This document shows, piece by piece, positions 1 through 64,000 of a stretch of DNA of 64,000 nt. The translations under genes were made by a program, and so were the position numbers. The notes beneath the pieces were generated by a model. The model saw nothing but the letters and a program-made list of their open reading frames with translations, was not told where the DNA came from and ran no database searches. Numbering within the stretch: the first letter of the stretch is position 1; each line of letters opens with the position of its first letter. The stretch is from positions 1-64,000 of the forward strand of contig CALXAH010000012.1 in NCBI GenBank assembly GCA_944386225.1, read 5' to 3'. Origin of the DNA: an uncultured Gemmiger sp. (GTDB lineage Bacteria > Bacillota > Clostridia > Oscillospirales > Ruminococcaceae).

Positions 1-765
1 GAAAACTATGCCGAACTGCTCAATTCCGACATGATCGCCTACGCCGGCAACACCCTGATCCTGTGGCTCATCGGCTTTGTGCCCCAGATCGTCATCGCTC
101 TGCTGCTGGCCAACTGGTTCACCGATGTGCGCCTGAAGATTCGCGGCAAGCAGTTCTTCAAGGTGGTCATCTACCTGCCCAACCTGATCATGGCTTCGGC
201 CTTTGCCATGCTGTTCTTCGCCCTGTTCTCCACCAACGGTCCCATCAACTCCATTCTCATGTCCATCGGCCTGACCGACACGCCCATCGACTTCATGGGC
301 ACTACCTTCGGCACCCGGTCGCTCATCGGACTGATGAATTTCCTGATGTGGTTCGGCAATACCACTATCATGCTGATGGCCGCCATCATGGGCATCAGCC
401 CCGATATCTTTGAGGCTGCCGAACTGGACGGCTGTACCAGTGTCAAACGGTTCTTCTCCATCACGCTGCCCCTGATCCGGCCCATCCTGGCCTATACCCT
501 TATCACCTCTATCATCGGCGGTTTGCAGATGTTCGACGTGCCGCAGATCCTGACCAATGGCCAGGGCAACCCCGACCGCACCTCCATGACACTGATCATG
601 TTCCTGAACAGCCACCTGAAAAGCCGCAACTACGGCATGGCGGGCGCGTTGTCGGTCTACCTGTTCATCGTCAGCGGTATCCTGTGCTTTGTTGTTTACC
701 GCATGACCAACGGCGACAACAAGGACGCAAGCCGGAAAACACGTAAGGGAGGCCACAAAGCATGA
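1..765 (+). CDS. Sugar ABC transporter permease, MalF/UgpA type (5' partial)
   Basis: Inner-membrane permease subunit of a carbohydrate ABC importer (binding-protein-dependent transport family). The reading frame is open from base 1, so the start lies upstream of the window; about 255 codons are visible. There are several strongly hydrophobic helices. The cytoplasmic EAA loop that docks on the ATPase is seen as EAAELDGCTSVKRFFSITLP, the usual EAA---G---------I-LP pattern. The stop overlaps the start of the second permease by four bases (ATGA), so the two are translationally coupled. The binding protein and possibly the ATPase should lie upstream. The GH3 glucosidase downstream suggests a beta-glucoside substrate, but that is inference. 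Confidence 0.93.
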   Translation, partial: ENYAELLNSDMIAYAGNTLILWLIGFVPQIVIALLLANWFTDVRLKIRGKQFFKVVIYLPNLIMASAFAMLFFALFSTNGPINSILMSIGLTDTPIDFMGTTFGTRSLIGLMNFLMWFGNTTIMLMAAIMGISPDIFEAAELDGCTSVKRFFSITLPLIRPILAYTLITSIIGGLQMFDVPQILTNGQGNPDRTSMTLIMFLNSHLKSRNYGMAGALSVYLFIVSGILCFVVYRMTNGDNKDASRKTRKGGHKA

Positions 766-1607
766 AACATACCAAGAATAAACTGGGCGAAACGATCCTC
801 GCCTATCTAGTGCTCATCGTGCTGTCCTTCCTGTGCCTGTTCTTCTTCTACATCCTGCTGGTCAATGCCACCCGCTCCCACGCCGACCTGCAGAAAGGCT
901 TTTCCTGGCTGCCCGGCAACTACTTTTTCGAAAACCTGAAAAACGTAGCCAATGACGGCAGCTTCCCCATGTTCAAGGGCATCTTCAACAGCCTCGTTGT
1001 CTCCACCTGCTCGGCGGCGCTGTGCACCTACTTCTCGGCTATGACCGCCTACGGCCTGTACGCCTACCAGTTCAAACTGAAAAAGGTAGCCTTCACCTTC
1101 ATCATGGCCATCCTGGTCATGCCCACCCAGGTCACCGCCATGGGGTTCCTGCGGTTGATGACCAACATCGGGCTGTATGACTCACTGCTGCCCCTCATCA
1201 TTCCCTCCATCGCTTCGCCTGCGGTGTTCTACTTCATGTACAGCTATCTGGAATCCTCGCTGCCCCTTTCCCTGGTGGAAGCGGCCCGCATCGACGGTTG
1301 CGGTGAGTTCGTGACCTTCAACCGCATCGTGCTGCCCATCATGAAACCGGCCGTGGCGGTACAGGCCATCTTCACCTTTGTAGGTTCCTGGAACAACTAC
1401 TTCGTTCCCGCCCTCATCATCCAGTCCAAGGACAAGATGACCGTTCCCATCCTAATCGCCACGCTGCGCGGCGCCGACTACATGAACTTCGACATGGGCA
1501 AGATCTACATGATGATCACGGTGGCCATTGTGCCCATCATCATCGTCTACCTGCTGCTGTCCAAATACATCATTGCCGGCATCACCCTGGGTGGCGTCAA
1601 GGAATAA
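762..1607 (+). CDS. Sugar ABC transporter permease, MalG/AraQ type
   Basis: Second permease of the sugar importer, 281 residues, the normal size for MalG-like subunits. It has an N-terminal transmembrane helix, about five further hydrophobic segments and an EAA loop (VEAARIDGCGEFVTFNRIVLP region, near residues 170-190). The ATG overlaps the TGA of the preceding permease. Together the two genes form the membrane channel of a CUT1-type importer; the nucleotide-binding subunit is not in the window and in this group is often a shared MsmX-like ATPase elsewhere. A hairpin with a T-run follows at 1644-1675. Confidence 0.94.
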   Translation: MKHTKNKLGETILAYLVLIVLSFLCLFFFYILLVNATRSHADLQKGFSWLPGNYFFENLKNVANDGSFPMFKGIFNSLVVSTCSAALCTYFSAMTAYGLYAYQFKLKKVAFTFIMAILVMPTQVTAMGFLRLMTNIGLYDSLLPLIIPSIASPAVFYFMYSYLESSLPLSLVEAARIDGCGEFVTFNRIVLPIMKPAVAVQAIFTFVGSWNNYFVPALIIQSKDKMTVPILIATLRGADYMNFDMGKIYMMITVAIVPIIIVYLLLSKYIIAGITLGGVKE

Positions 1608-1643
1608 TTGCTTTTTCACTTTTTTCTCCTGTTGCGCGAAAAG

Positions 1644-1675
1644 CCGTCGTAGTCCTTTGCTATGGCGGTTTTTTT
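1644..1675 (+). terminator. Intrinsic terminator after the sugar permeases
   Basis: ccgtcgtag (1644-1652) pairs with ctatggcgg (1660-1668) using two G-U pairs, followed immediately by a run of seven T. It lies between the permease operon and the glucosidase, so glucosidase expression may be reduced or need readthrough. Confidence 0.6.
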
Positions 1676-1712
1676 GCATGTTCAGAAATCATTGTTCGAG
1701 AGGAATTGTACC

Positions 1713-4157
1713 ATGGAAATTACCCATACCTACAGCGGCAGTCTGCAAGCTGCCCCCTCCCCCCGGGAAACCGCCCATGCCGCTCTTGCCCGCAAGGCAG
1801 CTGCGGCAGGCATCGTCCTTTTGCGCAACGACGGCGTGCTTCCTTTGACGCCCGGAACTTCTGTGGCCTTGCTGGGTGCCGGGGCCGGGCATACCGTAAA
1901 AGGCGGTATCGGTTCGGGAGATGTGAATAACCGGGCCAACGTTTCCATTTATGAAGGGCTCCAGGCCGCCGGGGTCCCATTGACCAGTGAAGATTGGATC
2001 AACTATTACGAAGCCCTCTACCACCAAGCCCGCCTGGCCTGGAAAGAGAAAATCCTGACAGACGCCAAAACCGTGGAAAACCCCTTTGACGCCTATGCGG
2101 CCAATCCCTTTGTATTGCCTCAGGGACGCCCGGTCACGCTGCAGGACCTGGCAGGGGCTTCTGCGGCCGTATATGTGATCAGCCGTATTTCCGGCGAGGG
2201 CAAGGACCGTACCCCCACCGCGGGGGATTATCTGCTCAGTGACCGGGAACAGGCGGACCTGAAAACCCTGGACGAAGCCGGTCTGCCCCTGGTACTGCTG
2301 ATCAACACCGGGGGTCCGGTGGAACTCACTGACCTGCTGGCCCGGCGCCGCCATCCCATCGCCGTGGTACAGCTTTCCCAACTGGGGCAACAGGGAGGGA
2401 ACGCCGTGGCGGATGTGCTGCTGGGCCGCACCACACCGGAAGGCAAGCTCACCGCCACTTGGGCCAAACGCTATAGCGATTACCCCTGCGCCGACACCTT
2501 CGGTGCCTGCAACGGTGACCTGGAAAAGGAACTGTACACCGAGGGCCTATATGTAGGGTACCGCTGGTTCGACAGTTTCGGTGTGGAGCCGCTCTTCGGC
2601 TTCGGCCATGGGCTTTCCTATACTACCTTTGCCACCCGCTTTGCAGCCCTGCGCACCGGGGACCACGGCGTGGAGGTGGACCTGGCGGTGACCAACACCG
2701 GCAGCCGGTTCACCGGCCGGGAGGTAGTACAAGTCTATGCGGCCTGCCCCCAGACCGGCACCGCCCGGGAATACCGGCGGCTGGTCGGTTTTGCCAAGAC
2801 CCGTCCCCTGGCCCCCGGAGAAAGTCAACCCGTAACGGTGGTTATTCCCGCCAAACAGCTGGCCGAATTTGTGCCTGCCCGCAATGCCTGGGTGGTGGCG
2901 GCCGGTACCTACACCCTGTTTGCGGGCGGCAGCCTGGCGGAAGCCGTGCCCTGCGCCCACCTGACGGTGGCGGAGGACGTGGTGTTGGAAATCACCTATC
3001 CCATCTGCCCGGTCCAGCATCCTTTTAAGGAGATGGGCCCCTGCGCTTTGGCCGTTGAAAAAGCCGCGGCAGCGGCCGCGCTGGATCTTCCCGTTTTTGC
3101 CTTTGCGCCGTTGTCTGACGAGGTGCCGGTACCGGCTCCCGTGCCGATGGCCGACGGCCCGGTGGAGGAGCTGGTACCCATGCTCTACGGCAACATTACC
3201 CAGGGCGCCAGTACGCTGGGGTCTGCGGGCATCCGGGTGCCCGGTTCCGCCGGGGAAACCTCCGAGGCGCTGGAAGTCAGCCGTGGGGTGCCTTCTCTCA
3301 TCATGGCGGACGGCCCTGCCGGGCTGCGGCTTCGCCAGAGCTACCAGGTAGACCCCGCCGACGGTTCAGTCATTCCCACCGGCGTGCTGGGTTCGCTGGA
3401 AAACGGATTTCTGGACGAGCCCCGGCATCTGGATACCGCCGACACCTACTACCAGTTCTGCACAGCTTTCCCGGTGGGCACCGCCCTGGCCCAGAGCTGG
3501 GACTCCGACCTGATGGAGGAATTCGGCCGGGCCATCGCCGCCGAGATGGCAGAGTTCCATATCGACCTCTGGCTGGCGCCGGGCATGAACATCCAGCGCA
3601 ACCCCCTCTGCGGCCGCAACTTTGAATACTATGCCGAGGACCCGCTGCTTTCCGGCACGCTGGCCGCCGCCGTCACCCGGGGCGTCCAGGCAGACGGGAC
3701 GCGCGGCGTTACCATCAAGCATTTTGCCTGCAACAACCAGGAGGATCACCGCATGGGCGTGGATGCCCGGGTATCTGAGCAAGCCCTTCGGGAAATCTAT
3801 CTGCGCGGGTTTGAAATTGCCGTCAAAACGGCAGCCCCGGCAGCGCTGATGACCTCCTACAACCGCATCAACGGCGTGCAGGCCGCCAACAGTTACGACC
3901 TGTGCACCGTGGTGGCCCGGGGCGAGTGGGGCTTTGACGGGCTCATCATGTCGGACTGGAACACCACCGTGCCCGATGACGGCAGCGAACCCTGGCGCTG
4001 TGCCGCCGCTGGCAATGACGTCATCATGCCGGGCAACCCCCATGATGACGCTGACATCCGGGCCGCCCTGGCCGACGGCCGCCTGGCCGAAACCGACGTG
4101 CGGGCCTGCGCAGGCCGCCTGATTGCCCTGGCCCGTCGCCTGACTGTAGGCCGGTAA
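1713..4157 (+). CDS. GH3 beta-glucosidase with swapped domain order
   Basis: Glycoside hydrolase family 3 enzyme, 814 residues, probably hydrolysing beta-glucosides delivered by the upstream importer. The usual order is reversed. The alpha/beta sandwich domain comes first (about residues 20-320), with the acid/base-type Glu162 in SGEGKDR. A fibronectin-like domain follows (about 320-430). The (beta/alpha)8 domain is C-terminal (about 490-810), with KHFACNNQ and the nucleophile Asp748 in GLIMSDWN. This permuted layout is known from rumen clostridial beta-glucosidases (Ruminococcus albus, Butyrivibrio type). No signal peptide is seen, so it is probably cytoplasmic. The start was chosen at 1713 because GAGAGGA lies just upstream; an in-frame ATG at 1662 lacks a ribosome site and sits inside the terminator. 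Confidence 0.92.
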   Translation: MEITHTYSGSLQAAPSPRETAHAALARKAAAAGIVLLRNDGVLPLTPGTSVALLGAGAGHTVKGGIGSGDVNNRANVSIYEGLQAAGVPLTSEDWINYYEALYHQARLAWKEKILTDAKTVENPFDAYAANPFVLPQGRPVTLQDLAGASAAVYVISRISGEGKDRTPTAGDYLLSDREQADLKTLDEAGLPLVLLINTGGPVELTDLLARRRHPIAVVQLSQLGQQGGNAVADVLLGRTTPEGKLTATWAKRYSDYPCADTFGACNGDLEKELYTEGLYVGYRWFDSFGVEPLFGFGHGLSYTTFATRFAALRTGDHGVEVDLAVTNTGSRFTGREVVQVYAACPQTGTAREYRRLVGFAKTRPLAPGESQPVTVVIPAKQLAEFVPARNAWVVAAGTYTLFAGGSLAEAVPCAHLTVAEDVVLEITYPICPVQHPFKEMGPCALAVEKAAAAAALDLPVFAFAPLSDEVPVPAPVPMADGPVEELVPMLYGNITQGASTLGSAGIRVPGSAGETSEALEVSRGVPSLIMADGPAGLRLRQSYQVDPADGSVIPTGVLGSLENGFLDEPRHLDTADTYYQFCTAFPVGTALAQSWDSDLMEEFGRAIAAEMAEFHIDLWLAPGMNIQRNPLCGRNFEYYAEDPLLSGTLAAAVTRGVQADGTRGVTIKHFACNNQEDHRMGVDARVSEQALREIYLRGFEIAVKTAAPAALMTSYNRINGVQAANSYDLCTVVARGEWGFDGLIMSDWNTTVPDDGSEPWRCAAAGNDVIMPGNPHDDADIRAALADGRLAETDVRACAGRLIALARRLTVGR

Positions 4158-4275
4158 TTTTTGCTTTCCAGGTGAAGGGTGAGTGCTTCGCATTTGTGGG
4201 AAGAAGATTGCCGACATCTACCTGTTTACCTTGGAACGACCACAGAAGGGGCTGTTGCAAAATAGCCTAAAATGA

Positions 4276-4324
4276 AAAAAATGAGATAGACTTCCCCTAA
4301 AAGGGGTTGCCTATCTCATTTTTT
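4276..4324 (+). terminator. Long perfect hairpin, terminator-like
   Basis: A 14-bp outer stem (4276-4289 with 4311-4324, aaaaaatgagatag / ctatctcatttttt) encloses an inner cccct/agggg hairpin. It follows the glucosidase and immediately precedes the IS remnant. It reads as a strong terminator on the plus strand and, because of the A-run, plausibly on the minus strand too. Confidence 0.65.
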
Positions 4325-4344
4325 GTTGTAGTCTGAAACTGCAA

Positions 4345-4815
4345 TGAACCAAACACAACAAAAAGAGCATTGTGGCCTACAAGACTGCAACACGGCAAAC
4401 AGTGAACCTGGTGCTGGGCACCATTCGCCAGGCAGTCCGCAAAGGAAAAAAGAAGGTCGCCGCAGAGTTGCAGCTCCACAGCGACCAAGGCTTTCAATAC
4501 ACCTCGCAAGCATATTTCAAGCTGACTCAACAATACGGCATTACGCCTTCGATGTCAAGACGTGGAAACCCGTATGACAATGCAATGGCAGAAAATTTCT
4601 TCTCCATTCTCAAAACCGAGTACATCTACCGACACAAACCGGCCACCATCTTGGAAGCTAACGAGATGCTTGATCGCTATATTCATTTTTACAATTTCGA
4701 GCGCATCCAAAGCAAAACAGGAATAGCGCCGCTGACGCTGCGCCATTCCTGCTAAAACTGAATATTCCTGCTCAGGGGCTCTTTTTGTGCTGTCTGCACA
4801 ATCTGGGGCGGTTCA
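4345..4815 (+). mobile_element. IS3-family insertion sequence remnant
   Basis: The left end TGAACC (4345-4350) and right end GGGGCGGTTCA (4805-4815) are inverted, the typical terminal sequence of IS3/IS150-group elements. Inside both ends a second block CAAAAAGAGC recurs in inverted orientation (4359-4368 and on the other strand near 4780). Between the left terminus and the transposase fragment most of the element is missing, so this is an internally deleted, non-autonomous copy. Local GC is clearly lower than in the flanking genes. Confidence 0.7.
4360..4755 (+). pseudogene. IS3-family transposase OrfB, C-terminal fragment
   Basis: Only the C-terminal ~130 residues of an rve integrase-core transposase remain. 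The second catalytic Asp (HSDQGFQYTS) and the Glu (NAMAENFF) of the DDE triad are present, as is the closing FYNFERIQSKTGIAPLTLR block. The first Asp, the HTH region and OrfA are absent. The frame is closed by a stop at 4345, within the left terminus, so no full protein can be made. Homology becomes recognisable at SIVAYKT (about 4366). Confidence 0.85.
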
Positions 4816-5203
4816 TTCAAGGGGCGGCTTTTTTTATAAAAAAATTTGGTAGATACAGTAGAAATGGCATTTTTCGATTGTTCTTACATTGTGAAGGCAC
4901 CCCAGCACCTTGAAAAGAGAATAAAAAGAGCTTCCTATAACTTCCCCTTCTGAATAGCGGCCCATCTGCCCGGCAAGCAGCTCTGGTGCTCTGATATATG
5001 GATTGCTACCATATAACGCGAGGACGCAGAAGGTAATAATGGTACTTCCGGTCTGGACGCATCACCGCATCGACCGGCTCGGCATAAGAATGCGGGAAAC
5101 ATTGGTTTATGGATCTGCTAGCTACGGATCATAGGATAGCTATAAATTTGAAATCATTTCATATACGCGATCTGTTTCTTACCTAACCATAAGAGGTGTA
5201 ACT
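4816..5203. other. Non-coding mobile-region remnant
   Basis: About 390 bases of lower-GC sequence with no credible gene. It begins with gggcggctttttttat, which may be a terminator tail. A short open stretch around 5040-5130 does not resemble any family I recognise. It is best read as degraded cargo of the mobile element that carried the xis and int genes that follow. Confidence 0.5.
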
Positions 5204-5410
5204 ATGGATAATTCCTGTGAAAAAGTACCGATTCATCTGAAAGTGACCTTGACCATTCGAGAAGCCGCTGAATACAGTAACATCGGCATCAATAAAATCG
5301 ACCAACTCCTGCGGCAGCCAAACTGCCCGTTCGTGCTTTATGTTGGCGCGAAAAGACTGGTCAAGAGAAAAGAATTCGAGGAGTATCTGAATAAGATGCT
5401 GACCATATAA
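5204..5410 (+). CDS. xis: Excisionase, Tn916 Xis type
   Basis: A 68-residue winged-helix DNA-binding protein of the Tn916 excisionase family (helix_turn_helix_17). In this family it bends DNA at the element ends and steers integrase towards excision. Visible hallmarks are LTIREAAEYSNIGINKIDQLL at the start (recognition helix) and KRLVKRKEFEEYL at the end. AAGAGGTG lies upstream of the ATG. It appears intact, but the integrase that follows is broken, so it is probably a leftover. Its usual position directly upstream of int is kept. Confidence 0.85.
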   Translation: MDNSCEKVPIHLKVTLTIREAAEYSNIGINKIDQLLRQPNCPFVLYVGAKRLVKRKEFEEYLNKMLTI

Positions 5411-5437
5411 AAGAGCAGTCAGAGCGCCCGCTGTACC

Positions 5438-5466
5438 TTGAGAAAAAGTACTCATTGTGGTATAAT
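5438..5466 (+). promoter_or_regulatory. Promoter of the integrase remnant
   Basis: TTGAGA (5438-5443), a 17-bp spacer and a consensus TATAAT (5461-5466) lie about 50 bases before the integrase start. Confidence 0.65.
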
Positions 5467-5517
5467 TTAGCGTGTTGCACTGGCTCTTTTTCTGCAATTG
5501 GAAAAGGGGTCAATATT

Positions 5518-6534
5518 ATGGGCAAAAATCTGAAAGGCATAGAATGCGGAAAAGGCATTTGCCAGTGAAAGGATGGTCAATACTACGCAAGGTTTGTAAA
5601 CAGGAGTGGAAAACGCCAGGATGGCTATTTCGCCACCCTCCCAGAAGCACGGAATTGGTTGGAGGATGCCCGCTATCAAGATAAGCACGGAAAGGTGCTT
5701 ACCTCCCCGGACATGACGGTAACTGAGTGGTTTCAGTTTTGGCAAGCAGAACTCCTGCAGGGCCTTTCCCCCAATACCAAGCGCAATTACAGGGATCGCT
5801 TTGAACTCAACATCAAACCCATCATTGATGATATGCGGCCGGTCGATGTAAAGCCCATGCACTGCAAAATCGTGTTGAATCGCATGGAGGCAAAATATGC
5901 CGGTTCCACGATCCGGCAGGCATATATCGCCATGGGCAGTATGTTCAAATCGGCCAAGATGAACCAAATGATTGATTCCCACCCGATGGATGGAGTGCGA
6001 TACACAAAACCCGTGCGGGCCGTGGATGATATCCACTATCTTACGGTTGAAGAACAGGAGAAATTTTTAGACGCTGCCCGAAGCTCTCACAATTTCTACC
6101 AATACGCACTCATTCTGGAAACTGGCCTACGCACAGGCGAGATGATTGGGTTGACCTGGGACGCCATCGACCGGAAAAAACGGACTCTAACTGTCAATAA
6201 AACGCTTGAGTTCAGGCACAATCAAAAAGATTGGCGAGCCGGGCCACCTAAAACCGTGTCCAGCTATCGAACCATCCCTTTGACCACCCGTGCATACGAT
6301 ATTCTGAAAGCCGTCTATGCCACCCGGGCCATCGAGCGCGGGATGCCGCCCAAGACACTCCAGAAACTTTTGGGCCATGCAAGCATCAAGACTGCCATGG
6401 ATCGGTATGTTCATGTAACGGATGAATCCCTGGTAGCAGGTGTCCGGCAATTTGAGCAAGGTCAGCAGACAATTACCCCCTCAGAACAGGGTGAGAGGAA
6501 TGGAAACAGCAAAAACCCTGACAGCGCGGCCTAA
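5518..6534 (+). pseudogene. int: Tyrosine recombinase/integrase, inactivated by stop codon and deletion
   Basis: Phage/ICE-type tyrosine integrase. The natural start is the ATG at 5518 (MGKNLKGIECGKGICQ), but codon 17 is TGA (5566-5568) where relatives are expected to have Arg (CGA to TGA). The frame then stays open to 6534 with the AP2-like N-terminal arm (KDGQYYARFVNRSGKRQDGY), the core-binding domain and the catalytic domain start (LETGLRTGEMIGL with the first Arg). Catalytic box II (H-x-L-R-H) is missing: the text jumps in frame from YDILKAVY to ATRAIERGMPPKTLQKLLGH, a deletion of perhaps 50-60 codons near 6325. The final Tyr (DRYVH) remains. A shortened protein could start at 5659, but without HxLRH it cannot be a normal recombinase. 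Confidence 0.9.
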
Positions 6535-6542
6535 AAAAGCGA

Positions 6543-6566
6543 AAAATGGTGTAAAAATGGTGTAGA
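6543..6566 (+). repeat. Short tandem repeat, possible attachment-site region
   Basis: The unit aaaaatggtgta occurs twice in a row just after the integrase stop and before ychF. Integrase genes often sit beside their attL/attR site, so this is a candidate attachment or Int arm-binding region; no matching copy was found at the other side of the remnant. Confidence 0.35.
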
Positions 6567-6630
6567 AACACTCGCCAGAAAATCGCAAAACCGCGTAACT
6601 AAGCCAAAAATTAAGGAGATAGATCGAACT

Positions 6631-7743
6631 ATGAAATTAGGTATTGTGGGCCTGCCCAACGTGGGCAAGAGCACCCTGTTCAACGCCATCACCAGCACCC
6701 GCAACGCGGCGGCGGCCAACTATCCCTTCTGCACCATCGACCCGAACACCGGCATCGTGCCGGTGCCGGACGCACGGCTGGACAAGCTGGCCGAGATCTG
6801 GGAAACCGACAAAAAGACCCCCGCCATCGTGGAGTTCGTGGACATCGCGGGCCTGGTAAAGGGCGCGTCCAAGGGCGAGGGCCTGGGCAACAAGTTTTTG
6901 GGCAACATCCGGGAATGCGACGCCATCGTGCATGTGGTGCGCTGCTTTGAGGGCACCGACATTGTGCACGTGGAGGGCAAGGTGGACCCGCTGCGGGACA
7001 TCGAGACCATCGACACCGAGCTGATCCTGAGCGACCTGGAGGTTGTGGAGAACCGGGCCGCCCGGCTGGCCAAAGCGGGCAAGACCGGCGACAAGAAGGC
7101 CGCCGCGGCCGCCGCCTGGCTGGAGGATCTGGCCGCCCATCTGGGCGAGGGCAAGAACGCCCGCACCTTCTCGCTGGAGGACGCGGACGAGGACGTGCAG
7201 AAGCTGGTGAAGGAGATGGGTCTGCTGACCGCCAAGCCGGTGATCTACGCCGCCAACATGAGCGAGGACGACCTGATGGAGGGCATGGATCAGAACCCCC
7301 ATTATCAGGCGGTCTGCCAGCTGGCCGCGGCGGAGGGCGCCCAGTGCATTCCCATCTGCGCCAAGACCGAGGAGGATATCGCGGATCTGGACGCGGAGGA
7401 GAAGAAGGCGTTCCTGGCGGAGATGGGCATCACCGCCACCGGTCTTGACAACCTGATCAAGGCCAGCTACACCCTGCTGGGCCTGATCAGCTACCTGACC
7501 GACGGCAAGAAGGAATGCCGCGCCTGGACCATCAAGCGGGGCACCCGGGCGCCCCAGGCGGCGGGCAAGATCCACTCGGATTTCGAGCGGGGCTTCATCC
7601 GGGCCAGTGTGGTGGCCTACGAGGATTTTGCCGCCTGCGGCTACAGCATGGCCAACGTGAAGGCCAAGGGCCTGCAGCGCACCGAGGGCAAGGAGTATGT
7701 GGTGCAGGACGGGGACATCATTGAGTTCCTGTTCAATGTATAA
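6631..7743 (+). CDS. ychF: Redox-regulated ATPase YchF (OBG-like)
   Basis: TRAFAC-class P-loop protein of the Obg family that prefers ATP to GTP and binds ribosomes; linked to translation and oxidative-stress control. At 370 residues it matches the universal length. The G1 motif GLPNVGKST is at residues 6-14, followed by the YchF signature [11 protein letters not shown] coiled-coil insert follows, and the C-terminal TGS domain closes with [20 protein letters not shown] lies upstream of the ATG. GC and codon use return to the chromosomal norm here, so the mobile remnant ends before this gene. mtnN follows after 13 bases and is probably co-transcribed. Confidence 0.97.
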
Positions 7744-7756
7744 GGAGGGCGCGCAG

Positions 7757-8443
7757 ATGGCGGTATACGGGATTCTGGGCGCCATGCCCGACGAGGTGGC
7801 CCAGCTGTGCGCGCGGCTGACCGGCGTGGAGGTGGAAACCTACGCCGGGGTGGAGTACCACAAGGGCGCGCTGGGCGATAAACAGGTGATCGTGTGCTGC
7901 GCGGGCATGGGCAAGGCCAACGCGGCCGCCACCGTGCAGGTGCTGATCACCCGGTACGGGGCGGATCACGTGATCTTCTCCGGCATTGCGGGCAACATGA
8001 GCAGCGAGATCGGCATCGGCGACGTGGTGGTGGGCCGCACGGTGGTGTACCACGACGCGGAGGATTCCATGATCAGCCAGAGCGCGCCGTTTTTGACCGA
8101 GTATCCGGGCGATCCGGCCCTGGTGGAGGCGGCGCTGGCCGCCTGCGGCAAGCTGGGCGTAAAGGCCATCGCGGGCAAGATCGCCACCGGCGACCGGTTT
8201 ATCGGGGACAGCGCGTCCAAGGCGGACATCGCGGCCCGGGTGCATCCGGACTGCGTGGAGATGGAAGGCGCGGCGGTGATGCAGATCGCCAGGCGCAACG
8301 GGGTACCCTGCGTGGTGCTGCGCGCCATGAGCGACAACGCCGACGAAGCCGGCCGGGAAAAGCTGGTGGTGCAGCAGTTCAGCATCGAGAGCTATGTGTC
8401 CACCGCCACCGCCATTGTGGCGGATATGCTGACCCGGCTGTAA
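7757..8443 (+). CDS. mtnN: 5'-methylthioadenosine/S-adenosylhomocysteine nucleosidase
   Basis: Cleaves MTA and SAH to adenine plus the thio-ribose, clearing by-products of SAM-dependent reactions (polyamine synthesis, methylation). At 228 residues it has the PNP-fold family size. IGAMPDE-like start (ILGAMPDEV), the FSGIAGN loop, VEMEGAA (ribose/adenine site) and the catalytic Asp in RAMSDNADE are visible. The start at 7757 is set by AAGGAGG at 7742-7748; longer in-frame starts lie inside ychF. Confidence 0.96.
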
Positions 8444-8498
8444 AAGACGGAACACGCCGGGCAGGGCCCGGACAATACAAGACAAGGAGAAACAGAAT

Positions 8499-8969
8499 AT
8501 GGTACGTATCACCATGGAAAACGGTAAGGTCATCGAGCTGGAGCTGGACGCCAAGGCGGCCCCCATCACGGTGGAGAATTTTGAAAAGCTGGTGAAGGAA
8601 GGCTTTTACGACGGGCTGACCTTTCATCGGGTGATCCCGGGTTTCATGATCCAGGGCGGCTGCCCGGACGGAACCGGTATGGGCGGCCCGGGCTGGCATA
8701 TCAAGGGCGAGTTTTCCGCCAACGGCGTGGCCAACCCCATCAAGCATACCCGCGGCGTGATCAGCATGGCCCGCGCCCAGCATCCCGACAGCGCCGGCAG
8801 CCAGTTCTTCATCATGCATGAGAATGCCCCCCATCTGGACGGCAGCTACGCCGCCTTCGGCCATGTGACCTCCGGCATCGAGGTGGTGGACGAGATCGCC
8901 AATGTGCCCACCGATTACCGCGACAAGCCCCTCACCCCCGTGGTCATGAAGAAGGTCGAGATCGTATAA
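8499..8969 (+). CDS. Cyclophilin-type peptidyl-prolyl cis-trans isomerase
   Basis: Protein-folding isomerase of the short bacterial cyclophilin class, 156 residues, without signal peptide and therefore cytoplasmic. Conserved active-site blocks are [13 protein letters not shown] (catalytic Arg), SAGSQFFI and AFGHVTSG. A ribosome site AAGGAG precedes the ATG. The stop is followed directly by the first base of composite palindrome A. Confidence 0.95.
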
Positions 8970-9182
8970 GGCTGATATGGGGGGAATCAACGATTCCCCC
9001 CATGCCCCCCGGAAACAGCGGGACGGAATACTCCGTCCCGCGGGGATACTATACAGCAAGGCCCGCGCTGAACCTTTTGGGTTTGGCGCGCGCCTTCTAT
9101 TGTATTTTTCCCTATGGCCGAATGTATTCGGCCATGATTTCCGGGGGGTATGGGGGGATAGGTTCTATCCCCCCATATTGGC
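8970..9182. repeat. Composite palindromic element, copy A
   Basis: Complete copy between convergent genes. The left arm has a tggggggaatc/gattcccccca hairpin and a gggacggaatactccgtccc hairpin. The centre is an AAGGCCCGCGC...GCGCGCGCCTT hairpin. The right arm mirrors the left, with ggccgaatgtattcggcc and a tggggggata/tatcccccca hairpin ending in ggcc. It starts at the base after the cyclophilin stop and ends where the MATE stop codon begins, consistent with a bidirectional terminator. Confidence 0.85.
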
Positions 9183-10580
9183 CTATTTCACCTGCCCTGC
9201 CCGCCGGCGCATCTCGGCGCGGATGCGGCGGAAGGCTATGGCGAAGGTGGTGGTGGTGACGGTGACGGCGGTCAGGTCGGCCACCGGCTCGGCCAGGATG
9301 ACCGCCAGCACCTTGTTCACCGGCAGCGCGGCGGGCAGGATATAGATCAGGGGGATCAGCAGGATCACCTTGCGCAGCAGGGCCAGGAACACGCTGATCT
9401 TGGCGCGGCTGAGGGCCACAAAGGTCTGCTGGCAGGCCAGCTGCGCGCCAAAGAACAGCGACCCGCTCATGAACACCCGCAGGCACCGCTGGGCATAGGC
9501 GGACAGTTCCGGCTGATCCAGGAAGATGGCCACCAGCACCCCGGGCCGCACCAGGCACAGCGCCCACAGGCTGATGGAATAGGTCAGCGCGCAGGTCAGC
9601 AGCAGCCGGAACGCCTTGGCCACCCGGGCCTCGTTGCCCGCGCCGTAGTTGTAGCTGACGATGGGCTGGCATCCCTGGCTCAGACCGGTAAGCGGCAGCA
9701 TGGAAAACTGCATCACGCTGACCAGCACCGTCATGGCGGCCACCGCGTCGTCGCCGCCGTAGGTGCGCATACTGGTGTTGAAGCATACCGAGATGGCGCT
9801 TTCGGTCATCTGCATGATAAACGGCGACACACCCAGCCCGATGCAGGGCAGCAGCACCGAGGGGGCGATCCGCAGATTGGACAGCCGGATACGCAGGTAG
9901 GTCTTTCTGCCGCACAGAAAGGCCACCACCCATATGCAGGAGATGCCCTGGGAAATAATGGTGGCCCAGGCCGCCCCGGCCACCCCCATATCAAACACAA
10001 AGATAAAGATCGGGTCCAGCACGATGTTGCACACCGCGCCGATCAGCACCGTGAACATCCCCATCCGGGCAAAACCCTGGGCGTTGATAAAGGCGTTGAG
10101 CCCCAGCGCCAGCAGCACGAACACCGTGCCCATGGAATAGATGCGCATGTAGCTCCAGGCATAGCCGATGGTGGCTTCGCTGGCGCCGAACAGCCACAGA
10201 ACCGGCTTGCCCCACAGCTGGAACGCCACCGTAAGCACCACGCTCAGCACCAGCATGGCGGCGGTGCAGTTGCCCAGAATCCGCTCCGCCATAGGCTTGT
10301 CGCCCTTGCCCATGAAGATCGAGGCCCGGGGCGCGCCGCCCATGCTCACCAGCGCCGCAAAGGCCGAAAACATCATGATCACCGGCATCGCCACCCCCAT
10401 GCCGGTCAGCGCGGCGGGGCCGGTATCCGGAATATGGCCGATGTACATCCGGTCCACCATATTGTACAGCAGGTTGATCACCTGGGCCGTGATGGCGGGC
10501 AGCGCCAGCTTGAACAGCAGACGGCCTACCGGCTCGGTACCCAGATTCGGCTGGGCAGCCCCGGCGGGATGTTTTTCCAT
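9183..10580 (-). CDS. MATE family multidrug/metabolite efflux transporter
   Basis: Sodium- or proton-driven antiporter of the MATE/DinF superfamily, 465 residues with about twelve hydrophobic helices in two homologous bundles. The opening GRLLFKLALPAITAQVINLL and the NMVDRMYIGH segment are typical of the NorM/VmrA group in Firmicutes. The ATG at 10580 was preferred over an in-frame TTG at 10589 because AGGAG sits 12 bases before the ATG but only 3 before the TTG. Substrate cannot be predicted. A gcaaacgttt operator-like site lies about 110 bases upstream. Confidence 0.94.
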   Translation of the reverse strand: MEKHPAGAAQPNLGTEPVGRLLFKLALPAITAQVINLLYNMVDRMYIGHIPDTGPAALTGMGVAMPVIMMFSAFAALVSMGGAPRASIFMGKGDKPMAERILGNCTAAMLVLSVVLTVAFQLWGKPVLWLFGASEATIGYAWSYMRIYSMGTVFVLLALGLNAFINAQGFARMGMFTVLIGAVCNIVLDPIFIFVFDMGVAGAAWATIISQGISCIWVVAFLCGRKTYLRIRLSNLRIAPSVLLPCIGLGVSPFIMQMTESAISVCFNTSMRTYGGDDAVAAMTVLVSVMQFSMLPLTGLSQGCQPIVSYNYGAGNEARVAKAFRLLLTCALTYSISLWALCLVRPGVLVAIFLDQPELSAYAQRCLRVFMSGSLFFGAQLACQQTFVALSRAKISVFLALLRKVILLIPLIYILPAALPVNKVLAVILAEPVADLTAVTVTTTTFAIAFRRIRAEMRRRAGQVK

Positions 10581-10648
10581 AACGTGCAAACACTCCTTTC
10601 CCGCGGGGGTACCCCGGCCCGGCGCGGCTCTCTGTCTGTATGATAACG

Positions 10649-10676
10649 CAAAAAGAGCCGCCCTGTAAAGGGCGGC
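10649..10676 (-). terminator. Terminator of the helical-bundle gene
   Basis: On the minus strand, gccgccctttacagggcggc is followed by TCTTTTTG; it lies 40 bases after the stop at 10717. Confidence 0.75.
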
Positions 10677-10689
10677 CCCCCGGAATCAG

Positions 10690-10701
10690 GGCAAACGTTT
10701 C
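10690..10701. promoter_or_regulatory. LacI/CcpA-type operator-like site
   Basis: ggcaaacgtttcc contains the AAACGTTT palindromic core of LacI-family/CcpA sites. It lies about 110 bases upstream of the MATE start and 16 bases beyond the end of the neighbouring gene. Similar cores occur at 47246 and 48570. Confidence 0.35.
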
Positions 10702-10716
10702 CGTTTGTCTCAGACC

Positions 10717-11160
10717 TTACAGATACGCCTTGTACATCTCGGCGCTGGCCTCCTGGAACCGCAGCAGCTCGTCCGCCATTTCCTTGGCGCCGGTGCTGGC
10801 CTGCGGGTAGGCGTTGCACGCCTTGACCACGTCCATGACACCCTGGTTGCTGCCCTCGGTGAGCATCTGCGCCAGCGCCCCGGTGGAATGATCCATCATG
10901 GTGCGGCCCTTGATACCCGCCTTCGCCATCGTCTTGGCCATTACGCCCTGGCCCCGGCTTTCGGCCCCGCAGGCCGCCAGCGCGGTGTGGGCCTTCTGGT
11001 TCAGGCGCCGGTATTCCTTCTGCTGCTTGAGCATCCGCGCCCGGAACTCCCGGTCCTGGGCATAGGGCATCAGCTGCGCCAGGGCATTCTTGCCCATCTC
11101 GGTATTGCGCACGATCTCCTGCAGCAAGGCTTCGTTGTCGCTTACGTTTTCCTGTTTCAT
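10717..11160 (-). CDS. Uncharacterised helical (four-helix-bundle-like) protein
   Basis: A 147-residue soluble protein that is almost entirely predicted helix, with no signal peptide or membrane segment. The layout (NTEMGKNALAQLMPYAQDREF, then LKQQKEYRRLNQKAHTAL, then GVMAKTMAKAGIK, then a long terminal helix) recalls ferritin-like DUF2383-type bundles. The usual diiron E-x-x-H ligand set is not evident, so I do not assign metal binding. AGGGGGAAG lies before the ATG. It is flanked by its own terminator and probably monocistronic. Confidence 0.7.
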   Translation of the reverse strand: MKQENVSDNEALLQEIVRNTEMGKNALAQLMPYAQDREFRARMLKQQKEYRRLNQKAHTALAACGAESRGQGVMAKTMAKAGIKGRTMMDHSTGALAQMLTEGSNQGVMDVVKACNAYPQASTGAKEMADELLRFQEASAEMYKAYL

Positions 11161-11235
11161 GGTTTACTTCCCCCTTTCGCCCGATTTCGGGCCGTTGGGG
11201 ACAGTATGCCCACCGCGCCCCGCCGCTATGCGCAG

Positions 11236-11279
11236 AAAAACGCCCGCGCAAAAACCGGCCGGGTTTTGCGCGGGCGTTC
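11236..11279 (-). terminator. Terminator of malQ
   Basis: Minus strand: aacgcccgcgcaaaa pairs with ttttgcgcgggcgtt and runs into a T stretch. It starts ten bases after the malQ stop. Confidence 0.8.
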
Positions 11280-11288
11280 ACGGTATGT

Positions 11289-12920
11289 TCAGGTCACCTT
11301 GCGGCGGGCGGTACTGCGTCCCTTGGCCTTGGGCGCCGCCTTGGCGGCGGGCCTGGCCGGGGCCGCGGAGGTTTTCTTCTCCGGTTCGGGCTTCGGCTCC
11401 TCCGCCGCCGGGGCCGGGGCCGGCTCGCACCGGCCGAACAGGGCGCACTTTTCCCGGATATGGGCCGCCAGTGCCCCGGTCAGTGCCCGGGCCTCGCAGC
11501 GCCAGCTCCAGTTTTCCGCCATCAGGCGGCCCGGGGTGTTGATCCGGGCCTCGGCGCCCAGGCCAAGCCAGTCCGCCAGCGGGATCACCGCCAGCCGCGC
11601 CGGGCTGGCCAGCGCGCCCCGGATAAACCCTTCGGTCAGGCCCTCCCGGGTATTCAGGCCGAAATACGCCCGGGCCATGGCCGTTTCCGCTTTCGGCGCG
11701 GTGGCCAGCCAGTGGGCCGTGGTGGTGTTGTCGTGGGTGCCCGGATACACCACGCAGTTCTCCGGATAGTTATGGGGCAGATACTCGTTCTCCGCCCCGC
11801 CGCCAAAGGCAAACTGCAATACCTTCATGCCCGGCAGGCCGGTGTCCCGCAGCAGCTGACGCACACTGTCGAACAACTCGCCCAGATCCTCCGCCACGAT
11901 GGGCAGCTGCGGCCCGAACGCCCGCTCCATTTCCCGGAAAAAGTCCAGCCCCGGGCCCTGCTCCCACCTGCCGGTACGGGCGGTCAGCGCGTCGGCCGGG
12001 ATGGCATAGTAGGTATCAAAGGCGCGGAAATGGTCGATCCGCACAATGTCGTACAATTCCAGCGCGTGGCGCAGGCGGCGTTTCCACCAGGCATAGCCGG
12101 TCTGCTTGTGGTACGCCCAGTTGTACAGCGGGTTGCCCCACAGCTGGCCGTCCGCGCTGAAATAATCCGGCGGACAGCCCGCCACCCGCACCGGGGCGCC
12201 GTCCTCGTCGGTCTCGAACAGCTCCCGCCCGGCCCAGGCATCGGCGGAATCCGCCGCCGCGTAGATGGGGATATCCCCCAGGATCTGTACGCCCTTGTCG
12301 TTGGCGTACCGGCGCAGCGCCCGCCACTGGCCGTCGAACAGGTACTGCACAAATTTCCAGAACTCGATCCGGTCGGCCTGCTCGGCCCGGAACGCCGCCA
12401 GCGCCTCGGGGTCCCGGCGGCGCAGCGGCAGCGGCCAGGCGGGCCAGGCCGCCATGCCGTGGGTCTCCTTGATGGTCATGTACAGGGCGTAGTCGTCCAG
12501 CCAGGCCTCGTTGGCAAAACAAAACCGGTACCAGTCGTCCGGGTAGGGGGTCTCGTACCCGGGCACCGGCCGCAGGGTGCGCCATCGCTGCCAGGCCCGT
12601 TCCAGCACCGCCAGCCGGGTGGTGTACAGCAGCCCGTAGTTCACCCGCCCGGCGGGCAGCGGGGCGCATTCCGCCTCGGTCAGAAGGCCCTGCCCGCGCA
12701 GAATGTCCAGATCAATGAAATAGGGGTTGCCCGCAAAGGCCGAACAGCTTTGGTAGGGGCTGTCCCCGTAGCCGGTGGGGCTCAAGGGCAGGATCTGCCA
12801 CACCTGCTGGCCCGCCGCCGCCAGAAAATCCACAAACTGCCGGGCCTCCCGGCCCAGGCTGCCGATCCCGTGGGCCCCCGGCAGGGCCGAAACCGGCATC
12901 AGGATACCGCATTGCCGCAT
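11289..12920 (-). CDS. malQ: 4-alpha-glucanotransferase (amylomaltase, GH77) with basic tail
   Basis: Disproportionates maltodextrins by transferring alpha-1,4-glucan chains; part of cytoplasmic starch/glycogen metabolism. The GH77 core occupies about residues 1-495. It shows SALPGAHGIGSLG, GDIPIYAAADSADAW, VRIDHFRAF (nucleophile Asp), IVAEDLGE (acid/base Glu) and PGTHDNTT. The last ~45 residues form a Pro/Ala/Lys-rich tail (EEPKPEPEKKTSAAP then AAPKAKGRS) not found in standard MalQ. AAGGAG precedes the ATG. A -10 TATAAT (plus-strand attata, 12955-12960) lies in the divergent intergenic region shared with the GNAT gene. Confidence 0.95.
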   Translation of the reverse strand: MRQCGILMPVSALPGAHGIGSLGREARQFVDFLAAAGQQVWQILPLSPTGYGDSPYQSCSAFAGNPYFIDLDILRGQGLLTEAECAPLPAGRVNYGLLYTTRLAVLERAWQRWRTLRPVPGYETPYPDDWYRFCFANEAWLDDYALYMTIKETHGMAAWPAWPLPLRRRDPEALAAFRAEQADRIEFWKFVQYLFDGQWRALRRYANDKGVQILGDIPIYAAADSADAWAGRELFETDEDGAPVRVAGCPPDYFSADGQLWGNPLYNWAYHKQTGYAWWKRRLRHALELYDIVRIDHFRAFDTYYAIPADALTARTGRWEQGPGLDFFREMERAFGPQLPIVAEDLGELFDSVRQLLRDTGLPGMKVLQFAFGGGAENEYLPHNYPENCVVYPGTHDNTTTAHWLATAPKAETAMARAYFGLNTREGLTEGFIRGALASPARLAVIPLADWLGLGAEARINTPGRLMAENWSWRCEARALTGALAAHIREKCALFGRCEPAPAPAAEEPKPEPEKKTSAAPARPAAKAAPKAKGRSTARRKVT

Positions 12921-12954
12921 TGCTCACACTCTCCTTCGGGTGTTGTGTACTCCT

Positions 12955-12984
12955 ATTATAGCGCGGGCGCGCGCGGTTTTCCAC
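12955..12984 (-). promoter_or_regulatory. malQ: Probable malQ promoter
   Basis: Minus-strand TATAAT (plus attata 12955-12960) with a weak -35 TGGAAA 18 bases upstream, about 35 bases before the malQ start. Confidence 0.5.
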
Positions 12985-13005
12985 TGTTTTGCGCGGCGGC
13001 GGACG

Positions 13006-13034
13006 TGGACAAGCCGCCCATCCGGGCGTATAAT
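13006..13034 (+). promoter_or_regulatory. Promoter of the GNAT/alanyl-tRNA editing operon
   Basis: TGGACA (13006-13011), a 17-bp spacer and TATAAT (13029-13034), about 60 bases before the acetyltransferase start. Confidence 0.65.
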
Positions 13035-13095
13035 AGAAACACCGGCGCGGACGGGAAACCGCGCCGCCAAGTTTTACACGAGGGAGAGATGGGAA

Positions 13096-13581
13096 ATGAC
13101 CGATTCCAAACCGACGGTACGCCGGGCCGCGCCCCGGGATCTGCCCCGTCTGCATGAGCTGCTGCGGCAGGTGGCCGAGGTGCATCATCAGGGCCGGCCG
13201 GACCTGTTCAAGGCGGGTCAGCGCAAGTATACCGACGAACAGCTGCTGGAGATCCTGGCGGACGATACCCGCCCGGTGCTGGCGGCGGTAAACGAACAGG
13301 ATCTGGTGCAGGGGTACGCGTTCTGCGTGTTCAAGCAGTTTGTCAACGACAACATCATGACCGATATCCGCACCCTGTACATCGACGACCTGTGTGTGGA
13401 CGAGGCCTGCCGGGGGCAGCATGTGGGCACCCTGCTGTACGACGCGGTGCTGGATTTTGCCCGGCAGCACGGCTGCTACAACGTGACCCTGAACGTGTGG
13501 AGCTGCAACAAGAGCGCCCGGAAATTCTACGAGGCGCGGGGCCTGGTACCCCAGAAGATCGGCATGGAGGTCATCCTGTGA
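13096..13581 (+). CDS. GNAT family N-acetyltransferase
   Basis: Acetyl-CoA-dependent acetyltransferase of 161 residues. The acetyl-CoA pyrophosphate loop is visible as VDEACRGQHVGTLL (motif A, R/Q-x-x-G-x-G/A), followed by YNVTLNVWSCNKSARKFYEARG, the usual strand 5 and helix 4. The substrate is unknown; the family includes acetylases of ribosomal proteins, small amines and antibiotics. The last bases overlap the GTG start of the next gene, so the two are translationally coupled. The start at 13096 follows GGGAGAG; an upstream ATG at 13089 is in another frame. Confidence 0.92.
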   Translation: MTDSKPTVRRAAPRDLPRLHELLRQVAEVHHQGRPDLFKAGQRKYTDEQLLEILADDTRPVLAAVNEQDLVQGYAFCVFKQFVNDNIMTDIRTLYIDDLCVDEACRGQHVGTLLYDAVLDFARQHGCYNVTLNVWSCNKSARKFYEARGLVPQKIGMEVIL

Positions 13582-14738
13582 AAGACGACCGGCTGTACTA
13601 CGCGGACCCGTTCCTGACCCGGTTCACCGCCCGGGTGACCGGCTGCGAGCCGGCGGGGGACGCCTGGGCCGTGACCCTGGACGCCACCGCCTTTTACCCG
13701 GAGGGGGGCGGTCAGCCCGCCGATACCGGTACCCTGGGCATGGCCCGGGTGCTGGACGTGCACGAGCGGGAGGGCCGTGTGGTGCACACCGCCGACCGGC
13801 CGCTGCCGGTGGGGGAGACGGTGGAGGGGGTCATTGACTGGCCCCGGCGGCTGGATCACATGGAACAGCACACCGGCGAGCATATCCTGAGCGGCACGCT
13901 GCACCGGCTGTTCGGCACCGACAACGTGGGGTTCCACATCGGGGCGGACACGGTGCGGATGGACATGGACAAGCCCCTGAACCCGGAGCAGCTGGCCGAG
14001 GCGGAGCGCCTGGCCAACGAAACGATCCGCCGGGACGTGCCGGTGGACTGTGCCTGGCCGGACGCGGACACCCTGGCGGCCACCGAGTACCGCAGCAAAA
14101 AGGCGCTGGAGGGCCCGGTGCGGCTGGTGACGGTGCCGGGCGCGGACTGCTGCGCCTGCTGCGGCACCCACCTGGCCCGGTCGGGGCAGGTGGGGCTGAT
14201 CAAGATTCTCAGCGCCCAGCCCTACAAGGGCGGGGTGCGGCTGGCGGTGGCCTGCGGCGGCCGGGCGTTTGCCTGGGTGCAGGATCAGGCCGAACAGGCC
14301 CACGCCATCGGCGCGCTGCTGAGCGCCCCGGCGGAGGGGCTGTACCAGGCGGTGGAGCGGCAGGCGGTACAGGCGGCCCGGCTGCGGGTGCAGCTGGCCG
14401 AGGCCCGCAATGCCTGGTTCAGTCTGCTGGCGGCGCAGATCGGCCCGGACGAGGCGGTCTGCCAGTGTCTGCCGGATCTGGCGGGGGATGACCTGCGCCG
14501 CTGCGCCCTGGCCATGGCCCAGCGCACCGACCGGCCCTGCGCGGTGTTCAGCCCGGGAGAGGGGGATACCCTGCACTACGCCCTGGTCTGGAAAGGCGGG
14601 GATGTGAACGGCCTGTGCCGGAATCTGAACGCGGAATTTGACGGCCGGGGCGGCGGACGGCCGCCGCTGGCGCAGGGCAGCCTGCACGGGGAGTATGCCC
14701 GGGTGGAAGCCTGGTTCGCCGAACTTTTCAACAAGTAA
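13578..14738 (+). CDS. Alanyl-tRNA editing protein (AlaX-like, with DHHA1-type C-terminus)
   Basis: Free-standing trans-editing hydrolase related to the editing domain of AlaRS; it is expected to deacylate mischarged Ser- or Gly-tRNA(Ala). At 386 residues it belongs to the long AlaX type. The zinc-binding HxxxH is H98-TGE-H102 (HMEQHTGEHILSG) and the second metal half is in the CCACCGTHLARSG segment (about residues 193-205). The C-terminal third resembles the DHHA1 domain (GGGRPPLAQGS near the end). It begins with GTG overlapping the GNAT stop (GTGA). Confidence 0.9.
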   Translation: MKDDRLYYADPFLTRFTARVTGCEPAGDAWAVTLDATAFYPEGGGQPADTGTLGMARVLDVHEREGRVVHTADRPLPVGETVEGVIDWPRRLDHMEQHTGEHILSGTLHRLFGTDNVGFHIGADTVRMDMDKPLNPEQLAEAERLANETIRRDVPVDCAWPDADTLAATEYRSKKALEGPVRLVTVPGADCCACCGTHLARSGQVGLIKILSAQPYKGGVRLAVACGGRAFAWVQDQAEQAHAIGALLSAPAEGLYQAVERQAVQAARLRVQLAEARNAWFSLLAAQIGPDEAVCQCLPDLAGDDLRRCALAMAQRTDRPCAVFSPGEGDTLHYALVWKGGDVNGLCRNLNAEFDGRGGGRPPLAQGSLHGEYARVEAWFAELFNK

Positions 14739-14763
14739 CAAGTAAACGGAGGAAAACCCATCT

Positions 14764-15513
14764 ATGCGGATGCGATTCAAACCCTACGCCCGGCCGGAAC
14801 TGCTGGCCAGCCCTCTGCACGCCCATGACCCGATGGCCAACCGGGGGCACTGGCACGAGGTATTTGCCCGGCCCGGGCAGCCGCTGCATCTGGAACTGGG
14901 ATGCGGCAAGGGGGGATTTTTGTCCCAGCTGGCGTCCCGCCATCCGGAGAACAACTATCTGGGCATCGACATCACCGACAAGGTGCTGATTCTGGCCAAG
15001 CGCAAGCTGGAGGCCGCCTATGCCGAGGCGGGCATCCCGGCGGACAACGTGCAGATCATGAGCCTGGATATCGAACGGATCCTGAACGCCTTTGCGCCCG
15101 AGGATACGGTGGACCGCATTTACATCAATTTCTGCAATCCCTGGGACAAAAAAACGGGGCACCGCAAGCACCGGCTGACCCATTCCCGGCAGCTGGCGCT
15201 GTACCGGAAATTCCTGGCGCCGGGGGCGGAGATCTGGTTCAAGACCGACGACGACGGCCTGTTTGAGGACAGCCTGGCCTATTTTGAGGAGGCGGGGTTC
15301 CGGATCCGGTGGATGACCCGGGATCTGCACGCCGATGAGCCGGACTGGAACATCCGCACCGAGCACGAGGCGATGTTTACCGGGATGGGGATTCCCACCA
15401 AGGCGCTGATCGCGGTGATGCAGCCCGCCGACGAGGAACAGGTGGCCCGCGCCGCCGAGGCCCGTGTGGCCGCCGAAAAGAACCTGGGCCGGACGATGAA
15501 CGGCGAAGGGTAA
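14764..15513 (+). CDS. trmB: tRNA (guanine-N7-)-methyltransferase
   Basis: SAM-dependent methylation of G46 in tRNA. The protein has 249 residues with the SAM site LELGCGKGGFL near residues 42-52. The family signature is in the INFCNPWDKKTGHRKHRLTH block and substrate residues in FKTDDDGLFEDSL. A GGAGG ribosome site precedes the ATG. It follows the alanyl-tRNA editing gene by 25 bases, giving a small tRNA quality/modification operon. Confidence 0.96.
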   Translation: MRMRFKPYARPELLASPLHAHDPMANRGHWHEVFARPGQPLHLELGCGKGGFLSQLASRHPENNYLGIDITDKVLILAKRKLEAAYAEAGIPADNVQIMSLDIERILNAFAPEDTVDRIYINFCNPWDKKTGHRKHRLTHSRQLALYRKFLAPGAEIWFKTDDDGLFEDSLAYFEEAGFRIRWMTRDLHADEPDWNIRTEHEAMFTGMGIPTKALIAVMQPADEEQVARAAEARVAAEKNLGRTMNGEG

Positions 15514-15518
15514 GATTA

Positions 15519-15820
15519 AGCCGATCTGGGGGGACAACGTCCCCCCAGACCCCGGAAATCATGGCCAAACACATTTGGCCATGGGGATATTGTGTAAAAA
15601 GTAAGGCCCGCGCTAACGGTTTTCTGCCAGCGCGGGCCTTGCACTTTATTCACCCCTATGGCCGGAGTATTCCGGCCATGATTTCAGGGGGTATGGGGGG
15701 TCCGGGTCCGCGAAGCGGCTGGGTCTCCGGTGGAGACCCAGACCGGCAGGGCGGTCGGCGTAGCCGGGCGGGCGCATCGTTGTTGCGCCCGCAGCCCTTG
15801 TTGTCCCCCATATTGGCCCA
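15519..15820. repeat. Composite palindromic element, copy B (with 100-bp module)
   Basis: The left arm (tggggggacaacgtcccccca and ggccaaacacatttggcc) starts six bases after the trmB stop. The central hairpin is aaggcccgcgct/agcgcgggcctt. The right arm (ggccggagtattccggcc) is interrupted at about 15701-15803 by an extra module beginning tccgggtccgcgaagcgg, then resumes with tcccccatattggcc. Unlike most copies it lies between two genes on the same strand. Confidence 0.85.
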
Positions 15821-15860
15821 ATACTATATTGACAATTAATATTATACGTTGTATAGTATT
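15820..15860 (+). promoter_or_regulatory. padR promoter flanked by a 9-bp inverted repeat operator
   Basis: TTGACA (15829-15834), a 17-bp spacer and TATAGT (15852-15857). The perfect inverted repeat AATACTATA (15820-15828) and TATAGTATT (15852-15860) flanks the -35 and covers the -10. PadR regulators commonly repress their own operon, so this is the likely binding site. Confidence 0.75.
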
Positions 15861-15899
15861 GGCAGAGATACAATATCAACCGGAAAGGACGGCGGGGGG

Positions 15900-16220
15900 A
15901 TGGCTTTTAACACCGGGGCAGCGCTGATGGATGCGCTGGTGCTGAGCATCGTGGCGCAGGAGCCCACCTACGGCTACAAGATCACCCAGGAAGTGCGGGC
16001 GGTGATGGTGGTAAGCGAGAGCACCCTGTATCCGGTGCTGCGCCGATTGCAGAAGGACGGGTGTCTGGATACCTACGACCAGGAATTTGCCGGGCGCAAC
16101 CGGCGGTATTACCGGCTGACCGAGGCGGGGCGGCAGCGCCTGGCCGACTATCGCCGGGAATGGCGGGATTACCGCCGCAGCATTGACCGGCTTTTGCTGG
16201 GGGAGGAGGAGAACATATGA
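15900..16220 (+). CDS. PadR family transcriptional regulator
   Basis: Small winged-helix repressor of 106 residues (PadR-s2 type, no long C-terminal dimer domain). It shows the expected ALVLSIVAQEPTYGYKITQEV recognition region (residues 11-31), STLYPVLRRLQKDG and the YYRLTEAG wing. It heads a three-gene operon with DUF1700 and DUF4097 proteins, a recurrent arrangement in Firmicutes linked to envelope stress. The start at 15900 is preceded by GGGGGG; a GTG/ATG further upstream would sit inside the promoter. Confidence 0.93.
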   Translation: MAFNTGAALMDALVLSIVAQEPTYGYKITQEVRAVMVVSESTLYPVLRRLQKDGCLDTYDQEFAGRNRRYYRLTEAGRQRLADYRREWRDYRRSIDRLLLGEEENI

Positions 16221-16948
16221 CGGGTGCGGAATTTCTGCGTCAGCTGAACGACATGCTGGCGGACGTGACCGAGGAAGAACGCCGGGAAGCGGTGCGGTAT
16301 TACGAGGAATACCTGCGGGACGCGGGCCCGGAACAGGAACAGCAGGTGCTGGCGGAGCTGGGCAGCCCGGCCCGGGTGGCGGCGATCATCCGGGCCAACG
16401 TGCCGGGCAGCCGGGCGGAACCGGCCCCGGGCGCGCCCGCGCCGGAACCCGCGCCGCTTCGCATCCGGGGCCTTGCGCCGGACACGGCGGCCTGTACCGG
16501 AACCGACGCGGCGGCACAGCCCGCCCCGGCCGGGGCGGGGCGCACGATGCTGTGGTGGATCCTGCTGCTGGTGACCAGCCCGGTCTGGCTGAGTATTCTG
16601 GCGGTGGTGGTAAGCGCGCTGGCCGGTGTGATCGGGATCTTTGTGGGGCTGGCGGGGGTTTTGCTGTCGGTGGTGCTTGCGGGTGTCATCTGCCTGTTTG
16701 TGGGCGGGGTTTTTGCTGTGATGAGCCTGCCGGGCCTGGCCGCCGACCTGCCCAACACGCTGGTGGGTCTGGCCAACTGCCTGGCCTCGATGGGGATCGG
16801 ATTCCTGCTGCTGGCACTGGGCTGGGCGGTCTGCGGCCGGGGAATCCCGGCGCTGATACGGGCGCTGGGCCGGCTGCTGCGCGCGGCAGGGCAGGGTATT
16901 GCCCGGGCATGGGCCTCCCTGCGCCGGGCGGTGAAAGGAGGGGACTGA
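16217..16948 (+). CDS. DUF1700 (HAAS domain) membrane protein
   Basis: A 243-residue protein whose N-terminus carries the HAAS/DUF1700 signature (FLRQLNDMLADVTEEERREA, then YYEEYL, then LGSPARVAAII), seen in proteins paired with PadR regulators. A Pro/Ala-rich linker (about residues 70-105) and four hydrophobic segments follow. The ATG overlaps the padR stop (ATGA). In related operons it is thought to act with PadR and the DUF4097 protein in membrane-linked sensing; the precise role is unknown. Confidence 0.88.
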   Translation: MTGAEFLRQLNDMLADVTEEERREAVRYYEEYLRDAGPEQEQQVLAELGSPARVAAIIRANVPGSRAEPAPGAPAPEPAPLRIRGLAPDTAACTGTDAAAQPAPAGAGRTMLWWILLLVTSPVWLSILAVVVSALAGVIGIFVGLAGVLLSVVLAGVICLFVGGVFAVMSLPGLAADLPNTLVGLANCLASMGIGFLLLALGWAVCGRGIPALIRALGRLLRAAGQGIARAWASLRRAVKGGD

Positions 16949-16949
16949 T

Positions 16950-17945
16950 ATGCGCGGTTTGACACGGGCACTGCTGGCACTGGGCGCGGTATGCCTGATG
17001 CTGGCGGTATTGACCGGGGCCATCGGGCTGTGCCTGGGCGGGCAGTTCGGCTCGTTCCAGCCTACGCCGGACGGGCTGCGGTACATGCCCGCCGGGCAGG
17101 ATGCCAACGACTGGGTGCTGACCGGCGGCGAGGATCGCCAGGAACAGACTGTTCCGCTGCCGGACGGAACATTCACCGGGCTGGAGCTGGACGGCGGGCT
17201 GGCGGAGGTGACGGTGCGCCCCGGGGAAGGCTGGAACCTGACCGCCACCCATCCGGAACTGTATGCGGTTTCCGGGGAGGACGGGCGGCTGGTGATCGAC
17301 AGCCGGGAGCCGGGGATCGCCGGGCATACGGTGCGCAATGCGCGGCTGACGCTGGAGGTGCCCGCCGGGCTGGAGCTGGAAACCCTGGAACTGTCCATCG
17401 GGCTGGGCAGCCTGAATGTCCGGGATCTGGTGACCGGATCGCTGCAGGTGGATGCGGGCATGAGCGGCGTGACCCTGACGGGAATCACGGTGCGCGGCGC
17501 CGCGGAACTGGAATGCGGGATGGGCGAACTGACGGCGGAAAACCTGACCGCCGGAACGTTGACCGGGGAATGCGGCCTGGGCATGATGACCCTGACCGAT
17601 GTGACGGCGGACGGCGCGGAGCTGGACTGTGATTTGGGAACCCTGACCGCCAAAAACCTGACCGTGGCCGGGGACACGGCGCTGCACTGCGACAGCGGCG
17701 AGACCACGGTGTCCGGCACGCTGGCCGGCAGCCTGACCGCGGACTGCGGTATGGGAAGCCTGACCGTGACCACCCCGGAACCGGAACGCTACGGCCTGGA
17801 TGGCAGCTGCGGTATGGGTACCCTGACGGTGGGTGACCGCTCGATCAGCGGCGCCGACAGCAGCCTGGCCATCGACAGCAACGCCCCCATCCAGTACCGC
17901 CTGTCGGTGGACATGGGCACGCTGACCGTCCGGTTTACGGAATAA
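16950..17945 (+). CDS. DUF4097 family beta-strand repeat protein
   Basis: A 331-residue exported or membrane-anchored protein. One N-terminal transmembrane segment (about residues 5-28) is followed by a DUF4097 beta-solenoid domain made of short G-x-L-T repeats (LECGMGELTAENLTAG, then GECGLGMMTLTDV, then DCDLGTLTAKNL). It starts one base after the DUF1700 gene. It is the usual third member of padR/DUF1700/DUF4097 operons; function unknown. Confidence 0.88.
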   Translation: MRGLTRALLALGAVCLMLAVLTGAIGLCLGGQFGSFQPTPDGLRYMPAGQDANDWVLTGGEDRQEQTVPLPDGTFTGLELDGGLAEVTVRPGEGWNLTATHPELYAVSGEDGRLVIDSREPGIAGHTVRNARLTLEVPAGLELETLELSIGLGSLNVRDLVTGSLQVDAGMSGVTLTGITVRGAAELECGMGELTAENLTAGTLTGECGLGMMTLTDVTADGAELDCDLGTLTAKNLTVAGDTALHCDSGETTVSGTLAGSLTADCGMGSLTVTTPEPERYGLDGSCGMGTLTVGDRSISGADSSLAIDSNAPIQYRLSVDMGTLTVRFTE

Positions 17946-18138
17946 GGCCAATCTGGGGGACCAGTCCCCCAGCCCCCCATTTGTCGGGCCAATACATTGG
18001 CCCTCAGGATAAAATAACATCAAGGCCGGTGCGTACACGGAATACGCACCGGCCTTGTCTTTTATAATTTCCCCAGGGCCAAATATATTTGGCCCTGATT
18101 TCCGGGGTCTGGGGGGACGTTGTCCCCCCAGATTGGCC
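17946..18138. repeat. Composite palindromic element, copy C
   Basis: Complete copy between convergent genes, starting the base after the DUF4097 stop and ending at the stop codon of the WYL regulator. The arms carry ggccaatctgggggac and ggccaatacattggcc with mirror images. The centre is a diverged hairpin aaggccggtgcg...cgcaccggcctt, a compensated change of the usual GCCCGCGC stem. Confidence 0.85.
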
Positions 18139-19143
18139 CTATTCCGCCTCGCCGTACTGCTGCGTCATGGTGGCGGCCAGCCGGGCTAGGGCGGTGCGGG
18201 CTTCGGGCGGGTCCAGCACCTGGATATCGCCGCCGAATCCGCAGACCCAGCCCCAGAACGGCGGGCTGAGCACCGCGTCCACCCACACGTCGAAATGCTC
18301 CCCGTCCGGCTGGGGCAGCAGGGTCACATCCATGCCGAACCGGTCCAGCACCGGCCCCGCCAGCCGGGCGGCGCAGCGCAGCCGCACCTTGGCCTGCGGC
18401 CCGCCGAACATCCCGAAGGTGCGCCGGGCATAGGCCGCCGGATCAAACTCCTCAAACAGCTTGCGGCCCTGCCGGTCGGCCTTCACGATGGTCAGGCGGG
18501 TCATCTTGTCCACCCGGTAATGGCGCACCACGCACTCCTCGCCGGTACCGGTGCAGCCGATCAGGTAATAGTTTTCGTTCTCCCAGGCCAGCACCCAGGG
18601 GCTTACCCGGTACAGCTGCCCGTCGTGCCGCAGCACCCGGTTCTTTTCCATGTCCCAGTCATAATACTGGAACGTGACCATCCTGTTCTGGGCGATGGCG
18701 GTGTGCAGCTCGTCCACCAGATAATAGATGCTCTCGTTCATGGTCTTGACCCGTCCGCTCACCGCCACCTGCCGCTGCAGCTGCCGGGCCTGGTGCTCGC
18801 TGGCCAGACCCTCCAGCTTGCGGATCAGCTGCTCCGACTTGCGGCGGGTGAGAAACCGGCTGGCCTGCACCGCGTCCACCAGCAGTTTCAGTTCCGGCAG
18901 CTGGAACTGCCGTTCCGCCAGGTAATACCCGCCGCCCCGGCCCCGCTGCTGCTCGATGTCATAGCCCGCGTCCCGCAGCGTTTCGATATCGCTGTACAGG
19001 CTTTTGCGCTCGGTGGGGATCTCCTGCTTTTCCAGCTCCCGGATCAGCTGCGGCACCGACAGCCGGTGCTCCGGATCGGTGCGCCGCTCAAACAGCCGCA
19101 GCAGCGCCAGCAGCTTGCCTTTCTGGCCTTCCTTTCGGGGCAT
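18139..19143 (-). CDS. WYL-domain transcriptional regulator
   Basis: A 334-residue DeoR-like regulator. The N-terminal winged HTH (about residues 8-75, with SVPQLIRELEKQEIPTERKS) is followed by a WYL ligand-sensing domain (about 140-210, WVLAWENENYYLIGC) and a C-terminal WCX extension. It starts three bases after tyrA, so it is the last gene of the long aromatic operon and may control it; a palindrome in that operon's promoter (34110-34125) is a candidate target. The ligand is unknown. Confidence 0.9.
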   Translation of the reverse strand: MPRKEGQKGKLLALLRLFERRTDPEHRLSVPQLIRELEKQEIPTERKSLYSDIETLRDAGYDIEQQRGRGGGYYLAERQFQLPELKLLVDAVQASRFLTRRKSEQLIRKLEGLASEHQARQLQRQVAVSGRVKTMNESIYYLVDELHTAIAQNRMVTFQYYDWDMEKNRVLRHDGQLYRVSPWVLAWENENYYLIGCTGTGEECVVRHYRVDKMTRLTIVKADRQGRKLFEEFDPAAYARRTFGMFGGPQAKVRLRCAARLAGPVLDRFGMDVTLLPQPDGEHFDVWVDAVLSPPFWGWVCGFGGDIQVLDPPEARTALARLAATMTQQYGEAE

Positions 19144-19146
19144 GGC

Positions 19147-20001
19147 TTACACCTCCGGCTTCTTGTCAAAGGCGGCGCGGCGCTGGCTGCTCAGCCGGAA
19201 CATCGCCTCCAGCCCCGCCGCGTCGCCCGCTTCCAGATACCCCCGCAGCTGGGTCAGCGCGGCGGTGAACTGGTCGATCTCGGCGGTCAGGTTATCCCGG
19301 TTGCGCAGAAACAGCTCGCTCCACATGGTGGGATTGATCCGGGCGATCCGGGTCAGGTCCCGGAACGAATCGCCCGTATACTCATTCAGATGCCCGTTGT
19401 CCGAGGCGCACATCAGGCTCACCGCGATGGCGTGGGTCAGCTGGCTCACATACCCGATCATCCGGTCGTGCTCCTCGGGGGTGAGCACGCTCACATGGGC
19501 AAACCCCAGCGCCGCCGCCAGCCGCTTGGCAAAAGCGATGCCCTCCGGGGTGTTGCGGGAGGTGGGGGTGATGATAAAGTTGGCGGGGGTGAACTCCACC
19601 AGATGGCTGTTGCGGATGCCGCTGACCTCCTTGCCCGCCATGGGATGGCAGGCGATGAACTCCACCGTATCCCCCAGCGCCTGCTGCACCGGCTCGATGA
19701 TGCCCCGCTTGACGCCCGCCACGTCGGTGATCAGGCAGCCGGGCTTCAGCACCGGGCCGTAGGTTCTGACCCATTCCAGCTGTGCCGCCGGGTAGAGCGC
19801 CAGCACCACCACATCGGCCTGGCGGGCCAGATCAGCGTGGTCGCCGCAGCGGCCCTGCCGGATATAGCCTTTTTCCAGGGCATAGGCCACGGCGGCCGGG
19901 TCGGTATCCGCCCCGTCCACACAGAACCCCGCCCGGGCCAGGCCCATGGCGTACCGTCCGCCCAGCAGGCCCAGGCCCACGATCAGAAACCGCTTTTCCA
20001 T
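19147..20001 (-). CDS. tyrA: Prephenate dehydrogenase
   Basis: NAD(P)-dependent oxidative decarboxylation of prephenate to 4-hydroxyphenylpyruvate, the tyrosine branch. The 284-residue protein has a Rossmann start LIVGLGLLGGRYAMGLARAG and the substrate motif CHPMAGKE. It ends after the helical dimerisation domain with no ACT domain, so feedback control by tyrosine is not evident. It lies 20 bases after aroA in the same operon. Confidence 0.94.
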   Translation of the reverse strand: MEKRFLIVGLGLLGGRYAMGLARAGFCVDGADTDPAAVAYALEKGYIRQGRCGDHADLARQADVVVLALYPAAQLEWVRTYGPVLKPGCLITDVAGVKRGIIEPVQQALGDTVEFIACHPMAGKEVSGIRNSHLVEFTPANFIITPTSRNTPEGIAFAKRLAAALGFAHVSVLTPEEHDRMIGYVSQLTHAIAVSLMCASDNGHLNEYTGDSFRDLTRIARINPTMWSELFLRNRDNLTAEIDQFTAALTQLRGYLEAGDAAGLEAMFRLSSQRRAAFDKKPEV

Positions 20002-20021
20002 ACCGCACCCCTCGTTTCCGT

Positions 20022-21308
20022 TTATTCTTCTTCCGCCACCGGCACGCCCAGGCTGCGCACCACGTCAAAGAACGCGGGCCAGCTTTTGGCCACCGCTTCG
20101 GCTCCGTGAATCCGCACCGGCAGCTGGGCCGCCAGGGCGGCCACCGTCAGCGCCATGACCACCCGATGATCGTTGTGGCCCTGCACTTCGCCCGGCATCA
20201 CCAGCGGCCCGCCCGCGATGGTCACGGTATCCTCGGTGCTGCGGATCTGCACCCCGAACCGGCGCAGTTCTTGCTCCATGGCGGCGATCCGGTCGCTTTC
20301 TTTCAGCCGCAGACGGCCCGCGTTGCGGATCACCGTTTTGCCCTTGCAGAAGGCCCCCAGCACCATCAGGATGGGGCCCAGATCCGGGCAGTCTGCCAGG
20401 TCGATCTCCACGGCGGTCAGCTCGCTTTTCGCAAACTGCACCGCGTCGCCGGTGCGGGTGAACCGGGCGCCGCACCGCTGCAAAATCTCCAGAATGGCCG
20501 CGTCCCCCTGGCCGCTGGCCGGGGCCAGGCCCTCCACCGTGATATCTCCGCGCAGCGCGCCCAGCATGGCGAAAAACGCGCCCTGGCTGTAATCGCCCTC
20601 CACGGTGTATTCCCGGTTCTGGTACCGCTGGTTGCCGGGCACCTCCAGCCGGGCGGCCGCCCCCTGGGGCAGCTGTTCATCCGGCACAAACCGGGCTTTC
20701 ACCCCGAAATCCGCCAGCGCGGCCAGGGTCAGGTTCACATAGCTGCGGCTCTCAAAGGGCGGGGTGATGGTGATGGAACTGTCCCCCATCATCAGCGGCA
20801 GCGCAAACAGCAGCCCGCTGATAAACTGGCTGGACACGTCCCCCGCCAGCCGGTATTCCCCCGGGCGCAGGCCGCCCTTGATGAGGATGCCGGTTTCGTT
20901 CTGGCAGAACATCCGGCCCTGCTGCTCAAAAATTTCCGCGTAGGGGCCCTGGGGCCGCTGCATCAGCCGCCCCCGGCCGCAAAACCGCACCTGCTGCCCG
21001 GTCAGGCTGCACACCGGGATCAGAAACCGCAGGGTGCTGCCGCTCTCGCCGCAGTCGATGGGGGCCCGCAGGGTGGCAAAACCGCCCCGGCCCTCGATAT
21101 CGGCCCAGTTTTCCCGAATCTCCACCCGGGCACCCAGCTGACGCACTGCGTTCAGGGTGGCCAGCACGTCCTGGCTGTATTCCAGGTTGCGCACCCGGCT
21201 CAGCCCCCGGGCCAGCCCGGCGGCCAGCACCGCCCGGTGAGCCATACTTTTGGACGGCGGCGCGGTGACCCGGCCTGCCGGTCTGCCCGGCTGCAATACG
21301 GCGATCAT
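20022..21308 (-). CDS. aroA: 3-phosphoshikimate 1-carboxyvinyltransferase (EPSP synthase)
   Basis: Condenses shikimate 3-phosphate with PEP. It has 428 residues and the two-domain inside-out barrel. Landmarks are PSKSMAHRAV (Lys for phosphate/PEP), CGESGSTLRFLIPV, DYSQGAFF and RLKESDR. A ribosome site AAGGAAG lies ten bases before the ATG at 21308. It follows the seventh glycosyltransferase by 19 bases, so the glycosyltransferases are almost certainly on the same transcript. Confidence 0.95.
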   Translation of the reverse strand: MIAVLQPGRPAGRVTAPPSKSMAHRAVLAAGLARGLSRVRNLEYSQDVLATLNAVRQLGARVEIRENWADIEGRGGFATLRAPIDCGESGSTLRFLIPVCSLTGQQVRFCGRGRLMQRPQGPYAEIFEQQGRMFCQNETGILIKGGLRPGEYRLAGDVSSQFISGLLFALPLMMGDSSITITPPFESRSYVNLTLAALADFGVKARFVPDEQLPQGAAARLEVPGNQRYQNREYTVEGDYSQGAFFAMLGALRGDITVEGLAPASGQGDAAILEILQRCGARFTRTGDAVQFAKSELTAVEIDLADCPDLGPILMVLGAFCKGKTVIRNAGRLRLKESDRIAAMEQELRRFGVQIRSTEDTVTIAGGPLVMPGEVQGHNDHRVVMALTVAALAAQLPVRIHGAEAVAKSWPAFFDVVRSLGVPVAEEE

Positions 21309-21327
21309 GGCACATTCACTTCCTTTT

Positions 21328-22428
21328 TTATCGGTTCCAGTTTCCGCCCAGCAGGTAGTAACCGGCCCAGTCTATCCGGCCAAACCAGCGGCTGTGCGAA
21401 GCATCCAGCTTCCACAGCCAGCCCGCTGCCTTGAACAATCCCGGCCGAAGCCAGAAGATATATGGCGAATACTCCTTGTGCCGTCTGCACCAGCTGCGCA
21501 GCGCGTTCAGACAGGGATGCCGCCGCAGTTCCCGGTCCAGCCGGCCGGCGGCGCAGGCTTCGGCGGCGCTGCGCAGATAATACCGCACCAGCGATCCCTG
21601 CGGCGCAAAATACTGTTCCGGGAAATCCGGCTCCCAGGCAAGCAGGCCGTCCCATTCCCGGTGCAGGCGTTCTGCGATATCCGGCCGGGGCGTCATCGCC
21701 TGTTTGGCTTCTTTTGTTCCGGGCCGGACGGTTGTGGACAGGGATTGTTCGTTGACGGTACGGTATTCGTACAGCGCATTGCGGCACAAAACCATTTTCC
21801 AGCCCTGAGCCGGCCGGCAGGCCCGCAGATACTGCAGCACAAACTCACCGTCCTCGCAGATCACGGAAGCGCCGGCCCGGCCCAGTTCCAGGTCAAACCT
21901 GAGATGCGCGTCCTCAATCGCCTGACGGCGGAAGAGCCTTTGACACACCGTGTTGTACAAAATATTCAGGTACGCGTAACCATCCAGCGCCTCTTTGGGC
22001 AGGCTGACGCTCTCCAGCGGGGCGGCGGCATTCTCCGCCAGCGCCTGGGCCGAGCGCACAAAAGGCCACAGCACCATGGCTTCCGGTTCCTGCCGCTGCA
22101 AACGGCCGGCGTATTCCGCCAGCCGGGGGCTTACCCGGTCATCCGCATCCACAAACAGCAGGTAATCCCCGCGCGCCGCCTCGATACCGGTGTTGCGGGC
22201 GGCGGAAACCCCGCCGTTCGCCTGGTGGATCACCCGGAACCGGGGATCGGCGGCGGCCCGTTCGTCACACAGGCGGCCGCTGCCATCGGCAGAGCCGTCA
22301 TCCACCAGGATGCACTCCCACCCGGACGTCTCGGTCTGGGCGGCAATGCTGTCCAGACAGGCAGGCAGCCAGGTTGCCGCGTTATATACCGGTACGATGA
22401 TGCTCAGCCACACACTTTCCACCTTCAT
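21328..22428 (-). CDS. Family 2 glycosyltransferase, copy 7 of the array
   Basis: GT-A fold inverting glycosyltransferase, 366 residues, without membrane helices. N-terminal domain: SIIVPVYNAATWLPACLDSI, ECILVDDGSADGS (nucleotide site), GGVSAARNTGI and the DxD-type FVDADD. Its C-terminal half lacks the helical signature shared by the other six copies, but the last residues (YYLLGGNWNR) match those of copy 6 exactly. The ATG overlaps the stop of copy 6. It is the copy nearest aroA. Donor and acceptor are unknown. Confidence 0.93.
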   Translation of the reverse strand: MKVESVWLSIIVPVYNAATWLPACLDSIAAQTETSGWECILVDDGSADGSGRLCDERAAADPRFRVIHQANGGVSAARNTGIEAARGDYLLFVDADDRVSPRLAEYAGRLQRQEPEAMVLWPFVRSAQALAENAAAPLESVSLPKEALDGYAYLNILYNTVCQRLFRRQAIEDAHLRFDLELGRAGASVICEDGEFVLQYLRACRPAQGWKMVLCRNALYEYRTVNEQSLSTTVRPGTKEAKQAMTPRPDIAERLHREWDGLLAWEPDFPEQYFAPQGSLVRYYLRSAAEACAAGRLDRELRRHPCLNALRSWCRRHKEYSPYIFWLRPGLFKAAGWLWKLDASHSRWFGRIDWAGYYLLGGNWNR

Positions 22429-23522
22429 CGGTTCCAGTTTCCTCCCAACAGATAGTAGCCCGCCCAGTAGAGTTTCCAGTAAAGGCGCTTGGCGCCGCTC
22501 TCGTCCGAGTGGTAGACCGCCCGCACCAGGGCGGCGTTGCCCAGCACGAAGGGCCAGTAGTAGGCGTGGTAGTATTTCACCTGTTTCATCCAGGCCAGCA
22601 TCCGGCGGGTTTCCGGCCCGCGCAGCAGGGCCCGGGGCACCGGCTCGCCCAGTTCACGGGCGGCCCACACGCCGAAGGCGAACCGCCGCAGATACTGCCG
22701 GCAGATGCTGTTGGCGTCCTCCAGGGGGATGGCGCCGAAATCGCCCACCGCCTCCAGCACGCCGGCGCACTCGGCCTGTACCTTGGCGGCGTAGCCCCGG
22801 TACTGCTCCGGCTCCCAGTCCATCTGGTGGCCGGTGCCCTTCTGCTTGGACAGGCTGCCCACGGTGGTGGTGTCCCAGTAATAGAGGGGCATATCGGTCT
22901 GGCGGATGGCGCTGTCCGGATAGGCCTTGAAGTGGGCCTCGTGATAGGCCTGGCAGAAGGGGATATCGTTGCTGTTGCGCAGCGTCACGTCAAACCGCAC
23001 GTTGTACCGGCGGATGACCTCCGCATGGAACAACCGGTTGTACAGGTTGCCCGATTTATACGTAACGTAATATGCCGGCAGTTTCGCCGCCGGGTAGACC
23101 CACTCCCGGTAGGGCTTGTCCAGCGCGTCCGGCCCGGCCAGTTCGGCCAGGTCGGTGACGAAATCCCACACGATCAGGTCATTCGGGTACTGGGCCTGGC
23201 GGCGCAGGGCCCACTGGATCATCAGGGGGCTGGCTGCGTCGTCGGAATCCAGGATCAGGAAATACTCGCCCCGGGCGGCCTCGATGCCGGCGTTGCGGGC
23301 GGCGCAGGCGCCCCCGTTTTTCTGGTGGATCACCCGGATGCGGCTGTCCCTGGCGGCGTACTCGTCGCAGATTCTGCCGCTGTCGTCGGGGCTGCCGTCG
23401 TCCACCAGGATGAACTCAAAATCAGGATCGGTCTGGGCCAGCACGCTCTCGATGAACCGGGGCAGCACCGCCGCCACCTTATACACCGGGCTGATGACCG
23501 AAACGCGGGGTTTGGTTTCCAT
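22425..23522 (-). CDS. Family 2 glycosyltransferase, copy 6 of the array
   Basis: A 365-residue GT2 enzyme. VSVISPVYKVAAVLPRFIES, FILVDDGSPDDSGRICDEYA and FLILDSDD define the GT-A catalytic domain (residues 1 to about 210). The C-terminal half carries the array's shared signature RFAFGVWAARELGEPVP followed by HAYYWPF. It ends in YYLLGGNWNR like copy 7, which points to recent duplication or recombination between the two. It lies 12 bases after copy 5. Confidence 0.93.
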   Translation of the reverse strand: METKPRVSVISPVYKVAAVLPRFIESVLAQTDPDFEFILVDDGSPDDSGRICDEYAARDSRIRVIHQKNGGACAARNAGIEAARGEYFLILDSDDAASPLMIQWALRRQAQYPNDLIVWDFVTDLAELAGPDALDKPYREWVYPAAKLPAYYVTYKSGNLYNRLFHAEVIRRYNVRFDVTLRNSNDIPFCQAYHEAHFKAYPDSAIRQTDMPLYYWDTTTVGSLSKQKGTGHQMDWEPEQYRGYAAKVQAECAGVLEAVGDFGAIPLEDANSICRQYLRRFAFGVWAARELGEPVPRALLRGPETRRMLAWMKQVKYYHAYYWPFVLGNAALVRAVYHSDESGAKRLYWKLYWAGYYLLGGNWNR

Positions 23523-23534
23523 CTTGTTCCTCCT

Positions 23535-24629
23535 TTATCGGGTGCGCCATTTGCCGCCCAGGGCGTACCAGCCCAGCCAGTACACCTTCCAGAACAGCTT
23601 TTTGCTGTCGCTCTCGTCCGACTGGTACATGGCCCGCACCAGCGGGGTGCACTGTATCCGCAGCGGCCAGTAATAGGCGTTGTACAGCTTCTTTCTGCCC
23701 ATCACGCCCAGCAGTTCCCGGATCTCGGGCCAGCGGTAGAAATCCCGGGGCACCGGCTCGCCCAGTTGGTGGGCGGCCCAGAGGGCAAAGGCAAACCGGC
23801 GGCAATACTGGCGGCACAGGTTGACCGCGTCCTCCACCGGCACCGCGTCCAGCCCGCCCATGGAATCGCTCATCTGCCGGTACTCCTGCCGCAGCAGGGC
23901 CAGGTAGCCCCGGAACTGCTCCGGCTCCCACTCGATGGGATGGGCGGCCACCGCCTTTTTGCTGGCCCGCTGGGCCCCGTTGTCCCCGTGGACGATGTAA
24001 AGGGGCAGGTCGTACTGGCGCACGATGGAGTCCGGCCGGGCGGCGAAAAAGGCGTGGAAATAGGCGATGCAGAACTGCATGTCCTCGCCCCGGGGCTGGC
24101 CCACCGGGTACTGCACCCCGCCCTCCCGGATGACCGACGCGTCAAACAGTTTGTTGGTCACGTTGGCGCTGGGCACCGTGAAGATGTAGGCCTGCAGCTG
24201 GTCTTTGGTGTACTGCTTGCAGGGGGGCGCGTCAAAATCCGGCGGGGTCTGGGTCTGGTCGTGCAGCACCCAGCCGATCAGATCCCCCGGATGGCGGGCC
24301 TGCCGTTCCAGCGCCCAGGCCGCCGTTTCGGGCAGGATGGTATCGTCCGCGTCCACGAACAGGAAATAGGGGGCCCGGGCCGCCTGGATGCCCGCGTTGC
24401 GGGCGGCGGATACCCCCTGATTCTCCTGGTGCAGCACCCGGAACCGGGCGTCCTGTTCTGCCCACTGGCGGCAGACGGCCAGACTGCCGTCGGCGGAACC
24501 GTCGTCCACCAGCACGCACTCCCAGTCGGGGGTGGTCTGGGCGGCGATGGAGGCCAGGCACCGGGGCAGCAGCTTTTCCAGGTTGTACACCGGCACGATG
24601 ATGCTTACGGCGGGGTTTTCACGGGGCAT
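23535..24629 (-). CDS. Family 2 glycosyltransferase, copy 5 of the array
   Basis: A 364-residue GT2 enzyme with VSIIVPVYNLEKLLPRCLAS, CVLVDDGSADGS, GVSAARNAGIQAAR and FVDADD. The C-terminal signature is RFAFALWAAHQLGEPVP then NAYYWPLR. The ATG at 24629 was preferred over a GTG two codons upstream because GGAG lies eight bases before it. Soluble, no signal peptide. Confidence 0.93.
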   Translation of the reverse strand: MPRENPAVSIIVPVYNLEKLLPRCLASIAAQTTPDWECVLVDDGSADGSLAVCRQWAEQDARFRVLHQENQGVSAARNAGIQAARAPYFLFVDADDTILPETAAWALERQARHPGDLIGWVLHDQTQTPPDFDAPPCKQYTKDQLQAYIFTVPSANVTNKLFDASVIREGGVQYPVGQPRGEDMQFCIAYFHAFFAARPDSIVRQYDLPLYIVHGDNGAQRASKKAVAAHPIEWEPEQFRGYLALLRQEYRQMSDSMGGLDAVPVEDAVNLCRQYCRRFAFALWAAHQLGEPVPRDFYRWPEIRELLGVMGRKKLYNAYYWPLRIQCTPLVRAMYQSDESDSKKLFWKVYWLGWYALGGKWRTR

Positions 24630-24654
24630 GGGCACATCTCCTCACAAAGCGGAT

Positions 24655-25845
24655 TTACAGGGTATCGGGGCGCTTCCACGTTTTGGCGCCCTCGATGTAA
24701 TAGAACAGCCAGTCGAAATGGCCGAAGTTGGCGTCGTGCAGCTGGCTCCATACGTACATCTGCTCGGCCAGGCGCCGCCAGCGCAGCCGCAACGGCAGCC
24801 AGTAGGCAATGTGGATCCGGTTGGCGGCGCACCAGCCCAGCAGCTTTTGCAGCCGCTCGTCCTTCCAGAAGCCCTTGGGCAGCGGCTCGTGCAGCTGCCG
24901 GGCACACCACAGGCCGAAGCAGACGGCGCGCATATAGTGCTGCATAAACGGGAACACCTGCTCGGCCGTCATTTCCCACAGGCCGGGAACCCGGGCTGCT
25001 TTTTCCCCCAGTTCCGCCAGGATGTGGGGCAGATAGCCCGGCTGTGCCTCGTCCAGCAGGGAACCGGCTTTGGCATTTCGTTCCACCACTGTACGGATGA
25101 TGGAATCGGTGGTATTGAGGGTATGGCAGTACAGCGGCATGGGCAGGTAAGCGATCAGGGGATCTTCGGGCAGGCAGGCCATATAGCGGCGCACAAAATC
25201 CACATCCTCGCCGCCGCTGGTATTGGCCCTGCCCAGCTGTTCGTTGAACCAGATCCCCTTGTTCCGGATCAGATCCCCGTCAAACAGCTTATTCCACACA
25301 TGTACAAACAGGGTTGTGCCGTTGCCGGTATAATGCATGATCTCCATCTGGCTTCGGGGCAACAGCTGCATCTGGTAGGGATCCGTCTGCCGGCGCTGCG
25401 CTTCCTCGGGGGAGCGGGTGCTGTTCCAGACCACAAACGCCTCGGGAACCTCTTTCTGGGCGCGCAAGGCATATTCCAGTTCCTGCGGGACAAGCCAGTC
25501 GTCCGAATCCGCGCATGCGATCCAGCGCCCGCGCGCAATCCGCAGCGCCGCATTTCGCGCCGCGGCCGGGCCGCTGTTGGGGATATGCACAGCCCGGAAC
25601 CGCTTATCCGCCTGTGCGATCCGGTCACACAGGGCGGGCGTACCGTCGGCTGACCCGTCATCCACCAGGATGCATTCAAAATCCTCCATGGTCTGGGCCT
25701 GGATGCTGTCCACACAGCCCTGCAGCCAGCGTTCCGCGTTGTAGGCCGGCACGATGATGGTGATTGCCGGACAGCATCCATCCTGCGGAGCAGATGCTCC
25801 GCAGGCGGCGGTACCGCCGCGCACGGCGGGATTGGCTTCACGCAT
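24655..25845 (-). CDS. Family 2 glycosyltransferase, copy 4 of the array
   Basis: At 396 residues it is the longest copy, because of an N-terminal extension of about 28 residues (MREANPAVRGGTAACGAS...) before ITIIVPAYNAERWLQGCVDS. The acidic metal site reads ACADSDD rather than FVDADD. C-terminal signature: AVCFGLWCARQLHEPLP then IAYWLPLRL. The coding GC is somewhat lower than in its neighbours. AAGGAGAG precedes the ATG. Confidence 0.92.
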   Translation of the reverse strand: MREANPAVRGGTAACGASAPQDGCCPAITIIVPAYNAERWLQGCVDSIQAQTMEDFECILVDDGSADGTPALCDRIAQADKRFRAVHIPNSGPAAARNAALRIARGRWIACADSDDWLVPQELEYALRAQKEVPEAFVVWNSTRSPEEAQRRQTDPYQMQLLPRSQMEIMHYTGNGTTLFVHVWNKLFDGDLIRNKGIWFNEQLGRANTSGGEDVDFVRRYMACLPEDPLIAYLPMPLYCHTLNTTDSIIRTVVERNAKAGSLLDEAQPGYLPHILAELGEKAARVPGLWEMTAEQVFPFMQHYMRAVCFGLWCARQLHEPLPKGFWKDERLQKLLGWCAANRIHIAYWLPLRLRWRRLAEQMYVWSQLHDANFGHFDWLFYYIEGAKTWKRPDTL

Positions 25846-25864
25846 AGTTTCGCTCTCTCCTTTG

Positions 25865-26971
25865 TCAGTCCCAGCGGCCGCCCAGCAGCAGCTTCTGCGC
25901 CAGGATCATCCGGTAGTACCAGACGGTTTTCCGGTTGTCCCAGTCGTACATGGCGGCCACCAGTCTGGCGCTGCCCAGTCGGAAGGGCAGGTAGTAGGGG
26001 GTATAGCGGCGGCGGGCCAGCAGGCCGTCCAGCAGGGCGGTGACCTCCGGGCCGCGCAGATACCCGGCGGGCAGGGTCTCGCCCAATTCCCGCGCGCACC
26101 AGGCCCCGTAGGCCAGGCACCGCAGGTAATGGCGGATGGTCACATAGCCCTTGTCCGGCTCGGCAAACAGGTCGGCGTACTCGGTCAGATTGGCGCGCAG
26201 TTCCGCCAGGATGCCGGGGGCGTAGCCGGGCTTGGCCGCGTCCGCGTCCCGCTTGAACTGGCCGTACCGGGCCTCGTACCGGGTGACCAGGGATTCCGGG
26301 TTATCCATCTCGTGGTAGTAGCGGGGAACCGGCAGGTAGGTGTACAGCCGGGGCTTGTCCGAGAAGAAGTTCTCCTGGTACTGCTGGAAGAACACCTCGT
26401 CCTCGCTCAGGTTGTGCTCGTAGCCCAGCTCCCTGTCGAACCGCATACCGAACTGTTTGATACAGCCCGCCTGGAACAGCTTGTTCCACACCTGCACCCC
26501 CTGGCCCTTGGAGGTGAACATCATCTGCACCTCCAGCCCCCGCATCAGGGTTTCGGCAAAGGGTTCGGCGGCGCGGCGGGCCAGCTCGGCCTCGTCCAGG
26601 GTCAGCTCCCACATGACCAGCCGGTCCGGGTGGGCCAGCTGGCTGCGCATGGCGTATTCGATCAGGTGGGCCTCGATGGCGTCGTCCGCGTCCACAAAGA
26701 AGATATACAGCCCCACCGCCGCGTCGAGACCGGCGTTGCGGGCGGTGGACACGCCGCCGTTTTCCTTGTGGATCACCCGCACCCGGGGATCTTTCCGGGC
26801 GTAGGAATCGCAGATGGCGCCGCAGCCGTCCGGGCTGCCGTCATCCACCAGGATAAGCTCAAATTCCGGCCAGGTCTGGGCCAGGATGCTGTCCACGCAC
26901 CGGGGCAGGAATTTTTCGCAATTCCACACCGGCACGATCACGGAGACCAGAGGGGTCTGTTCCGGCTGCAT
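25865..26971 (-). CDS. Family 2 glycosyltransferase, copy 3 of the array
   Basis: A 368-residue GT2 enzyme: VSVIVPVWNCEKFLPRCVDS, LILVDDGSPDGCGAICDSYA, GVSTARNAGLDAA, FFVDADD. The shared C-terminal signature appears as CLAYGAWCARELGETLPAG then YTPYYLPFRLGSARL. A good ribosome site (AAGGAGGTACCCCC) precedes the ATG. Confidence 0.93.
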   Translation of the reverse strand: MQPEQTPLVSVIVPVWNCEKFLPRCVDSILAQTWPEFELILVDDGSPDGCGAICDSYARKDPRVRVIHKENGGVSTARNAGLDAAVGLYIFFVDADDAIEAHLIEYAMRSQLAHPDRLVMWELTLDEAELARRAAEPFAETLMRGLEVQMMFTSKGQGVQVWNKLFQAGCIKQFGMRFDRELGYEHNLSEDEVFFQQYQENFFSDKPRLYTYLPVPRYYHEMDNPESLVTRYEARYGQFKRDADAAKPGYAPGILAELRANLTEYADLFAEPDKGYVTIRHYLRCLAYGAWCARELGETLPAGYLRGPEVTALLDGLLARRRYTPYYLPFRLGSARLVAAMYDWDNRKTVWYYRMILAQKLLLGGRWD

Positions 26972-26995
26972 GGGGGTACCTCCTTGACGTGGTGT

Positions 26996-28099
26996 TCAGG
27001 CCCGCCAGCCCGGGCCGGGGATATGGCGCATCACCGCGGCGGCCCGGTAGTACCAGGGGCTGCGGGTGCGCTCGCCGGCGTAGAGCCGGGTGATGAGGGC
27101 GGCGCTTTTCCAGCGGAAAGGCCAGTAGAACGGGTAGTACCGGCCCCCGGCGCGCAGCGCGTCCAGGCACCAGGTCACCTCCGCCCAGCGGAAGAAGTCC
27201 GCGGGCAGACGCTCGCCCAGCCGGGCGGCGCTCCATACGCTATAGGCAAAGCAGTGCAGATAGTGCAGGGCGGTGGGCACGGCCTGGTCACCGGTGAAAA
27301 AGGCGGGGAATTTCTCCTGCCTTTCCCGGAATTCCCCGCGCAGTTTTTCCGCGTAGCCGCTCTCGGGCACCTCGTCCATCTCGGTGCGGGGGGCGGGGGC
27401 CGATTTTTTCAGGTTGGTCATGATGGAGTTGGGGTTATTGCGCCGGTAGAAGTAGAGCGGCTCGTCCAGATACCGGAATCCCTGATCCGCATCCGCCAGG
27501 AACAGCTGCATATACCGGGTGGAGAAAAGCGCGTCCTCCCCGGGGGCGTTCTTGCGGCCGTCCGGGTCCACAAAGGAGAAGTTGTTTTGGGTCAGGATAT
27601 CCCGGCGGAACAGCTTGGTGTTGACCCCGGTGTGCAGCGCGATCTGCAGAAAGATCAGCTGCATCTCCTCCTGGGAACAGCGGCGGTGGGTGCGGGGCAT
27701 CCCGGGCAGAGCCCGGTACTCCTCCCAGTCGCTGGTGGAGCGCCAGATGGTCAGGTCACGGGGGTACTGCTTCTGGGTGGAGAGGGCAGCCTCCAGCAGG
27801 CAGGGGGCCATGGCGTCGTCCGCATCGAAGAAGTAGACCCACTGGGTATCGGCGGCGGCCAGACCCGCGTTGCGGGCGCTGGAGGCCCCGCCGTTGGGCT
27901 TGTGGATCACGGTAAAGCGGCTGTCCCGCCCGGCCCACTCGTCGCAGACCGCGCCGCTGCCGTCGGTGGAGCCGTCGTCCACCAGCACGCATTTCCAGGC
28001 CGTGAAGGTCTGGGCGGCGATGGAGGCCAGGCAGACCGGCAGAAACTCGCCGGCGTTCCACACCGGCACCACGATGGTCAGTTCAGGGGTGTTGGGCAT
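26996..28099 (-). CDS. Family 2 glycosyltransferase, copy 2 of the array
   Basis: A 367-residue GT2 enzyme: LTIVVPVWNAGEFLPVCLAS, CVLVDDGSTDGSGAVCDEWA, GASSARNAGLAAA, YFFDADD. The shared C-terminal signature is CFAYSVWSAARLGERLPADF then YYPFYWPFRW. The upstream GAGGTACCCCC ribosome region resembles that of copy 3, another sign of tandem duplication. Confidence 0.93.
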   Translation of the reverse strand: MPNTPELTIVVPVWNAGEFLPVCLASIAAQTFTAWKCVLVDDGSTDGSGAVCDEWAGRDSRFTVIHKPNGGASSARNAGLAAADTQWVYFFDADDAMAPCLLEAALSTQKQYPRDLTIWRSTSDWEEYRALPGMPRTHRRCSQEEMQLIFLQIALHTGVNTKLFRRDILTQNNFSFVDPDGRKNAPGEDALFSTRYMQLFLADADQGFRYLDEPLYFYRRNNPNSIMTNLKKSAPAPRTEMDEVPESGYAEKLRGEFRERQEKFPAFFTGDQAVPTALHYLHCFAYSVWSAARLGERLPADFFRWAEVTWCLDALRAGGRYYPFYWPFRWKSAALITRLYAGERTRSPWYYRAAAVMRHIPGPGWRA

Positions 28100-28118
28100 G
28101 GGGGTACCTCCTCAGCGT

Positions 28119-29228
28119 TCATTCTCCGGCGTTGGCTTTCCAGCCGGGCAGCAGCAGGCGGAACAGCTGACAGAACCGGAAGAAGGGGGCCTGCTTGAGT
28201 TCGTCCCACTGGTAAAGCCGGGCGGCAAAGCCGAACATCCGCCGCCGCAGCGGCAGGTAGTAGGGATTGAAGATGCGGTTTGTCCGCCACCAGTCCAGCA
28301 GTTCGGCCAGTTCGGGGCCATTGGTCAGTTCGCCGGGGCGGCCTTCCCGCAGCTGTTCCGCACACCAGAGGCTGAAAGCAAAGCACCGGGTATAGTGCCG
28401 CACAAAGGCGATGGATTCCAACGGGGGAATATCGGTCAGGCGGGCCGGCATCTCGGCCCGGGCCGCCCGGTATTCCGCCAGGATAAAGGCCGCGTAGCCC
28501 GGCTCCGGGTCGGGCAGGGTCAGTTCCTGGCGCTGGGTAGCGGTACGGGTGATGCTGGTGCGGTTGTCCGGATAGTGGAAGTAACGGGGGGTGGCGGCGT
28601 AGGCCATGGGTACGGGACTGTCCGGCCAGCGGGCGGCCAGGTACTGTTCCATAAACAGCTTGTCCTCGCCCAGGTTATCCCGCTTGCCCAGGGTCTCGTC
28701 AAACCGCAGCCCCGCCGCCCGCACCGCCGCGGTGTTGAACAGCTTGTTCCAGATGGTCACGAAGATGGAGCCGCAGGGATGGCGGCGCAGCATGGAGTCC
28801 CCGTCGGTGAGCTCGAACTCCAGCGGCTTTGCGGAGGCGGCGGCAAAATCGGCCGCGTCCCGGGTGTAGCCCCACATGACCAGCCGGTCGGGATGGGCGG
28901 TCTGCATGGCCACGGCGTATTCCAGGCTGTGGGGATCCATGGCGTCGTCCTGGTCGCAGAAGGTGAACCACTCGCCCCGCAGCTGGGCCAGGGCCGCATT
29001 GCGGGCGCTGGAAACGCCGCCGTTCTCCTTGTCCAGCAGGCGGAACCGGGGGTCTTGTTCCGCCAGGGCAGCACAGACAGCCCGGCTGCCGTCGGTGGAA
29101 CCGTCGTTGACCATGACGCATTCAAAGTTCTGGTAGGTCTGGGCCTGCAGGCTGCCCAGGCTGCGTGCCAGCCATTGCTCGCCGTTGTAGACGGGCAATA
29201 TCACGCTGACCAGCGGCTGTTCGTTCAT
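28119..29228 (-). CDS. Family 2 glycosyltransferase, copy 1 of the array
   Basis: First glycosyltransferase in transcription order, 369 residues: VSVILPVYNGEQWLARSLGS, CVMVNDGSTDGS (VND instead of VDD), GVSSARNAALAQL and FCDQDD. The shared C-terminal signature is CFAFSLWCAEQLREGRPG then FNPYYLPLRR. It follows aroF by 81 bases with AGGAGAGGTG before the ATG. No terminator is evident in that gap. Confidence 0.93.
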   Translation of the reverse strand: MNEQPLVSVILPVYNGEQWLARSLGSLQAQTYQNFECVMVNDGSTDGSRAVCAALAEQDPRFRLLDKENGGVSSARNAALAQLRGEWFTFCDQDDAMDPHSLEYAVAMQTAHPDRLVMWGYTRDAADFAAASAKPLEFELTDGDSMLRRHPCGSIFVTIWNKLFNTAAVRAAGLRFDETLGKRDNLGEDKLFMEQYLAARWPDSPVPMAYAATPRYFHYPDNRTSITRTATQRQELTLPDPEPGYAAFILAEYRAARAEMPARLTDIPPLESIAFVRHYTRCFAFSLWCAEQLREGRPGELTNGPELAELLDWWRTNRIFNPYYLPLRRRMFGFAARLYQWDELKQAPFFRFCQLFRLLLPGWKANAGE

Positions 29229-29309
29229 TAGATCGTCACCTCTCCTGGTATACGGGCGGACGGGCCGCGCCTGGCGCCCAGCCCCCGGTTTTTTGTCCGG
29301 GTTCGGGTC

Positions 29310-30326
29310 TTACATATCCCGGCCCACCACGCGGGCGATGGCGCGGCATTTGTCGATCACCTGGCGGAACTTGTCCGGTTTCAGGCTCTGGGCGCCGTCG
29401 CTCCAGGCGTTCTGGGGATCGTTGTGCACCTCGATGATCAGGCCGTCGGCTCCGGCGGCCACCGCCGCCAGGCTCATGGCCTCCACGTACCGCCAGTTGC
29501 CGGTGGCGTGGCTGGGGTCGATGATGATGGGCAGGTGGGTCTTTTCCTTGATGATGGGAATGACCGACAGATCCAGGGTGTTGCGGGTATAGGGCTCAAA
29601 GGTGCGGATGCCCCGCTCGCAGAAGATCACGTTCTCGTTGCCGCCGGCCATGATGTACTCGGCGCTCATGATCCACTCCTCGATGGTGTTGGCCAGGCCG
29701 CGCTTGAGCAGCACCGGCTTTTTCATCTTGCCCACCGCCTTGAGCAGCTGGAAGTTCTGCATATTGCGGGCGCCGATCTGCACCAGATCCACGTACTGCT
29801 CGAACTCCTCGATCTTGTCCTCGCTCATGAGCTCGCTGACGATGGGCAGGCCGGTGAGTTCCCGGGCCTTGACCATGTCCAGCACGCCCTCGGTGCCCAG
29901 GCCCTGGAAGGCGTAGGGGGAGGTGCGGGGCTTGTAGGCGCCGCCGCGCAGCATGGAACCGCCGGCCTCCTTGACCGCCTTGGCGATGTCCACCACCTGG
30001 GCCTCGCACTCCACGCTGCAGGGGCCGCCGATGACGCAGATCTTTTCCTTGCCGCCGATCTTGACGCCGTTCACGTCCACGATGGTGTCGGCCTCATGGA
30101 ACAGCCGGTTGGCCTTTTTGTAGGGGGCGGACACGCGGGTGACGCTTTCCACCCAGGGGTTGGCGGCCACCTGCTTCTCGTTGACCTTGGTGGTGTCGCC
30201 CACGATGCCGAACACGTTGTAGTCGGTGCCGCGGATGAGGGTGACCGACAGGCCCTGGGCCTCGAAGCCGGCGATGATTTTCTGGATTTCTGCCTGGGGC
30301 GTGCCCCGTTTGGTTGAAATGATCAT
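29310..30326 (-). CDS. aroF: 3-deoxy-7-phosphoheptulonate synthase (DAHP synthase)
   Basis: First committed step of the shikimate pathway (PEP + erythrose 4-phosphate). A 338-residue type I-beta enzyme with an N-terminal ferredoxin-like regulatory domain (about residues 1-70) as in the Thermotoga enzyme. The barrel has VIGGPCSVE, the KPRTSPYAFQG active-site strand, LLKRGLANTIEEW and IIDPSHATGNW. That N-terminal domain usually mediates Phe/Tyr feedback. The ATG overlaps the aroQ stop by four bases. Confidence 0.96.
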   Translation of the reverse strand: MIISTKRGTPQAEIQKIIAGFEAQGLSVTLIRGTDYNVFGIVGDTTKVNEKQVAANPWVESVTRVSAPYKKANRLFHEADTIVDVNGVKIGGKEKICVIGGPCSVECEAQVVDIAKAVKEAGGSMLRGGAYKPRTSPYAFQGLGTEGVLDMVKARELTGLPIVSELMSEDKIEEFEQYVDLVQIGARNMQNFQLLKAVGKMKKPVLLKRGLANTIEEWIMSAEYIMAGGNENVIFCERGIRTFEPYTRNTLDLSVIPIIKEKTHLPIIIDPSHATGNWRYVEAMSLAAVAAGADGLIIEVHNDPQNAWSDGAQSLKPDKFRQVIDKCRAIARVVGRDM

Positions 30327-30775
30327 TGTGGTACAGTTCCTTTCCCGGTAATGATTTGCTGCAAGAAGCGCGCCGCGTTCACATAGCCCTCAATGCCCTG
30401 GCCGATAAAGTGGCCCTGGCAGGCCATGCCGGCGTAGCTGATCTGGCGGAAGGGTTCCCGCTTGGTCACGTCGCTGATATGTACCTCGGCGGCGGGCAGC
30501 GCCACCGCCTTGAGCGCGTCCAGAATGGCGATGCTGGTGTGGGTGTAGGCCCCCGGATTGATCACGATGCCGTCCGCGTACTGCAGCGCGTCCTGGATCG
30601 CGTCCACCAGATCCCCCTCGTGGTTGGATTGATAAAATTCGGTTTCGATGCCCAGCGCATCGCAGCAGGCGGCCACATACTCCACCATGCCGTTGTAGTC
30701 CACCGTGCCGTAGATGCCCGGTTCCCGGATGCCCAGCATGTTCAGGTTGGGCCCGTTCAGTATCAACAGTTTCAT
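30323..30775 (-). CDS. aroQ: Type II 3-dehydroquinate dehydratase
   Basis: Third shikimate-pathway step, dodecameric type II enzyme, 150 residues. Visible motifs are LILNGPNLNMLGIREPGIYG (flexible lid with catalytic Arg/Tyr), INPGAYTHTSIAI, and HISDVTKREPFR. Overlaps aroC and aroF by four bases at both ends. Confidence 0.96.
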   Translation of the reverse strand: MKLLILNGPNLNMLGIREPGIYGTVDYNGMVEYVAACCDALGIETEFYQSNHEGDLVDAIQDALQYADGIVINPGAYTHTSIAILDALKAVALPAAEVHISDVTKREPFRQISYAGMACQGHFIGQGIEGYVNAARFLQQIITGKGTVPQ

Positions 30776-31896
30776 GCTTCGCTTCCTTTCCGCTGCCAGT
30801 CCAGCCCGGCGCTCTGGGTCAGCAGATCCAGAAGGCCCAGGGCCACCATGCTGTCCTGCACCACCCGTGCCCGGGGCAGGATGCAGGGGTCGTGCCGGCC
30901 CTTGAGCTGCAGGGTGGCCGGCCGGCCGGCGGACAGATCCACCGTGGCCTGCTCTTTGAAGATGCTGGGGGTGGGCTTGATGACGGTGCTGAGCAGCAGC
31001 GGCATGCCGTTGGTGATGCCCCCGTTGACCCCGCCGTTGTGGTTGGAGCCGGTGATCACCCGGTCCTGCCAGAGCAGGAAGGGGTCGTTGGCCTGGCTGC
31101 CCCGCATCTCCGCCAGGGCAAAGCCGCTGCCGAACTCCACCCCTTTGACCGCCGGGATGCTGAACAACAGATGGCTCAGCACGCTTTCCACGCTGTCAAA
31201 GAAGGGCTCGCCGATACCGGCGGGCAGGCCCAGCACGGCGGTTTCCAGCACGCCGCCCACGCTGTCCCCGTCGGCGGCCGCGGCCTTGATGGCCGCCCGC
31301 ATGGGCTCCTCAAAGGCGGCGTCCAGCACCGGCAGGCCCTCGGTGCGCGCGTCCAGCGCGTCCAGCTGGCGGGCCAGACGGTCGGGTTCCGCGGCAAAGC
31401 GGCTGCCCTCGATGCCCGCGCACCGGATGATGTGGGTGCCCACCCGCACCCCGTGGGCGGCCAGCACGCTCAGGCACAGGGCCCCGGCGGCCACCACCGG
31501 CGCGGTGAGACGGCCGGAAAAATGCCCGCCGCCCCGGCTGTCCTGCCAGCCCTGGTACTTGGCCAGGGCGGTGAAATCCGCGTGGCCCGGCCGGGGCATA
31601 ACGGCCAGCTGGTCGTAATCCCCGGAGCGGGTGTTGGTGTTCTCCAGCACAAACGTGATGGCGGTGCCGGTGGTATGCCCTTTATACACGCCGCTCAGAA
31701 AGCGGACGGTATCCGGCTCGGTGCGGGCGGTGGTGAGCCCGTCCCCCCGGGCGCGGCGCTTGTCCATCTGGCGGGCGATGAAATCCTCGTCCACCGGCAG
31801 GCCCGCGGCCAGGCCGTGCAGCACGCCGCCCACCGCCGGGCCGTGGCTTTCGCCGAAAACCGTCAGGTTCACGGCGCTGCCGAAGCTGTCCCTCAT
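30772..31896 (-). CDS. aroC: Chorismate synthase
   Basis: FMN-dependent elimination of phosphate from EPSP to give chorismate. At 374 residues it shows GESHGPAVGGVLHGLAAGLP near the N-terminus, RPGHADFTALAKYQ, and RGGGHFSGR. No flavin reductase domain is seen, so reduced FMN must come from elsewhere. 30 bases separate it from aroB. Confidence 0.96.
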   Translation of the reverse strand: MRDSFGSAVNLTVFGESHGPAVGGVLHGLAAGLPVDEDFIARQMDKRRARGDGLTTARTEPDTVRFLSGVYKGHTTGTAITFVLENTNTRSGDYDQLAVMPRPGHADFTALAKYQGWQDSRGGGHFSGRLTAPVVAAGALCLSVLAAHGVRVGTHIIRCAGIEGSRFAAEPDRLARQLDALDARTEGLPVLDAAFEEPMRAAIKAAAADGDSVGGVLETAVLGLPAGIGEPFFDSVESVLSHLLFSIPAVKGVEFGSGFALAEMRGSQANDPFLLWQDRVITGSNHNGGVNGGITNGMPLLLSTVIKPTPSIFKEQATVDLSAGRPATLQLKGRHDPCILPRARVVQDSMVALGLLDLLTQSAGLDWQRKGSEA

Positions 31897-31926
31897 ATAC
31901 GATTCCCCCTTGCTGTAAAAATCCCC

Positions 31927-32955
31927 TCAGGCCTTGTCCAGGCCCACCAGTTTTTCCAGTGCCTCCAGCGGCGCTTTGTCCAGCCGCCAGCAGCCCAGCC
32001 CCGGCACCTTGACCAGGGTGACGCTGCCGCCCCGGGCCTTCTTGTCGTGCCGCATGTAGGCCAGCACCTGTTCCTTGTTATAACTGGCCCGGGCGGGCAG
32101 GCCCAGCTTGCGGTAGACCGCCCGCACCCGCTTTTGCAGCTGCTTGTCCTCGATCATGGGCAGCATGCCCAGGGCCACGCACTCCCCGTGGAAATAGCCC
32201 CTGGTACGCCGGCCCTTGATGCCCCGCACCGCCTCGATGCCGTGACCCAGGGTATGGCCGAAGTTCAGCGCCGCCCGGGCGCCGTGCTCGGTCTCGTCCT
32301 GCTCCACGATCTTCTTTTTCACCAGCAGGCTGCGGTAGATGATATCCTCGATGTCCGCGTCCACGTCCCCGTTTTCAAACAGCAGAAACAGCTGCGGGTC
32401 GCAGATCAGGCCGGCCTTGATGGCCTCGGCCAGGCCGTTGATGTAGTGGCGGCGGGGCAGGGTGGACAGGGTGTCCGGATCAATGACCACCAGTTTCGGC
32501 TGCCAGAAGGCGCCCACGATGTTCTTGGCGTCCCCCAGGTCCACGGCCACCTTGCCGCCGATGGAGGAGTCGATCTGGGACAGGGTGGTGGTGGGGCAGT
32601 TGATGAAGTCCACCCCGCGCATGAAGGTGGCGGCCACAAAGCCCGCCAGGTCGCCCACCACGCCGCCGCCCACGGCGATCACCAGACCGCCCCGGTCCAG
32701 CCCGGCGTCCAGCGCCTGCTGCAGCAGCTGCCCGTAGACCTTCAGGCTTTTGCTGGCCTCCCCCTGGGGCACGGTGGCGATGGTGCCTTTGGGGCACTGG
32801 GCGGCCACCCTTTGGGCGTATTCGGCGGGCACGCCGCTGTCGGTGACGATCAGCACCGGCCGGTCCAGCCAGGCCAGCTGGCTCAGGTTATCCAGCGCGC
32901 CGCGTTTCAGGATGATATCGTAGCTGCGGGGGCCAAGACGCATGGAAAGTTTCAT
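31927..32955 (-). CDS. aroB: 3-dehydroquinate synthase
   Basis: NAD- and metal-dependent cyclisation of DAHP to 3-dehydroquinate. It has 342 residues with VIAVGGGVVGDLAGFVAATFMRG split over the NAD site, PTTTLSQIDSSIGGK, and the metal ligands in LNFGHTLGHGIE. The ATG overlaps the pheA stop by four bases. Confidence 0.96.
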   Translation of the reverse strand: MKLSMRLGPRSYDIILKRGALDNLSQLAWLDRPVLIVTDSGVPAEYAQRVAAQCPKGTIATVPQGEASKSLKVYGQLLQQALDAGLDRGGLVIAVGGGVVGDLAGFVAATFMRGVDFINCPTTTLSQIDSSIGGKVAVDLGDAKNIVGAFWQPKLVVIDPDTLSTLPRRHYINGLAEAIKAGLICDPQLFLLFENGDVDADIEDIIYRSLLVKKKIVEQDETEHGARAALNFGHTLGHGIEAVRGIKGRRTRGYFHGECVALGMLPMIEDKQLQKRVRAVYRKLGLPARASYNKEQVLAYMRHDKKARGGSVTLVKVPGLGCWRLDKAPLEALEKLVGLDKA

Positions 32956-34034
32956 ACAGTTTCTCCTTTTCGGGTATAGATGCCCAGCACCCGCACGGTG
33001 CGGCAGACGGTTTCCAGCCCGGCCAGCAGCTGCCGGGCGTCGGGGGCGTCGGCGGCGCCCACCAGCTCCACATAGAAATAGTATTCAAAGGGCACATGGG
33101 GCATGGGGCGGCTTTTGATGCACTCCATGTTGAAACCCGCGGCGCCGATCGCCTGGATGACCCGGGCCAGGGCCCCGGCCTTGTGATCCACCGTGAACAG
33201 CAGGCTGAACCGGTTGCCCCGGGCGGGCAGTTCCTTGCCCACCACGATAAACCGGGTGGTGTTGTCCCCGTCGGTGTTGATGTCCCGCATCAGCACCTGC
33301 AGGCCGTAGAGTTCGGCGGTCTCGGCGCTGGCGATGGCGGCCAGGGTCCTGTCGCCGCTCTCGGCCACCCGGCGGGCGGCCAGGGCGGTGTTGGCGCAGG
33401 GTTCGGCGGCCAGGCCCACGCCGCGGATGAACCGCTCGCACTGGCTGAGCGCCTGGGGATGGCTGGTGACCCGGCGCAGATCCCCCAGCGCGGCACCCGG
33501 CAGCGCCAGCAGGTTCTGGGTCACCGGCAGGTCGTACATCTCCACGATATGCAGCCGGTGGCCATAGCACAGATCCAGCACGGCGGACACGTCCCCGGCG
33601 TGGCTGTTCTCAAAGGGAAGCACCCCGTAGGCGGCGCTGCCCTGTTCCACCCGGTCGAACACGTCGGCCCAGGTGGGGCAGGCCATGGCCTTGGCCTGGG
33701 GAAACAGCCTTGTCAGGGCGATGTGGGCAAAGGCGCCCTCCACCCCCTGATAGGCCACCGTGTCCCGCCCCAGGGCGTGGGCCTGGTACTGGCGGGAAAC
33801 CGCCATGGCCGCCTTCTGAAACTCCGCGTAATAGGGGCGCAGGGCGGCGTCCCGGATGCGGGCGGTGTTCTTTTCGATCACCTGTTCCTCCCGGGCGGCG
33901 TCCAGCACCGGGATGTCGTGTTCCTGCTTGTAGGCGGCCACCCGGGCCACCTGGGCCATCCGCTGTTCAAACAGGGCGGCCATCTGCGCGTCGATCTCGT
34001 CGATGGCATGGCGGGCGCGCTCCAGTTCCTCCAT
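32952..34034 (-). CDS. pheA: Bifunctional chorismate mutase/prephenate dehydratase (P-protein)
   Basis: Leads from chorismate to phenylpyruvate. Three domains in 360 residues: an AroQ-type chorismate mutase (1-85, ERARHAIDEIDAQMAALFEQ), prephenate dehydratase (about 90-270, with FENSHAGDVSAVLDL and the TRF active-site motif) and a C-terminal ACT domain (about 280-355, HKAGALARVIQ and IKSRPMP), which normally senses phenylalanine. It is the first gene of the aromatic operon. Confidence 0.95.
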   Translation of the reverse strand: MEELERARHAIDEIDAQMAALFEQRMAQVARVAAYKQEHDIPVLDAAREEQVIEKNTARIRDAALRPYYAEFQKAAMAVSRQYQAHALGRDTVAYQGVEGAFAHIALTRLFPQAKAMACPTWADVFDRVEQGSAAYGVLPFENSHAGDVSAVLDLCYGHRLHIVEMYDLPVTQNLLALPGAALGDLRRVTSHPQALSQCERFIRGVGLAAEPCANTALAARRVAESGDRTLAAIASAETAELYGLQVLMRDINTDGDNTTRFIVVGKELPARGNRFSLLFTVDHKAGALARVIQAIGAAGFNMECIKSRPMPHVPFEYYFYVELVGAADAPDARQLLAGLETVCRTVRVLGIYTRKGETV

Positions 34035-34106
34035 GACAAAACCTCCCTCACACCGCCCCGCAAGGCGGCCCGGCTCCTGCCGTTTTTCATTCGCTTTAAC
34101 TGATTA

Positions 34107-34136
34107 AGTATACCATAGTTGGTATCAAAGGGGCAA
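34107..34136 (-). promoter_or_regulatory. Promoter of the aromatic operon with overlapping palindrome
   Basis: Minus strand: TTGCCC (plus 34131-34136), an 18-bp spacer and TATACT (plus 34107-34112). The perfect palindrome ATACCA-TAGT-TGGTAT (34110-34125) overlaps the -10 and spacer, a typical repressor position. About 70 bases separate it from pheA; no attenuator or T-box structure was seen. Confidence 0.6.
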
Positions 34137-34300
34137 CCGGTTTCGGCCTTTCCCGCGGGAATTTTACACCCCGCGGCCCGCCGGGCGCAAACGGACGCGT
34201 GCGGACGAGCCTGAGCGAGCGCGGATGCGAGCGGCGGAGCCTTTGCCCCCCAGCCGGAACAGGGCCGCCCGGGGCCGCCCGCCAGCGCCCGGGGCCGGGT
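34137..34300. other. Intergenic region between divergent pheA and hflK
   Basis: Together with the two promoters around it this 370-base gap holds no credible gene. It is very GC-rich (stretches such as gggccgcccggggccgcccgcc at 34262-34283 form imperfect hairpins). No RNA gene was recognised. Confidence 0.4.
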
Positions 34301-34330
34301 TTGCGGGAAACGCCGGGTTTCTGGTATGAT
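34301..34330 (+). promoter_or_regulatory. hflK promoter
   Basis: TTGCGG (34301-34306), an 18-bp spacer and TATGAT (34325-34330), 75 bases before the hflK start. Confidence 0.6.
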
Positions 34331-34404
34331 ACGGACATGGCAGCTGCACCGCCGGGGAGAAACCGATCCCGGCGGCACACACACGAAAAGAAAAGGAGAC
34401 AATC

Positions 34405-35397
34405 ATGAACATTTCCTTTGACCGGGAAAACGCGCGGAACATGCGTCCCGCACCCGATCCCAACCTGCAGCGCAAGGCGCGCACCGCGGCGGTGGTCGTG
34501 GCGGTGCTGGTGCTGGCGCTGGTTCTGCTGAGCCAGGCGTTCTACATCATCAACGAGCAGGAGAACGCGGTGGTGGTGACCTTCGGCAGCCCTGCGGCGG
34601 TGACCGAACCGGGCCTGCATCTGAAGGTGCCCTTTGTGCAGCAGGTGCGCAAGGTGGACATGACCATCAAGAGTTTCCCCATCGGGTACGACATCAACAC
34701 CAATGAATCCATTCCGGACGAATCCCTGATGATCACGGCGGACTACAATTTTGTGAATGTGGATTTCTTTGTGGAGTATCGGGTGACCGATCCGGTCAAG
34801 GCGATCTACGCCAGCCGGGAGCCGGTGGAGATCCTGAAAGCCCTGTGCCAGAGCTACATACGCGACACCATCGGCATGTATCCGGTGGATGAGGTGATCA
34901 CCACCGGCAAGAGCCAGATTCAGGCGGAGATCAAGGACAAGATCAGCGCCCGGCTGGATCAGGAGGATCTGGGCGTGCAGCTGGTGAACATCACCATCCA
35001 GGACGCGGAGCCCCCCACGGCGGAGGTGCTGGACGCCTTCAAGGCGGTGGAGACCGCCAAGCAGGGCAAGGAGACCGCGGTGAACAACGCCAACAAGTAC
35101 CGGTCGGAGCAGATGCCCGCCGCCGAGGCCCAGGCCGACCGGATCCTGCAGCAGGCGGCCGCCGACAAGGAGGCCCGTATCAACGAGGCTACCGGTCAGG
35201 TGGCCCGGTTCAACGCCATGTACGCGGAGTATGTGAACAATCCTCTGGTGACCCGCCAGCGGATGTTCTACGAGGCGATGGAGGAGATCCTGCCCGAGCT
35301 GCGGGTGATCATCCAGGACGGCAGCGGCAGCACCCTGAACCTGATGGATCTGACCGGCAGCACCGTGACCGCGAACAGCGGGGAAGGAGAGCAGTAA
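34405..35397 (+). CDS. hflK: SPFH-domain protein, HflK-like
   Basis: Subunit of an HflK/HflC membrane complex that forms a cage around the FtsH protease and modulates its activity. It has 330 residues: an N-terminal transmembrane helix (about 30-50), the SPFH/Band 7 domain (EQENAVVVTFGSPAAVTEPG onward) and a long Ala/Glu-rich helix (YRSEQMPAAEAQADRILQQA). AAAGGAGA precedes the ATG. hflC begins one base after its stop; ftsH is not adjacent. Confidence 0.93.
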   Translation: MNISFDRENARNMRPAPDPNLQRKARTAAVVVAVLVLALVLLSQAFYIINEQENAVVVTFGSPAAVTEPGLHLKVPFVQQVRKVDMTIKSFPIGYDINTNESIPDESLMITADYNFVNVDFFVEYRVTDPVKAIYASREPVEILKALCQSYIRDTIGMYPVDEVITTGKSQIQAEIKDKISARLDQEDLGVQLVNITIQDAEPPTAEVLDAFKAVETAKQGKETAVNNANKYRSEQMPAAEAQADRILQQAAADKEARINEATGQVARFNAMYAEYVNNPLVTRQRMFYEAMEEILPELRVIIQDGSGSTLNLMDLTGSTVTANSGEGEQ

Positions 35398-35398
35398 C

Positions 35399-36271
35399 AT
35401 GAAAGCGACCAAGAAAATCCTGGTTGGCCTGGTTGTTGTGCTGGCGCTGGTTCTGGCCGGCGGCACCCTGGTGGTGACCCAGCAGAACGAGTACAGCGTG
35501 ATCCGGCAGTTCGGCCGGGTGGTGAGCATCCGAACCGAGCCGGGGGTAAGCTTCAAGCTGCCGCTGGTGCAGACGGTGAGCACCCTGCCCAAAACCACCC
35601 TGCTGTATGACCTGCCCATCTCGGACGTGATCACCCAGGACAAAAAGACCATGGTGACCGACAGCTTTGTGCTGTGGCGGATCAGCGATCCCCAGCAGTT
35701 CATCCAGAGCCTGAACGGCCAGATGTCGGTGGCGGAAAGCCGTATCAGCACCAACGTGTACAACGCGGTGAAGAACGTGATCAGCAGCCTGTCCCAGACC
35801 GAGGTGATCAGCGGCCGGGACGGCGAGCTGGCCAGCGCCATCAAGACCAACATCGGCACCACGATGGATCAGTACGGCATTGAGCTGATCGCGGTGGAGA
35901 CCAAGCATCTGGATCTGCCCAGCGACAACAAGGAAGCGGTGTACCAGCGGATGATCAGCGAACGGAACAACATCGCCGCCAGCTACACCGCCGAGGGCGA
36001 GAGCGAGGCTACCAAGATCCGCAGCGAAACCGACCGGGAAACCGAGATCCTGATCAGCCAGGCCGAGGCCCAGGCGGAGGTGCTGCGGGGCGAGGGTGAA
36101 GCCGAGTACATGCGGATCCTGGCGGCTGCCTATTCCGACCCGTCCCGCGCCGAGTTCTACAGCTTTGTGCGCGCCCTGGACGCCGCCAAGGCCAGCCTGA
36201 CCGGCGAGAACAAAACCCTTATCCTGTCGCCCGATTCGCCGCTGGTGCAGGTGTTCTATAACCAGCAGTAA
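35399..36271 (+). CDS. hflC: SPFH-domain protein, HflC-like
   Basis: Partner of HflK, 290 residues. N-terminal membrane anchor (residues 6-25), then QQNEYSVIRQFGRVVSI, the Band 7 core and the coiled-coil SEATKIRSETDRETEILISQ. The C-terminal LILSPDSPLVQVFYN is the typical HflC ending. It directly precedes composite palindrome D, whose first base follows the stop. Confidence 0.93.
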   Translation: MKATKKILVGLVVVLALVLAGGTLVVTQQNEYSVIRQFGRVVSIRTEPGVSFKLPLVQTVSTLPKTTLLYDLPISDVITQDKKTMVTDSFVLWRISDPQQFIQSLNGQMSVAESRISTNVYNAVKNVISSLSQTEVISGRDGELASAIKTNIGTTMDQYGIELIAVETKHLDLPSDNKEAVYQRMISERNNIAASYTAEGESEATKIRSETDRETEILISQAEAQAEVLRGEGEAEYMRILAAAYSDPSRAEFYSFVRALDAAKASLTGENKTLILSPDSPLVQVFYNQQ

Positions 36272-36471
36272 GGGCTGATCTGGGGGGACAACGTCCCCCC
36301 AGGCCCCCGGAACACATGGCCGAATATCTTCGGCCATAGGGATTTTATACAAAGCAAGGCCCGCGCGAACCTGTATAGCTCTGCGCGGGCCTTGCTTTTT
36401 CATAATCCCGAGGGCCGGAGGATTCCGGCCCGATAAAAGGGGGTATGGGGGACTGGTCCCCCATATTGGCC
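36272..36471. repeat. Composite palindromic element, copy D
   Basis: Complete copy: left arm tggggggacaacgtcccccca and ggccgaatatcttcggcc, centre aaggcccgcgcg...gcgcgggcctt, right arm ggccggaggattccggcc and tgggggactggtccccca ending in ggcc. It starts directly after the hflC stop and ends about ten bases before the first recognisable codon of a truncated ABC exporter on the same strand. Confidence 0.85.
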
Positions 36472-36484
36472 ATATCGGCCCTCT

Positions 36485-37938
36485 CCGCGCCGGGCGCTGA
36501 CCCAGTTCAAGAACTACGTGTTCGCCAAGATCCTGGCGCAGCCGGTCTCCCGCTATGCCAGCGGGGACACGGCAAAATTCATCTCCGCCTTTTCCAACGA
36601 CCTGAACGCCATCGAACAGAACTACCTGATCGGGGAACTGAACCTGTTTGCGGAGATCCTGAACTACCTGGCAACCGCCGTGGTTCTGCTGGTGCTGAAC
36701 CTGCCGCTGGGTCTTGTGCTGATCGTTTCGTCCCTGCTGGCCATTCTGGTCTCCTATCGTTTCGGCGGCCGGGTGGTGCGCAACGAAACCGAATCCATGG
36801 CCAAAGCCTCCGATTTCGTGGCCCAGACCCAGGATCTTCTCAACGGCTTTCCCGTTATCAAGAGCTTCCGGGCGGAACAGCAGATCATGACGGTGTTCAG
36901 CCGAAAAAACGTGGATCTGGAATCCACCAAGCAGCAGCGCCGCGCCTCCAACGACACGGTATCCATCGTGGGCAACATCTCGGCCATCCTGGTAACGACG
37001 GTATTCCTCTCGGTGGGGTTCCTGATGGCCTTCAACGGCCTGATCAGCGTGGGGCGGATCATCGGCTTTTACGAGCTCAGCGGCAACATGCTCAGCCCCA
37101 TCCGCAGCCTGGGTGTTCTGGCGGCAAACCGCCGGGCGGCCGGCGCCCTGATCGAGCGCATCGGCCGGGAAATCACCGACGCCCCGGCCCGGCGGCCCGC
37201 TTGCAGAACGTGCCCACCCCGCCCCGCACCATCACCCTGCGGGATCTCTCCTTCGGATACGGGCAGGAGGCCCCGGTGCTGCGCGGCATCAGCCACACCT
37301 TTGAAGCCGGGAAACGGTACGCCCTGGTGGGCGGCAGCGGCAGCGGCAAATCCACCCTTCTCAAGCTGCTGATGGGCTTTCTGCCCGGCTATTCCGGTCA
37401 GGTTCTCTACGACGGTGCCGAACTGCGCAGCCTGGATCTGGATCAGCTGACCGAACACCTGTCCGTCATCCAGCAGGAGGTATTCTGTTTCAACAGCACC
37501 CTGGAAAACAACATCACCCTGTTCCGGCCGTTTCCCCCGGCGGAACTGGAACGGGCCATCCGGCAGGCCGGGCTGGCCGGGCTGTGCCAGGCCAAGGGCC
37601 GGGATTTTCTGTGCGGCGAGGGCGGCTGCAACCTGTCCGGCGGGGAACGGCAGCGGGTATCCATCGCCCGGTGCCTGATCCGGAACGCCCCCATCATTCT
37701 GGCGGACGAGGCGGAGGCCGCCCTGGACAACAAGACCGCAGCCGCCGTTCTGCAGACCATCCTGGGGCTGGATTCGGCGCTGCGGATCCTGGTGACCCAC
37801 CGGCTGGACGCCGCCATCCTGCGTCAGTACGACGAGATTCTGGTGCTGCACCACGGCGCCATTGAGGAATCCGGCACCTTTGAGCAGCTGCTGGAAAAGA
37901 AGGGGTATTTCTATTCCCTGTACCAGGTTTCCCAGTAA
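36485..37938 (+). pseudogene. ABC exporter (permease-ATPase fusion), 5' truncated and frameshifted
   Basis: Half-size ABC exporter of the MdlB/MsbA type that has lost its start. The first recognisable residues are RRALTQFKNYVFAKIL (from 36488), a sequence normally ~80-100 residues into such proteins, so TM1 and part of TM2 are gone. The membrane part reads in one frame until about 37190 (LSPIRSLGVLAANRRAAGALIERIG). The ATPase domain continues in another frame: TITLRDLSFGYGQ, Walker A GGSGSGKST, signature LSGGERQR, Walker B IILADEAEAALD (Glu shifted relative to the usual LDEPTS), H-loop THRLD. A frameshift near 37180-37205 therefore separates them. A GTG at 36518 could start a fragment, but no functional transporter is expected. 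Confidence 0.88.
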
Positions 37939-38009
37939 CGCGCTTTTCATTTTCGCCGCCGCGTGGTATGATGGAACAAACTGACGAATCTTGCCGGGAG
38001 GAACCTGCC

Positions 38010-39134
38010 ATGCCGCCGATCCATGTAATGATCAAACCCGCGGGCGGGCTGTGCAACATGCGCTGCCGCTACTGCTTTTACGCCGACGAGATGGAAAACC
38101 GCCAGCTGCAGAGCTGCGGTTCCATCATGGAACCGGCGGTGCTGGAGGCGGTGATCCGCCGCACCCTGGCCCGCGCGGAGGGGCAGGCCACCATCGCGTT
38201 CCAGGGCGGGGAACCCACCCTGGCGGGGCTGGACTTTTTCCGGCTGGTGGTGGAACTGGAGAAAAAGCACAACACCCGCCACATCCAGGTGGACAACGCC
38301 CTGCAGACCAACGGCTATGTGATCGACGAGGAATGGGCGAAATTCCTGGCCGAGAACCATTTCCTGGTGGGGCTTTCGCTGGACGGGCCCAAGGATCTGC
38401 ACGATGCCAACCGGCTGGACGCGGCGGGCAAAGGCACCTACTCCAAGGTGATGCACGCGGTGCAGCTGCTGAAAAACCATGATGTGGAGTTCAACACCCT
38501 GACGGTGGTCACCCGGCCGGCCAGCCGCAGTTTCCGCAAGATTTACGGGTTCTTTGACCGGAACGACCTGCCCTGGCAGCAGTACATCCCCTGCCTGGAC
38601 CCGCTGGGCCAGGAGCGGGGCGGGGAGGTCTACAGCCTGCGCCCCGAGGATTTCACCCGCTATCTGAAAGACGCCTTTGACTGCTGGTACCGGGACGTGT
38701 CCGCCGGGAAGTTCCGCTACCACCGGTACTTCACCAACCTGGTGGCCATGCTGCGGGGCCAGCCCCCCGAGGCCTGCGGCATGATGGGGGTGTGCGGCAT
38801 GCAGTACGTGGTGGAGGCGGACGGCTCGGTCTACCCCTGCGACTTCTACTGCCTGGATCAGTGGAAGCTGGGCAACTTCCTCACCGACGATTTTGACGCG
38901 CTGGACGCCCGGCGGGAGGAGCTGGGCTTTATCCGCCTGTCCGCCCAGCATCACCCGGACTGCCTGGAATGCCCCTGGCGCTACCTGTGCCGGGGCGGCT
39001 GCCGCCGCGACCGGGAGGAGATCCCCGGCCAGGACGTGCCCGGCAAGAACTACTACTGCGAAAGCTACAAGGAATTTTTCGCCTATGCGGCCCCCCGCCT
39101 GGAGCAGCTGGCCCGGGGCGGATACCGCTGCTGA
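38010..39134 (+). CDS. Radical SAM/SPASM maturase, anaerobic sulfatase-maturating (anSME) type
   Basis: Oxygen-sensitive iron-sulfur enzyme that in characterised relatives oxidises an active-site Cys or Ser of sulfatases to formylglycine. It has 374 residues, close to the Clostridium perfringens enzyme. The radical SAM cluster motif is C15-x3-C19-x2-C22 (CNMRCRYC), followed by FQGGEPTL. The C-terminal SPASM region has the cysteine sets around CGMMGVC, YPCDFYC and CLECPWRYLCRGGC. The start at 38010 is set by GGGAGG upstream. No sulfatase gene lies in the window, so its target is unknown. Confidence 0.9.
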   Translation: MPPIHVMIKPAGGLCNMRCRYCFYADEMENRQLQSCGSIMEPAVLEAVIRRTLARAEGQATIAFQGGEPTLAGLDFFRLVVELEKKHNTRHIQVDNALQTNGYVIDEEWAKFLAENHFLVGLSLDGPKDLHDANRLDAAGKGTYSKVMHAVQLLKNHDVEFNTLTVVTRPASRSFRKIYGFFDRNDLPWQQYIPCLDPLGQERGGEVYSLRPEDFTRYLKDAFDCWYRDVSAGKFRYHRYFTNLVAMLRGQPPEACGMMGVCGMQYVVEADGSVYPCDFYCLDQWKLGNFLTDDFDALDARREELGFIRLSAQHHPDCLECPWRYLCRGGCRRDREEIPGQDVPGKNYYCESYKEFFAYAAPRLEQLARGGYRC

Positions 39135-39153
39135 ATATTGCAAAAACTGCCCG

Positions 39154-39184
39154 CCGCCCGGTCACAGACCGGGCGGATTTTCTT
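39154..39184 (+). terminator. Terminator after the radical SAM gene
   Basis: CCGCCCGGTC (39154-39163) pairs perfectly with GACCGGGCGG (39167-39176), followed by attttctt. Confidence 0.75.
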
Positions 39185-39212
39185 GACGGAACCGGCGTGC
39201 GGCGGGTATAAT
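39183..39212 (+). promoter_or_regulatory. Promoter of the LacI-type regulator
   Basis: TTGACG (39183-39188), an 18-bp spacer and TATAAT (39207-39212), about 48 bases before the start. Confidence 0.65.
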
Positions 39213-39259
39213 AAAGGCAAAGATACACACGAAAGTATACGGAGCAGGAGGTGCCGTCC

Positions 39260-40279
39260 ATGTCACCCACTACGCTGCGGAAACCGGCCACCCGCAAGGA
39301 TGTGGCCCGGCTGGCCGGGGTTTCGGAGACTGTGGTCTCCTATGTGCTCAACAACAACCGGTATGTGGCGCAGGACAAACGGGAACGGGTGCTGCAGGCG
39401 GTGAAGCAGCTGCAGTACCGGCCCAACAACATCGCCCGGGCGCTGCGGGGCAAGCGCAGCGGGCATATCCTGTTCATTGCGGACAACATTGCCGACGAAC
39501 ATTTTGGCCGGATCATCCGGGAGATGGAACAGCTGGCCTACGACCGGGGCTATCTGATCAGCCTGACCGCCAGCCGCAACGACCCGGATTTTGTGGCCCA
39601 GATCAACAGCCGCCAGGTGGACGGCATCGTGATCAGCTCGGTGAGCCTGGAAGAACGGTACGTGCTGGAACTGGTGGATTCCGGGGTTCCGGTGGTGCTG
39701 CTGATGAACCGGGAATACTCCGCCCAGATCGACGGACGGGCGGGCCGGGTATACACCGGCATCCAGCGGGGCATGGAGGAGGCGGTGCGGCTGCTGCGGG
39801 AGCGGGGCCGCCGCTCCATCGTATATGTGGACCGGGTAAGCCGCCGGGGCCATTTCAGCAGCATGGAGGATATGCGGTACAACGGGTTCTGCACCGAGAT
39901 GCAGCGCAGCGGGCTGCCCTTTTCCGCCGAGAACATCGTGACCGGCTACCCGGACGAAGAGGCCCTGTTTGAGGGGCTGTGCAACCGGCTGCGGCTGGGC
40001 ATGAAGATCGACGGTCTGGTAGGCCGTAACGACAACCTGGCCTGTCTGGCGCTGTCGGCGCTGCAGCAGTGCGGGTTCTCGGTGCCGGGGGACGTGTCGG
40101 TGATCGGGTTCAACAACGCCCGTTTTGCCGCCTGCACCCAGCCGGGGCTGACCTCGGTGGAGATCGACCGGCCCGCCGTGGCCCGGGCCATCCTGGAAAT
40201 GCTGGACCGGATGTTTGAGGGCCAGGCCCCCGGCAAGGTGCGGATCGACACCCGCATCGTGCACCGGGGCAGCGTATAA
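39260..40279 (+). CDS. LacI family transcriptional regulator
   Basis: A 339-residue LacI/GalR repressor. The HTH and hinge are at residues 10-65 (TRKDVARLAGVSETVVSYVL, then RPNNIARALRGKRSG), followed by a periplasmic-binding-protein-like effector domain. The start at 39260 follows GGAGG at 39246-39250; a GTG three codons upstream overlaps that site. Sugar effector unknown. Candidate targets carrying the LacI-type AAACGTTT core are the nagA and PFK-operon upstream regions, but a link is only inference. Confidence 0.94.
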   Translation: MSPTTLRKPATRKDVARLAGVSETVVSYVLNNNRYVAQDKRERVLQAVKQLQYRPNNIARALRGKRSGHILFIADNIADEHFGRIIREMEQLAYDRGYLISLTASRNDPDFVAQINSRQVDGIVISSVSLEERYVLELVDSGVPVVLLMNREYSAQIDGRAGRVYTGIQRGMEEAVRLLRERGRRSIVYVDRVSRRGHFSSMEDMRYNGFCTEMQRSGLPFSAENIVTGYPDEEALFEGLCNRLRLGMKIDGLVGRNDNLACLALSALQQCGFSVPGDVSVIGFNNARFAACTQPGLTSVEIDRPAVARAILEMLDRMFEGQAPGKVRIDTRIVHRGSV

Positions 40280-40295
40280 ACACACAGAACAATAC

Positions 40296-40340
40296 AGCCC
40301 TCCGGCGCAAGTTTCAGGCACTTGCGCCGGAGGGCTTTTT
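40296..40340. terminator. Terminator between the LacI-type gene and the convergent hydrolase
   Basis: A 16-bp perfect stem (agccctccggcgcaag with cttgcgccggagggct, 40296-40311 and 40321-40336) followed by TTTTT. Confidence 0.85.
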
Positions 40341-40371
40341 GGGGCAGGCTGCTGTGCGCCGCAGCTCCCGC

Positions 40372-42339
40372 TCAGAAGGTGATCACAATGTCGGTAATAT
40401 AGCGGGTAACAAAGGTGGTAACAAAGCACATCAAGGCGCCGTTGATAAGGCCGGCCGCCCAGATATTTCCTGTTTTTTTGTAAATGTACCGTGCGCTGAA
40501 TGCCGCGTAAAACAGGCACGGGATAACCGCAAAGGAAACAATGCCCGCCATACCCGCAGAAACATTCCAAAGATTGCCTGTACGGAACAGGGTGCTGTAC
40601 TGGATAAAGGCAAACACCACCAGCGCAATACCATTGGACAATGCGCAAACCGAAGCGCTGATCCATTCCGGAATATTCCGGTAGCGCGTGTTGGCATTCA
40701 TAATGGCGTTAGGGATATAGAACGCCAGCCAAAGCGGCACATACTTGCACAAGATCAACGGGAGCTTTTTGAGCGAAACCGCCCCCACCACAAACGAGCA
40801 GATCCGGAAATCAGCGTTGAACAGATACCGGGCAATGTACACCGGCAGGAACATAACGACCAGGATCACAGCAGCAAACAACACCGTTCTGCCAAACTGG
40901 CCCGCGTTGTCCAGCCGGGCAACCGCAAAGGGACTTTGCACCGGTACGCCGCTGCGCTGTGCCAGCAATTTTTTCACGCCGTATCCTGCTGCAATCAGCA
41001 GCAGCGCAAACGCGCCGCAAGCCAGCGACCAGGCGCCAATGCCGTTGGGCACATCGTTAACCGCGTATACACTGGGATCCAGTATGGTATTTCCCAAAGG
41101 GAACAGCTTGATGTAACTGTAGAAGGAGAATACCACCGATACAACCACGGTACCGATCCAGACCGCCAGCTCCCCGGGATCTTTTGCAGAGCCAAGATCC
41201 TGGACGGCGGTTACCGGCCGCCGGATAGCAGCAAAATACCGGGTGCGGACAAGCAGACCGACCAGCGGGAACAGCAGCATAAAGAAGCCCACAAGACCCA
41301 GCAGCTCAAAAGCAGCGCAGACAGGCCATACCTGATCTTCTGCAGGGATATATTCCACCCCGGCAGGCGTACCCAAACCATTGTAGAAACCATTGATGGT
41401 AATAGCGGTACCGGTGGTGGTAAAGTGGAACATGGGATGGGTGATGGGCGGATTAACGATACAAAGCGCCGAATCCGCCTCCAGCCTGGTGCCGTCATTA
41501 GGAGCTTCCAGCGCACCGGCAGCGGTATAATATACGCCTTCCTCCACTTGCGTGCCGTTAAATTCCGGATAGGCAATCCGGACAATATCACCGGCAATCG
41601 GCCCATTCAGGAAATCATACGCGCCGAAATAGGCCGTGTCAAACTCGTCAAATTTGTCCACGGAGATGGTCCAAACCATTCCCTCCAGCATTTCCGCTGT
41701 CATCTGCGGCGCGTACATGGTACCGGCGCCTTCCACCCAGGCCGCCACCCGGGAATTGGGGTATCCTTCTCCATTCGCCTGCAGAATTGTAAAGAAACAG
41801 GCCTGGTTGCCCATGGAGTGGCCGGTCATGCCAACCTTTTCCGGATCCACGCAGGGAAGGCTTATGGCGTATTCATAGCCTGCCAAACCGCCATAGCTTT
41901 CGGCTGTCAGCTGGTTGATTGCGGCATCGGTATAGCCATGCTCCGCCATATCGATGGAAATGACCACAAAGCCCCGCCGCACCAGTTCCACATATCCATT
42001 CATCTGCATTTCCTTGGTATTGGCGCCGCCATGGATGCAGATAACAGCAGGCGCCGGATTTTCCGCTGTGGCGGTTTTCGGAATCATGGTCATAAAGCTG
42101 AACCGGGCGTTGGCATCTTCGGTAAATGTCGGCTGAACCGACCGGCCCGTCTGCGTATTATTAGCTTCGATCATGTCCGCCAGTTCCGCCGTGGTCACAT
42201 AATACGTGCGGACCGATGCGTTTCCCCAGTTGCTTTGCACGGCCCATGTGCCCACCATGCTGATAAAGCACAGGCAAAGCGCTGCTGCAAGAAGGATCAT
42301 AAGCCTTTTTTTGCTTTTGTCGGATTTGTTTTGTGCCAT
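40372..42339 (-). CDS. Alpha/beta hydrolase fused to a polytopic membrane domain
   Basis: A 655-residue protein with two parts. After an N-terminal membrane anchor (residues 12-34), a dienelactone-hydrolase-like alpha/beta hydrolase domain spans about 45-340. It has the oxyanion region CIHGGAN (101-107), SIDMAEHG and the nucleophile elbow GHSMG (Ser175), and is predicted outside the membrane. The C-terminal half (345-655) contains roughly eight hydrophobic helices. Substrate and direction of action are unknown; an ester- or acyl-processing membrane enzyme is plausible. GC and codon use are lower than in the flanking genes, suggesting a different history. GAGAGGAG precedes the ATG; an in-frame upstream start lacks one. 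Confidence 0.82.
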   Translation of the reverse strand: MAQNKSDKSKKRLMILLAAALCLCFISMVGTWAVQSNWGNASVRTYYVTTAELADMIEANNTQTGRSVQPTFTEDANARFSFMTMIPKTATAENPAPAVICIHGGANTKEMQMNGYVELVRRGFVVISIDMAEHGYTDAAINQLTAESYGGLAGYEYAISLPCVDPEKVGMTGHSMGNQACFFTILQANGEGYPNSRVAAWVEGAGTMYAPQMTAEMLEGMVWTISVDKFDEFDTAYFGAYDFLNGPIAGDIVRIAYPEFNGTQVEEGVYYTAAGALEAPNDGTRLEADSALCIVNPPITHPMFHFTTTGTAITINGFYNGLGTPAGVEYIPAEDQVWPVCAAFELLGLVGFFMLLFPLVGLLVRTRYFAAIRRPVTAVQDLGSAKDPGELAVWIGTVVVSVVFSFYSYIKLFPLGNTILDPSVYAVNDVPNGIGAWSLACGAFALLLIAAGYGVKKLLAQRSGVPVQSPFAVARLDNAGQFGRTVLFAAVILVVMFLPVYIARYLFNADFRICSFVVGAVSLKKLPLILCKYVPLWLAFYIPNAIMNANTRYRNIPEWISASVCALSNGIALVVFAFIQYSTLFRTGNLWNVSAGMAGIVSFAVIPCLFYAAFSARYIYKKTGNIWAAGLINGALMCFVTTFVTRYITDIVITF

Positions 42340-42399
42340 ACGTGTTTTCGCTCCTCTCTGAAACAAATTGGATACCCGTTCTGTGCAGGAACCCCTGAA

Positions 42400-42436
42400 A
42401 ATCAAAAGGCGCAGCTGTATACACTACAGCTGCGCC
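42400..42436 (-). promoter_or_regulatory. Leader hairpin, possible attenuator of the hydrolase gene
   Basis: In the ~135-base leader, minus-strand aggcgcagctgta pairs with tacagctgcgcct and is followed by TTTGATTTTC. A terminator-like structure between promoter and start codon suggests conditional readthrough. Confidence 0.5.
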
Positions 42437-42480
42437 TCTCTTCATCCACGCGCTTTGGGTTACTGCATCAAGTTGTTTTC

Positions 42481-42509
42481 AGAATAGCATTTCCTCAAAT
42501 TATTGTCAA
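42481..42509 (-). promoter_or_regulatory. Promoter of the membrane hydrolase
   Basis: Minus strand: consensus TTGACA (plus tgtcaa 42504-42509), a 17-bp spacer and TATTCT (plus agaata 42481-42486). Confidence 0.75.
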
Positions 42510-42582
42510 CATTTTTGCACAATTTTATTCAGTATTAAACAAAATTATGCCAAACGCCAACTATCGGGGAGTGGCTCACAGC

Positions 42583-42620
42583 AAACCAGCCCGCCCGGGC
42601 AAGCCCGGGCGGGCTGGTTT
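42583..42620 (-). terminator. Terminator of the PFK/TIM/LarA/TSUP operon
   Basis: An 18-bp perfect stem (aaaccagcccgcccgggc / gcccgggcgggctggttt) with a two-base loop lies 13 bases after the TSUP stop. The T-run is short, so termination may rely on the stem. Confidence 0.65.
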
Positions 42621-42632
42621 GTTTGCATCCGA

Positions 42633-43418
42633 TTACAGGAACTGCCAGGTGTTGTAGATGCTGATGGCGATGATCACGGCCATCAGGCCCATGAACAGTT
42701 TGTCCACGGCCTTGTTGTCCATGCGGCGGTTGCAGGCGCGGCCCAGGATGCCGCCCAGGATGCCGCCGGCCACCATAAGTACCAGCTTGTACCAGGTGAA
42801 CTCCGGCACCGTATTGGTGACAATGGTGGCGCCCACGCTGGTGATCTGGCTGAACAGGATGATGTACAGGCTGTTCTGGGCCGCGGTCTTGGTGTCCATG
42901 CTGAAGAAGAAGAACAGCACCACCAGATTGATGGGGCCGCCGCCGATCCCCAGGAAGCTGGACATGATGCCCAGGGCCAGGCCGATCACCACGCAGGCGG
43001 TCAGGCTGCCCACCTTATGGGTGGGGATGCGGGCCTTGAAGATGGTATAGAGCAACGTGCCCAGGGTGATGACCGCCAGCGCCGCCGCCTGTACCGCGCC
43101 CACGGTGTTGGGGTCGGCGAACATGGCCTTGACGGCGGTGAACATCTGCTTGCCCACGATGCCGCCCACCGCCGCGCCGAGGGCCAGCGGGGTGCCGGTG
43201 CGCAGGTTGACCTTGCTGTCGCGGGCGATCATGCTTTTGCCCACCGAGTAGCAGCTCATGGCCAGCACGGTGCAGCCGGACAGGAAACTGATGGTGGACA
43301 CGCTGTCCAGATGGAACAGGTCCAGGGTGGGCTTGATGATGACCCCGCCGCCGATGCCGCAGATGGCCCCGGCCACGCTGGCCAGCAGACTGATAATAAA
43401 ATAGGCGATCACTTCCAA
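42633..43418 (-). CDS. TSUP (TauE/SafE) family membrane transporter
   Basis: A 261-residue protein with about eight hydrophobic helices and two repeat halves, each carrying the family pattern (SVAGAICGIGGGVIIKPTL near the N-terminus; SFLGIGGGPINLVVLFFF in the second half). Members move sulfite, sulfoacetate, taurine and other small organic anions. Its position as last gene of a sugar-phosphate/LarA operon suggests export or uptake of a hydroxy acid or sulfonate made there. The start is a TTG at 43418 ten bases after AGGAG, with a GTG two codons later as alternative. Confidence 0.88.
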   Translation of the reverse strand: MEVIAYFIISLLASVAGAICGIGGGVIIKPTLDLFHLDSVSTISFLSGCTVLAMSCYSVGKSMIARDSKVNLRTGTPLALGAAVGGIVGKQMFTAVKAMFADPNTVGAVQAAALAVITLGTLLYTIFKARIPTHKVGSLTACVVIGLALGIMSSFLGIGGGPINLVVLFFFFSMDTKTAAQNSLYIILFSQITSVGATIVTNTVPEFTWYKLVLMVAGGILGGILGRACNRRMDNKAVDKLFMGLMAVIIAISIYNTWQFL

Positions 43419-43533
43419 GGGTGTCAGGCTCCTTTCCTTATAACTCTCTTTCGTTCAGCATACCACATCCCGCCGTAAAGGGAAAGGGAAAGCGGCCGCC
43501 AGGGCAAAAAACGTCGGTTTTTCCACAAAAAGG

Positions 43534-43596
43534 TGAGGGCCGGAGGATTCCGGCCCTCGGGTTCAAGGGGAGCGTTGTTCCCCCCGGATCAGGCTA
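43534..43596. repeat. Partial composite palindromic element, copy H
   Basis: Only one arm is present: gggccggaggattccggccc followed by a degenerate G-run/C-run hairpin (ggggagcgttgttcccccc). It lies just after the LarA-like gene, inside the operon, and lacks the central hairpin. Confidence 0.65.
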
Positions 43597-43609
43597 TTCG
43601 TCCGCTAAA

Positions 43610-45094
43610 TCAACCGCCACAAGGATGGTTTCCATACGCATCCATGCAGTCCTGGCTGGGGTCCTTCATGCACAGGTGCACGGCGGCCAGCTTGAAGGTC
43701 TGGGGCAGGGCCAGGATGTTGGGATTCTCGCCCACGTACTTCTTCTTCGCGTCGGCCAGGGCCTCCTCGAAGGTGGCGCGGGTCTTGAGGCCCATGCTGC
43801 GGGCGATGCCCGGCTCCTGGGCGCCCACGATGTAGATGGCGCTGGTGTTCATCTCGGCGATGTGGCCGCAGCTCATCATGGAGAAGCCATGGAAGGGATG
43901 GAACGCATTGGTGAACCGGTACTTGCGGATATACTCCTCGTTGGTGGCGTAATACTCGCCCAGGCGGTTCATATCCGGCAGGGTGTTCATGTAGTCATGC
44001 TGGAAGTCGGTCCACTCGGCGCGCAGGTAGGGCCACAGCTCGTCGTGGAAGAAGCCGTTGCAGATGGAGGAGCAGATGATCACGCAGTGGTCGCTCATGA
44101 CGCGCTTGAAGCGCAGCACCTGGGCGGACAGGGCCTGCATCATCATGATCGGGTTGGTGCCCATGCCGTCGCCGTAGTGGAACTTCTGGGGCATGCCGAA
44201 CACCAGCACGTCGTACTTCTTTTCGGCCCAGTGCACATAGGTGCGCTTGTCGGCCACCTTCCAGCTTTCGGGCATCATCTCGGCGGCGTAGCCGGAGTAG
44301 ATGGCGATCTGGCGGCTCTTGGTATCCAGCACCGCGTCGCAGCAGAAGAAGGGATGGCCCATCTTCTCCTCCATCAGCATGCCGATCTCGTTGAACTTGT
44401 GGCGCATCAGGCTGCCGCCGTTGACCGGGGTGAAGTCGTCCCGGTGCATGACCTCGGGCACATGATGGCTGGCGATGCTGCGCCAGTTGGTGATGCCGGT
44501 GGCGCAGTGCTTGTAGCCGCCGGAATAGCCGCCGTAGGGGTTGCCCTGCACATGGCCGATCAGGATGGGCAGGTCGCACTCAAAGACGGTCTTGTTCATA
44601 AACACCGGATCGCCGCGCTTGGTCAGGCCCAGGTCGATCATGTTGTCCGGATCTTCGGAATCGTGGCTGGTCATCTGGTGGGTGTACCAGAACTCATGGA
44701 ACAGCTCCTCACCGAAAATGGCCTTGTAATCCTCGGGCTTGGCGCGGGGGTGCAGGCCGTTGGAGATGATGAACTTGATATCCTCTTTCTTCACGCCGGC
44801 CGCGTACAGCTCCTTCAGGATCAGCCTGATGCTGACCTTGCGGTGGCTGGTGGCCTGCTCGCCGCCCTTGACCCGGTCGGGCACGATGAACACGACCTTG
44901 GCGCCGGGGAAGGCCAGCTCGCTCAGGGGCTTCATGCCGATGGGGTTGTGCAGGCTTTCCAGATAGGCTTCCTCCAGCTTATCCTCGGGGATATAGGGAG
45001 GATCGGCAACGGTGGTGCCGGGGATAAATACGTCGGTACTGTCGGGCAGTTCCGCGCTCATCAGGCCGTGGCCGTACTCAAAATCCAGTTTCAT
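43610..45094 (-). CDS. LarA-like nickel-pincer racemase/epimerase family protein
   Basis: DUF2088/LarA-family enzyme of 494 residues (LarA is about 420-430). LarA enzymes racemise or epimerise 2-hydroxy acids using a nickel-pincer nucleotide (NPN) bound covalently to a Lys. Equivalents of the key residues are visible: H115 (NGLHPR), H181 in GHVQGNPYGGYSGGYK, the pincer-binding Lys195 in SGGYK (LarA SGGRK) and H210/H211. The extended C-terminal part is unlike lactate racemase, so the substrate is probably another hydroxy or sugar acid. The NPN biosynthesis genes larB, larC and larE are not in the window. It lies 18 bases after the TIM-like gene. Confidence 0.85.
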   Translation of the reverse strand: MKLDFEYGHGLMSAELPDSTDVFIPGTTVADPPYIPEDKLEEAYLESLHNPIGMKPLSELAFPGAKVVFIVPDRVKGGEQATSHRKVSIRLILKELYAAGVKKEDIKFIISNGLHPRAKPEDYKAIFGEELFHEFWYTHQMTSHDSEDPDNMIDLGLTKRGDPVFMNKTVFECDLPILIGHVQGNPYGGYSGGYKHCATGITNWRSIASHHVPEVMHRDDFTPVNGGSLMRHKFNEIGMLMEEKMGHPFFCCDAVLDTKSRQIAIYSGYAAEMMPESWKVADKRTYVHWAEKKYDVLVFGMPQKFHYGDGMGTNPIMMMQALSAQVLRFKRVMSDHCVIICSSICNGFFHDELWPYLRAEWTDFQHDYMNTLPDMNRLGEYYATNEEYIRKYRFTNAFHPFHGFSMMSCGHIAEMNTSAIYIVGAQEPGIARSMGLKTRATFEEALADAKKKYVGENPNILALPQTFKLAAVHLCMKDPSQDCMDAYGNHPCGG

Positions 45095-45112
45095 GGGGGT
45101 GCACTCCTTTCG

Positions 45113-45949
45113 TTACTTGCCCAGGTACAGGCGGATGATGTCCAGATACTCGTTGGGATAGAAGCCGATCTCGCCGGCAAAACGGGTCAGGGCGATCAGA
45201 CCGCCGTCGATCTCGGGGATGGAGGCCAGCATCTCGGCGTTGTCGGTCTTGAGGCCGCCGCCGTACACCACGTCCAGGCCGCCGGTGCGCTCCTTGACAA
45301 AACGGGCGATCTTTTCAATGTAGGGCTTGTCCGCGGGGGTCTTGCCCGGGCCGATGCTCCAGATAGGCTCGTAGGCGATGACCACCTGGCTCTTGTCCAC
45401 ACCGGCCAGGCCGATGTCCAGCTGCTCGCCCAGCACTTCCTGCCAGCGCTCCTGCTCCTCGCTCTTTTCACCGATGCAGTACAGCACCTTCAGGCCCTGT
45501 TTCTGGGCGCAGAGGATCTCCTGGTTCAGCAGGCGGTTGACGGCGGCGGTGTCGGTGACGCCGGCCTCGGCCAGCACGCCGGCCTTGTCGTTGCGCTCCT
45601 CACAGTGGCCGATCAGGGCGGCGGTGCAGCCCAGGGCCTTGGCGGCGGCGGCGGGACGGTTGGAGGTAAACGCGCCGAAGTTGCCGCCGGGGGCTACGTC
45701 CTGGCGGTAGACGCTCTGGCAGCCGACCTCCACCCGGCTGTCCTCACAGCGGGCCGCGGCGGCGCCAAGCAGGTGGGCCTCCGGGAAGAACTGCACGAAC
45801 TCCACCTCGGCGGGGTCGTAGTGGGCCAGGCCGGCCTGGGTGCCCTCCACCACGGCGCGGCCCCAGTCGGCCATGGAGGCCAGACGGTTCACGCCGCCCA
45901 GCTCCACCGGCACGTCAAAGCGTTTCAGGTTCAGAAAAATATGTTTCAT
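45113..45949 (-). CDS. Triosephosphate isomerase family protein, divergent
   Basis: A 278-residue TIM barrel, longer than standard TIM (~250). Catalytic positions are conserved: N7 and K9 in LNLKRF (canonical GNWKMN), H115 in IGHCEER, E194 in AYEPIWSIGPGKTP and the phosphate loop GGGLKTDN. The altered start and loop 6 (SIGPGKT for AIGTGKT) set it apart from housekeeping TpiA. TIM-family paralogues such as EryH act on tetrulose phosphates, so a non-triose substrate is possible. It sits between the PFK-like and LarA-like genes with 14-18 base gaps. Confidence 0.87.
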   Translation of the reverse strand: MKHIFLNLKRFDVPVELGGVNRLASMADWGRAVVEGTQAGLAHYDPAEVEFVQFFPEAHLLGAAAARCEDSRVEVGCQSVYRQDVAPGGNFGAFTSNRPAAAAKALGCTAALIGHCEERNDKAGVLAEAGVTDTAAVNRLLNQEILCAQKQGLKVLYCIGEKSEEQERWQEVLGEQLDIGLAGVDKSQVVIAYEPIWSIGPGKTPADKPYIEKIARFVKERTGGLDVVYGGGLKTDNAEMLASIPEIDGGLIALTRFAGEIGFYPNEYLDIIRLYLGK

Positions 45950-45963
45950 CAGTCAGGCCCTCC

Positions 45964-47139
45964 TTACAGGTCGTTCTTGAAGGTGACGAAGGGGCGCAGC
46001 GGCTCGCCGATCAGCGGGCGGCACCACTCCACAAAGGCGTCGGTCACATCGTTGCCCCGCTCGTTGATGAACTCGGCGGGCATGGTGCGCTCGGTGAGCA
46101 TGACCTGCTCGATGGGGATGCGGATGGGCTTGACCTTGTACTCCGCGCCGGGCAGACGCTCAAAGCCGATCATCACGCCGGTCTGGCCTTCCATGGCGGC
46201 CTTGACCGCTTCGGCGCCGGCGATCACCGCCTCGTCCCGGTCCACCGAGGACTGGAACGCGATGGAGGCGCGGCCGCAGATGCCCGGCTTCTCGCTGCGG
46301 GCCTTGTAGCCCAGCTTCTTGATGACCAGGTTGGCCAGATGGGCGCTCACGTCGCCGTAGTAGGTGGCGCGGCCCACCTGGAAGATGGGCTCCACAATGG
46401 GCTGGCCGTCCGGGCCGGTCAGGCCCTCGCTGGCCACGACCACCACGCCGCCCTTCTTTTCCACCAGGGCCTTCACGTCGGCCAGGAACTCCTCCTCGAT
46501 AAAGGGGCGCTCGGGCAGGTAGATCAGGTCGGGGCCGTCCCCGTCGCCGGAGCGGGCCAGGGCGCTGGCCGCGGCGATCCAGCCGGCGTTGCGGCCCATG
46601 GCCTCCACCACGCTCACGTGGATGGGCAAAGCGCGCACGTCCTGGCTGACCTCGCTGACGGTGGCCGCGATGTACCGGGCCGCACTGCCGAAGCCGGGGG
46701 CGTGGTCGGTGACGGCGATGTCGTTGTCGATGGTTTTGGGGATGCCCACCACCCGCACGTCGGTCAGGCCCAGGGCCTGGCAGGCTTTATACACCTTGCC
46801 GCAGGCGTCCATGCTGCCGTTGCCGCCGTTGAAGAACACATACTTGATGTCGTGCTTCCGGATGACCCGGGCGATGGCCTCGTAGTCCTCCGGTTCCAGA
46901 TGGTCGCGGCTGGTGCCGATGGCGGAGGCGGGGGTGGAGAGCAGCAGCTCCAGCCGGTCGTCGCTGACCGTCTTCATATCCAGGAACTGCTCCCGGATGA
47001 CCGCGCCGCTGCCGCCGATGGCGGCATAGATATGGTCCACTTCGGCGTATTTCTTCGCCTCGGTGACCGCCCCGTACAGGGATGCGTTGATCACCGCGGT
47101 GGGCGCGCCGCCGTGCACCAGCAGAACGTTGCCTTTCAT
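45964..47139 (-). CDS. 6-phosphofructokinase family kinase (PFK-A type, possibly PPi-dependent)
   Basis: A 391-residue PFK-A fold protein. At the phosphoryl-donor site it has GGNGSMD (residues 105-111) where ATP enzymes have GGDGS and PPi enzymes GGDDS, together with PKTIDND (Lys135), the PPi-type marker. Donor specificity is therefore ambiguous. The substrate segment VVEAMGRNAGWIA is conserved. First gene of the operon, preceded by AAGGAGGTACACCC. It probably phosphorylates a fructose-6-phosphate-like intermediate. Confidence 0.88.
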   Translation of the reverse strand: MKGNVLLVHGGAPTAVINASLYGAVTEAKKYAEVDHIYAAIGGSGAVIREQFLDMKTVSDDRLELLLSTPASAIGTSRDHLEPEDYEAIARVIRKHDIKYVFFNGGNGSMDACGKVYKACQALGLTDVRVVGIPKTIDNDIAVTDHAPGFGSAARYIAATVSEVSQDVRALPIHVSVVEAMGRNAGWIAAASALARSGDGDGPDLIYLPERPFIEEEFLADVKALVEKKGGVVVVASEGLTGPDGQPIVEPIFQVGRATYYGDVSAHLANLVIKKLGYKARSEKPGICGRASIAFQSSVDRDEAVIAGAEAVKAAMEGQTGVMIGFERLPGAEYKVKPIRIPIEQVMLTERTMPAEFINERGNDVTDAFVEWCRPLIGEPLRPFVTFKNDL

Positions 47140-47181
47140 GGGTGTACCTCCTTGTTGATTCGAGTGGCGGGACGGCCGGAC

Positions 47182-47220
47182 GGCGTGTCCCTGTCTGTAT
47201 CTTTATTATACGGACACGCC
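47182..47220. promoter_or_regulatory. Palindromic operator around the -10 of the PFK/LarA operon
   Basis: GGCGTGTCC (47182-47190) and GGACACGCC (47212-47220) form a perfect 9-bp inverted repeat with a 21-base spacer. The minus-strand TATAAT (plus attata, 47205-47210) lies between the arms, 65 bases before the PFK start. It is a strong candidate repressor site. Confidence 0.65.
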
Positions 47221-47245
47221 GCCGCCGGGAACAGCCCCGGCAAGC

Positions 47246-47257
47246 GCAAACGTTTGA
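47246..47257. promoter_or_regulatory. LacI/CcpA-type operator-like site upstream of the PFK operon
   Basis: The perfect palindrome caaacgtttg (47247-47256) within gcaaacgtttga lies just upstream of the operon's core promoter and after the nagA stop; it matches the core of LacI-family and cre sites. Confidence 0.45.
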
Positions 47258-47275
47258 GCTGCCCGCGGCCGGGGC

Positions 47276-48433
47276 TCAGCCGGCGGTGTAGACCCGGCGG
47301 CCCTCCACAAAGGTGGCGGCCACGGCGCCCTCGTCGGTGATGAGGGTCAGGTCGGCGTCGTAGCCGGGCAGGATGCGGCCCTTGCGGTCGCCCATACCCA
47401 GCAGGTCGGCGGGGTTGGCGCTGAGCAGCTTGGCCAGCTCGAAGGCGGGCAGGCCGGTGAACCGGCGCAGGTTGGCAAAGGCACGGCTCATGGTCAGGGT
47501 GCTGCCGGCGCGGCTGCCGCCGTCGGCCAGGGTCGCGTCGCCGTCCTTTACGATCACGTCGTTGACCCCCAGCTTGAACCGGCCGTCGCCCAGGCCGGCG
47601 GCCATGATGCTGTCGGTGATGGCGATGACCCGGTCCAGACCCTTGGCCTTGAGCAGGATCCGCACGGTGCCCGGATGCAGGTGGATGCCGTCGCAGATGG
47701 CCTCGGCGTAGATGTCGCTTTCCAGCACCGCGCCGCTGATGGCGGGGAAGTGCTGGTGCAGCAGTTTCATGGCGTTGAAGGTATGGGTGGCGCAGGCGGC
47801 ACCGCTGCGGATGGCCGCCCAGGCGGTGTCGTAGTCCGCGCCGGAGTGCCCGATGGAGACGGACACCCCCTCCGCCACGGCCTTGGGGATGAAGTGAGCC
47901 ACCCCCTCCACCTCGGGGCTGACGGTCATGCGGCGGATGCGGCCGCCGCTGGCTTTCTGGTACTGCATGAATTTGGAGAAGTCCGGGGTCTGCAGCAGGT
48001 GTTCGGGCATGGCGCCCTTGTACTCGGCGCACAGGTAGGGGCCTTCCAGATGGATGCCCAGCACCGCCGCGCCGTCGGTGATCTCGGGGGCGGCCATGCC
48101 GATGGTATGTACGTACTGCAGCAGGGCTTCGTGGCTGTCGGTCAGCAGGGTGGGCAGGAACCCGGTGACGCCCTGGCTGGCAAAGAAGGCGCTGACCTTG
48201 GCAAGGCCCTCCTTGTCGGCGCCGTTCATGTCCACGCCTACCGCGCCGTGGGTATGGATGTCGATAAAGCCGGGCATGACCAGCAGGCCGGTGGCGTCCA
48301 CCTCCTGCGCGCCGGGGGCGGTCAGCCCTTCGCCCACCGCGGTGATGCGGCCGTTGTCCACCAGCAGGTCGGCCTGCTGCATACCGTCGGGCGTGCAGAC
48401 GGTGCCGCCCCGGATCCACCATGTATTGTTCAT
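47276..48433 (-). CDS. nagA: N-acetylglucosamine-6-phosphate deacetylase
   Basis: Amidohydrolase that deacetylates GlcNAc-6-P in amino-sugar catabolism and wall recycling, 385 residues. Metal and substrate landmarks: PGFIDIHTHGAVGVDMN, GIHLEGPYL, the SIGHSGADY and THTFNAM motifs, and the catalytic Asp in AITDSI. The ATG at 48433 follows AAAGGCGG; the open frame upstream of it runs through promoter-like DNA. nagB is not adjacent. It is separated from the PFK operon by 136 bases containing that operon's regulatory sites. Confidence 0.94.
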   Translation of the reverse strand: MNNTWWIRGGTVCTPDGMQQADLLVDNGRITAVGEGLTAPGAQEVDATGLLVMPGFIDIHTHGAVGVDMNGADKEGLAKVSAFFASQGVTGFLPTLLTDSHEALLQYVHTIGMAAPEITDGAAVLGIHLEGPYLCAEYKGAMPEHLLQTPDFSKFMQYQKASGGRIRRMTVSPEVEGVAHFIPKAVAEGVSVSIGHSGADYDTAWAAIRSGAACATHTFNAMKLLHQHFPAISGAVLESDIYAEAICDGIHLHPGTVRILLKAKGLDRVIAITDSIMAAGLGDGRFKLGVNDVIVKDGDATLADGGSRAGSTLTMSRAFANLRRFTGLPAFELAKLLSANPADLLGMGDRKGRILPGYDADLTLITDEGAVAATFVEGRRVYTAG

Positions 48434-48529
48434 TCTAGTCGCCGCCTTTCTGAAAACAAGCGGGACAGCCGGGCCGCTTATGGGCCGGCCGCCCAAAATT
48501 TTCGGTGTTCTGTATAATAGTATGATGCA

Positions 48530-48580
48530 TTTTGGCCAAAACCGCAATGCGAAATCCTCCAAAAATCCCGCAAACGTTTC
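48530..48580. promoter_or_regulatory. Operator-like palindromes between nagA and the HAD gene
   Basis: The perfect 12-bp palindrome ttttggccaaaa (48530-48541) and a LacI/CcpA-type core gcaaacgtttcc (48570-48581) lie in the divergent region, about 100-150 bases upstream of nagA. Confidence 0.4.
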
Positions 48581-48627
48581 CCCTATTTGCACAAAGGAGA
48601 CAGCGCGGGAAATTTTACATACTTCCT

Positions 48628-48657
48628 TTGCACAAGCGGCTTCGGCTATGGTATAAT
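48628..48657 (+). promoter_or_regulatory. Promoter of the HAD phosphatase gene
   Basis: TTGCAC (48628-48633), an 18-bp spacer and consensus TATAAT (48652-48657), 66 bases before the start. Confidence 0.6.
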
Positions 48658-48722
48658 GAACTTTGTGTCGAATTGACACGAATCCCGGGCAAAACGCCCG
48701 GCGGAATAGAGAGGAGCGGCAT

Positions 48723-49502
48723 ATGGACGAGATCCGGCTGATCGCCTGCGACGTGGACGGCACCCTGCTGCAGCAGGGGGAGACCGAGCTGCGGCCGCAG
48801 CTGTTTGATCTGATCCGGCGGCTGGCGGCGCAGGGGGTGGAATTCTGCGTGGCCAGCGGACGGGCCTATTCGTCGGTGCGGGAGCTGTTCGGCCCGGTGG
48901 CCGGGCAGATCAGTTTTGTGTGCGAGAACGGCGGCGTTGTCTACCGGGACGGGCTGCTGGTGGCCCGCAGTCCGGTGCCGGAGGATCTGGGCCGGGAGAT
49001 CGCCACCGCGATCTGGCAGCGGGAGGACTGCGAGCTGCTGGCGGCGGACGGGGAGACCTGCTGGATGATCCCGCGCATTCCGGAGCGGGCCGAGCAGATG
49101 AAGCCCTACATGGGCGACCGGATCGGGGTGGCAAGCCATCCCGACGAGCTGCCCGCCCAGCTGGTGAAGGTGACGGCCTTCCGGGAGGAGGGCGCGGCCG
49201 CCCTGCTGCCGGAATTCACCGCCCGCTGGGGCGCCAAACTGCATGTGGCGCTGGCCGGGCGGCGCTGGCTGGATGTGAACGCCTCCACCAAGGCCACCGG
49301 TCTGGCCGCGCTGTGCGGGCTGATCGGCATTCAGCCCCGGGAAGTGATGGCCTTCGGGGATAATTTCAACGACCAGCCCATGCTGGACTGGGCGGGGCGG
49401 CCCTACGTGATGCGCACCGCCGACCCGGCGCTGCGGGCGCTGTATCCCGCCACCGACCGGCCCGAACCGGTGATCGAGGCGCTGCTGAACGCCCTGGAAT
49501 AA
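48723..49502 (+). CDS. HAD superfamily phosphatase, Cof type
   Basis: Cytoplasmic phosphatase of the HAD IIB (Cof) subfamily, 259 residues. Motif I is ACDVDGTLL (residues 8-16), motif II VASGRAYSS, motif III Lys in the NASTKATGL region and motif IV FGDNFND. The broad alpha/beta cap is between motifs II and III. Substrates of this family are sugar phosphates and other small phosphorylated metabolites, and cannot be predicted further. The start at 48723 follows GAGAGGAG. Confidence 0.92.
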   Translation: MDEIRLIACDVDGTLLQQGETELRPQLFDLIRRLAAQGVEFCVASGRAYSSVRELFGPVAGQISFVCENGGVVYRDGLLVARSPVPEDLGREIATAIWQREDCELLAADGETCWMIPRIPERAEQMKPYMGDRIGVASHPDELPAQLVKVTAFREEGAAALLPEFTARWGAKLHVALAGRRWLDVNASTKATGLAALCGLIGIQPREVMAFGDNFNDQPMLDWAGRPYVMRTADPALRALYPATDRPEPVIEALLNALE

Positions 49503-49503
49503 G

Positions 49504-49546
49504 AACAAGGCCCGCGCCAAACCGGCAATGGTTCGGCGCGGGCCTT
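49504..49546. terminator. Bidirectional terminator (isolated centre of the composite palindrome)
   Basis: aaggcccgcgcc...ggcgcgggcctt, the same central hairpin as in the large palindromic elements but without either arm. It lies between the convergent HAD and YesL-like genes. Confidence 0.75.
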
Positions 49547-49558
49547 ATGTATGTGTAG

Positions 49559-50347
49559 TTATCCCTCGCGGTCCTGCTGCTCGCGGCTGGCGGCCAGGCG
49601 GGCTTCCAGGTTCAGGGCTTTTTCCAGGGGTTTATAGATGATCAGGGTAGCGGCCAGCACGATGGGCCAGAAACCCATAAAGGGCACCAGAACCGCCGAG
49701 ACCGGCATGAACAGCAGAAACAGCACCCACCAGGCGATCTGCAGCAGCGACGCGGCGATGACCCGGGGGGCAAACCCCACCACGCAGAACAGCGCGTTCT
49801 TGAACAGGGTAAGCATGGGCACGTCCATTATGACCATCTGGGGGAACAGGCAGGTGGCCACCATGGCGGTGACCATCACATTCAGGCCCACGCCCGCCAG
49901 GAAAGCCAGGCTGCCCTGCATGACGCCCAGCAGAATGCCCCAGCCCGCGAACACCTGCGCGCCCACCAGCAGGTTCAGTACCACGCCGGCCAGCATGGCC
50001 TGTTTCCAGTTGGCTTTCATGGCGCGTTTGTAGGTGTGCCACCAGTAGCCGGGCTCGTCCCGCAGCGCCCGCATGACGGTGTCGTACAGGCCCGCCAGCA
50101 GCGGCCCGGTAAGCAGACCGCCCACCCCGGCGGCCAGCAGGGTTACCGGCATGCTCAGGCTGAACAGGCCGAAGCCCGCGAAAAGCCCCACCGGGATATA
50201 GGCCAGACCCACCAGCAGGCCCGCCTTGAACAGGCTGCCCGCGTCCCGGCCCAGGATCTCAAAAAAACGGGCCGCGCCCTTTTTGCGGGGTGCGTCCTTG
50301 GCCACGCCCGGCCCCGGCCGGTCAAAATTCTGTCGGAAGATGCCCAT
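49559..50347 (-). CDS. YesL-like (DUF624) membrane protein
   Basis: A 262-residue integral membrane protein with about five to six hydrophobic helices. The FFEILGRDAGSLFKAGLL and LPWWHTYKRAMKANWKQA-like segments (YWWHTYKRAMKANWKQAML) are typical of the YesL/DUF624 family, often found near sugar ABC transporters. Function is unknown. The N-terminal ~25 residues are basic and cytoplasmic. The flanking genes are divergent and convergent, so it is monocistronic. Confidence 0.82.
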   Translation of the reverse strand: MGIFRQNFDRPGPGVAKDAPRKKGAARFFEILGRDAGSLFKAGLLVGLAYIPVGLFAGFGLFSLSMPVTLLAAGVGGLLTGPLLAGLYDTVMRALRDEPGYWWHTYKRAMKANWKQAMLAGVVLNLLVGAQVFAGWGILLGVMQGSLAFLAGVGLNVMVTAMVATCLFPQMVIMDVPMLTLFKNALFCVVGFAPRVIAASLLQIAWWVLFLLFMPVSAVLVPFMGFWPIVLAATLIIYKPLEKALNLEARLAASREQQDREG

Positions 50348-50513
50348 AGTTCTGTTTGTCCCTTCCGCGGGCGGCGCCCGCTTTCGTTAGATTCCTTACC
50401 GTATATCATAGCCTGAACCGGCCCGTTTGGCAAGAACAGGGCAATTGTTTTCCCTTTTTTCATAATTATCGTGTATAATAGGGATATTCTGCAACAGCAA
50501 GGAGAGAATCTCT

Positions 50514-51245
50514 ATGCGGACCATCGTCTGGTTCCTCTATTTCTGGGCCTATCTGATCTGGGCAAACGGCAAGCTGCGCCGGGGCCTGCGGGATCTGGCC
50601 GCCGGCAACGACCGGGCGGTGGACGAGCTTACCGCCCGCTGGGTGCCCCACTGGGCGGGCAGCCTGCTGCGTCTGGCCGGGGTGACGGTGACCGTTACCG
50701 GCAAGGAGAACATTCCCGCCGGGCGGCCCTGCGTGTTCGTGGCCAACCACCGCAGCTATTACGACATTCCCCTGATGCTGACCCAGCTGGACGGGCCGCA
50801 TGGTCTGGTAAGCAAGGCGGAGGTGGACCGCATCCCCCTGGTGCGGGGCTGGATGCGGCTGCTGCGCTGCGTGTTTGTGGACCGGGCCGACACCCACAGT
50901 TCCCTGGAGGCTTTGCGCCGCGCCACCGAAAACGTGGGCCGGGGGTATTCCATGATCCTGTTCCCGGAAGGAACCCGCAACAAGGGCCCCGAGGGCTCGG
51001 TGCTGGAGTTCAAGGGCGGGGCGTTCCGCATCGCCACCAAAAACGGCGCGCCGGTGGTGCCGGTGGCCATCCGGAACAGCCGGGACATCATGGAGAACAA
51101 CGGCGGCTGGATGCGTCCCGCCCACGTGACCATCACCATTCTGCCCCCGGTGGAGACCGCCGGGATGGACCGTCAGGCGGTGCGGGCACTGCCCGAAGAG
51201 ATCCGCGGCCGGATCGAGGCCGCTTTACACCAGAAGGAGGACTGA
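50514..51245 (+). CDS. plsC: 1-acyl-sn-glycerol-3-phosphate acyltransferase
   Basis: Adds the second acyl chain to lysophosphatidate in phospholipid synthesis. It has 243 residues with the catalytic HX4D box NHRSYYD (H79, D84), the substrate motif FPEGTRNKG and PVVPVAI. The N-terminal hydrophobic helix anchors it to the membrane. AAGGAGAG precedes the ATG. The next gene starts three bases after its stop. Confidence 0.94.
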   Translation: MRTIVWFLYFWAYLIWANGKLRRGLRDLAAGNDRAVDELTARWVPHWAGSLLRLAGVTVTVTGKENIPAGRPCVFVANHRSYYDIPLMLTQLDGPHGLVSKAEVDRIPLVRGWMRLLRCVFVDRADTHSSLEALRRATENVGRGYSMILFPEGTRNKGPEGSVLEFKGGAFRIATKNGAPVVPVAIRNSRDIMENNGGWMRPAHVTITILPPVETAGMDRQAVRALPEEIRGRIEAALHQKED

Positions 51246-51248
51246 CCC

Positions 51249-52070
51249 ATGGCCAGCGCACGCTACACCCTGAACATCAAGCCCGAGGATCTGATCCCGG
51301 ACGAACCCTTGCCCCAGACCCGCCAGCAGAAGATCCAGAACTGGCTGCACTACCACAAATGGTGGCTGATCGGCGGCGCGGCGCTGCTGGTGGTGCTGGG
51401 GATCATTGTGCGGGACGTGGTGACCGCCCCGAAATACGACTACACCGTCGGCATTGTGACCGCCCGGATGCTGCCTGACCAGATTCTGGACGAGCTGAGC
51501 GAGGCGTTTGCCACCCTGGCCGACGACCGGGACGGCAACGGCGAGGTGGCGGTGCAGGTGCGGCAGTACAACCTGCAGTTCACCGAGGAGAGCGAGGATC
51601 TTTCCGGATCGGCGGCCGCCGGGGATGAGACTGCCTCCGGCGTGGAGGCCGCGGGGAACATGACCAACGCCTATGAGCAGATCGCCGCCATGACCCGGCT
51701 GACCGGGGATCTGTCCGGCGCTACCAGCTTTATCTACCTGACCGATGACCCGGCCGGGCTGCAGAACAACGCGCTGCTGTTCTGCTACCTGGACGGCACC
51801 ACCCCCGCCGAGGACGCGGCCGACGTGGAGAACATGACGGTGGCCTGGGCCGACACCCCCGCCGCCCAGCTGGAGCTGGAGCCCTTGACCCTGGCGGACG
51901 GCAGCCAGCTGGATGTGCAGGAGTGGATGAGCCGGTACTATTTTGGTTTTGTGGCCGACGCGGATAGCCGCACCTACCAGAAAGAGGACGTGCAGGCCTA
52001 CCGGGCGGACAGCGGGCGGCTGTGGGAGGCCCTGACCGGGCTGCCCAGTCCCGCCGGGGCGGCACAGTGA
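51249..52070 (+). CDS. Uncharacterised single-pass membrane protein
   Basis: A 273-residue protein of unknown family. A cytoplasmic N-terminus with PLPQTRQQKIQNWLHYHKWW is followed by one transmembrane helix (about residues 38-57). The extracellular domain of about 215 residues is acidic (EESEDLSGSAAAGDETASGV). The segment YHKWWLIGG resembles the membrane-entry sequence of several Oscillospiraceae proteins of unknown function. It is co-transcribed with plsC and overlaps the next small gene (GTGA), so the three are probably one unit. Confidence 0.78.
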   Translation: MASARYTLNIKPEDLIPDEPLPQTRQQKIQNWLHYHKWWLIGGAALLVVLGIIVRDVVTAPKYDYTVGIVTARMLPDQILDELSEAFATLADDRDGNGEVAVQVRQYNLQFTEESEDLSGSAAAGDETASGVEAAGNMTNAYEQIAAMTRLTGDLSGATSFIYLTDDPAGLQNNALLFCYLDGTTPAEDAADVENMTVAWADTPAAQLELEPLTLADGSQLDVQEWMSRYYFGFVADADSRTYQKEDVQAYRADSGRLWEALTGLPSPAGAAQ

Positions 52071-52246
52071 GGCTGCCCGCGGTGCTGCGGCGGCTGCTGG
52101 GGCACGGCAAAAATCCCCGGCCCGGCACCCCGGCCCCGCCTGCCCGAGACAATCCCTACAGCCGGTATTTCACCGCCGACCCCGCCCCGGACGAGATCGC
52201 CCGGCGGCTGCGGGGGCAGAAGCCGGACGGCAAGCCGGGCCGCTGA
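52067..52246 (+). CDS. Small protein translationally coupled to the plsC operon
   Basis: A 59-residue basic protein starting at a GTG that overlaps the previous stop (GTGA). The N-terminal half is Arg/Pro-rich (AVLRRLLGHGKNPRPG) and the C-terminal half reads NPYSRYFTADPAPDEIARRL. A terminator follows 20 bases later. The overlap and position support a real gene; function unknown. Confidence 0.6.
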   Translation: MRLPAVLRRLLGHGKNPRPGTPAPPARDNPYSRYFTADPAPDEIARRLRGQKPDGKPGR

Positions 52247-52265
52247 GGGGCATTACAGGCAAAAC

Positions 52266-52303
52266 AAAACCGGACGCTTTCCGCGGAAAGCGTCCGGTTT
52301 TTT
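52266..52303. terminator. Bidirectional terminator
   Basis: aaaccggacgctttccgc / gcggaaagcgtccggttt is a perfect stem with A- and T-runs on either side, between convergent genes. Confidence 0.85.
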
Positions 52304-52313
52304 GCGGGACAGA

Positions 52314-52826
52314 TCAGCCGATGGGCATGACCTCCACGATCTTCAGGATGGTGTAGGCGTCGGTGATGTTCTCATTGTTGGCTTTCAGCTCGGCCAGAAC
52401 CGCCTCATCCTCTTCCAGCTCCACCTTGAGCACCGCGCCCTGATGGCGGGCTTCCTTGGTTTCGGCGGCGGGGTTGGCGATGTCGTAGCTGATCTCGGCT
52501 ACCTTATCACGCAGCAGGTTGGCCTTGGTGGAGTTGTCGGCAAAGCCGAACATGATGTGGCTGTCGTCCGCCACGCCGGGCACAAAGATGGCGATGTTGG
52601 GGGTGCCGTCGGCGTTGACGGTGGCCACGTTGCACAGGCCGCTGTAGGCGCGCATGGCGTCCAGCACGGCGGCCTGATCCAGGTTGGTGTACAGGTTGGT
52701 GTAGGTGCTGGCGGTGGCGGCGGCATCGGCCTGCTGGCTGTTGCTGCTGCCGGAAGCGGCGTTGCCGCAGCCGGCCAGGGCCAGAACCAGAACCAGGGCC
52801 AGCACGCAAATGATGGTACGTTTCAT
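52314..52826 (-). CDS. Lipoprotein with pyridoxamine-phosphate-oxidase-like (FMN-binding split-barrel) fold
   Basis: A 170-residue secreted lipoprotein. Signal peptide with lipobox (LVLALAGCGN, Cys about residue 23) and a Ser/Gln/Ala-rich linker, then a PNPOx-like split barrel (LCNVATVNADGTPNIAIFVPG, then HIMFGFADNSTKANLL). Such domains bind flavins, F420 or heme or have lost the cofactor. A surface-anchored member is less common. The start at 52826 follows AAGGAGGAG. It is monocistronic. Confidence 0.85.
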   Translation of the reverse strand: MKRTIICVLALVLVLALAGCGNAASGSSNSQQADAAATASTYTNLYTNLDQAAVLDAMRAYSGLCNVATVNADGTPNIAIFVPGVADDSHIMFGFADNSTKANLLRDKVAEISYDIANPAAETKEARHQGAVLKVELEEDEAVLAELKANNENITDAYTILKIVEVMPIG

Positions 52827-53069
52827 ATTAAGAACTCCTCCTTCTTTTCCTCCGGACGAAAAGAGTTGCCGGAACAACCGGTCCGAACCGCGCCGGGCCT
52901 GTTTTCAGTTTAACATAGTCCGCTTTGTAAATCGAGCACCGGGCCATGCCATAACTTTGCAAAATCAGAACTAACCGGCAGACAGCGGAGGGCGCTCTTT
53001 CCAATTCGGGCAATTTGTTGTATAATTAGTTCCATAAAAATCCACGTTTGAGAGTGAGGGACGCCCATT

Positions 53070-53939
53070 ATGGCCGAGTATGTACTGTTTACCGACTCCA
53101 CCACCGATCTGACGCCGGAACTGGTGGAGGAGATGGATGTGCAGGTGCTGCCCATGCGGTTTATGCTGGACGGCAAGGAATACAGCAACTATCCCGATAA
53201 CCGGGAACTTTCGCCCAAGGAATTCTACGACAAGCTGCGCGCCGGCAGCATGAGCACCACCAGCCAGATCAACAGCGCCACCTTTATGGAGGCGTTCACC
53301 CCGGTGCTGGAAGCGGGCAAGGATATTCTGTATGTGGCGTTTTCCAGCGGGTTGTCCGGCACCTATCAGTCCGCCTGCCTGGCGGCAGAGGATCTGCGGG
53401 AGCAGTTCCCGGAGCGCACCATCGACTGTGTGGACACCCTGCAGGCCAGCATGGGCGAGGGTCTGGTGGCCTACGCCGCCGCGATGCTGAAAAAGGACGG
53501 CATGCCCCTGGCCGAACTGGCCGCCTGGCTGCGGGAGAACGTGCAGCGGTTCTGCGCCTGGTTCACGGTGGATGACCTGATGTTCCTGAAACGGGGCGGC
53601 CGGCTTTCCGGCGTGGCCGCGGTGGCCGGAACCCTGCTGGGCATCAAGCCGGTGCTGCATGTGGATCCGGACGGGCACCTGATCGCCATGGAAAAGGTGC
53701 GCGGCCGCAAGGCCAGCCTGGATGCTCTGGTGCGGCATTTTGAGACCAGCGCCGAAACCCACGCGGAGCAGACCGTGTTTATCAGCCACGGCGACTGCCT
53801 GGAAGATTGCCAGTATGTGGCCGACAAGATCAAGGCGTTCGGCGTGAAGCGGATCTGCATCGGCACCATCGGCCCCGTGATCGGCGCCCACAGCGGCCCC
53901 GGCACCGTGGCGCTGTTCTTTACCGGAAGCCCGCGGTAA
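53070..53939 (+). CDS. DegV family fatty-acid-binding protein
   Basis: A 289-residue DegV/FakB fold protein. In characterised relatives FakB presents fatty acids to the kinase FakA for incorporation into phospholipid. Visible are LFTDSTTDLTPEL at the N-terminus, TTSQINSATF (acyl-phosphate contact region), SSGLSGTYQSA, and the C-terminal IGPVIGAHSGPGTVALFF. fakA is not adjacent. A TATAAT lies about 45 bases upstream without a clear -35. Confidence 0.93.
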   Translation: MAEYVLFTDSTTDLTPELVEEMDVQVLPMRFMLDGKEYSNYPDNRELSPKEFYDKLRAGSMSTTSQINSATFMEAFTPVLEAGKDILYVAFSSGLSGTYQSACLAAEDLREQFPERTIDCVDTLQASMGEGLVAYAAAMLKKDGMPLAELAAWLRENVQRFCAWFTVDDLMFLKRGGRLSGVAAVAGTLLGIKPVLHVDPDGHLIAMEKVRGRKASLDALVRHFETSAETHAEQTVFISHGDCLEDCQYVADKIKAFGVKRICIGTIGPVIGAHSGPGTVALFFTGSPR

Positions 53940-53944
53940 AGAAC

Positions 53945-54159
53945 AGCCGATATGGGGGGAATCAACGATTCCCCCCATACCCCCCAGAAATCAGGGCCGG
54001 AATACTCCGGCCCTGGGGATAAAACAAAAAACAAGGCCCGCGCAGACCATTTCAAGTTTGTGCGGGCCTTGTTCTGTATAAAATTCCCTATGGCCGGAGT
54101 ATTCCGGCCATGTGTTCCGGGGGGTATGGGGGGAGATGTTATCTCCCCCCATATTGGCC
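53945..54159. repeat. Composite palindromic element, copy E
   Basis: Complete copy between convergent genes: tggggggaatcaacgattcccccca and ggccggaatactccggcc, the centre aaggcccgcgca...tgcgggcctt, then ggccggagtattccggcc and tggggggagatgttatctcccccca ending in ggcc. Its right end overlaps the 3' end of the M15 peptidase gene and encodes that protein's last six residues and stop. Confidence 0.85.
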
Positions 54160-54960
54160 CAAATCTTCCCGGTACTCCTCCAGGCAGACGCCCTGTTCGG
54201 TGATGCGGGCGGCGGCGGTGTGGCCCACGTAGCGGTAATGCCAGCTCATGGGCGCCATACCGGTTTCCTTTTCGCACTCCTCCGTATACCGCCGGATAAA
54301 CCCGTACTCGGCGGCGTGGGCTTCCAGCCAGGCCAGGGCCTCGGCGTTGATGCCGTCGGCGGGCAGCAGGTCGGCCCCCAGGCCCAGGTTATGCTCGCTG
54401 CATCCGCCGGGCGGCGTCCAGCGGGCTGCCTCGTCCGCCGCCCGGGCCGGCGCCATGCCCGCCGCCTCCAGCTGGCGCTTTTTCTGCTCGTACAGATTCT
54501 GCTGCCGTGCCGTGTCCCGGTACCCGCACACCAGCCGCAGTTCGCAGCCCGCCGCCTTCGCGTCGGCCAGCATCCGTTCCAGCTCCCCGGCGGCCCGGGC
54601 GTCAAACTGCCCGCCCGCCACCTTCGCCAGCTCCACCGTGAAATCCTCCGGCAGGGGACAATCCGGTTTCACCAGCCGCAGCATCCAGCCCTCCGGCGTT
54701 TCGTCCACCGGGTCCGGCGTGGGGGAGGGGGACGGGGCAGGCGTGGCCGTGGCCGCCGGTACCGGCTGCTGAGGCGGCGCCTGTACCGGCGCGGGCCGGG
54801 GCGTGGCGGTGGGGGCCGCGGTGGAGGCCGGGCGGGTTTCGCCTTCGGTCACCGAGGGCGGGGCCGTCCACAGATCCAGCCCGGTGCGCAGGGTCCAGGC
54901 CGCCGCCACCGCCAGTACCGCCATCACCACGCTGCCGATTGCCCGGGAATTCCGCTTCAT
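54139..54960 (-). CDS. M15-family D,D-carboxypeptidase (VanY-like), catalytic Glu apparently replaced
   Basis: A 273-residue cell-wall peptidase homologue. N-terminal membrane anchor (about residues 8-27), a long Pro/Thr/Ala linker (40-85), then a VanY domain with zinc ligands H190 and D197 (SEHNLGLGADL) and H241 (SWHYRYVGH). Active relatives have Glu three residues before that His (E-P-W-H or E-S-W-H); here the position is Met238 (PMSWH), so activity may be lost or altered. The last residues GQYGGR are encoded by composite palindrome E. Confidence 0.87.
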   Translation of the reverse strand: MKRNSRAIGSVVMAVLAVAAAWTLRTGLDLWTAPPSVTEGETRPASTAAPTATPRPAPVQAPPQQPVPAATATPAPSPSPTPDPVDETPEGWMLRLVKPDCPLPEDFTVELAKVAGGQFDARAAGELERMLADAKAAGCELRLVCGYRDTARQQNLYEQKKRQLEAAGMAPARAADEAARWTPPGGCSEHNLGLGADLLPADGINAEALAWLEAHAAEYGFIRRYTEECEKETGMAPMSWHYRYVGHTAAARITEQGVCLEEYREDLGQYGGR

Positions 54961-55025
54961 CCGCCCCGCCCCCTGTCCGTGCCTTGTACGGGACAGTATG
55001 GCCCGGCACCGGGCCGGTTATACGC

Positions 55026-55051
55026 AAAAACGCCCGGCTTTCGGCCGGGCG
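55026..55051 (-). terminator. Terminator of prmA-rsmE
   Basis: Minus strand: aacgcccggccgaaagccgggcgtttttgc, a stem-loop with T-run 14 bases after the rsmE stop. Confidence 0.8.
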
Positions 55052-55064
55052 TTCGGTTTTTGGT

Positions 55065-55796
55065 TTATTCCAGCTGGCCCCACAGGCACATACAGGCGGC
55101 AAGGCCCGCCAGCGGGGCGGTTTCGCACCGCAGGATGCGGGGCCCCAGCCCCACCGGGACGGCCCCGGCGGCGATAAGCGCCTCGGCTTCCTCGGGGGAG
55201 AATCCGCCCTCCGCGCCGGTGATCAGGGCCGCGCGGCCCCCGGCGGGCGGGGCGGGCAGGGCCGCCTGCCGCAGCGGCCGGCCGCCCTTTTCGTAAAAGA
55301 ACAGCACCCGGTCGAACCGGGGCACCAGGCGGCAGAGTTCCGGCACCGTGACCGGCATCGACACCTGGGGCAGGATGCCCCGGCCGCACTGCTTGGCGGC
55401 TTCGGCGGCGATGCGGGCGTACCGCAGATTCTTTTTATCCTCGTTTTTCGGGGCGGCCACGCAGAACCGGCTGAAAAACGGGGTGATCTGGGCCGCGCCC
55501 AGCTCCACCGATTTCTGGATGATGGTTTCCAGCTTGTCCTGCTTGGGGTACCCGGCAAAGACCGTGACCGCAAAGGGCGGTTCGGCGGCGCAGGGGCGGC
55601 GGGCGGTGATGTGCAGCTGCACGGTGTCCGGGTCGGCGGATTCCACCACCGCGTCGCAGTCGGTGCCCGCGCCATCGCAGAGGATCACCGCATCTCCGGG
55701 CCGGGCCCGCAGCACCCGGGCCAGATGGTTCGCGTCCGCCCCTTCCAGAAAGGCGGTGTTGCCCTCGATACGGGCGGCAAAATACCGGTGCGCCAT
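55065..55796 (-). CDS. rsmE: 16S rRNA (uracil1498-N3)-methyltransferase
   Basis: SPOUT-fold methyltransferase, 243 residues. A PUA-like N-terminal domain (HLARVLRARPGDAVILCDGAG) is followed by the knotted domain with ALITGAEGGFSPEEAEA and LGPRILRCETAPLA, the SAM-binding knot. It begins three bases after prmA, the usual prmA-rsmE pairing. Confidence 0.95.
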   Translation of the reverse strand: MAHRYFAARIEGNTAFLEGADANHLARVLRARPGDAVILCDGAGTDCDAVVESADPDTVQLHITARRPCAAEPPFAVTVFAGYPKQDKLETIIQKSVELGAAQITPFFSRFCVAAPKNEDKKNLRYARIAAEAAKQCGRGILPQVSMPVTVPELCRLVPRFDRVLFFYEKGGRPLRQAALPAPPAGGRAALITGAEGGFSPEEAEALIAAGAVPVGLGPRILRCETAPLAGLAACMCLWGQLE

Positions 55797-55799
55797 GGC

Positions 55800-56720
55800 T
55801 CAGGCCTCGGGCAGGGTGCAGAGGAAGCACTCCCAGCCGTTCTTTTCCCGCACCTCGTACACCCGCAGCCCGGCGGCGGCCAGGCCCGCGGCCACCTCGT
55901 CCTTGCGGGTGTCGATCACGCCGCTGGCCATGAAATGCCCGCCCGCAGCCAGCAGGTCCGGGATGGCCGGGGCCAGGTTCAAAATGGCGTTGGCCACGAT
56001 GTTGGCGCAGATGATGTCGTATTTGCCGCTGGCCTTGTCGCTCAGATCGCCCACCAGCACGGTGAACTTGTCCTGCACGCCGTTGAGGGCGGCGTTTTCC
56101 CCGGCGGTGCGCACGCACATGGGGTCGATGTCCACGCCCTCGGCGGTTTTGGCGCCCAGTTTCAGCGCGGCGATGGCCAGGATGCCGCTGCCGGTGCCGA
56201 TGTCCAGCACCCGCTCGCCGCCCTGCACCAGCTGATCCAGGGCTTCCAGGCAGAGGGAGGTGGTTTCATGGGTGCCGGTGCCGAAGGCCATGCCCGGGTC
56301 CAGGCGCAGCACGGCCCGGTCGGTGTCCATGGTTTCCCAGCTGGGCACCACCGCCAGACGGCTGCCGATGGTCATGGCGTGGTAGAAGGCTTTCCAGCCG
56401 TTTTCCCAGTCCTCCTGTTCCACGCCGGCGGTGTCCAGGGTATACTCGGCCCCGGCGGCGGACAGCCGGTCGTGCAGCAGCTGCAGTACCTGGGCGGGGT
56501 TTTCCTCCGGGGAGAGGTACATATGCACGATGACCTTGTCCCGGTCCCGGGCCAGCAGCTCGGGCTCGATCAGGTCCACGTGGGCGATGGCCATGACCTG
56601 CTGTTCCAGGTCGGCATAGTCCTCAATGTAGATGCCGCCGCCGGAAATACCGGTGGCGATGGCTTCGGCGGTGTCGGCCCAGCGGCGGGGCACGGTGACG
56701 CGGATGTCGGTCCATTCCAT
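55800..56720 (-). CDS. prmA: Ribosomal protein L11 methyltransferase
   Basis: Trimethylates ribosomal protein L11. It has 306 residues: an N-terminal substrate-binding domain (MEWTDIRVTVPRRWADTAEA) and a class I SAM domain with LDIGTGSGILAIAA and CANIVANAI (the NPPY-like position). GTHETTSLCLEAL is the family signature. The start at 56720 follows AAGGAGCCC; the frame upstream is open by chance through palindrome F. Confidence 0.95.
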   Translation of the reverse strand: MEWTDIRVTVPRRWADTAEAIATGISGGGIYIEDYADLEQQVMAIAHVDLIEPELLARDRDKVIVHMYLSPEENPAQVLQLLHDRLSAAGAEYTLDTAGVEQEDWENGWKAFYHAMTIGSRLAVVPSWETMDTDRAVLRLDPGMAFGTGTHETTSLCLEALDQLVQGGERVLDIGTGSGILAIAALKLGAKTAEGVDIDPMCVRTAGENAALNGVQDKFTVLVGDLSDKASGKYDIICANIVANAILNLAPAIPDLLAAGGHFMASGVIDTRKDEVAAGLAAAGLRVYEVREKNGWECFLCTLPEA

Positions 56721-56825
56721 AGGATTCGGGCTCCTTACTATAAAGTCGAGCGGCAGGGCCGCCGGTTTTCTTTCAGTATACACCGGCTTTGCCGTAAAGG
56801 CAAACGAAAAGGCGGCCCGCAAAGC

Positions 56826-57047
56826 CAGGGCCCGCGCCGAACCATACGGTTTTGCGCGGGCCTTGCCCATTTCTATGATCCCCGGGGCCGGAGTATTCCG
56901 GCCCTTATTCCCGGGGCCCCGGGTCCGCGAAGCGGCCGAAGCCCCGGTGGGGCTTCGGACCGGCAGCGCGGTCTGCTGTGCAGAGAGGGCGCATCCTTGC
57001 TGCACCCTCAGCGCCCGGGGGAGATGTTATCTCCCCCCATTTCGGCC
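56826..57047. repeat. Composite palindromic element, copy F (half copy with 100-bp module)
   Basis: Central hairpin (gggcccgcgcc...gcgcgggcctt) and right arm (ggccggagtattccggcc), interrupted by the extra module (about 56916-57014, gggtccgcgaagcggccg...), then ggggagatgttatctcccc ending in ggcc. The left arm is missing. It overlaps the 3' end of the neighbouring gene and encodes its final dozen residues. Confidence 0.8.
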
Positions 57048-57349
57048 CTGCGGGCGCGGCGGAGGCGTTTTTTGTACCGGCGCTCCAGCGCCCAGGTATA
57101 CAGGATCGAGGGCAGGGACACCAGCACCATCACGGCGCACTGGCCGCCCCAGGGCATGGCGCTGTGGCGCACCAGCACCCCGGCCAGCAGCCAGGGAATC
57201 CCCAGCAGAACCCAGGACAGCCCCAGCTGCCGGGTATACCGGGCCGTCCAGCGATGGCCCCGGTACCGGGCGGGCAGATGCTGCCAGCCCGCCAGCCCCA
57301 GCAGGCCGTAGACCGTCCAGAACGCGCCCAGTATCAACAATACATCCAT
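57008..57349 (-). CDS. Small membrane protein with repeat-encoded C-terminus
   Basis: A 113-residue protein with three hydrophobic helices (residues 2-20, 43-60, 67-87) and a basic tail (ERRYKKRLRRARR). No family recognised with certainty; the layout resembles small DUF3784-type proteins. The last ~12 residues (AEMGGDNISPGR) come from composite palindrome F, so the original stop was probably replaced. AAAGGAAAA precedes the ATG. Confidence 0.7.
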   Translation of the reverse strand: MDVLLILGAFWTVYGLLGLAGWQHLPARYRGHRWTARYTRQLGLSWVLLGIPWLLAGVLVRHSAMPWGGQCAVMVLVSLPSILYTWALERRYKKRLRRARRAEMGGDNISPGR

Positions 57350-57373
57350 GCTTTTCCTTTCCGGGCTGTGCCG

Positions 57374-57553
57374 TCAATAGCCTCGCAGCACAAAATACAC
57401 CACATACACCCAGCCCAGCAGGCCGTGGAAGATGGCCCAGCCCACCGAATGCCAGGTGCAGAAGCTCAGCACCATGGCCAGGGCGCTGCCGAAGCTGAGC
57501 CCCGTTTTGACCGTTTTCTGCACCACCGTGGTGCGGGGCGGCTGCTCATACAT
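57374..57553 (-). CDS. Small membrane protein, 59 residues
   Basis: Short gene with a strong ribosome site (AAAAGGAGGAACCGGTT before the ATG). The product starts MYEQPPRTTVVQKTVKTG, then has two hydrophobic stretches (SFGSALAMVLSFC and FHGLLGWVYVVYFVLRGY). The ribosome site, position 15 bases after the preceding gene and membrane-like composition support it as real. It resembles small two-helix proteins of unknown function found in clostridial envelope operons. Confidence 0.75.
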   Translation of the reverse strand: MYEQPPRTTVVQKTVKTGLSFGSALAMVLSFCTWHSVGWAIFHGLLGWVYVVYFVLRGY

Positions 57554-57568
57554 AACCGGTTCCTCCTT

Positions 57569-58624
57569 TTACTTTGCTTCTTCCTGGGCGCCCACGTCCA
57601 GGCTTACCAGTTTCCAGTCACCGCCGGTGCGCACCACCGCCATATGATACCGGCTGGGATACTTGCGGTCCTCCAGGCCGGGCTTGGTGACCACAAAGGT
57701 AAAGGACACGTCGCCGGTCCAGGCGTCGGGGCCCGCGGCCACCACGTTCTGGATCTTCAGATCGTCAAACCGCACGCCGGTGTGGTTCACGTACCAGCCC
57801 ACATAATACCCTTTCAGCCCCTTGTACAGGCTGGTGTCCGGGTACAGGATCCGGGCCAGCTGGGTCAGGCTCACGTCCTCGGAGATGAACTGGGCGTACT
57901 GTTTGGCCGCCGTCTCCAGGAACTGCGCCGCCTCGGCCCGGCCCGCTTCGTCTTCCGGCAGGCCCGCCGTGACCGTATGCTTTTCGTCGTCCCGTACCAC
58001 CTGGCAGGCGGCGCCGCTGCTCGTTGCCGTGACCTGGGGCGCGTCGTACAGGCCGCTCACCGTCCAGCGCATCACCCGGGGGGCCGCGTCCCCCATATCC
58101 TCAAACCCGGCGGCGGGGGAATCCTCCCCGCCGGTGAGGGGCACCCCGTTCACCGATACCTCCACCCCGGCCGGGGCGGTCACGGTATAGTCCGGCAGGG
58201 TTTCCAGCGCGGGGGCCGCCCGCCAGCCGTCCCCTTCGGGGGTCAGGGTGAACCGGGCGGTCACCTTGCCGTCCACCGCCAGGGCATAGCCCACCGCGTC
58301 CCCCTGTTTATCGCCCTTTACAAAGGCCAGCCGGTCCCGGTCCTGGGGAATCTCGGCCAGGGCGGTGCGCACCGCGCCCGCCCAGCTTTCCAGCGTGGCC
58401 GCGCCCTGAGGCGTATACCCCGCCGCCTGGGCCAGGGCGTCGTCGCTGCCGGTGCGGGCGGTCTGCACCAGGGTCAGGATCGCGTGTTCCGGGGTGGACA
58501 GCTCGTACCGTTCCAGCGCGCCCCAGAGCAGTGCCAGCAGCACCCCGCCCAGCAGGGCCAGAAACAGTGCCCAGCCCGCCAGCATCCGGCCGAAGGGCAC
58601 CGGTCGTTTTTTTGTTTTTGCCAT
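57569..58624 (-). CDS. Uncharacterised membrane-anchored extracellular protein
   Basis: A 351-residue protein with a basic N-terminus, one transmembrane helix (about residues 14-36) and a large outer domain. The C-terminal third (FRDD... YHMAVVRTGGDWKLVSLDVGAQ) looks like an NTF2-like/DUF4878-type fold; the centre has a beta-rich segment with VSVNGVPL that recalls tethered Ig-like or TcaA-type domains. No catalytic motif seen. It lies 15 bases from both neighbours, in one operon with the NAGPA protein. Confidence 0.75.
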   Translation of the reverse strand: MAKTKKRPVPFGRMLAGWALFLALLGGVLLALLWGALERYELSTPEHAILTLVQTARTGSDDALAQAAGYTPQGAATLESWAGAVRTALAEIPQDRDRLAFVKGDKQGDAVGYALAVDGKVTARFTLTPEGDGWRAAPALETLPDYTVTAPAGVEVSVNGVPLTGGEDSPAAGFEDMGDAAPRVMRWTVSGLYDAPQVTATSSGAACQVVRDDEKHTVTAGLPEDEAGRAEAAQFLETAAKQYAQFISEDVSLTQLARILYPDTSLYKGLKGYYVGWYVNHTGVRFDDLKIQNVVAAGPDAWTGDVSFTFVVTKPGLEDRKYPSRYHMAVVRTGGDWKLVSLDVGAQEEAK

Positions 58625-58639
58625 GGGGAATGTTCTCCT

Positions 58640-59815
58640 TTACATCACGATAAAGGCGGTGGGCAGCCGCCGGGGGCCGTAGAGCGACGCGCACACGTTG
58701 ATGGTTTCGCCCTGATACACCATCTGGGTGCTGGAACCGCCGTCCAGGTTGGCGGCGTTGATGGCCCCGTAGTCCAGCATGACCTGGATGCAGTCCTCAT
58801 AGCTGGCGCCCAGGCTCTGGGGCTGGCGGCCGTCGATGGTCAGCAGCAGCACCGCGCCGTCCGCCCGCTGGCCGATGACGGTGCGGGGATTCAGCCCGCC
58901 GCCGCTGCCGGTGACCTCCGCCGCCTCGCCGTTCACGATAAACACCGGGCCGAAGCTCAGCGCGTCCCGGATGCCCCGGTCCAGCGCCTGCTGGCCGGTC
59001 ATGGTGCCCACTACCAGGTGGTTCTCGTTGTCAAAGCCGATCACCGAGGTGGCGCTGTTCAGCCCGCCGGCCAGCAGCTTGCCGTCCCGGATGACCAGGC
59101 CCAGCGGCATGCCGCCGTTGCCCACGCCGTTCAGGTCCTGGAACCCGCCGCCGTTGATGCCCGCCACCGCGCCGGCGTCCTCCACGTATTCCAGCAGACG
59201 CTTGCCGGACACATCCGGCGAGAAGCTGTCCAGACTGGCCACCTTGACCCGGGAGGGATCGTGCACGATCATCATTTTACCCTTGAAGGAGGGGCCGCTC
59301 ACATCCTCGATCTCGATGGTGTCCAGAGGCAGCGCGTCCTCCGACTGGGTGAAGTCCACCGAGGTATCGGTGACCGCGCCGGAATCCAGCACGCCGTTCT
59401 TGGCCCGGATGGCTTCGATGCGGCTTTCGTCAAAGAAGATGCGGGGGATGAACTTGAGGGCGCTGGTCTCCATGCAGGTGTTGACAAACAGGTCCCGGGC
59501 GCTGGGGCTGGGCCCCACGCAGATCACCGCGCTGGCGCCCAGGCAGAACGCCAGCAGCATCCCCAGGGTGACCCCCAGGCCCGCCAGCGCCCGCAGCGCC
59601 GGGTTGGCTTTGCGCCGGGGCCGGGGCGCCCGCCGAGGGGCGGGCGGTTCCTGCGGGGCAGGGGCTGCCTGCCGGGCAGAAGCTGCCTGCCGGGCAGAAG
59701 CTGCCTGCCGGGCGGAACCCGCCGGGGTACGGCGGATGTGCTGCGGGGCGGAGGCGGTGGTGCGCTGCACCTTCTGGGGTGCGCGGTATACGTGACGTTC
59801 GGTATCCTTGTTCAT
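58640..59815 (-). CDS. Phosphodiester glycosidase family protein (NAGPA domain), membrane-anchored
   Basis: A 391-residue protein. A basic Ala/Gln/Pro-rich N-terminus contains near-identical heptads (ARQAASA repeated three times). One transmembrane helix follows (about 72-95), then an extracellular NAGPA/DUF2233 domain: VAGINGGGFQDLNGVGNGG, GFDNENHLVVG, FGPVFIVNGEAAEV, RTVIGQRADGAVLLLTIDGR and NLDGGSSTQMVYQG. Relatives remove alpha-GlcNAc from phosphodiesters (the human uncovering enzyme) or act on exopolysaccharide and wall glycopolymers. The heptads are encoded by a short DNA repeat at 59660-59720. Confidence 0.88.
   Translation of the reverse strand: MNKDTERHVYRAPQKVQRTTASAPQHIRRTPAGSARQAASARQAASARQAAPAPQEPPAPRRAPRPRRKANPALRALAGLGVTLGMLLAFCLGASAVICVGPSPSARDLFVNTCMETSALKFIPRIFFDESRIEAIRAKNGVLDSGAVTDTSVDFTQSEDALPLDTIEIEDVSGPSFKGKMMIVHDPSRVKVASLDSFSPDVSGKRLLEYVEDAGAVAGINGGGFQDLNGVGNGGMPLGLVIRDGKLLAGGLNSATSVIGFDNENHLVVGTMTGQQALDRGIRDALSFGPVFIVNGEAAEVTGSGGGLNPRTVIGQRADGAVLLLTIDGRQPQSLGASYEDCIQVMLDYGAINAANLDGGSSTQMVYQGETINVCASLYGPRRLPTAFIVM
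59663..59722. repeat. Tandem 21-bp repeat within the NAGPA gene
   Basis: Three consecutive copies of a unit beginning ctgcctgccgggcagaag, the first slightly different, encode repeated ARQAASA residues in the cytoplasmic tail. Tandem identity suggests recent slippage and possible length variation. Confidence 0.75.
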
Positions 59816-59825
59816 GGGATTCTCC

Positions 59826-61190
59826 TTATCGGTTGCGGTGCTTGCGGCGGGCCCGGCGGCGCACAGCCCGGCGGCGGGCCGCGACGGCCAGGATCAGCAG
59901 CGCCAGGGCCAGCACCCCCAGCACCGCCGCGGCGATCCAGACCAGGCCGCCCGAGGGGGCGGCAGGTTCGGGCCGGGGCTCGGCGGTAGGGGCCGGGGTG
60001 GGCGCGGGCGTAGGCTGGGGGGTAGGCTCCGGCGGCCAGACCACGTTTTCAAAGAAATCGTTTTTGGCGGTATCCGGCCCCACAGTGGTGTAGGCCAGGC
60101 CGAACTGCCGGCAGTCGTTCTTGCCGGAATCCTTTACCGAGAACCAGGCCGTCTGGCTGGCGTGGCAGGCAAAGCCCTGGGCCGCCATCTCCAGGGCGGT
60201 GCGCCCGCCGAAGGCTTCCAGCGGCATCTGGCCCCATTCCATGGTGATGGTGTTCTCCGGCCAGAGATGCAGATAGGCTTTCTGCACCTGCCAGGGCTCG
60301 CAGGGGATGTCCGGGTACTGGGCGGGATCGGCGGCGGCGGGCAGGGCGGCCAGCAGGGTCTTGGCGTTGAGCATGTGGGCCCCGTGGCCGTACTCGCCGT
60401 TGATATCGTGGGCCACCACCACCTCCGGGGTGAACCGGCGCAGCAGTTCCACCTGCCAGGCGGTGATGGTATCCTCGCCGTACACCTGGATCGCCGATTC
60501 CAGGCTGGCCTTGGAGGCGTACAGATCCGGGAAATCCGAGATCACCGGGTAGTTTTTCACCCCTACCGTCCACAGCCCGTCCAGCAGTTCGTGGGGGCGG
60601 TAGGGCTCGCCCCAGTGGTTGGTCATGTAGGCCACCTGCACCGCCATGCCCTTTTCCCCGGCGTAGTAGGGCATGGTGCCGCCGAACCAGAGATGCTCGT
60701 CGTCGGCGTGGGTGGGCAGCACCAGCAGATCCGCGTCCTCACAGGGGGGCTGCCAGACCTGCACCCAGGCCGGCGGGGTGTCCCCGGCCAGGGCGTAAAC
60801 CTCGCAGAGGATCGCCCCCTGCGGCGCTTCAATCGTCGCGGAGGACGCGGCCCGGGGCAGGGTCACGTATTCATGCAGAAACCCCTGCTGGCCCCAGGTG
60901 GAGGCGGGCTGGCCGCCGTCCGGGGTGAGGATCCAGTCCCCGGGGGGCTGGTCCCAGATCACATAGAGGGCATCGAAAGGGGTTTCGGCGGTGACGGTCA
61001 CGGTATCGCCGGACAGGGTCACCTTGGTGGAGCGGCTGCCGTCGGTGAGCAAGGCGGCGGCCTGCCCGCCCACCGAGACGGTCAGGGGCAGGGCCTCCTG
61101 GGGCTGGGCGGCCCGGGCCGGGGCGGCCAGTATCAGAGCCAGCGCGGCGGCACAGACCGCGGCGCGGCGCACAAAGGCGGAAAGGGACAT
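59826..61190 (-). CDS. Secreted PIG-L family deacetylase
   Basis: A 454-residue surface protein: a signal peptide (residues 1-27), a beta-sandwich region, a PIG-L/LmbE zinc deacetylase domain and a C-terminal transmembrane helix with basic tail (about 415-454) after a Pro/Thr linker. The metal motif is LVLPTHADDEHLWFGG (family consensus HPDDE; here HADDE) with the second His in VVAHDINGEYGHGAH. Such enzymes remove N-acetyl groups from GlcNAc-containing glycans. First gene of the envelope operon, with a TTGCCC/TATAGT promoter upstream. Confidence 0.9.
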   Translation of the reverse strand: MSLSAFVRRAAVCAAALALILAAPARAAQPQEALPLTVSVGGQAAALLTDGSRSTKVTLSGDTVTVTAETPFDALYVIWDQPPGDWILTPDGGQPASTWGQQGFLHEYVTLPRAASSATIEAPQGAILCEVYALAGDTPPAWVQVWQPPCEDADLLVLPTHADDEHLWFGGTMPYYAGEKGMAVQVAYMTNHWGEPYRPHELLDGLWTVGVKNYPVISDFPDLYASKASLESAIQVYGEDTITAWQVELLRRFTPEVVVAHDINGEYGHGAHMLNAKTLLAALPAAADPAQYPDIPCEPWQVQKAYLHLWPENTITMEWGQMPLEAFGGRTALEMAAQGFACHASQTAWFSVKDSGKNDCRQFGLAYTTVGPDTAKNDFFENVVWPPEPTPQPTPAPTPAPTAEPRPEPAAPSGGLVWIAAAVLGVLALALLILAVAARRRAVRRRARRKHRNR

Positions 61191-61240
61191 AGAGGGTCCT
61201 TTCTCCGGGCCGGGCCCGGGGCAAAAGATAGATAGCCTGT

Positions 61241-61268
61241 ACTATAGCATATACGCACGATCGGGCAA
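61241..61268 (-). promoter_or_regulatory. Promoter of the PIG-L/NAGPA envelope operon
   Basis: Minus strand: TTGCCC (plus gggcaa 61263-61268), a 16-bp spacer and TATAGT (plus actata 61241-61246), about 50 bases before the start. Confidence 0.55.
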
Positions 61269-61335
61269 AAACCTTTCAATCCGATAAAATTTTCCCTCTC
61301 AGCGGAAGAAAAGAGGGCAAAAGCCCCGGTTTGTG

Positions 61336-61364
61336 TTGCATCCGCGGACACAACGCGATATACT
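61336..61364 (+). promoter_or_regulatory. Promoter of the phosphatase gene
   Basis: TTGCAT (61336-61341), a 17-bp spacer and TATACT (61359-61364), 40 bases before the start. Confidence 0.55.
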
Positions 61365-61404
61365 GAATCAGTTGACTAAAGCATTTGAAGGAGGCGGCAA
61401 CGCG

Positions 61405-62061
61405 ATGTCGCTGCAATACAAAGCGGTGCTGTTCGATCTGGACGGCACCCTGCTGAACACACTGGAAGATCTGGCGGACGCCACCAACGCGGCGCTGGCG
61501 GCCTTTGGCCTGCCGCTGCGCACGGTGGACGAGGTGCGGCGGTTTGTGGGCAACGGGGTGCGCCTGCTGATGGAGCGGGCGGTGCCCGGCGGGGCGCAGC
61601 ATCCGCAGTTTGAGGAGATCCTGGCATATTTCAAGGAATACTATGCGGCCCATTGCCGGGTAAAGACCGCGCCCTATCCGGGGATTCTGCCGCTGCTGGA
61701 CGCGCTGGCCGCGGCCGGTGCCAAAACCGCGGTGGTGAGCAACAAGTTCGACGGGGCGGTGAAGGAGCTGGCCCGGGAATATTTCGGGCCGCGGGTGGCG
61801 CTGGCCGTGGGGGAAAAGCCCGGCGTGCGCAAAAAGCCCGCGCCGGACGCGGTGCTGGAGGCGCTGCGGCAGCTGGGCATCGCGCCCGGGCAGGCGGTGT
61901 ACATCGGGGATTCCGATGTGGATGTGGCCACCGCCCGCAACGCGGGGCTGGACGGCATCGGGGTAAGCTGGGGGTTCCGCTCCCGGCAGGTGTTGGAAGA
62001 GGCGGGCGCGGCGCGCATCGCGGCCGACCCGGCGCAGCTGGCCCGGATGCTGGGGCTGTAA
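61405..62061 (+). CDS. HAD hydrolase, phosphoglycolate phosphatase-like
   Basis: HAD IA phosphatase of 218 residues. Nucleophile motif FDLDGTLLNT (residues 10-19), a helical cap, motif II Ser in AVVSNKFDG, the Lys in VGEKPGVRKKPAPD, and motif IV YIGDSDVDVATA. This pattern matches Gph-type enzymes that remove phosphoglycolate from DNA repair, but pyrophosphatase PpaX has a similar outline. GGAGGCGG precedes the chosen ATG. Confidence 0.9.
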   Translation: MSLQYKAVLFDLDGTLLNTLEDLADATNAALAAFGLPLRTVDEVRRFVGNGVRLLMERAVPGGAQHPQFEEILAYFKEYYAAHCRVKTAPYPGILPLLDALAAAGAKTAVVSNKFDGAVKELAREYFGPRVALAVGEKPGVRKKPAPDAVLEALRQLGIAPGQAVYIGDSDVDVATARNAGLDGIGVSWGFRSRQVLEEAGAARIAADPAQLARMLGL

Positions 62062-62150
62062 AAAGGACACAGGTGGTTTTCGGGCCGCTGTGAGGCGGCT
62101 TTTGCAGGCCGCCGGATTGCGGGGCACGCCCCGAGGAGGAGGAGTAATCA

Positions 62151-63530
62151 ATGCAACGCGAACGATTCAAATCCCGGCTGGGCTTTCTTCTGCTCAGCGC
62201 CGGGTGCGCCATCGGCCTGGGCAATGTATGGCGCTTTCCCTACATGGTGGGCCAGAACGGCGGCGCGTTCTTCGTGCTGTTCTATCTGATGTTCCTGATC
62301 ATTGTGGGTCTGCCCATCCTGAGCATGGAGCTGGCGGTGGGCCGGGCCAGCCGCAAGAGCATCAGCCGGGAATTTGAGGTGCTGGAACAGCCCGGCAGCA
62401 AGTGGCACTGGTACGGCCCCTTCGGCATGCTGGGCAACTACATACTGATGTTCTTCTACACGGTGGTGGCCGGCTGGCTGGTGAACTATTTTGTGCAGTA
62501 CCTGACCGGCAGCCTGGCCGGGCTGGACACCGACGGGGTGCAGGCGGCTTACAAGGCCATGCTGGTCGATCCGGGCACGATGGTGTTCTGGATGCTGGTG
62601 GTGGTGCTGGTGGGCTTTGCGGTCTGCCTGGGCGGCCTGCAGAAAAGCGTGGAAAAGGTGAGCAAGTGGATGATGCTGGCCCTGCTGGCGCTGATCCTGG
62701 TGCTGGCGGTGCGCAGCCTGACCCTGCCCGGCGGCGGCGAGGGCCTGGCCTTCTACCTGATGCCGAATCTGGAGAACCTGAAAAAGGTGGGCGTGATCAA
62801 CTGCATGGCCGCCGCGATGGATCAGAGTTTCTTTACCCTGAGCCTGGGCATCGGCGCCATCGCCATCTTCGGCAGCTATATGGACAAGGAGCGCAGCCTG
62901 CCGGGCGAGAGCGTGGGCATCGCCGTGCTGGACACCTTTGTGGCGATCACCGCGGGCCTGATCATCTTCCCGGCCTGCTTTGCCTACGGCGTGGCGCCGG
63001 ACAGCGGCCCGAACCTGCTGTTCGTGACCCTGCCCAACGTGTTCAGCAACATGGCCGGCGGCCGGCTGTGGGGCGCTTTGTTCTTCCTGTTTATGAGCTT
63101 TGCGGCGCTGACCACCGTGGTGGCGGTGTTTGAGAACATCCTGGCCTGCTGCATGGACAAGTGGGGCTGGAGCCGCAAGAAAGCGGTGCTGATCAACCTG
63201 CCGGTCATCGCGGTGTGCAGCGTGCCCTGCGCGCTGGGCTTCAATGTGTGGAGCAGCTTCCAGCCGCTGGGCCCGGGCACCGGCATCATGGATCTGGAAG
63301 GTCTGATCGCCAGCACCATCCTGCTGTCGGTGGGTTCGCTGATCTACCTGCTGTTCTGCACCCGCCGCAGCGGCTGGGGCTTTGACGCCTATCTGGAAGA
63401 AGCCAACACCGGCAAGGGCCTGAAGATGCCCCGGGCGCTGCGCTTCTACCTGACCTGGATCCTGCCGGTTCTGATCGCGGTACTGCTGGCCATGAGCCTG
63501 TGGACCAACTTCAAGTTCCTGTTTGTGTAA
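62151..63530 (+). CDS. Neurotransmitter:sodium symporter (NSS/SNF family)
   Basis: Sodium-coupled amino-acid transporter related to LeuT and MhsT, 459 residues with about eleven helices (typical of the short bacterial group). TM1 has the unwound signature GCAIGLGNVWRFPYMVGQNGG split by conserved Gly; TM6 shows SFFTLSLGIGAIAIFGSY, the substrate and sodium site. Substrate is probably a neutral or aromatic amino acid, not determinable here. GGAGGAGGAG precedes the ATG. Confidence 0.94.
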   Translation: MQRERFKSRLGFLLLSAGCAIGLGNVWRFPYMVGQNGGAFFVLFYLMFLIIVGLPILSMELAVGRASRKSISREFEVLEQPGSKWHWYGPFGMLGNYILMFFYTVVAGWLVNYFVQYLTGSLAGLDTDGVQAAYKAMLVDPGTMVFWMLVVVLVGFAVCLGGLQKSVEKVSKWMMLALLALILVLAVRSLTLPGGGEGLAFYLMPNLENLKKVGVINCMAAAMDQSFFTLSLGIGAIAIFGSYMDKERSLPGESVGIAVLDTFVAITAGLIIFPACFAYGVAPDSGPNLLFVTLPNVFSNMAGGRLWGALFFLFMSFAALTTVVAVFENILACCMDKWGWSRKKAVLINLPVIAVCSVPCALGFNVWSSFQPLGPGTGIMDLEGLIASTILLSVGSLIYLLFCTRRSGWGFDAYLEEANTGKGLKMPRALRFYLTWILPVLIAVLLAMSLWTNFKFLFV

Positions 63531-63839
63531 GAGCGATTCCGGGGGAAATCAACGAGGGCTGCGGGCGCAACAAGCATGCGCCCGCCCGGCTTCGCCGACC
63601 GCCCTGCCGGTCCGGGTCTCCAACGGAGACCCGGCCGCTTCGCGGACCCGGGCCCCCAGACCCCCCGGAAATCATGGCCGGAATACTCCGGCCATAGGAA
63701 ATGTATACAAAGCAAGGCCCGCGTGAACGGAAATGGTTCGCGCGGGCCTTTGTTGTTATTCTTTTCCCAGGGCCGGAGTATTCCGGCCCTATATTCCGGG
63801 GGGTATGGGGGGATAGGTTCTATCCCCCCATATTGGCCC
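63531..63839. repeat. Composite palindromic element, copy G (with inverted 100-bp module)
   Basis: Between convergent genes. The left arm is invaded by the extra module in the opposite orientation to copies B and F (about 63553-63656). Then follow ggccggaatactccggcc, the centre aaggcccgcgtg...cgcgggcctt, and the right arm ggccggagtattccggcc with tggggggataggttctatcccccca ending in ggcc. Confidence 0.85.
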
Positions 63840-63841
63840 CG

Positions 63842-64000
63842 TCAGCCCGCGGTGTCCGCGAACTGGCTCTGGTAGAGTTCGGCGTAGAAGCCGCCCTTGG
63901 CCAGCAGCTCGTCGTGATTGCCGGTTTCCACGATATCGCCGTCCTTCATCACCAGGATGATGTCGGCGTCGCGGATGGTGGACAGCCGGTGCGCAATAAT
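63842..64000 (-). CDS. ABC transporter ATP-binding protein, C-terminal end (partial)
   Basis: The last 52 residues of an ABC exporter (permease-ATPase fusion type); the rest lies beyond the window. The H-loop [13 protein letters not shown], the following [19 protein letters not shown] and the ending [12 protein letters not shown] are characteristic of MdlB/MsbA-like multidrug or lipid exporters. The stop lies two bases before palindrome G. Confidence 0.93.

Follow-up and report, generated by a model that had tools for sequence, protein, structure and literature searches.

A polymorphic array of family 2 glycosyltransferase genes in the aromatic amino acid operon of a Gemmiger genome, a candidate surface-glycan specificity locus

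Introduction

In Neisseria, recombination makes the tandem glycosyltransferase (GT) genes of lgt-type loci differ between strains in number and content. In streptococci, tandem soluble GTs glycosylate surface proteins. Other related enzymes are TarP and TarS, the wall teichoic acid GTs of Staphylococcus aureus, and RmlT of Listeria. Variable surface-glycan loci are usually sought in polysaccharide clusters, so annotation passes over an array that sits in a housekeeping operon. The array described here lies between aroF and aroA in an uncultured Gemmiger sp. (the window is the whole stretch of 64,000 nucleotides analysed). A few term searches of the open-access literature found no prior description of such an array. 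Sequence comparisons favor, with a probability of about 0.6, the reading that the essential aro operon hosts it as a detached and polymorphic locus of glycan specificity, without a metabolic link to aromatics.

Results

The aro operon is on the minus strand, and its aro genes were named by NCBIfam profiles. The first gene is pheA (chorismate mutase/prephenate dehydratase; 32952–34034), followed by aroB (31927–32955; TIGR01357, 304.5 bits, half a bit short of the cut-off of 305), aroC (30772–31896; TIGR00033), the type II dehydroquinase gene aroQ (30323–30775; TIGR01088), and the DAHP synthase gene aroF (30326–29310; TIGR01361), which forms the upstream border of the array. The downstream border is aroA (21308–20022; TIGR01356), followed by tyrA (prephenate dehydrogenase; 19147–20001). 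The aroC, aroQ, aroF, and aroA matches exceed their cut-offs. The chorismate mutase domain of pheA also does, while the dehydratase models for pheA and all prephenate dehydrogenase models for tyrA fall below the full-length cut-offs. The last gene encodes a WYL-domain regulator (18139–19143; PF13280, 5.1e-10; PF25583, 1.1e-08), and a terminator-like hairpin of 16 pairs on the same strand lies 3' of it (18021–18057).

Seven intact same-strand GT family 2 open reading frames (ORFs; 365–396 aa) separate aroF from aroA, which bears out the tandem arrangement given in the preliminary description. These are GT1 (28119–29228; PF00535, 1.5e-31) and the second cassette, GT2 (26996–28099; 3.6e-31), both with orthologues in 4/4 same-genus arrays; GT3 (25865–26971; 2.7e-35), which has an AlphaFold2 model with a mean pLDDT of 90; GT4 in the polymorphic slot 4 (24655–25845); GT5 (23535–24635; 2.9e-34), with a GTG start in the ORF list and a start two codons later from the gene caller; GT6 (22425–23522; 1.1e-32); and GT7 in the variable slot 7 (21328–22428). 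By ORF coordinates, the spacing between GT genes is −4 to 24 bases, and 19 bases separate the last GT from aroA. The gap between aroF and GT1, which was absent from the preliminary description, is 81 bases. Profile scans of nine flanking genes (13.4–18 kb and 34.4–40.3 kb) found no flippase, polymerase, or nucleotide-sugar gene, in agreement with the earlier account.

All seven proteins match PF00535 (108.8–122.2 bits against a cut-off of 23.3; E 3.6e-31 to 2.7e-35), and they have the GT-A fold of glycosyltransferase family 2. The D-x-D-D form of the D-x-D metal/nucleotide motif is kept in 48/48 array proteins. The GT-A core resembles that of TarP/TarS-type wall teichoic acid GTs, and the top PDB fold matches of an array GT are CgT, TarP, TarS, and RmlT, which we take to be GTs of surface polymers or adhesins. 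Fold matches hold over the core (about residues 5–225), with whole-chain rmsd of 7.8–9.3 Å; by sequence profile, the TarS match ends at position 229 of 369 and the TarP match at position 256. The C-terminal part alone had no separate match in the VIA-align listing from the whole-protein search. A C-terminal signature had been reported in six copies; its first block, W-[CAS]-A-x-x-L-x-E-x-x-P, is indeed present in 6/7 proteins, while just 4/7 carry an exact Y-[YW]-x-P-x-R. The first block occurs in 36/48 array GTs and in 0/32 polysaccharide-cluster relatives (rows above 200 bits in fetched loci). Copies 6 and 7 end in the same ten residues (YYLLGGNWNR), as described earlier; this tail is also found in related GTs elsewhere, such as a polysaccharide-cluster GT in locus L062. 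The tails of the array GTs are aromatic and mostly net-positive. The GTs appear soluble, as mean hydrophobicity over 19 residues never exceeds 1.67 and clear membrane helices are absent.

In the phylogeny, 47/48 array GTs form one clade (support 95/93), which adjoins the GTs of an ABC-exported cell-surface polysaccharide cluster on another contig of the genome (C17). The nearest relatives found are beside Wzm/Wzt-type genes and have near full-length profile matches. The exporter permease is present in 8/8 recognised array genomes compared to 26/247 overall in a 247-genome survey, a comparison uncorrected for shared ancestry. That survey scored at most eight candidates per genome, making its per-genome counts lower bounds; full array counts come from separate scans. 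Between the window strain and An120, the closest species, exporter and GT genes at 51–62 kb of C17 are 94–98% identical, while the array-type GT of the cluster is 44% identical and its second copy is missing. Variation in the cluster is not limited to this GT, because the CMP-sugar gene (39%), the gene following it, and a 332-aa gene (79%) differ too. The comparison covers C17 above about 45.9 kb, as the sequence taken from the relatives reaches only a little past the CMP-sugar gene.

Alternatively, the acceptor of these enzymes might be a surface protein, for example flagellin, pilin, or a serine-rich adhesin. Their apparent solubility fits this, as does 5hea (GalT1/CgT), presumably a streptococcal adhesin-glycosylation enzyme, which is the top PDB match by both sequence and fold. 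However, the 5hea match does not extend beyond the common GT-A core, the tree places the nearest relatives in a polysaccharide export cluster, and the nine flanking genes scanned include no candidate acceptor protein. We consider this explanation rather unlikely.

By layout (same strand and tight spacing), the array is part of the aro operon and would share its transcript. No promoter-like site was found inside the array, and such sites were at chance level overall (3 found, 2.2 expected). Terminator-like sites on both strands of 18–35.5 kb were above chance (20 compared to 11.4 in shuffles, sd 3.4), and all are weak except the 16-pair hairpin after the WYL gene. Five weak sites (5–6 pairs) are on the array strand within the array, each inside a GT gene. 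The earlier claim that the array is embedded in the operon thus agrees with the spacing, strand, and lack of internal promoter-like sites, while the excess of terminator-like sites, which includes these five, counts against it. The 81-base gap before GT1 folds no better than shuffles (z −0.28). Rfam gave 0 matches at the gathering threshold in the whole window. With the E limit relaxed to 1, the region upstream of pheA gave a single match, an M23 RNA, whose 20.5 bits fell short of the gathering score (41.2) and which was discarded.

One operon layout could also mean one signal, with the array coupling a surface glycan to aromatic supply and decoration falling when Phe and Tyr are plentiful. 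The WYL regulator follows tyrA in 10/10 arrays, in one operon layout throughout, and together with the lack of a promoter-like site within the array this is consistent with coupling. Against it, the operon is similar in relatives that lack an array, and the region upstream of pheA yielded no Rfam family, not even a T-box. The WYL gene also occurs in 11/16 related loci without an array, so the presence of the regulator does not track that of the GTs. We judge coupling quite unlikely.

Comparison of the aroF-aroA interval in relatives, proposed in the preliminary description, placed the site in three genera, and no array at unrelated loci was found. The array is present in 4/4 same-genus genomes (7 genes in the window, and 9, 8, and 6 in the others) and in 5/5 genomes of genus g58 (4, 4, 4, 4, and 1 GTs). 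In the third genus (g12, n=2), one genome has one GT and the other has none. The array is neither unique to this genome nor static, and it is not a chance arrangement, because it is kept at exactly the same site across three genera. In 10/10 arrays, the genes called between aroF and aroA are all GTs, and export or polymerase genes are absent from the locus. Synteny was examined in 24 of 48 loci (L001–L020, L031, L035, L037, and L041). In relatives without GTs, the aro gene order is largely unchanged. In 14 surveyed relatives aroF is directly beside aroA, with 8–257 bases between matches; this count covers genomes with a close aroF (at least 65% identity) from two surveys of 148 genomes each, excluding distant aroF (about 62% or less), G033 (where about 19 kb of a single contig separates aroF from aroA), and G048 (no aroA match, and an aroF that lies at the end of a contig). 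Four long gaps that were tested held no recognisable remnants of lost cassettes, with only 13- and 18-base matches beyond self matches. In a search across the order (394 genomes, E threshold 1e-95), only the two genomes of this genus included in the draw gave matches. Detection in the surveys is threshold-bound, and arrays below the thresholds would escape it.

The allele comparison uses four genomes, one per species. In slot 4, 161 sites group the window and BRZ_AM bin27 against An120 and SIB54, and 23 fit the species tree; in the five other shared slots, 47–95 sites fit the species tree and 1–7 fit either alternative. The first ~950 nt of GT4 group against the species tree, being nearer to BRZ_AM bin27 than to An120. 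A breakpoint at residue 318, reached by 0/1000 permutations, falls inside the W-[CAS]-A-x-x-L-x-E-x-x-P signature. A palindrome (GCGGAGC-4-GCTCCGC; 25785–25802, no strand assigned) is near the 5' end of GT4, with a single exact copy in the 3.38 Mb genome; by sequence position, it sits at the 5' end of variable cassettes.

Slot 7 is empty in two relatives and has a cassette with a different middle in An120. The ends are common to the window and An120 cassettes, and the middles are strongly diverged. The 5' parts are 78.9% identical, a value reached by 0/396 different-slot pairs (maximum 73.2), while the middles are 39.3% identical, equalled or exceeded by 386/396 such pairs. GT7 is the sister of the single aro-located GT of the third genus (G131). 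The An120 copy may be silent, because it is outside the array clade and its upstream ATG is out of the GT's reading frame.

Slots 4 and 7 look exchanged between species. Such differences could also arise by rapid divergence or by differential loss of ancient paralogues; slot 4 forms a single clade across the four genomes (100/100), requiring no donor from outside the slot, and slot 7 offers two cassettes only, too few for a species-tree test. This account carries only a small chance of being right, given that slot 4 has a dS of 0.78 between the window strain and An120, compared to 0.06–0.22 at twelve other operon genes, and that nucleotide identity within the slot-4 gene jumps from 43–74% to 92–98%. 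Purifying selection is as strong on the shared slots other than slot 4 as it is on the aro genes (dN/dS 0.08–0.34 in the five other slots common to four genomes, 0.03–0.32 for seven operon genes), and it is looser at slot 4 (0.29–0.71).

Discussion

The aroF-aroA junction holds a GT family 2 array that varies in number and content across species, is under purifying selection, and has sharply differing 5' or middle parts between conserved borders. We infer function and substrate from the fold (a TarP/TarS/RmlT-like catalytic core) and from co-occurrence. Between the two roles first suggested for the array, a surface glycan is better supported, by the nearest relatives in a polysaccharide cluster and by the structural matches. 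The other, glycosylation of a pathway product such as shikimate, chorismate, or an aromatic compound, is suggested by gene neighbourhood only and is very unlikely, as the aro gene order is largely retained in genomes without GTs, the nearest GT relatives are in a surface-polysaccharide cluster, the best structural matches presumably act on surface polymers or proteins, and one small molecule would need up to nine diverse GTs.

As a detached glycan-specificity locus, the array would have begun with a GT gene from the ABC-exported polysaccharide cluster, a copy of which entered the site between aroF and aroA in an ancestor common to at least two genera and then multiplied in tandem. The GTs would be made from the aro transcript and act in the cytosol, perhaps touching the membrane via the C-terminal tail. 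They may add sugars to a polymer later exported by the ABC exporter, with one linkage per slot. Gain, loss, or exchange of a slot would alter the surface glycan, as in serotype loci, and slot swaps between species probably change surface sugars. Linkage to aro would give steady expression and conserved recombination flanks with no metabolic coupling.

More tentatively, and at somewhat less than even odds, aroF-aroA may be a slot-based combinatorial glycan-coding locus, in which the specificity part of a cassette can be exchanged while its ends stay conserved. The crossover points would be the 5' catalytic stretch, which is conserved, the W-[CAS]-A-x-x-L-x-E-x-x-P block, and a 3'-terminal box; exchange between species would give each strain its own surface glycan, while the essential operon would guarantee expression and supply conserved flanks. 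If the glycan-specificity reading is true, strain-level surface variation in these gut bacteria is partly coded at aroF-aroA and typable from sequence. Such variation concerns the targets of phages, antibodies, and host lectins. The array would also offer related GTs in which parts have been exchanged naturally, and with them a way to locate the specificity-setting region.

Compared to known systems, the array GTs have a GT-A core similar to that of TarP/TarS and RmlT; the likeness is seen for this core, and the array differs from them in having up to nine tandem copies inside a biosynthetic operon. Like Neisseria lgt-type loci, it is a row of related GT genes of variable number and content. 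Unlike them, it sits in an amino acid operon, all copies are family 2 GTs of one kind, and no repeat-tract switching was identified (a dedicated repeat tool was not part of the analysis). The polysaccharide cluster on contig C17 has its own exporter, nucleotide-sugar, and GT genes, whereas the array has GTs only, and the closest array-GT relatives found are in this cluster.

Layout of the operon and its glycosyltransferase array

The minus strand of the window carries a run of genes in the order pheA, aroB, aroC, aroQ, aroF, seven GT2 glycosyltransferase (GT) genes, aroA, tyrA and a WYL-domain regulator gene, and a terminator-like hairpin of 16 pairs (18057-18021) comes after this single run. 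ORF and domain calls bear out the preliminary description, which had placed seven same-strand GT2 genes between aroF and aroA. The seven GTs (GT1-GT7 in operon order) are 365-396 aa long and all keep D-x-D-D, and the copies are 31-42% identical to the first. GC content is 0.650 in the array versus 0.640 in the window. By ORF coordinates, GT genes are separated by -4 to 24 bases, with 81 bases upstream of the first and 19 downstream of the last. No promoter-like sites were found within the array. On the array strand there are five weak terminator-like sites (5-6 pairs), all inside GT genes; such sites are in excess across 18-35.5 kb (20 versus 11.4 in shuffles, sd 3.4).

Two other loci were seen in passing. 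The window's aroC and aroQ (31896-30323) overlap by 4 bases; in a second genus (g58; genome G221, Pfam-checked), the two genes are separated by a shikimate dehydrogenase-shikimate kinase fusion, of which the window's genome has a 53% relative at contig C21:9205-10398. An ABC exporter gene at 36445-37938 of the window seems broken, with its membrane part (36518-37372, Pfam match beginning at profile position 80) and its ATPase part (recognised by eye within the 36445-37938 ORF) in different frames.

Distribution and origin of the array

Comparison of the aroF-aroA interval across relatives, a check proposed in the preliminary description, located the array at the same site in three genera. All four genomes of the window's genus have it, with seven GTs in the window, nine in Gemmiger sp. 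An120 (NZ_NFLN01000014.1), eight in BRZ_AM bin27 (BRZ; CALXIA010000003.1) and six in SI.B54 (CASFJO010000032.1). In g58, GTs occupy the site in 5/5 genomes (4, 4, 4, 4 and 1 copies). In the third genus (g12), genome G131 has one GT at the site and G014 has none, its aroF and aroA matches being 81 bases apart. By our reading of the aroF and aroA searches (148 genomes each), a close aroF (at least 65% identical) adjoins aroA in 14 survey genomes, G014 included, with 8-257 bases between matches. In Faecalibacterium, Fournierella and others, the two genes adjoin without a GT in 16/16 loci (L004-L017, L031, L041), a count limited to named loci whose gene order was examined. Judged by these array-free relatives, an empty junction is the usual condition and the array is derived.

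GT1, GT2, GT3, GT5 and GT6 fill core slots (positions in the array) that are common to all four genomes of the genus in the same order and agree with their species tree. Their dN/dS (0.08-0.34) is similar to that of seven operon genes (0.03-0.32); at slot 4 it is 0.29-0.71. Two further cassettes (GT genes filling a slot), X before GT1 and Y after it, are present in An120 and BRZ and absent from the window and SI.B54. Between An120 and BRZ, dS is an ordinary 0.30 for X and a higher 0.60 for Y; the X pattern is most simply explained by loss in two lineages.

A tree was built from 80 proteins, comprising 48 array GTs and 32 relatives from polysaccharide clusters. One clade (95/93) unites 47 of the 48 array GTs; the exception is the ninth gene of An120, a long branch outside it. 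GT5 and slot 2 of g58 group together (100/97), which makes at least some cassettes older than the split of these genera. The window's GT7 and the only aro GT of G131 are sisters (100/100). The closest non-array relatives are located in ABC-transporter polysaccharide clusters.

Apparent exchange within slots 4 and 7

The window and An120 are the nearest pair of the four genomes, with 96-98% nucleotide identity across seven operon genes. At slot 4, identity is 65.5% between window and An120, 74.9% between window and BRZ, and 84.5% between An120 and SI.B54. Window-An120 dS is 0.78 at this slot, whereas it is 0.06-0.22 in twelve other operon genes. Among 194 informative sites, 161 group the window with BRZ, 23 follow the species tree and 10 favor the third grouping. 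A maximum chi-square test places the break at GT4 residue 318, with site counts of 160 versus 12 before it and 1 versus 11 after it, a chi-square value reached by 0/1000 permutations. Upstream of the slot, identity stays high until about the start codon, and downstream of the motif holding the break it is 91-98% per 100 columns. Because the break lies within W-C-A-R-Q-L-H-E-P-L-P, the C-terminal signature noted in the preliminary description (W-[CAS]-A-x-x-L-x-E-x-x-P) is also the crossover place in GT4. The sole hint suggesting that this motif might be a general crossover site is a pair of stretches, 24 and 31 bases long, that are identical there between GT5 and GT6; protein conservation could account for these as well.

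Slot 7 holds GT7 in the window and a different cassette in An120; nothing lies between GT6 and aroA in BRZ or SI.B54. Similarity between the two cassettes covers some 300 nt close to the 5' end (72-87% per 60 columns) as well as most of the final 75 columns ahead of aroA (52/57, then 17/17). As a control, 396 different-slot pairs were drawn from 30 cassettes of the genus. The slot-7 5' part (78.9% identical) exceeds all of them (mean 65.1, maximum 73.2), the middle (39.3%) is at or below 386 of them (mean 47.3), and the last 16 codons (83.3%) are equaled or exceeded by 8. The two slot-7 cassettes therefore share their 5' end, and their middles are no closer than those of different slots. The identical tail reported for GT6 and GT7 (YYLLGGNWNR) is present but not peculiar to them: it belongs to a recurring 3' box that a polysaccharide-cluster GT likewise carries. 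A 49-base exact repeat is common to the ends of GT6 and the slot-7 cassette in An120.

A palindrome, GCGGAGC-4-GCTCCGC, is found close to the 5' end of slot 4 in the window (25785-25802) and SI.B54 (L053 8467-8484), and close to that of slot 7 in An120 (L051 5431-5448). Both slot-4 copies are read in frame and belong to an N-terminal extension. The whole genome of the window has no other exact copy, and among 75 extracted loci the palindrome is confined to the An120 and SI.B54 stretches (L001 and L002 are the same stretches again). Before the An120 slot-7 GT (L051, about 5401-5518), an ATG behind a ribosome-site-like sequence begins a short reading frame different from that of the GT. This cassette may be silent or may start later.

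Relation to the polysaccharide cluster

The polysaccharide cluster of the window's genome (contig C17) contains Wzm/Wzt-type ABC genes, a CMP-sugar transferase, an HMGL-like protein, a DegT aminotransferase, FdtA and several GTs. Its exporter permease is present in 26 of 247 genomes of the family draw (E up to 1e-60), including all eight recognised aro-array genomes; the hypergeometric figure for this co-occurrence, 5e-9, ignores shared ancestry and is descriptive only. When the window strain is compared with An120, identity is 94-99% for the exporter and the genes at C17:51-62 kb, 79% for a 332-aa gene and 44% for the cluster's array-type GT, whose second copy is absent from the window strain. 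Such GTs are therefore among the variable parts of the cluster too, and they are not the sole ones. In the stretch beside the exporter (C17:44311-46666, or L049 14312-16667), the window strain's CMP-sugar transferase is 39-40% identical to those of three related genomes (39% to that of An120), and that of An120 is 96% identical to that of the other two. The gene that follows it in these relatives has no match within the window strain's stretch.

A metabolic link between the array and aromatics is unlikely, and the glycosylated aromatic product floated in the preliminary description was not borne out. The combination of an export-free array, an essential amino acid operon and within-slot exchange was not found in the literature searched, which is a weak test. 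Tandem variable GT loci and exchange of glycan specificity are known kinds of system, and the component parts of the array locus, GT2 enzymes among them, are likewise of known kinds.
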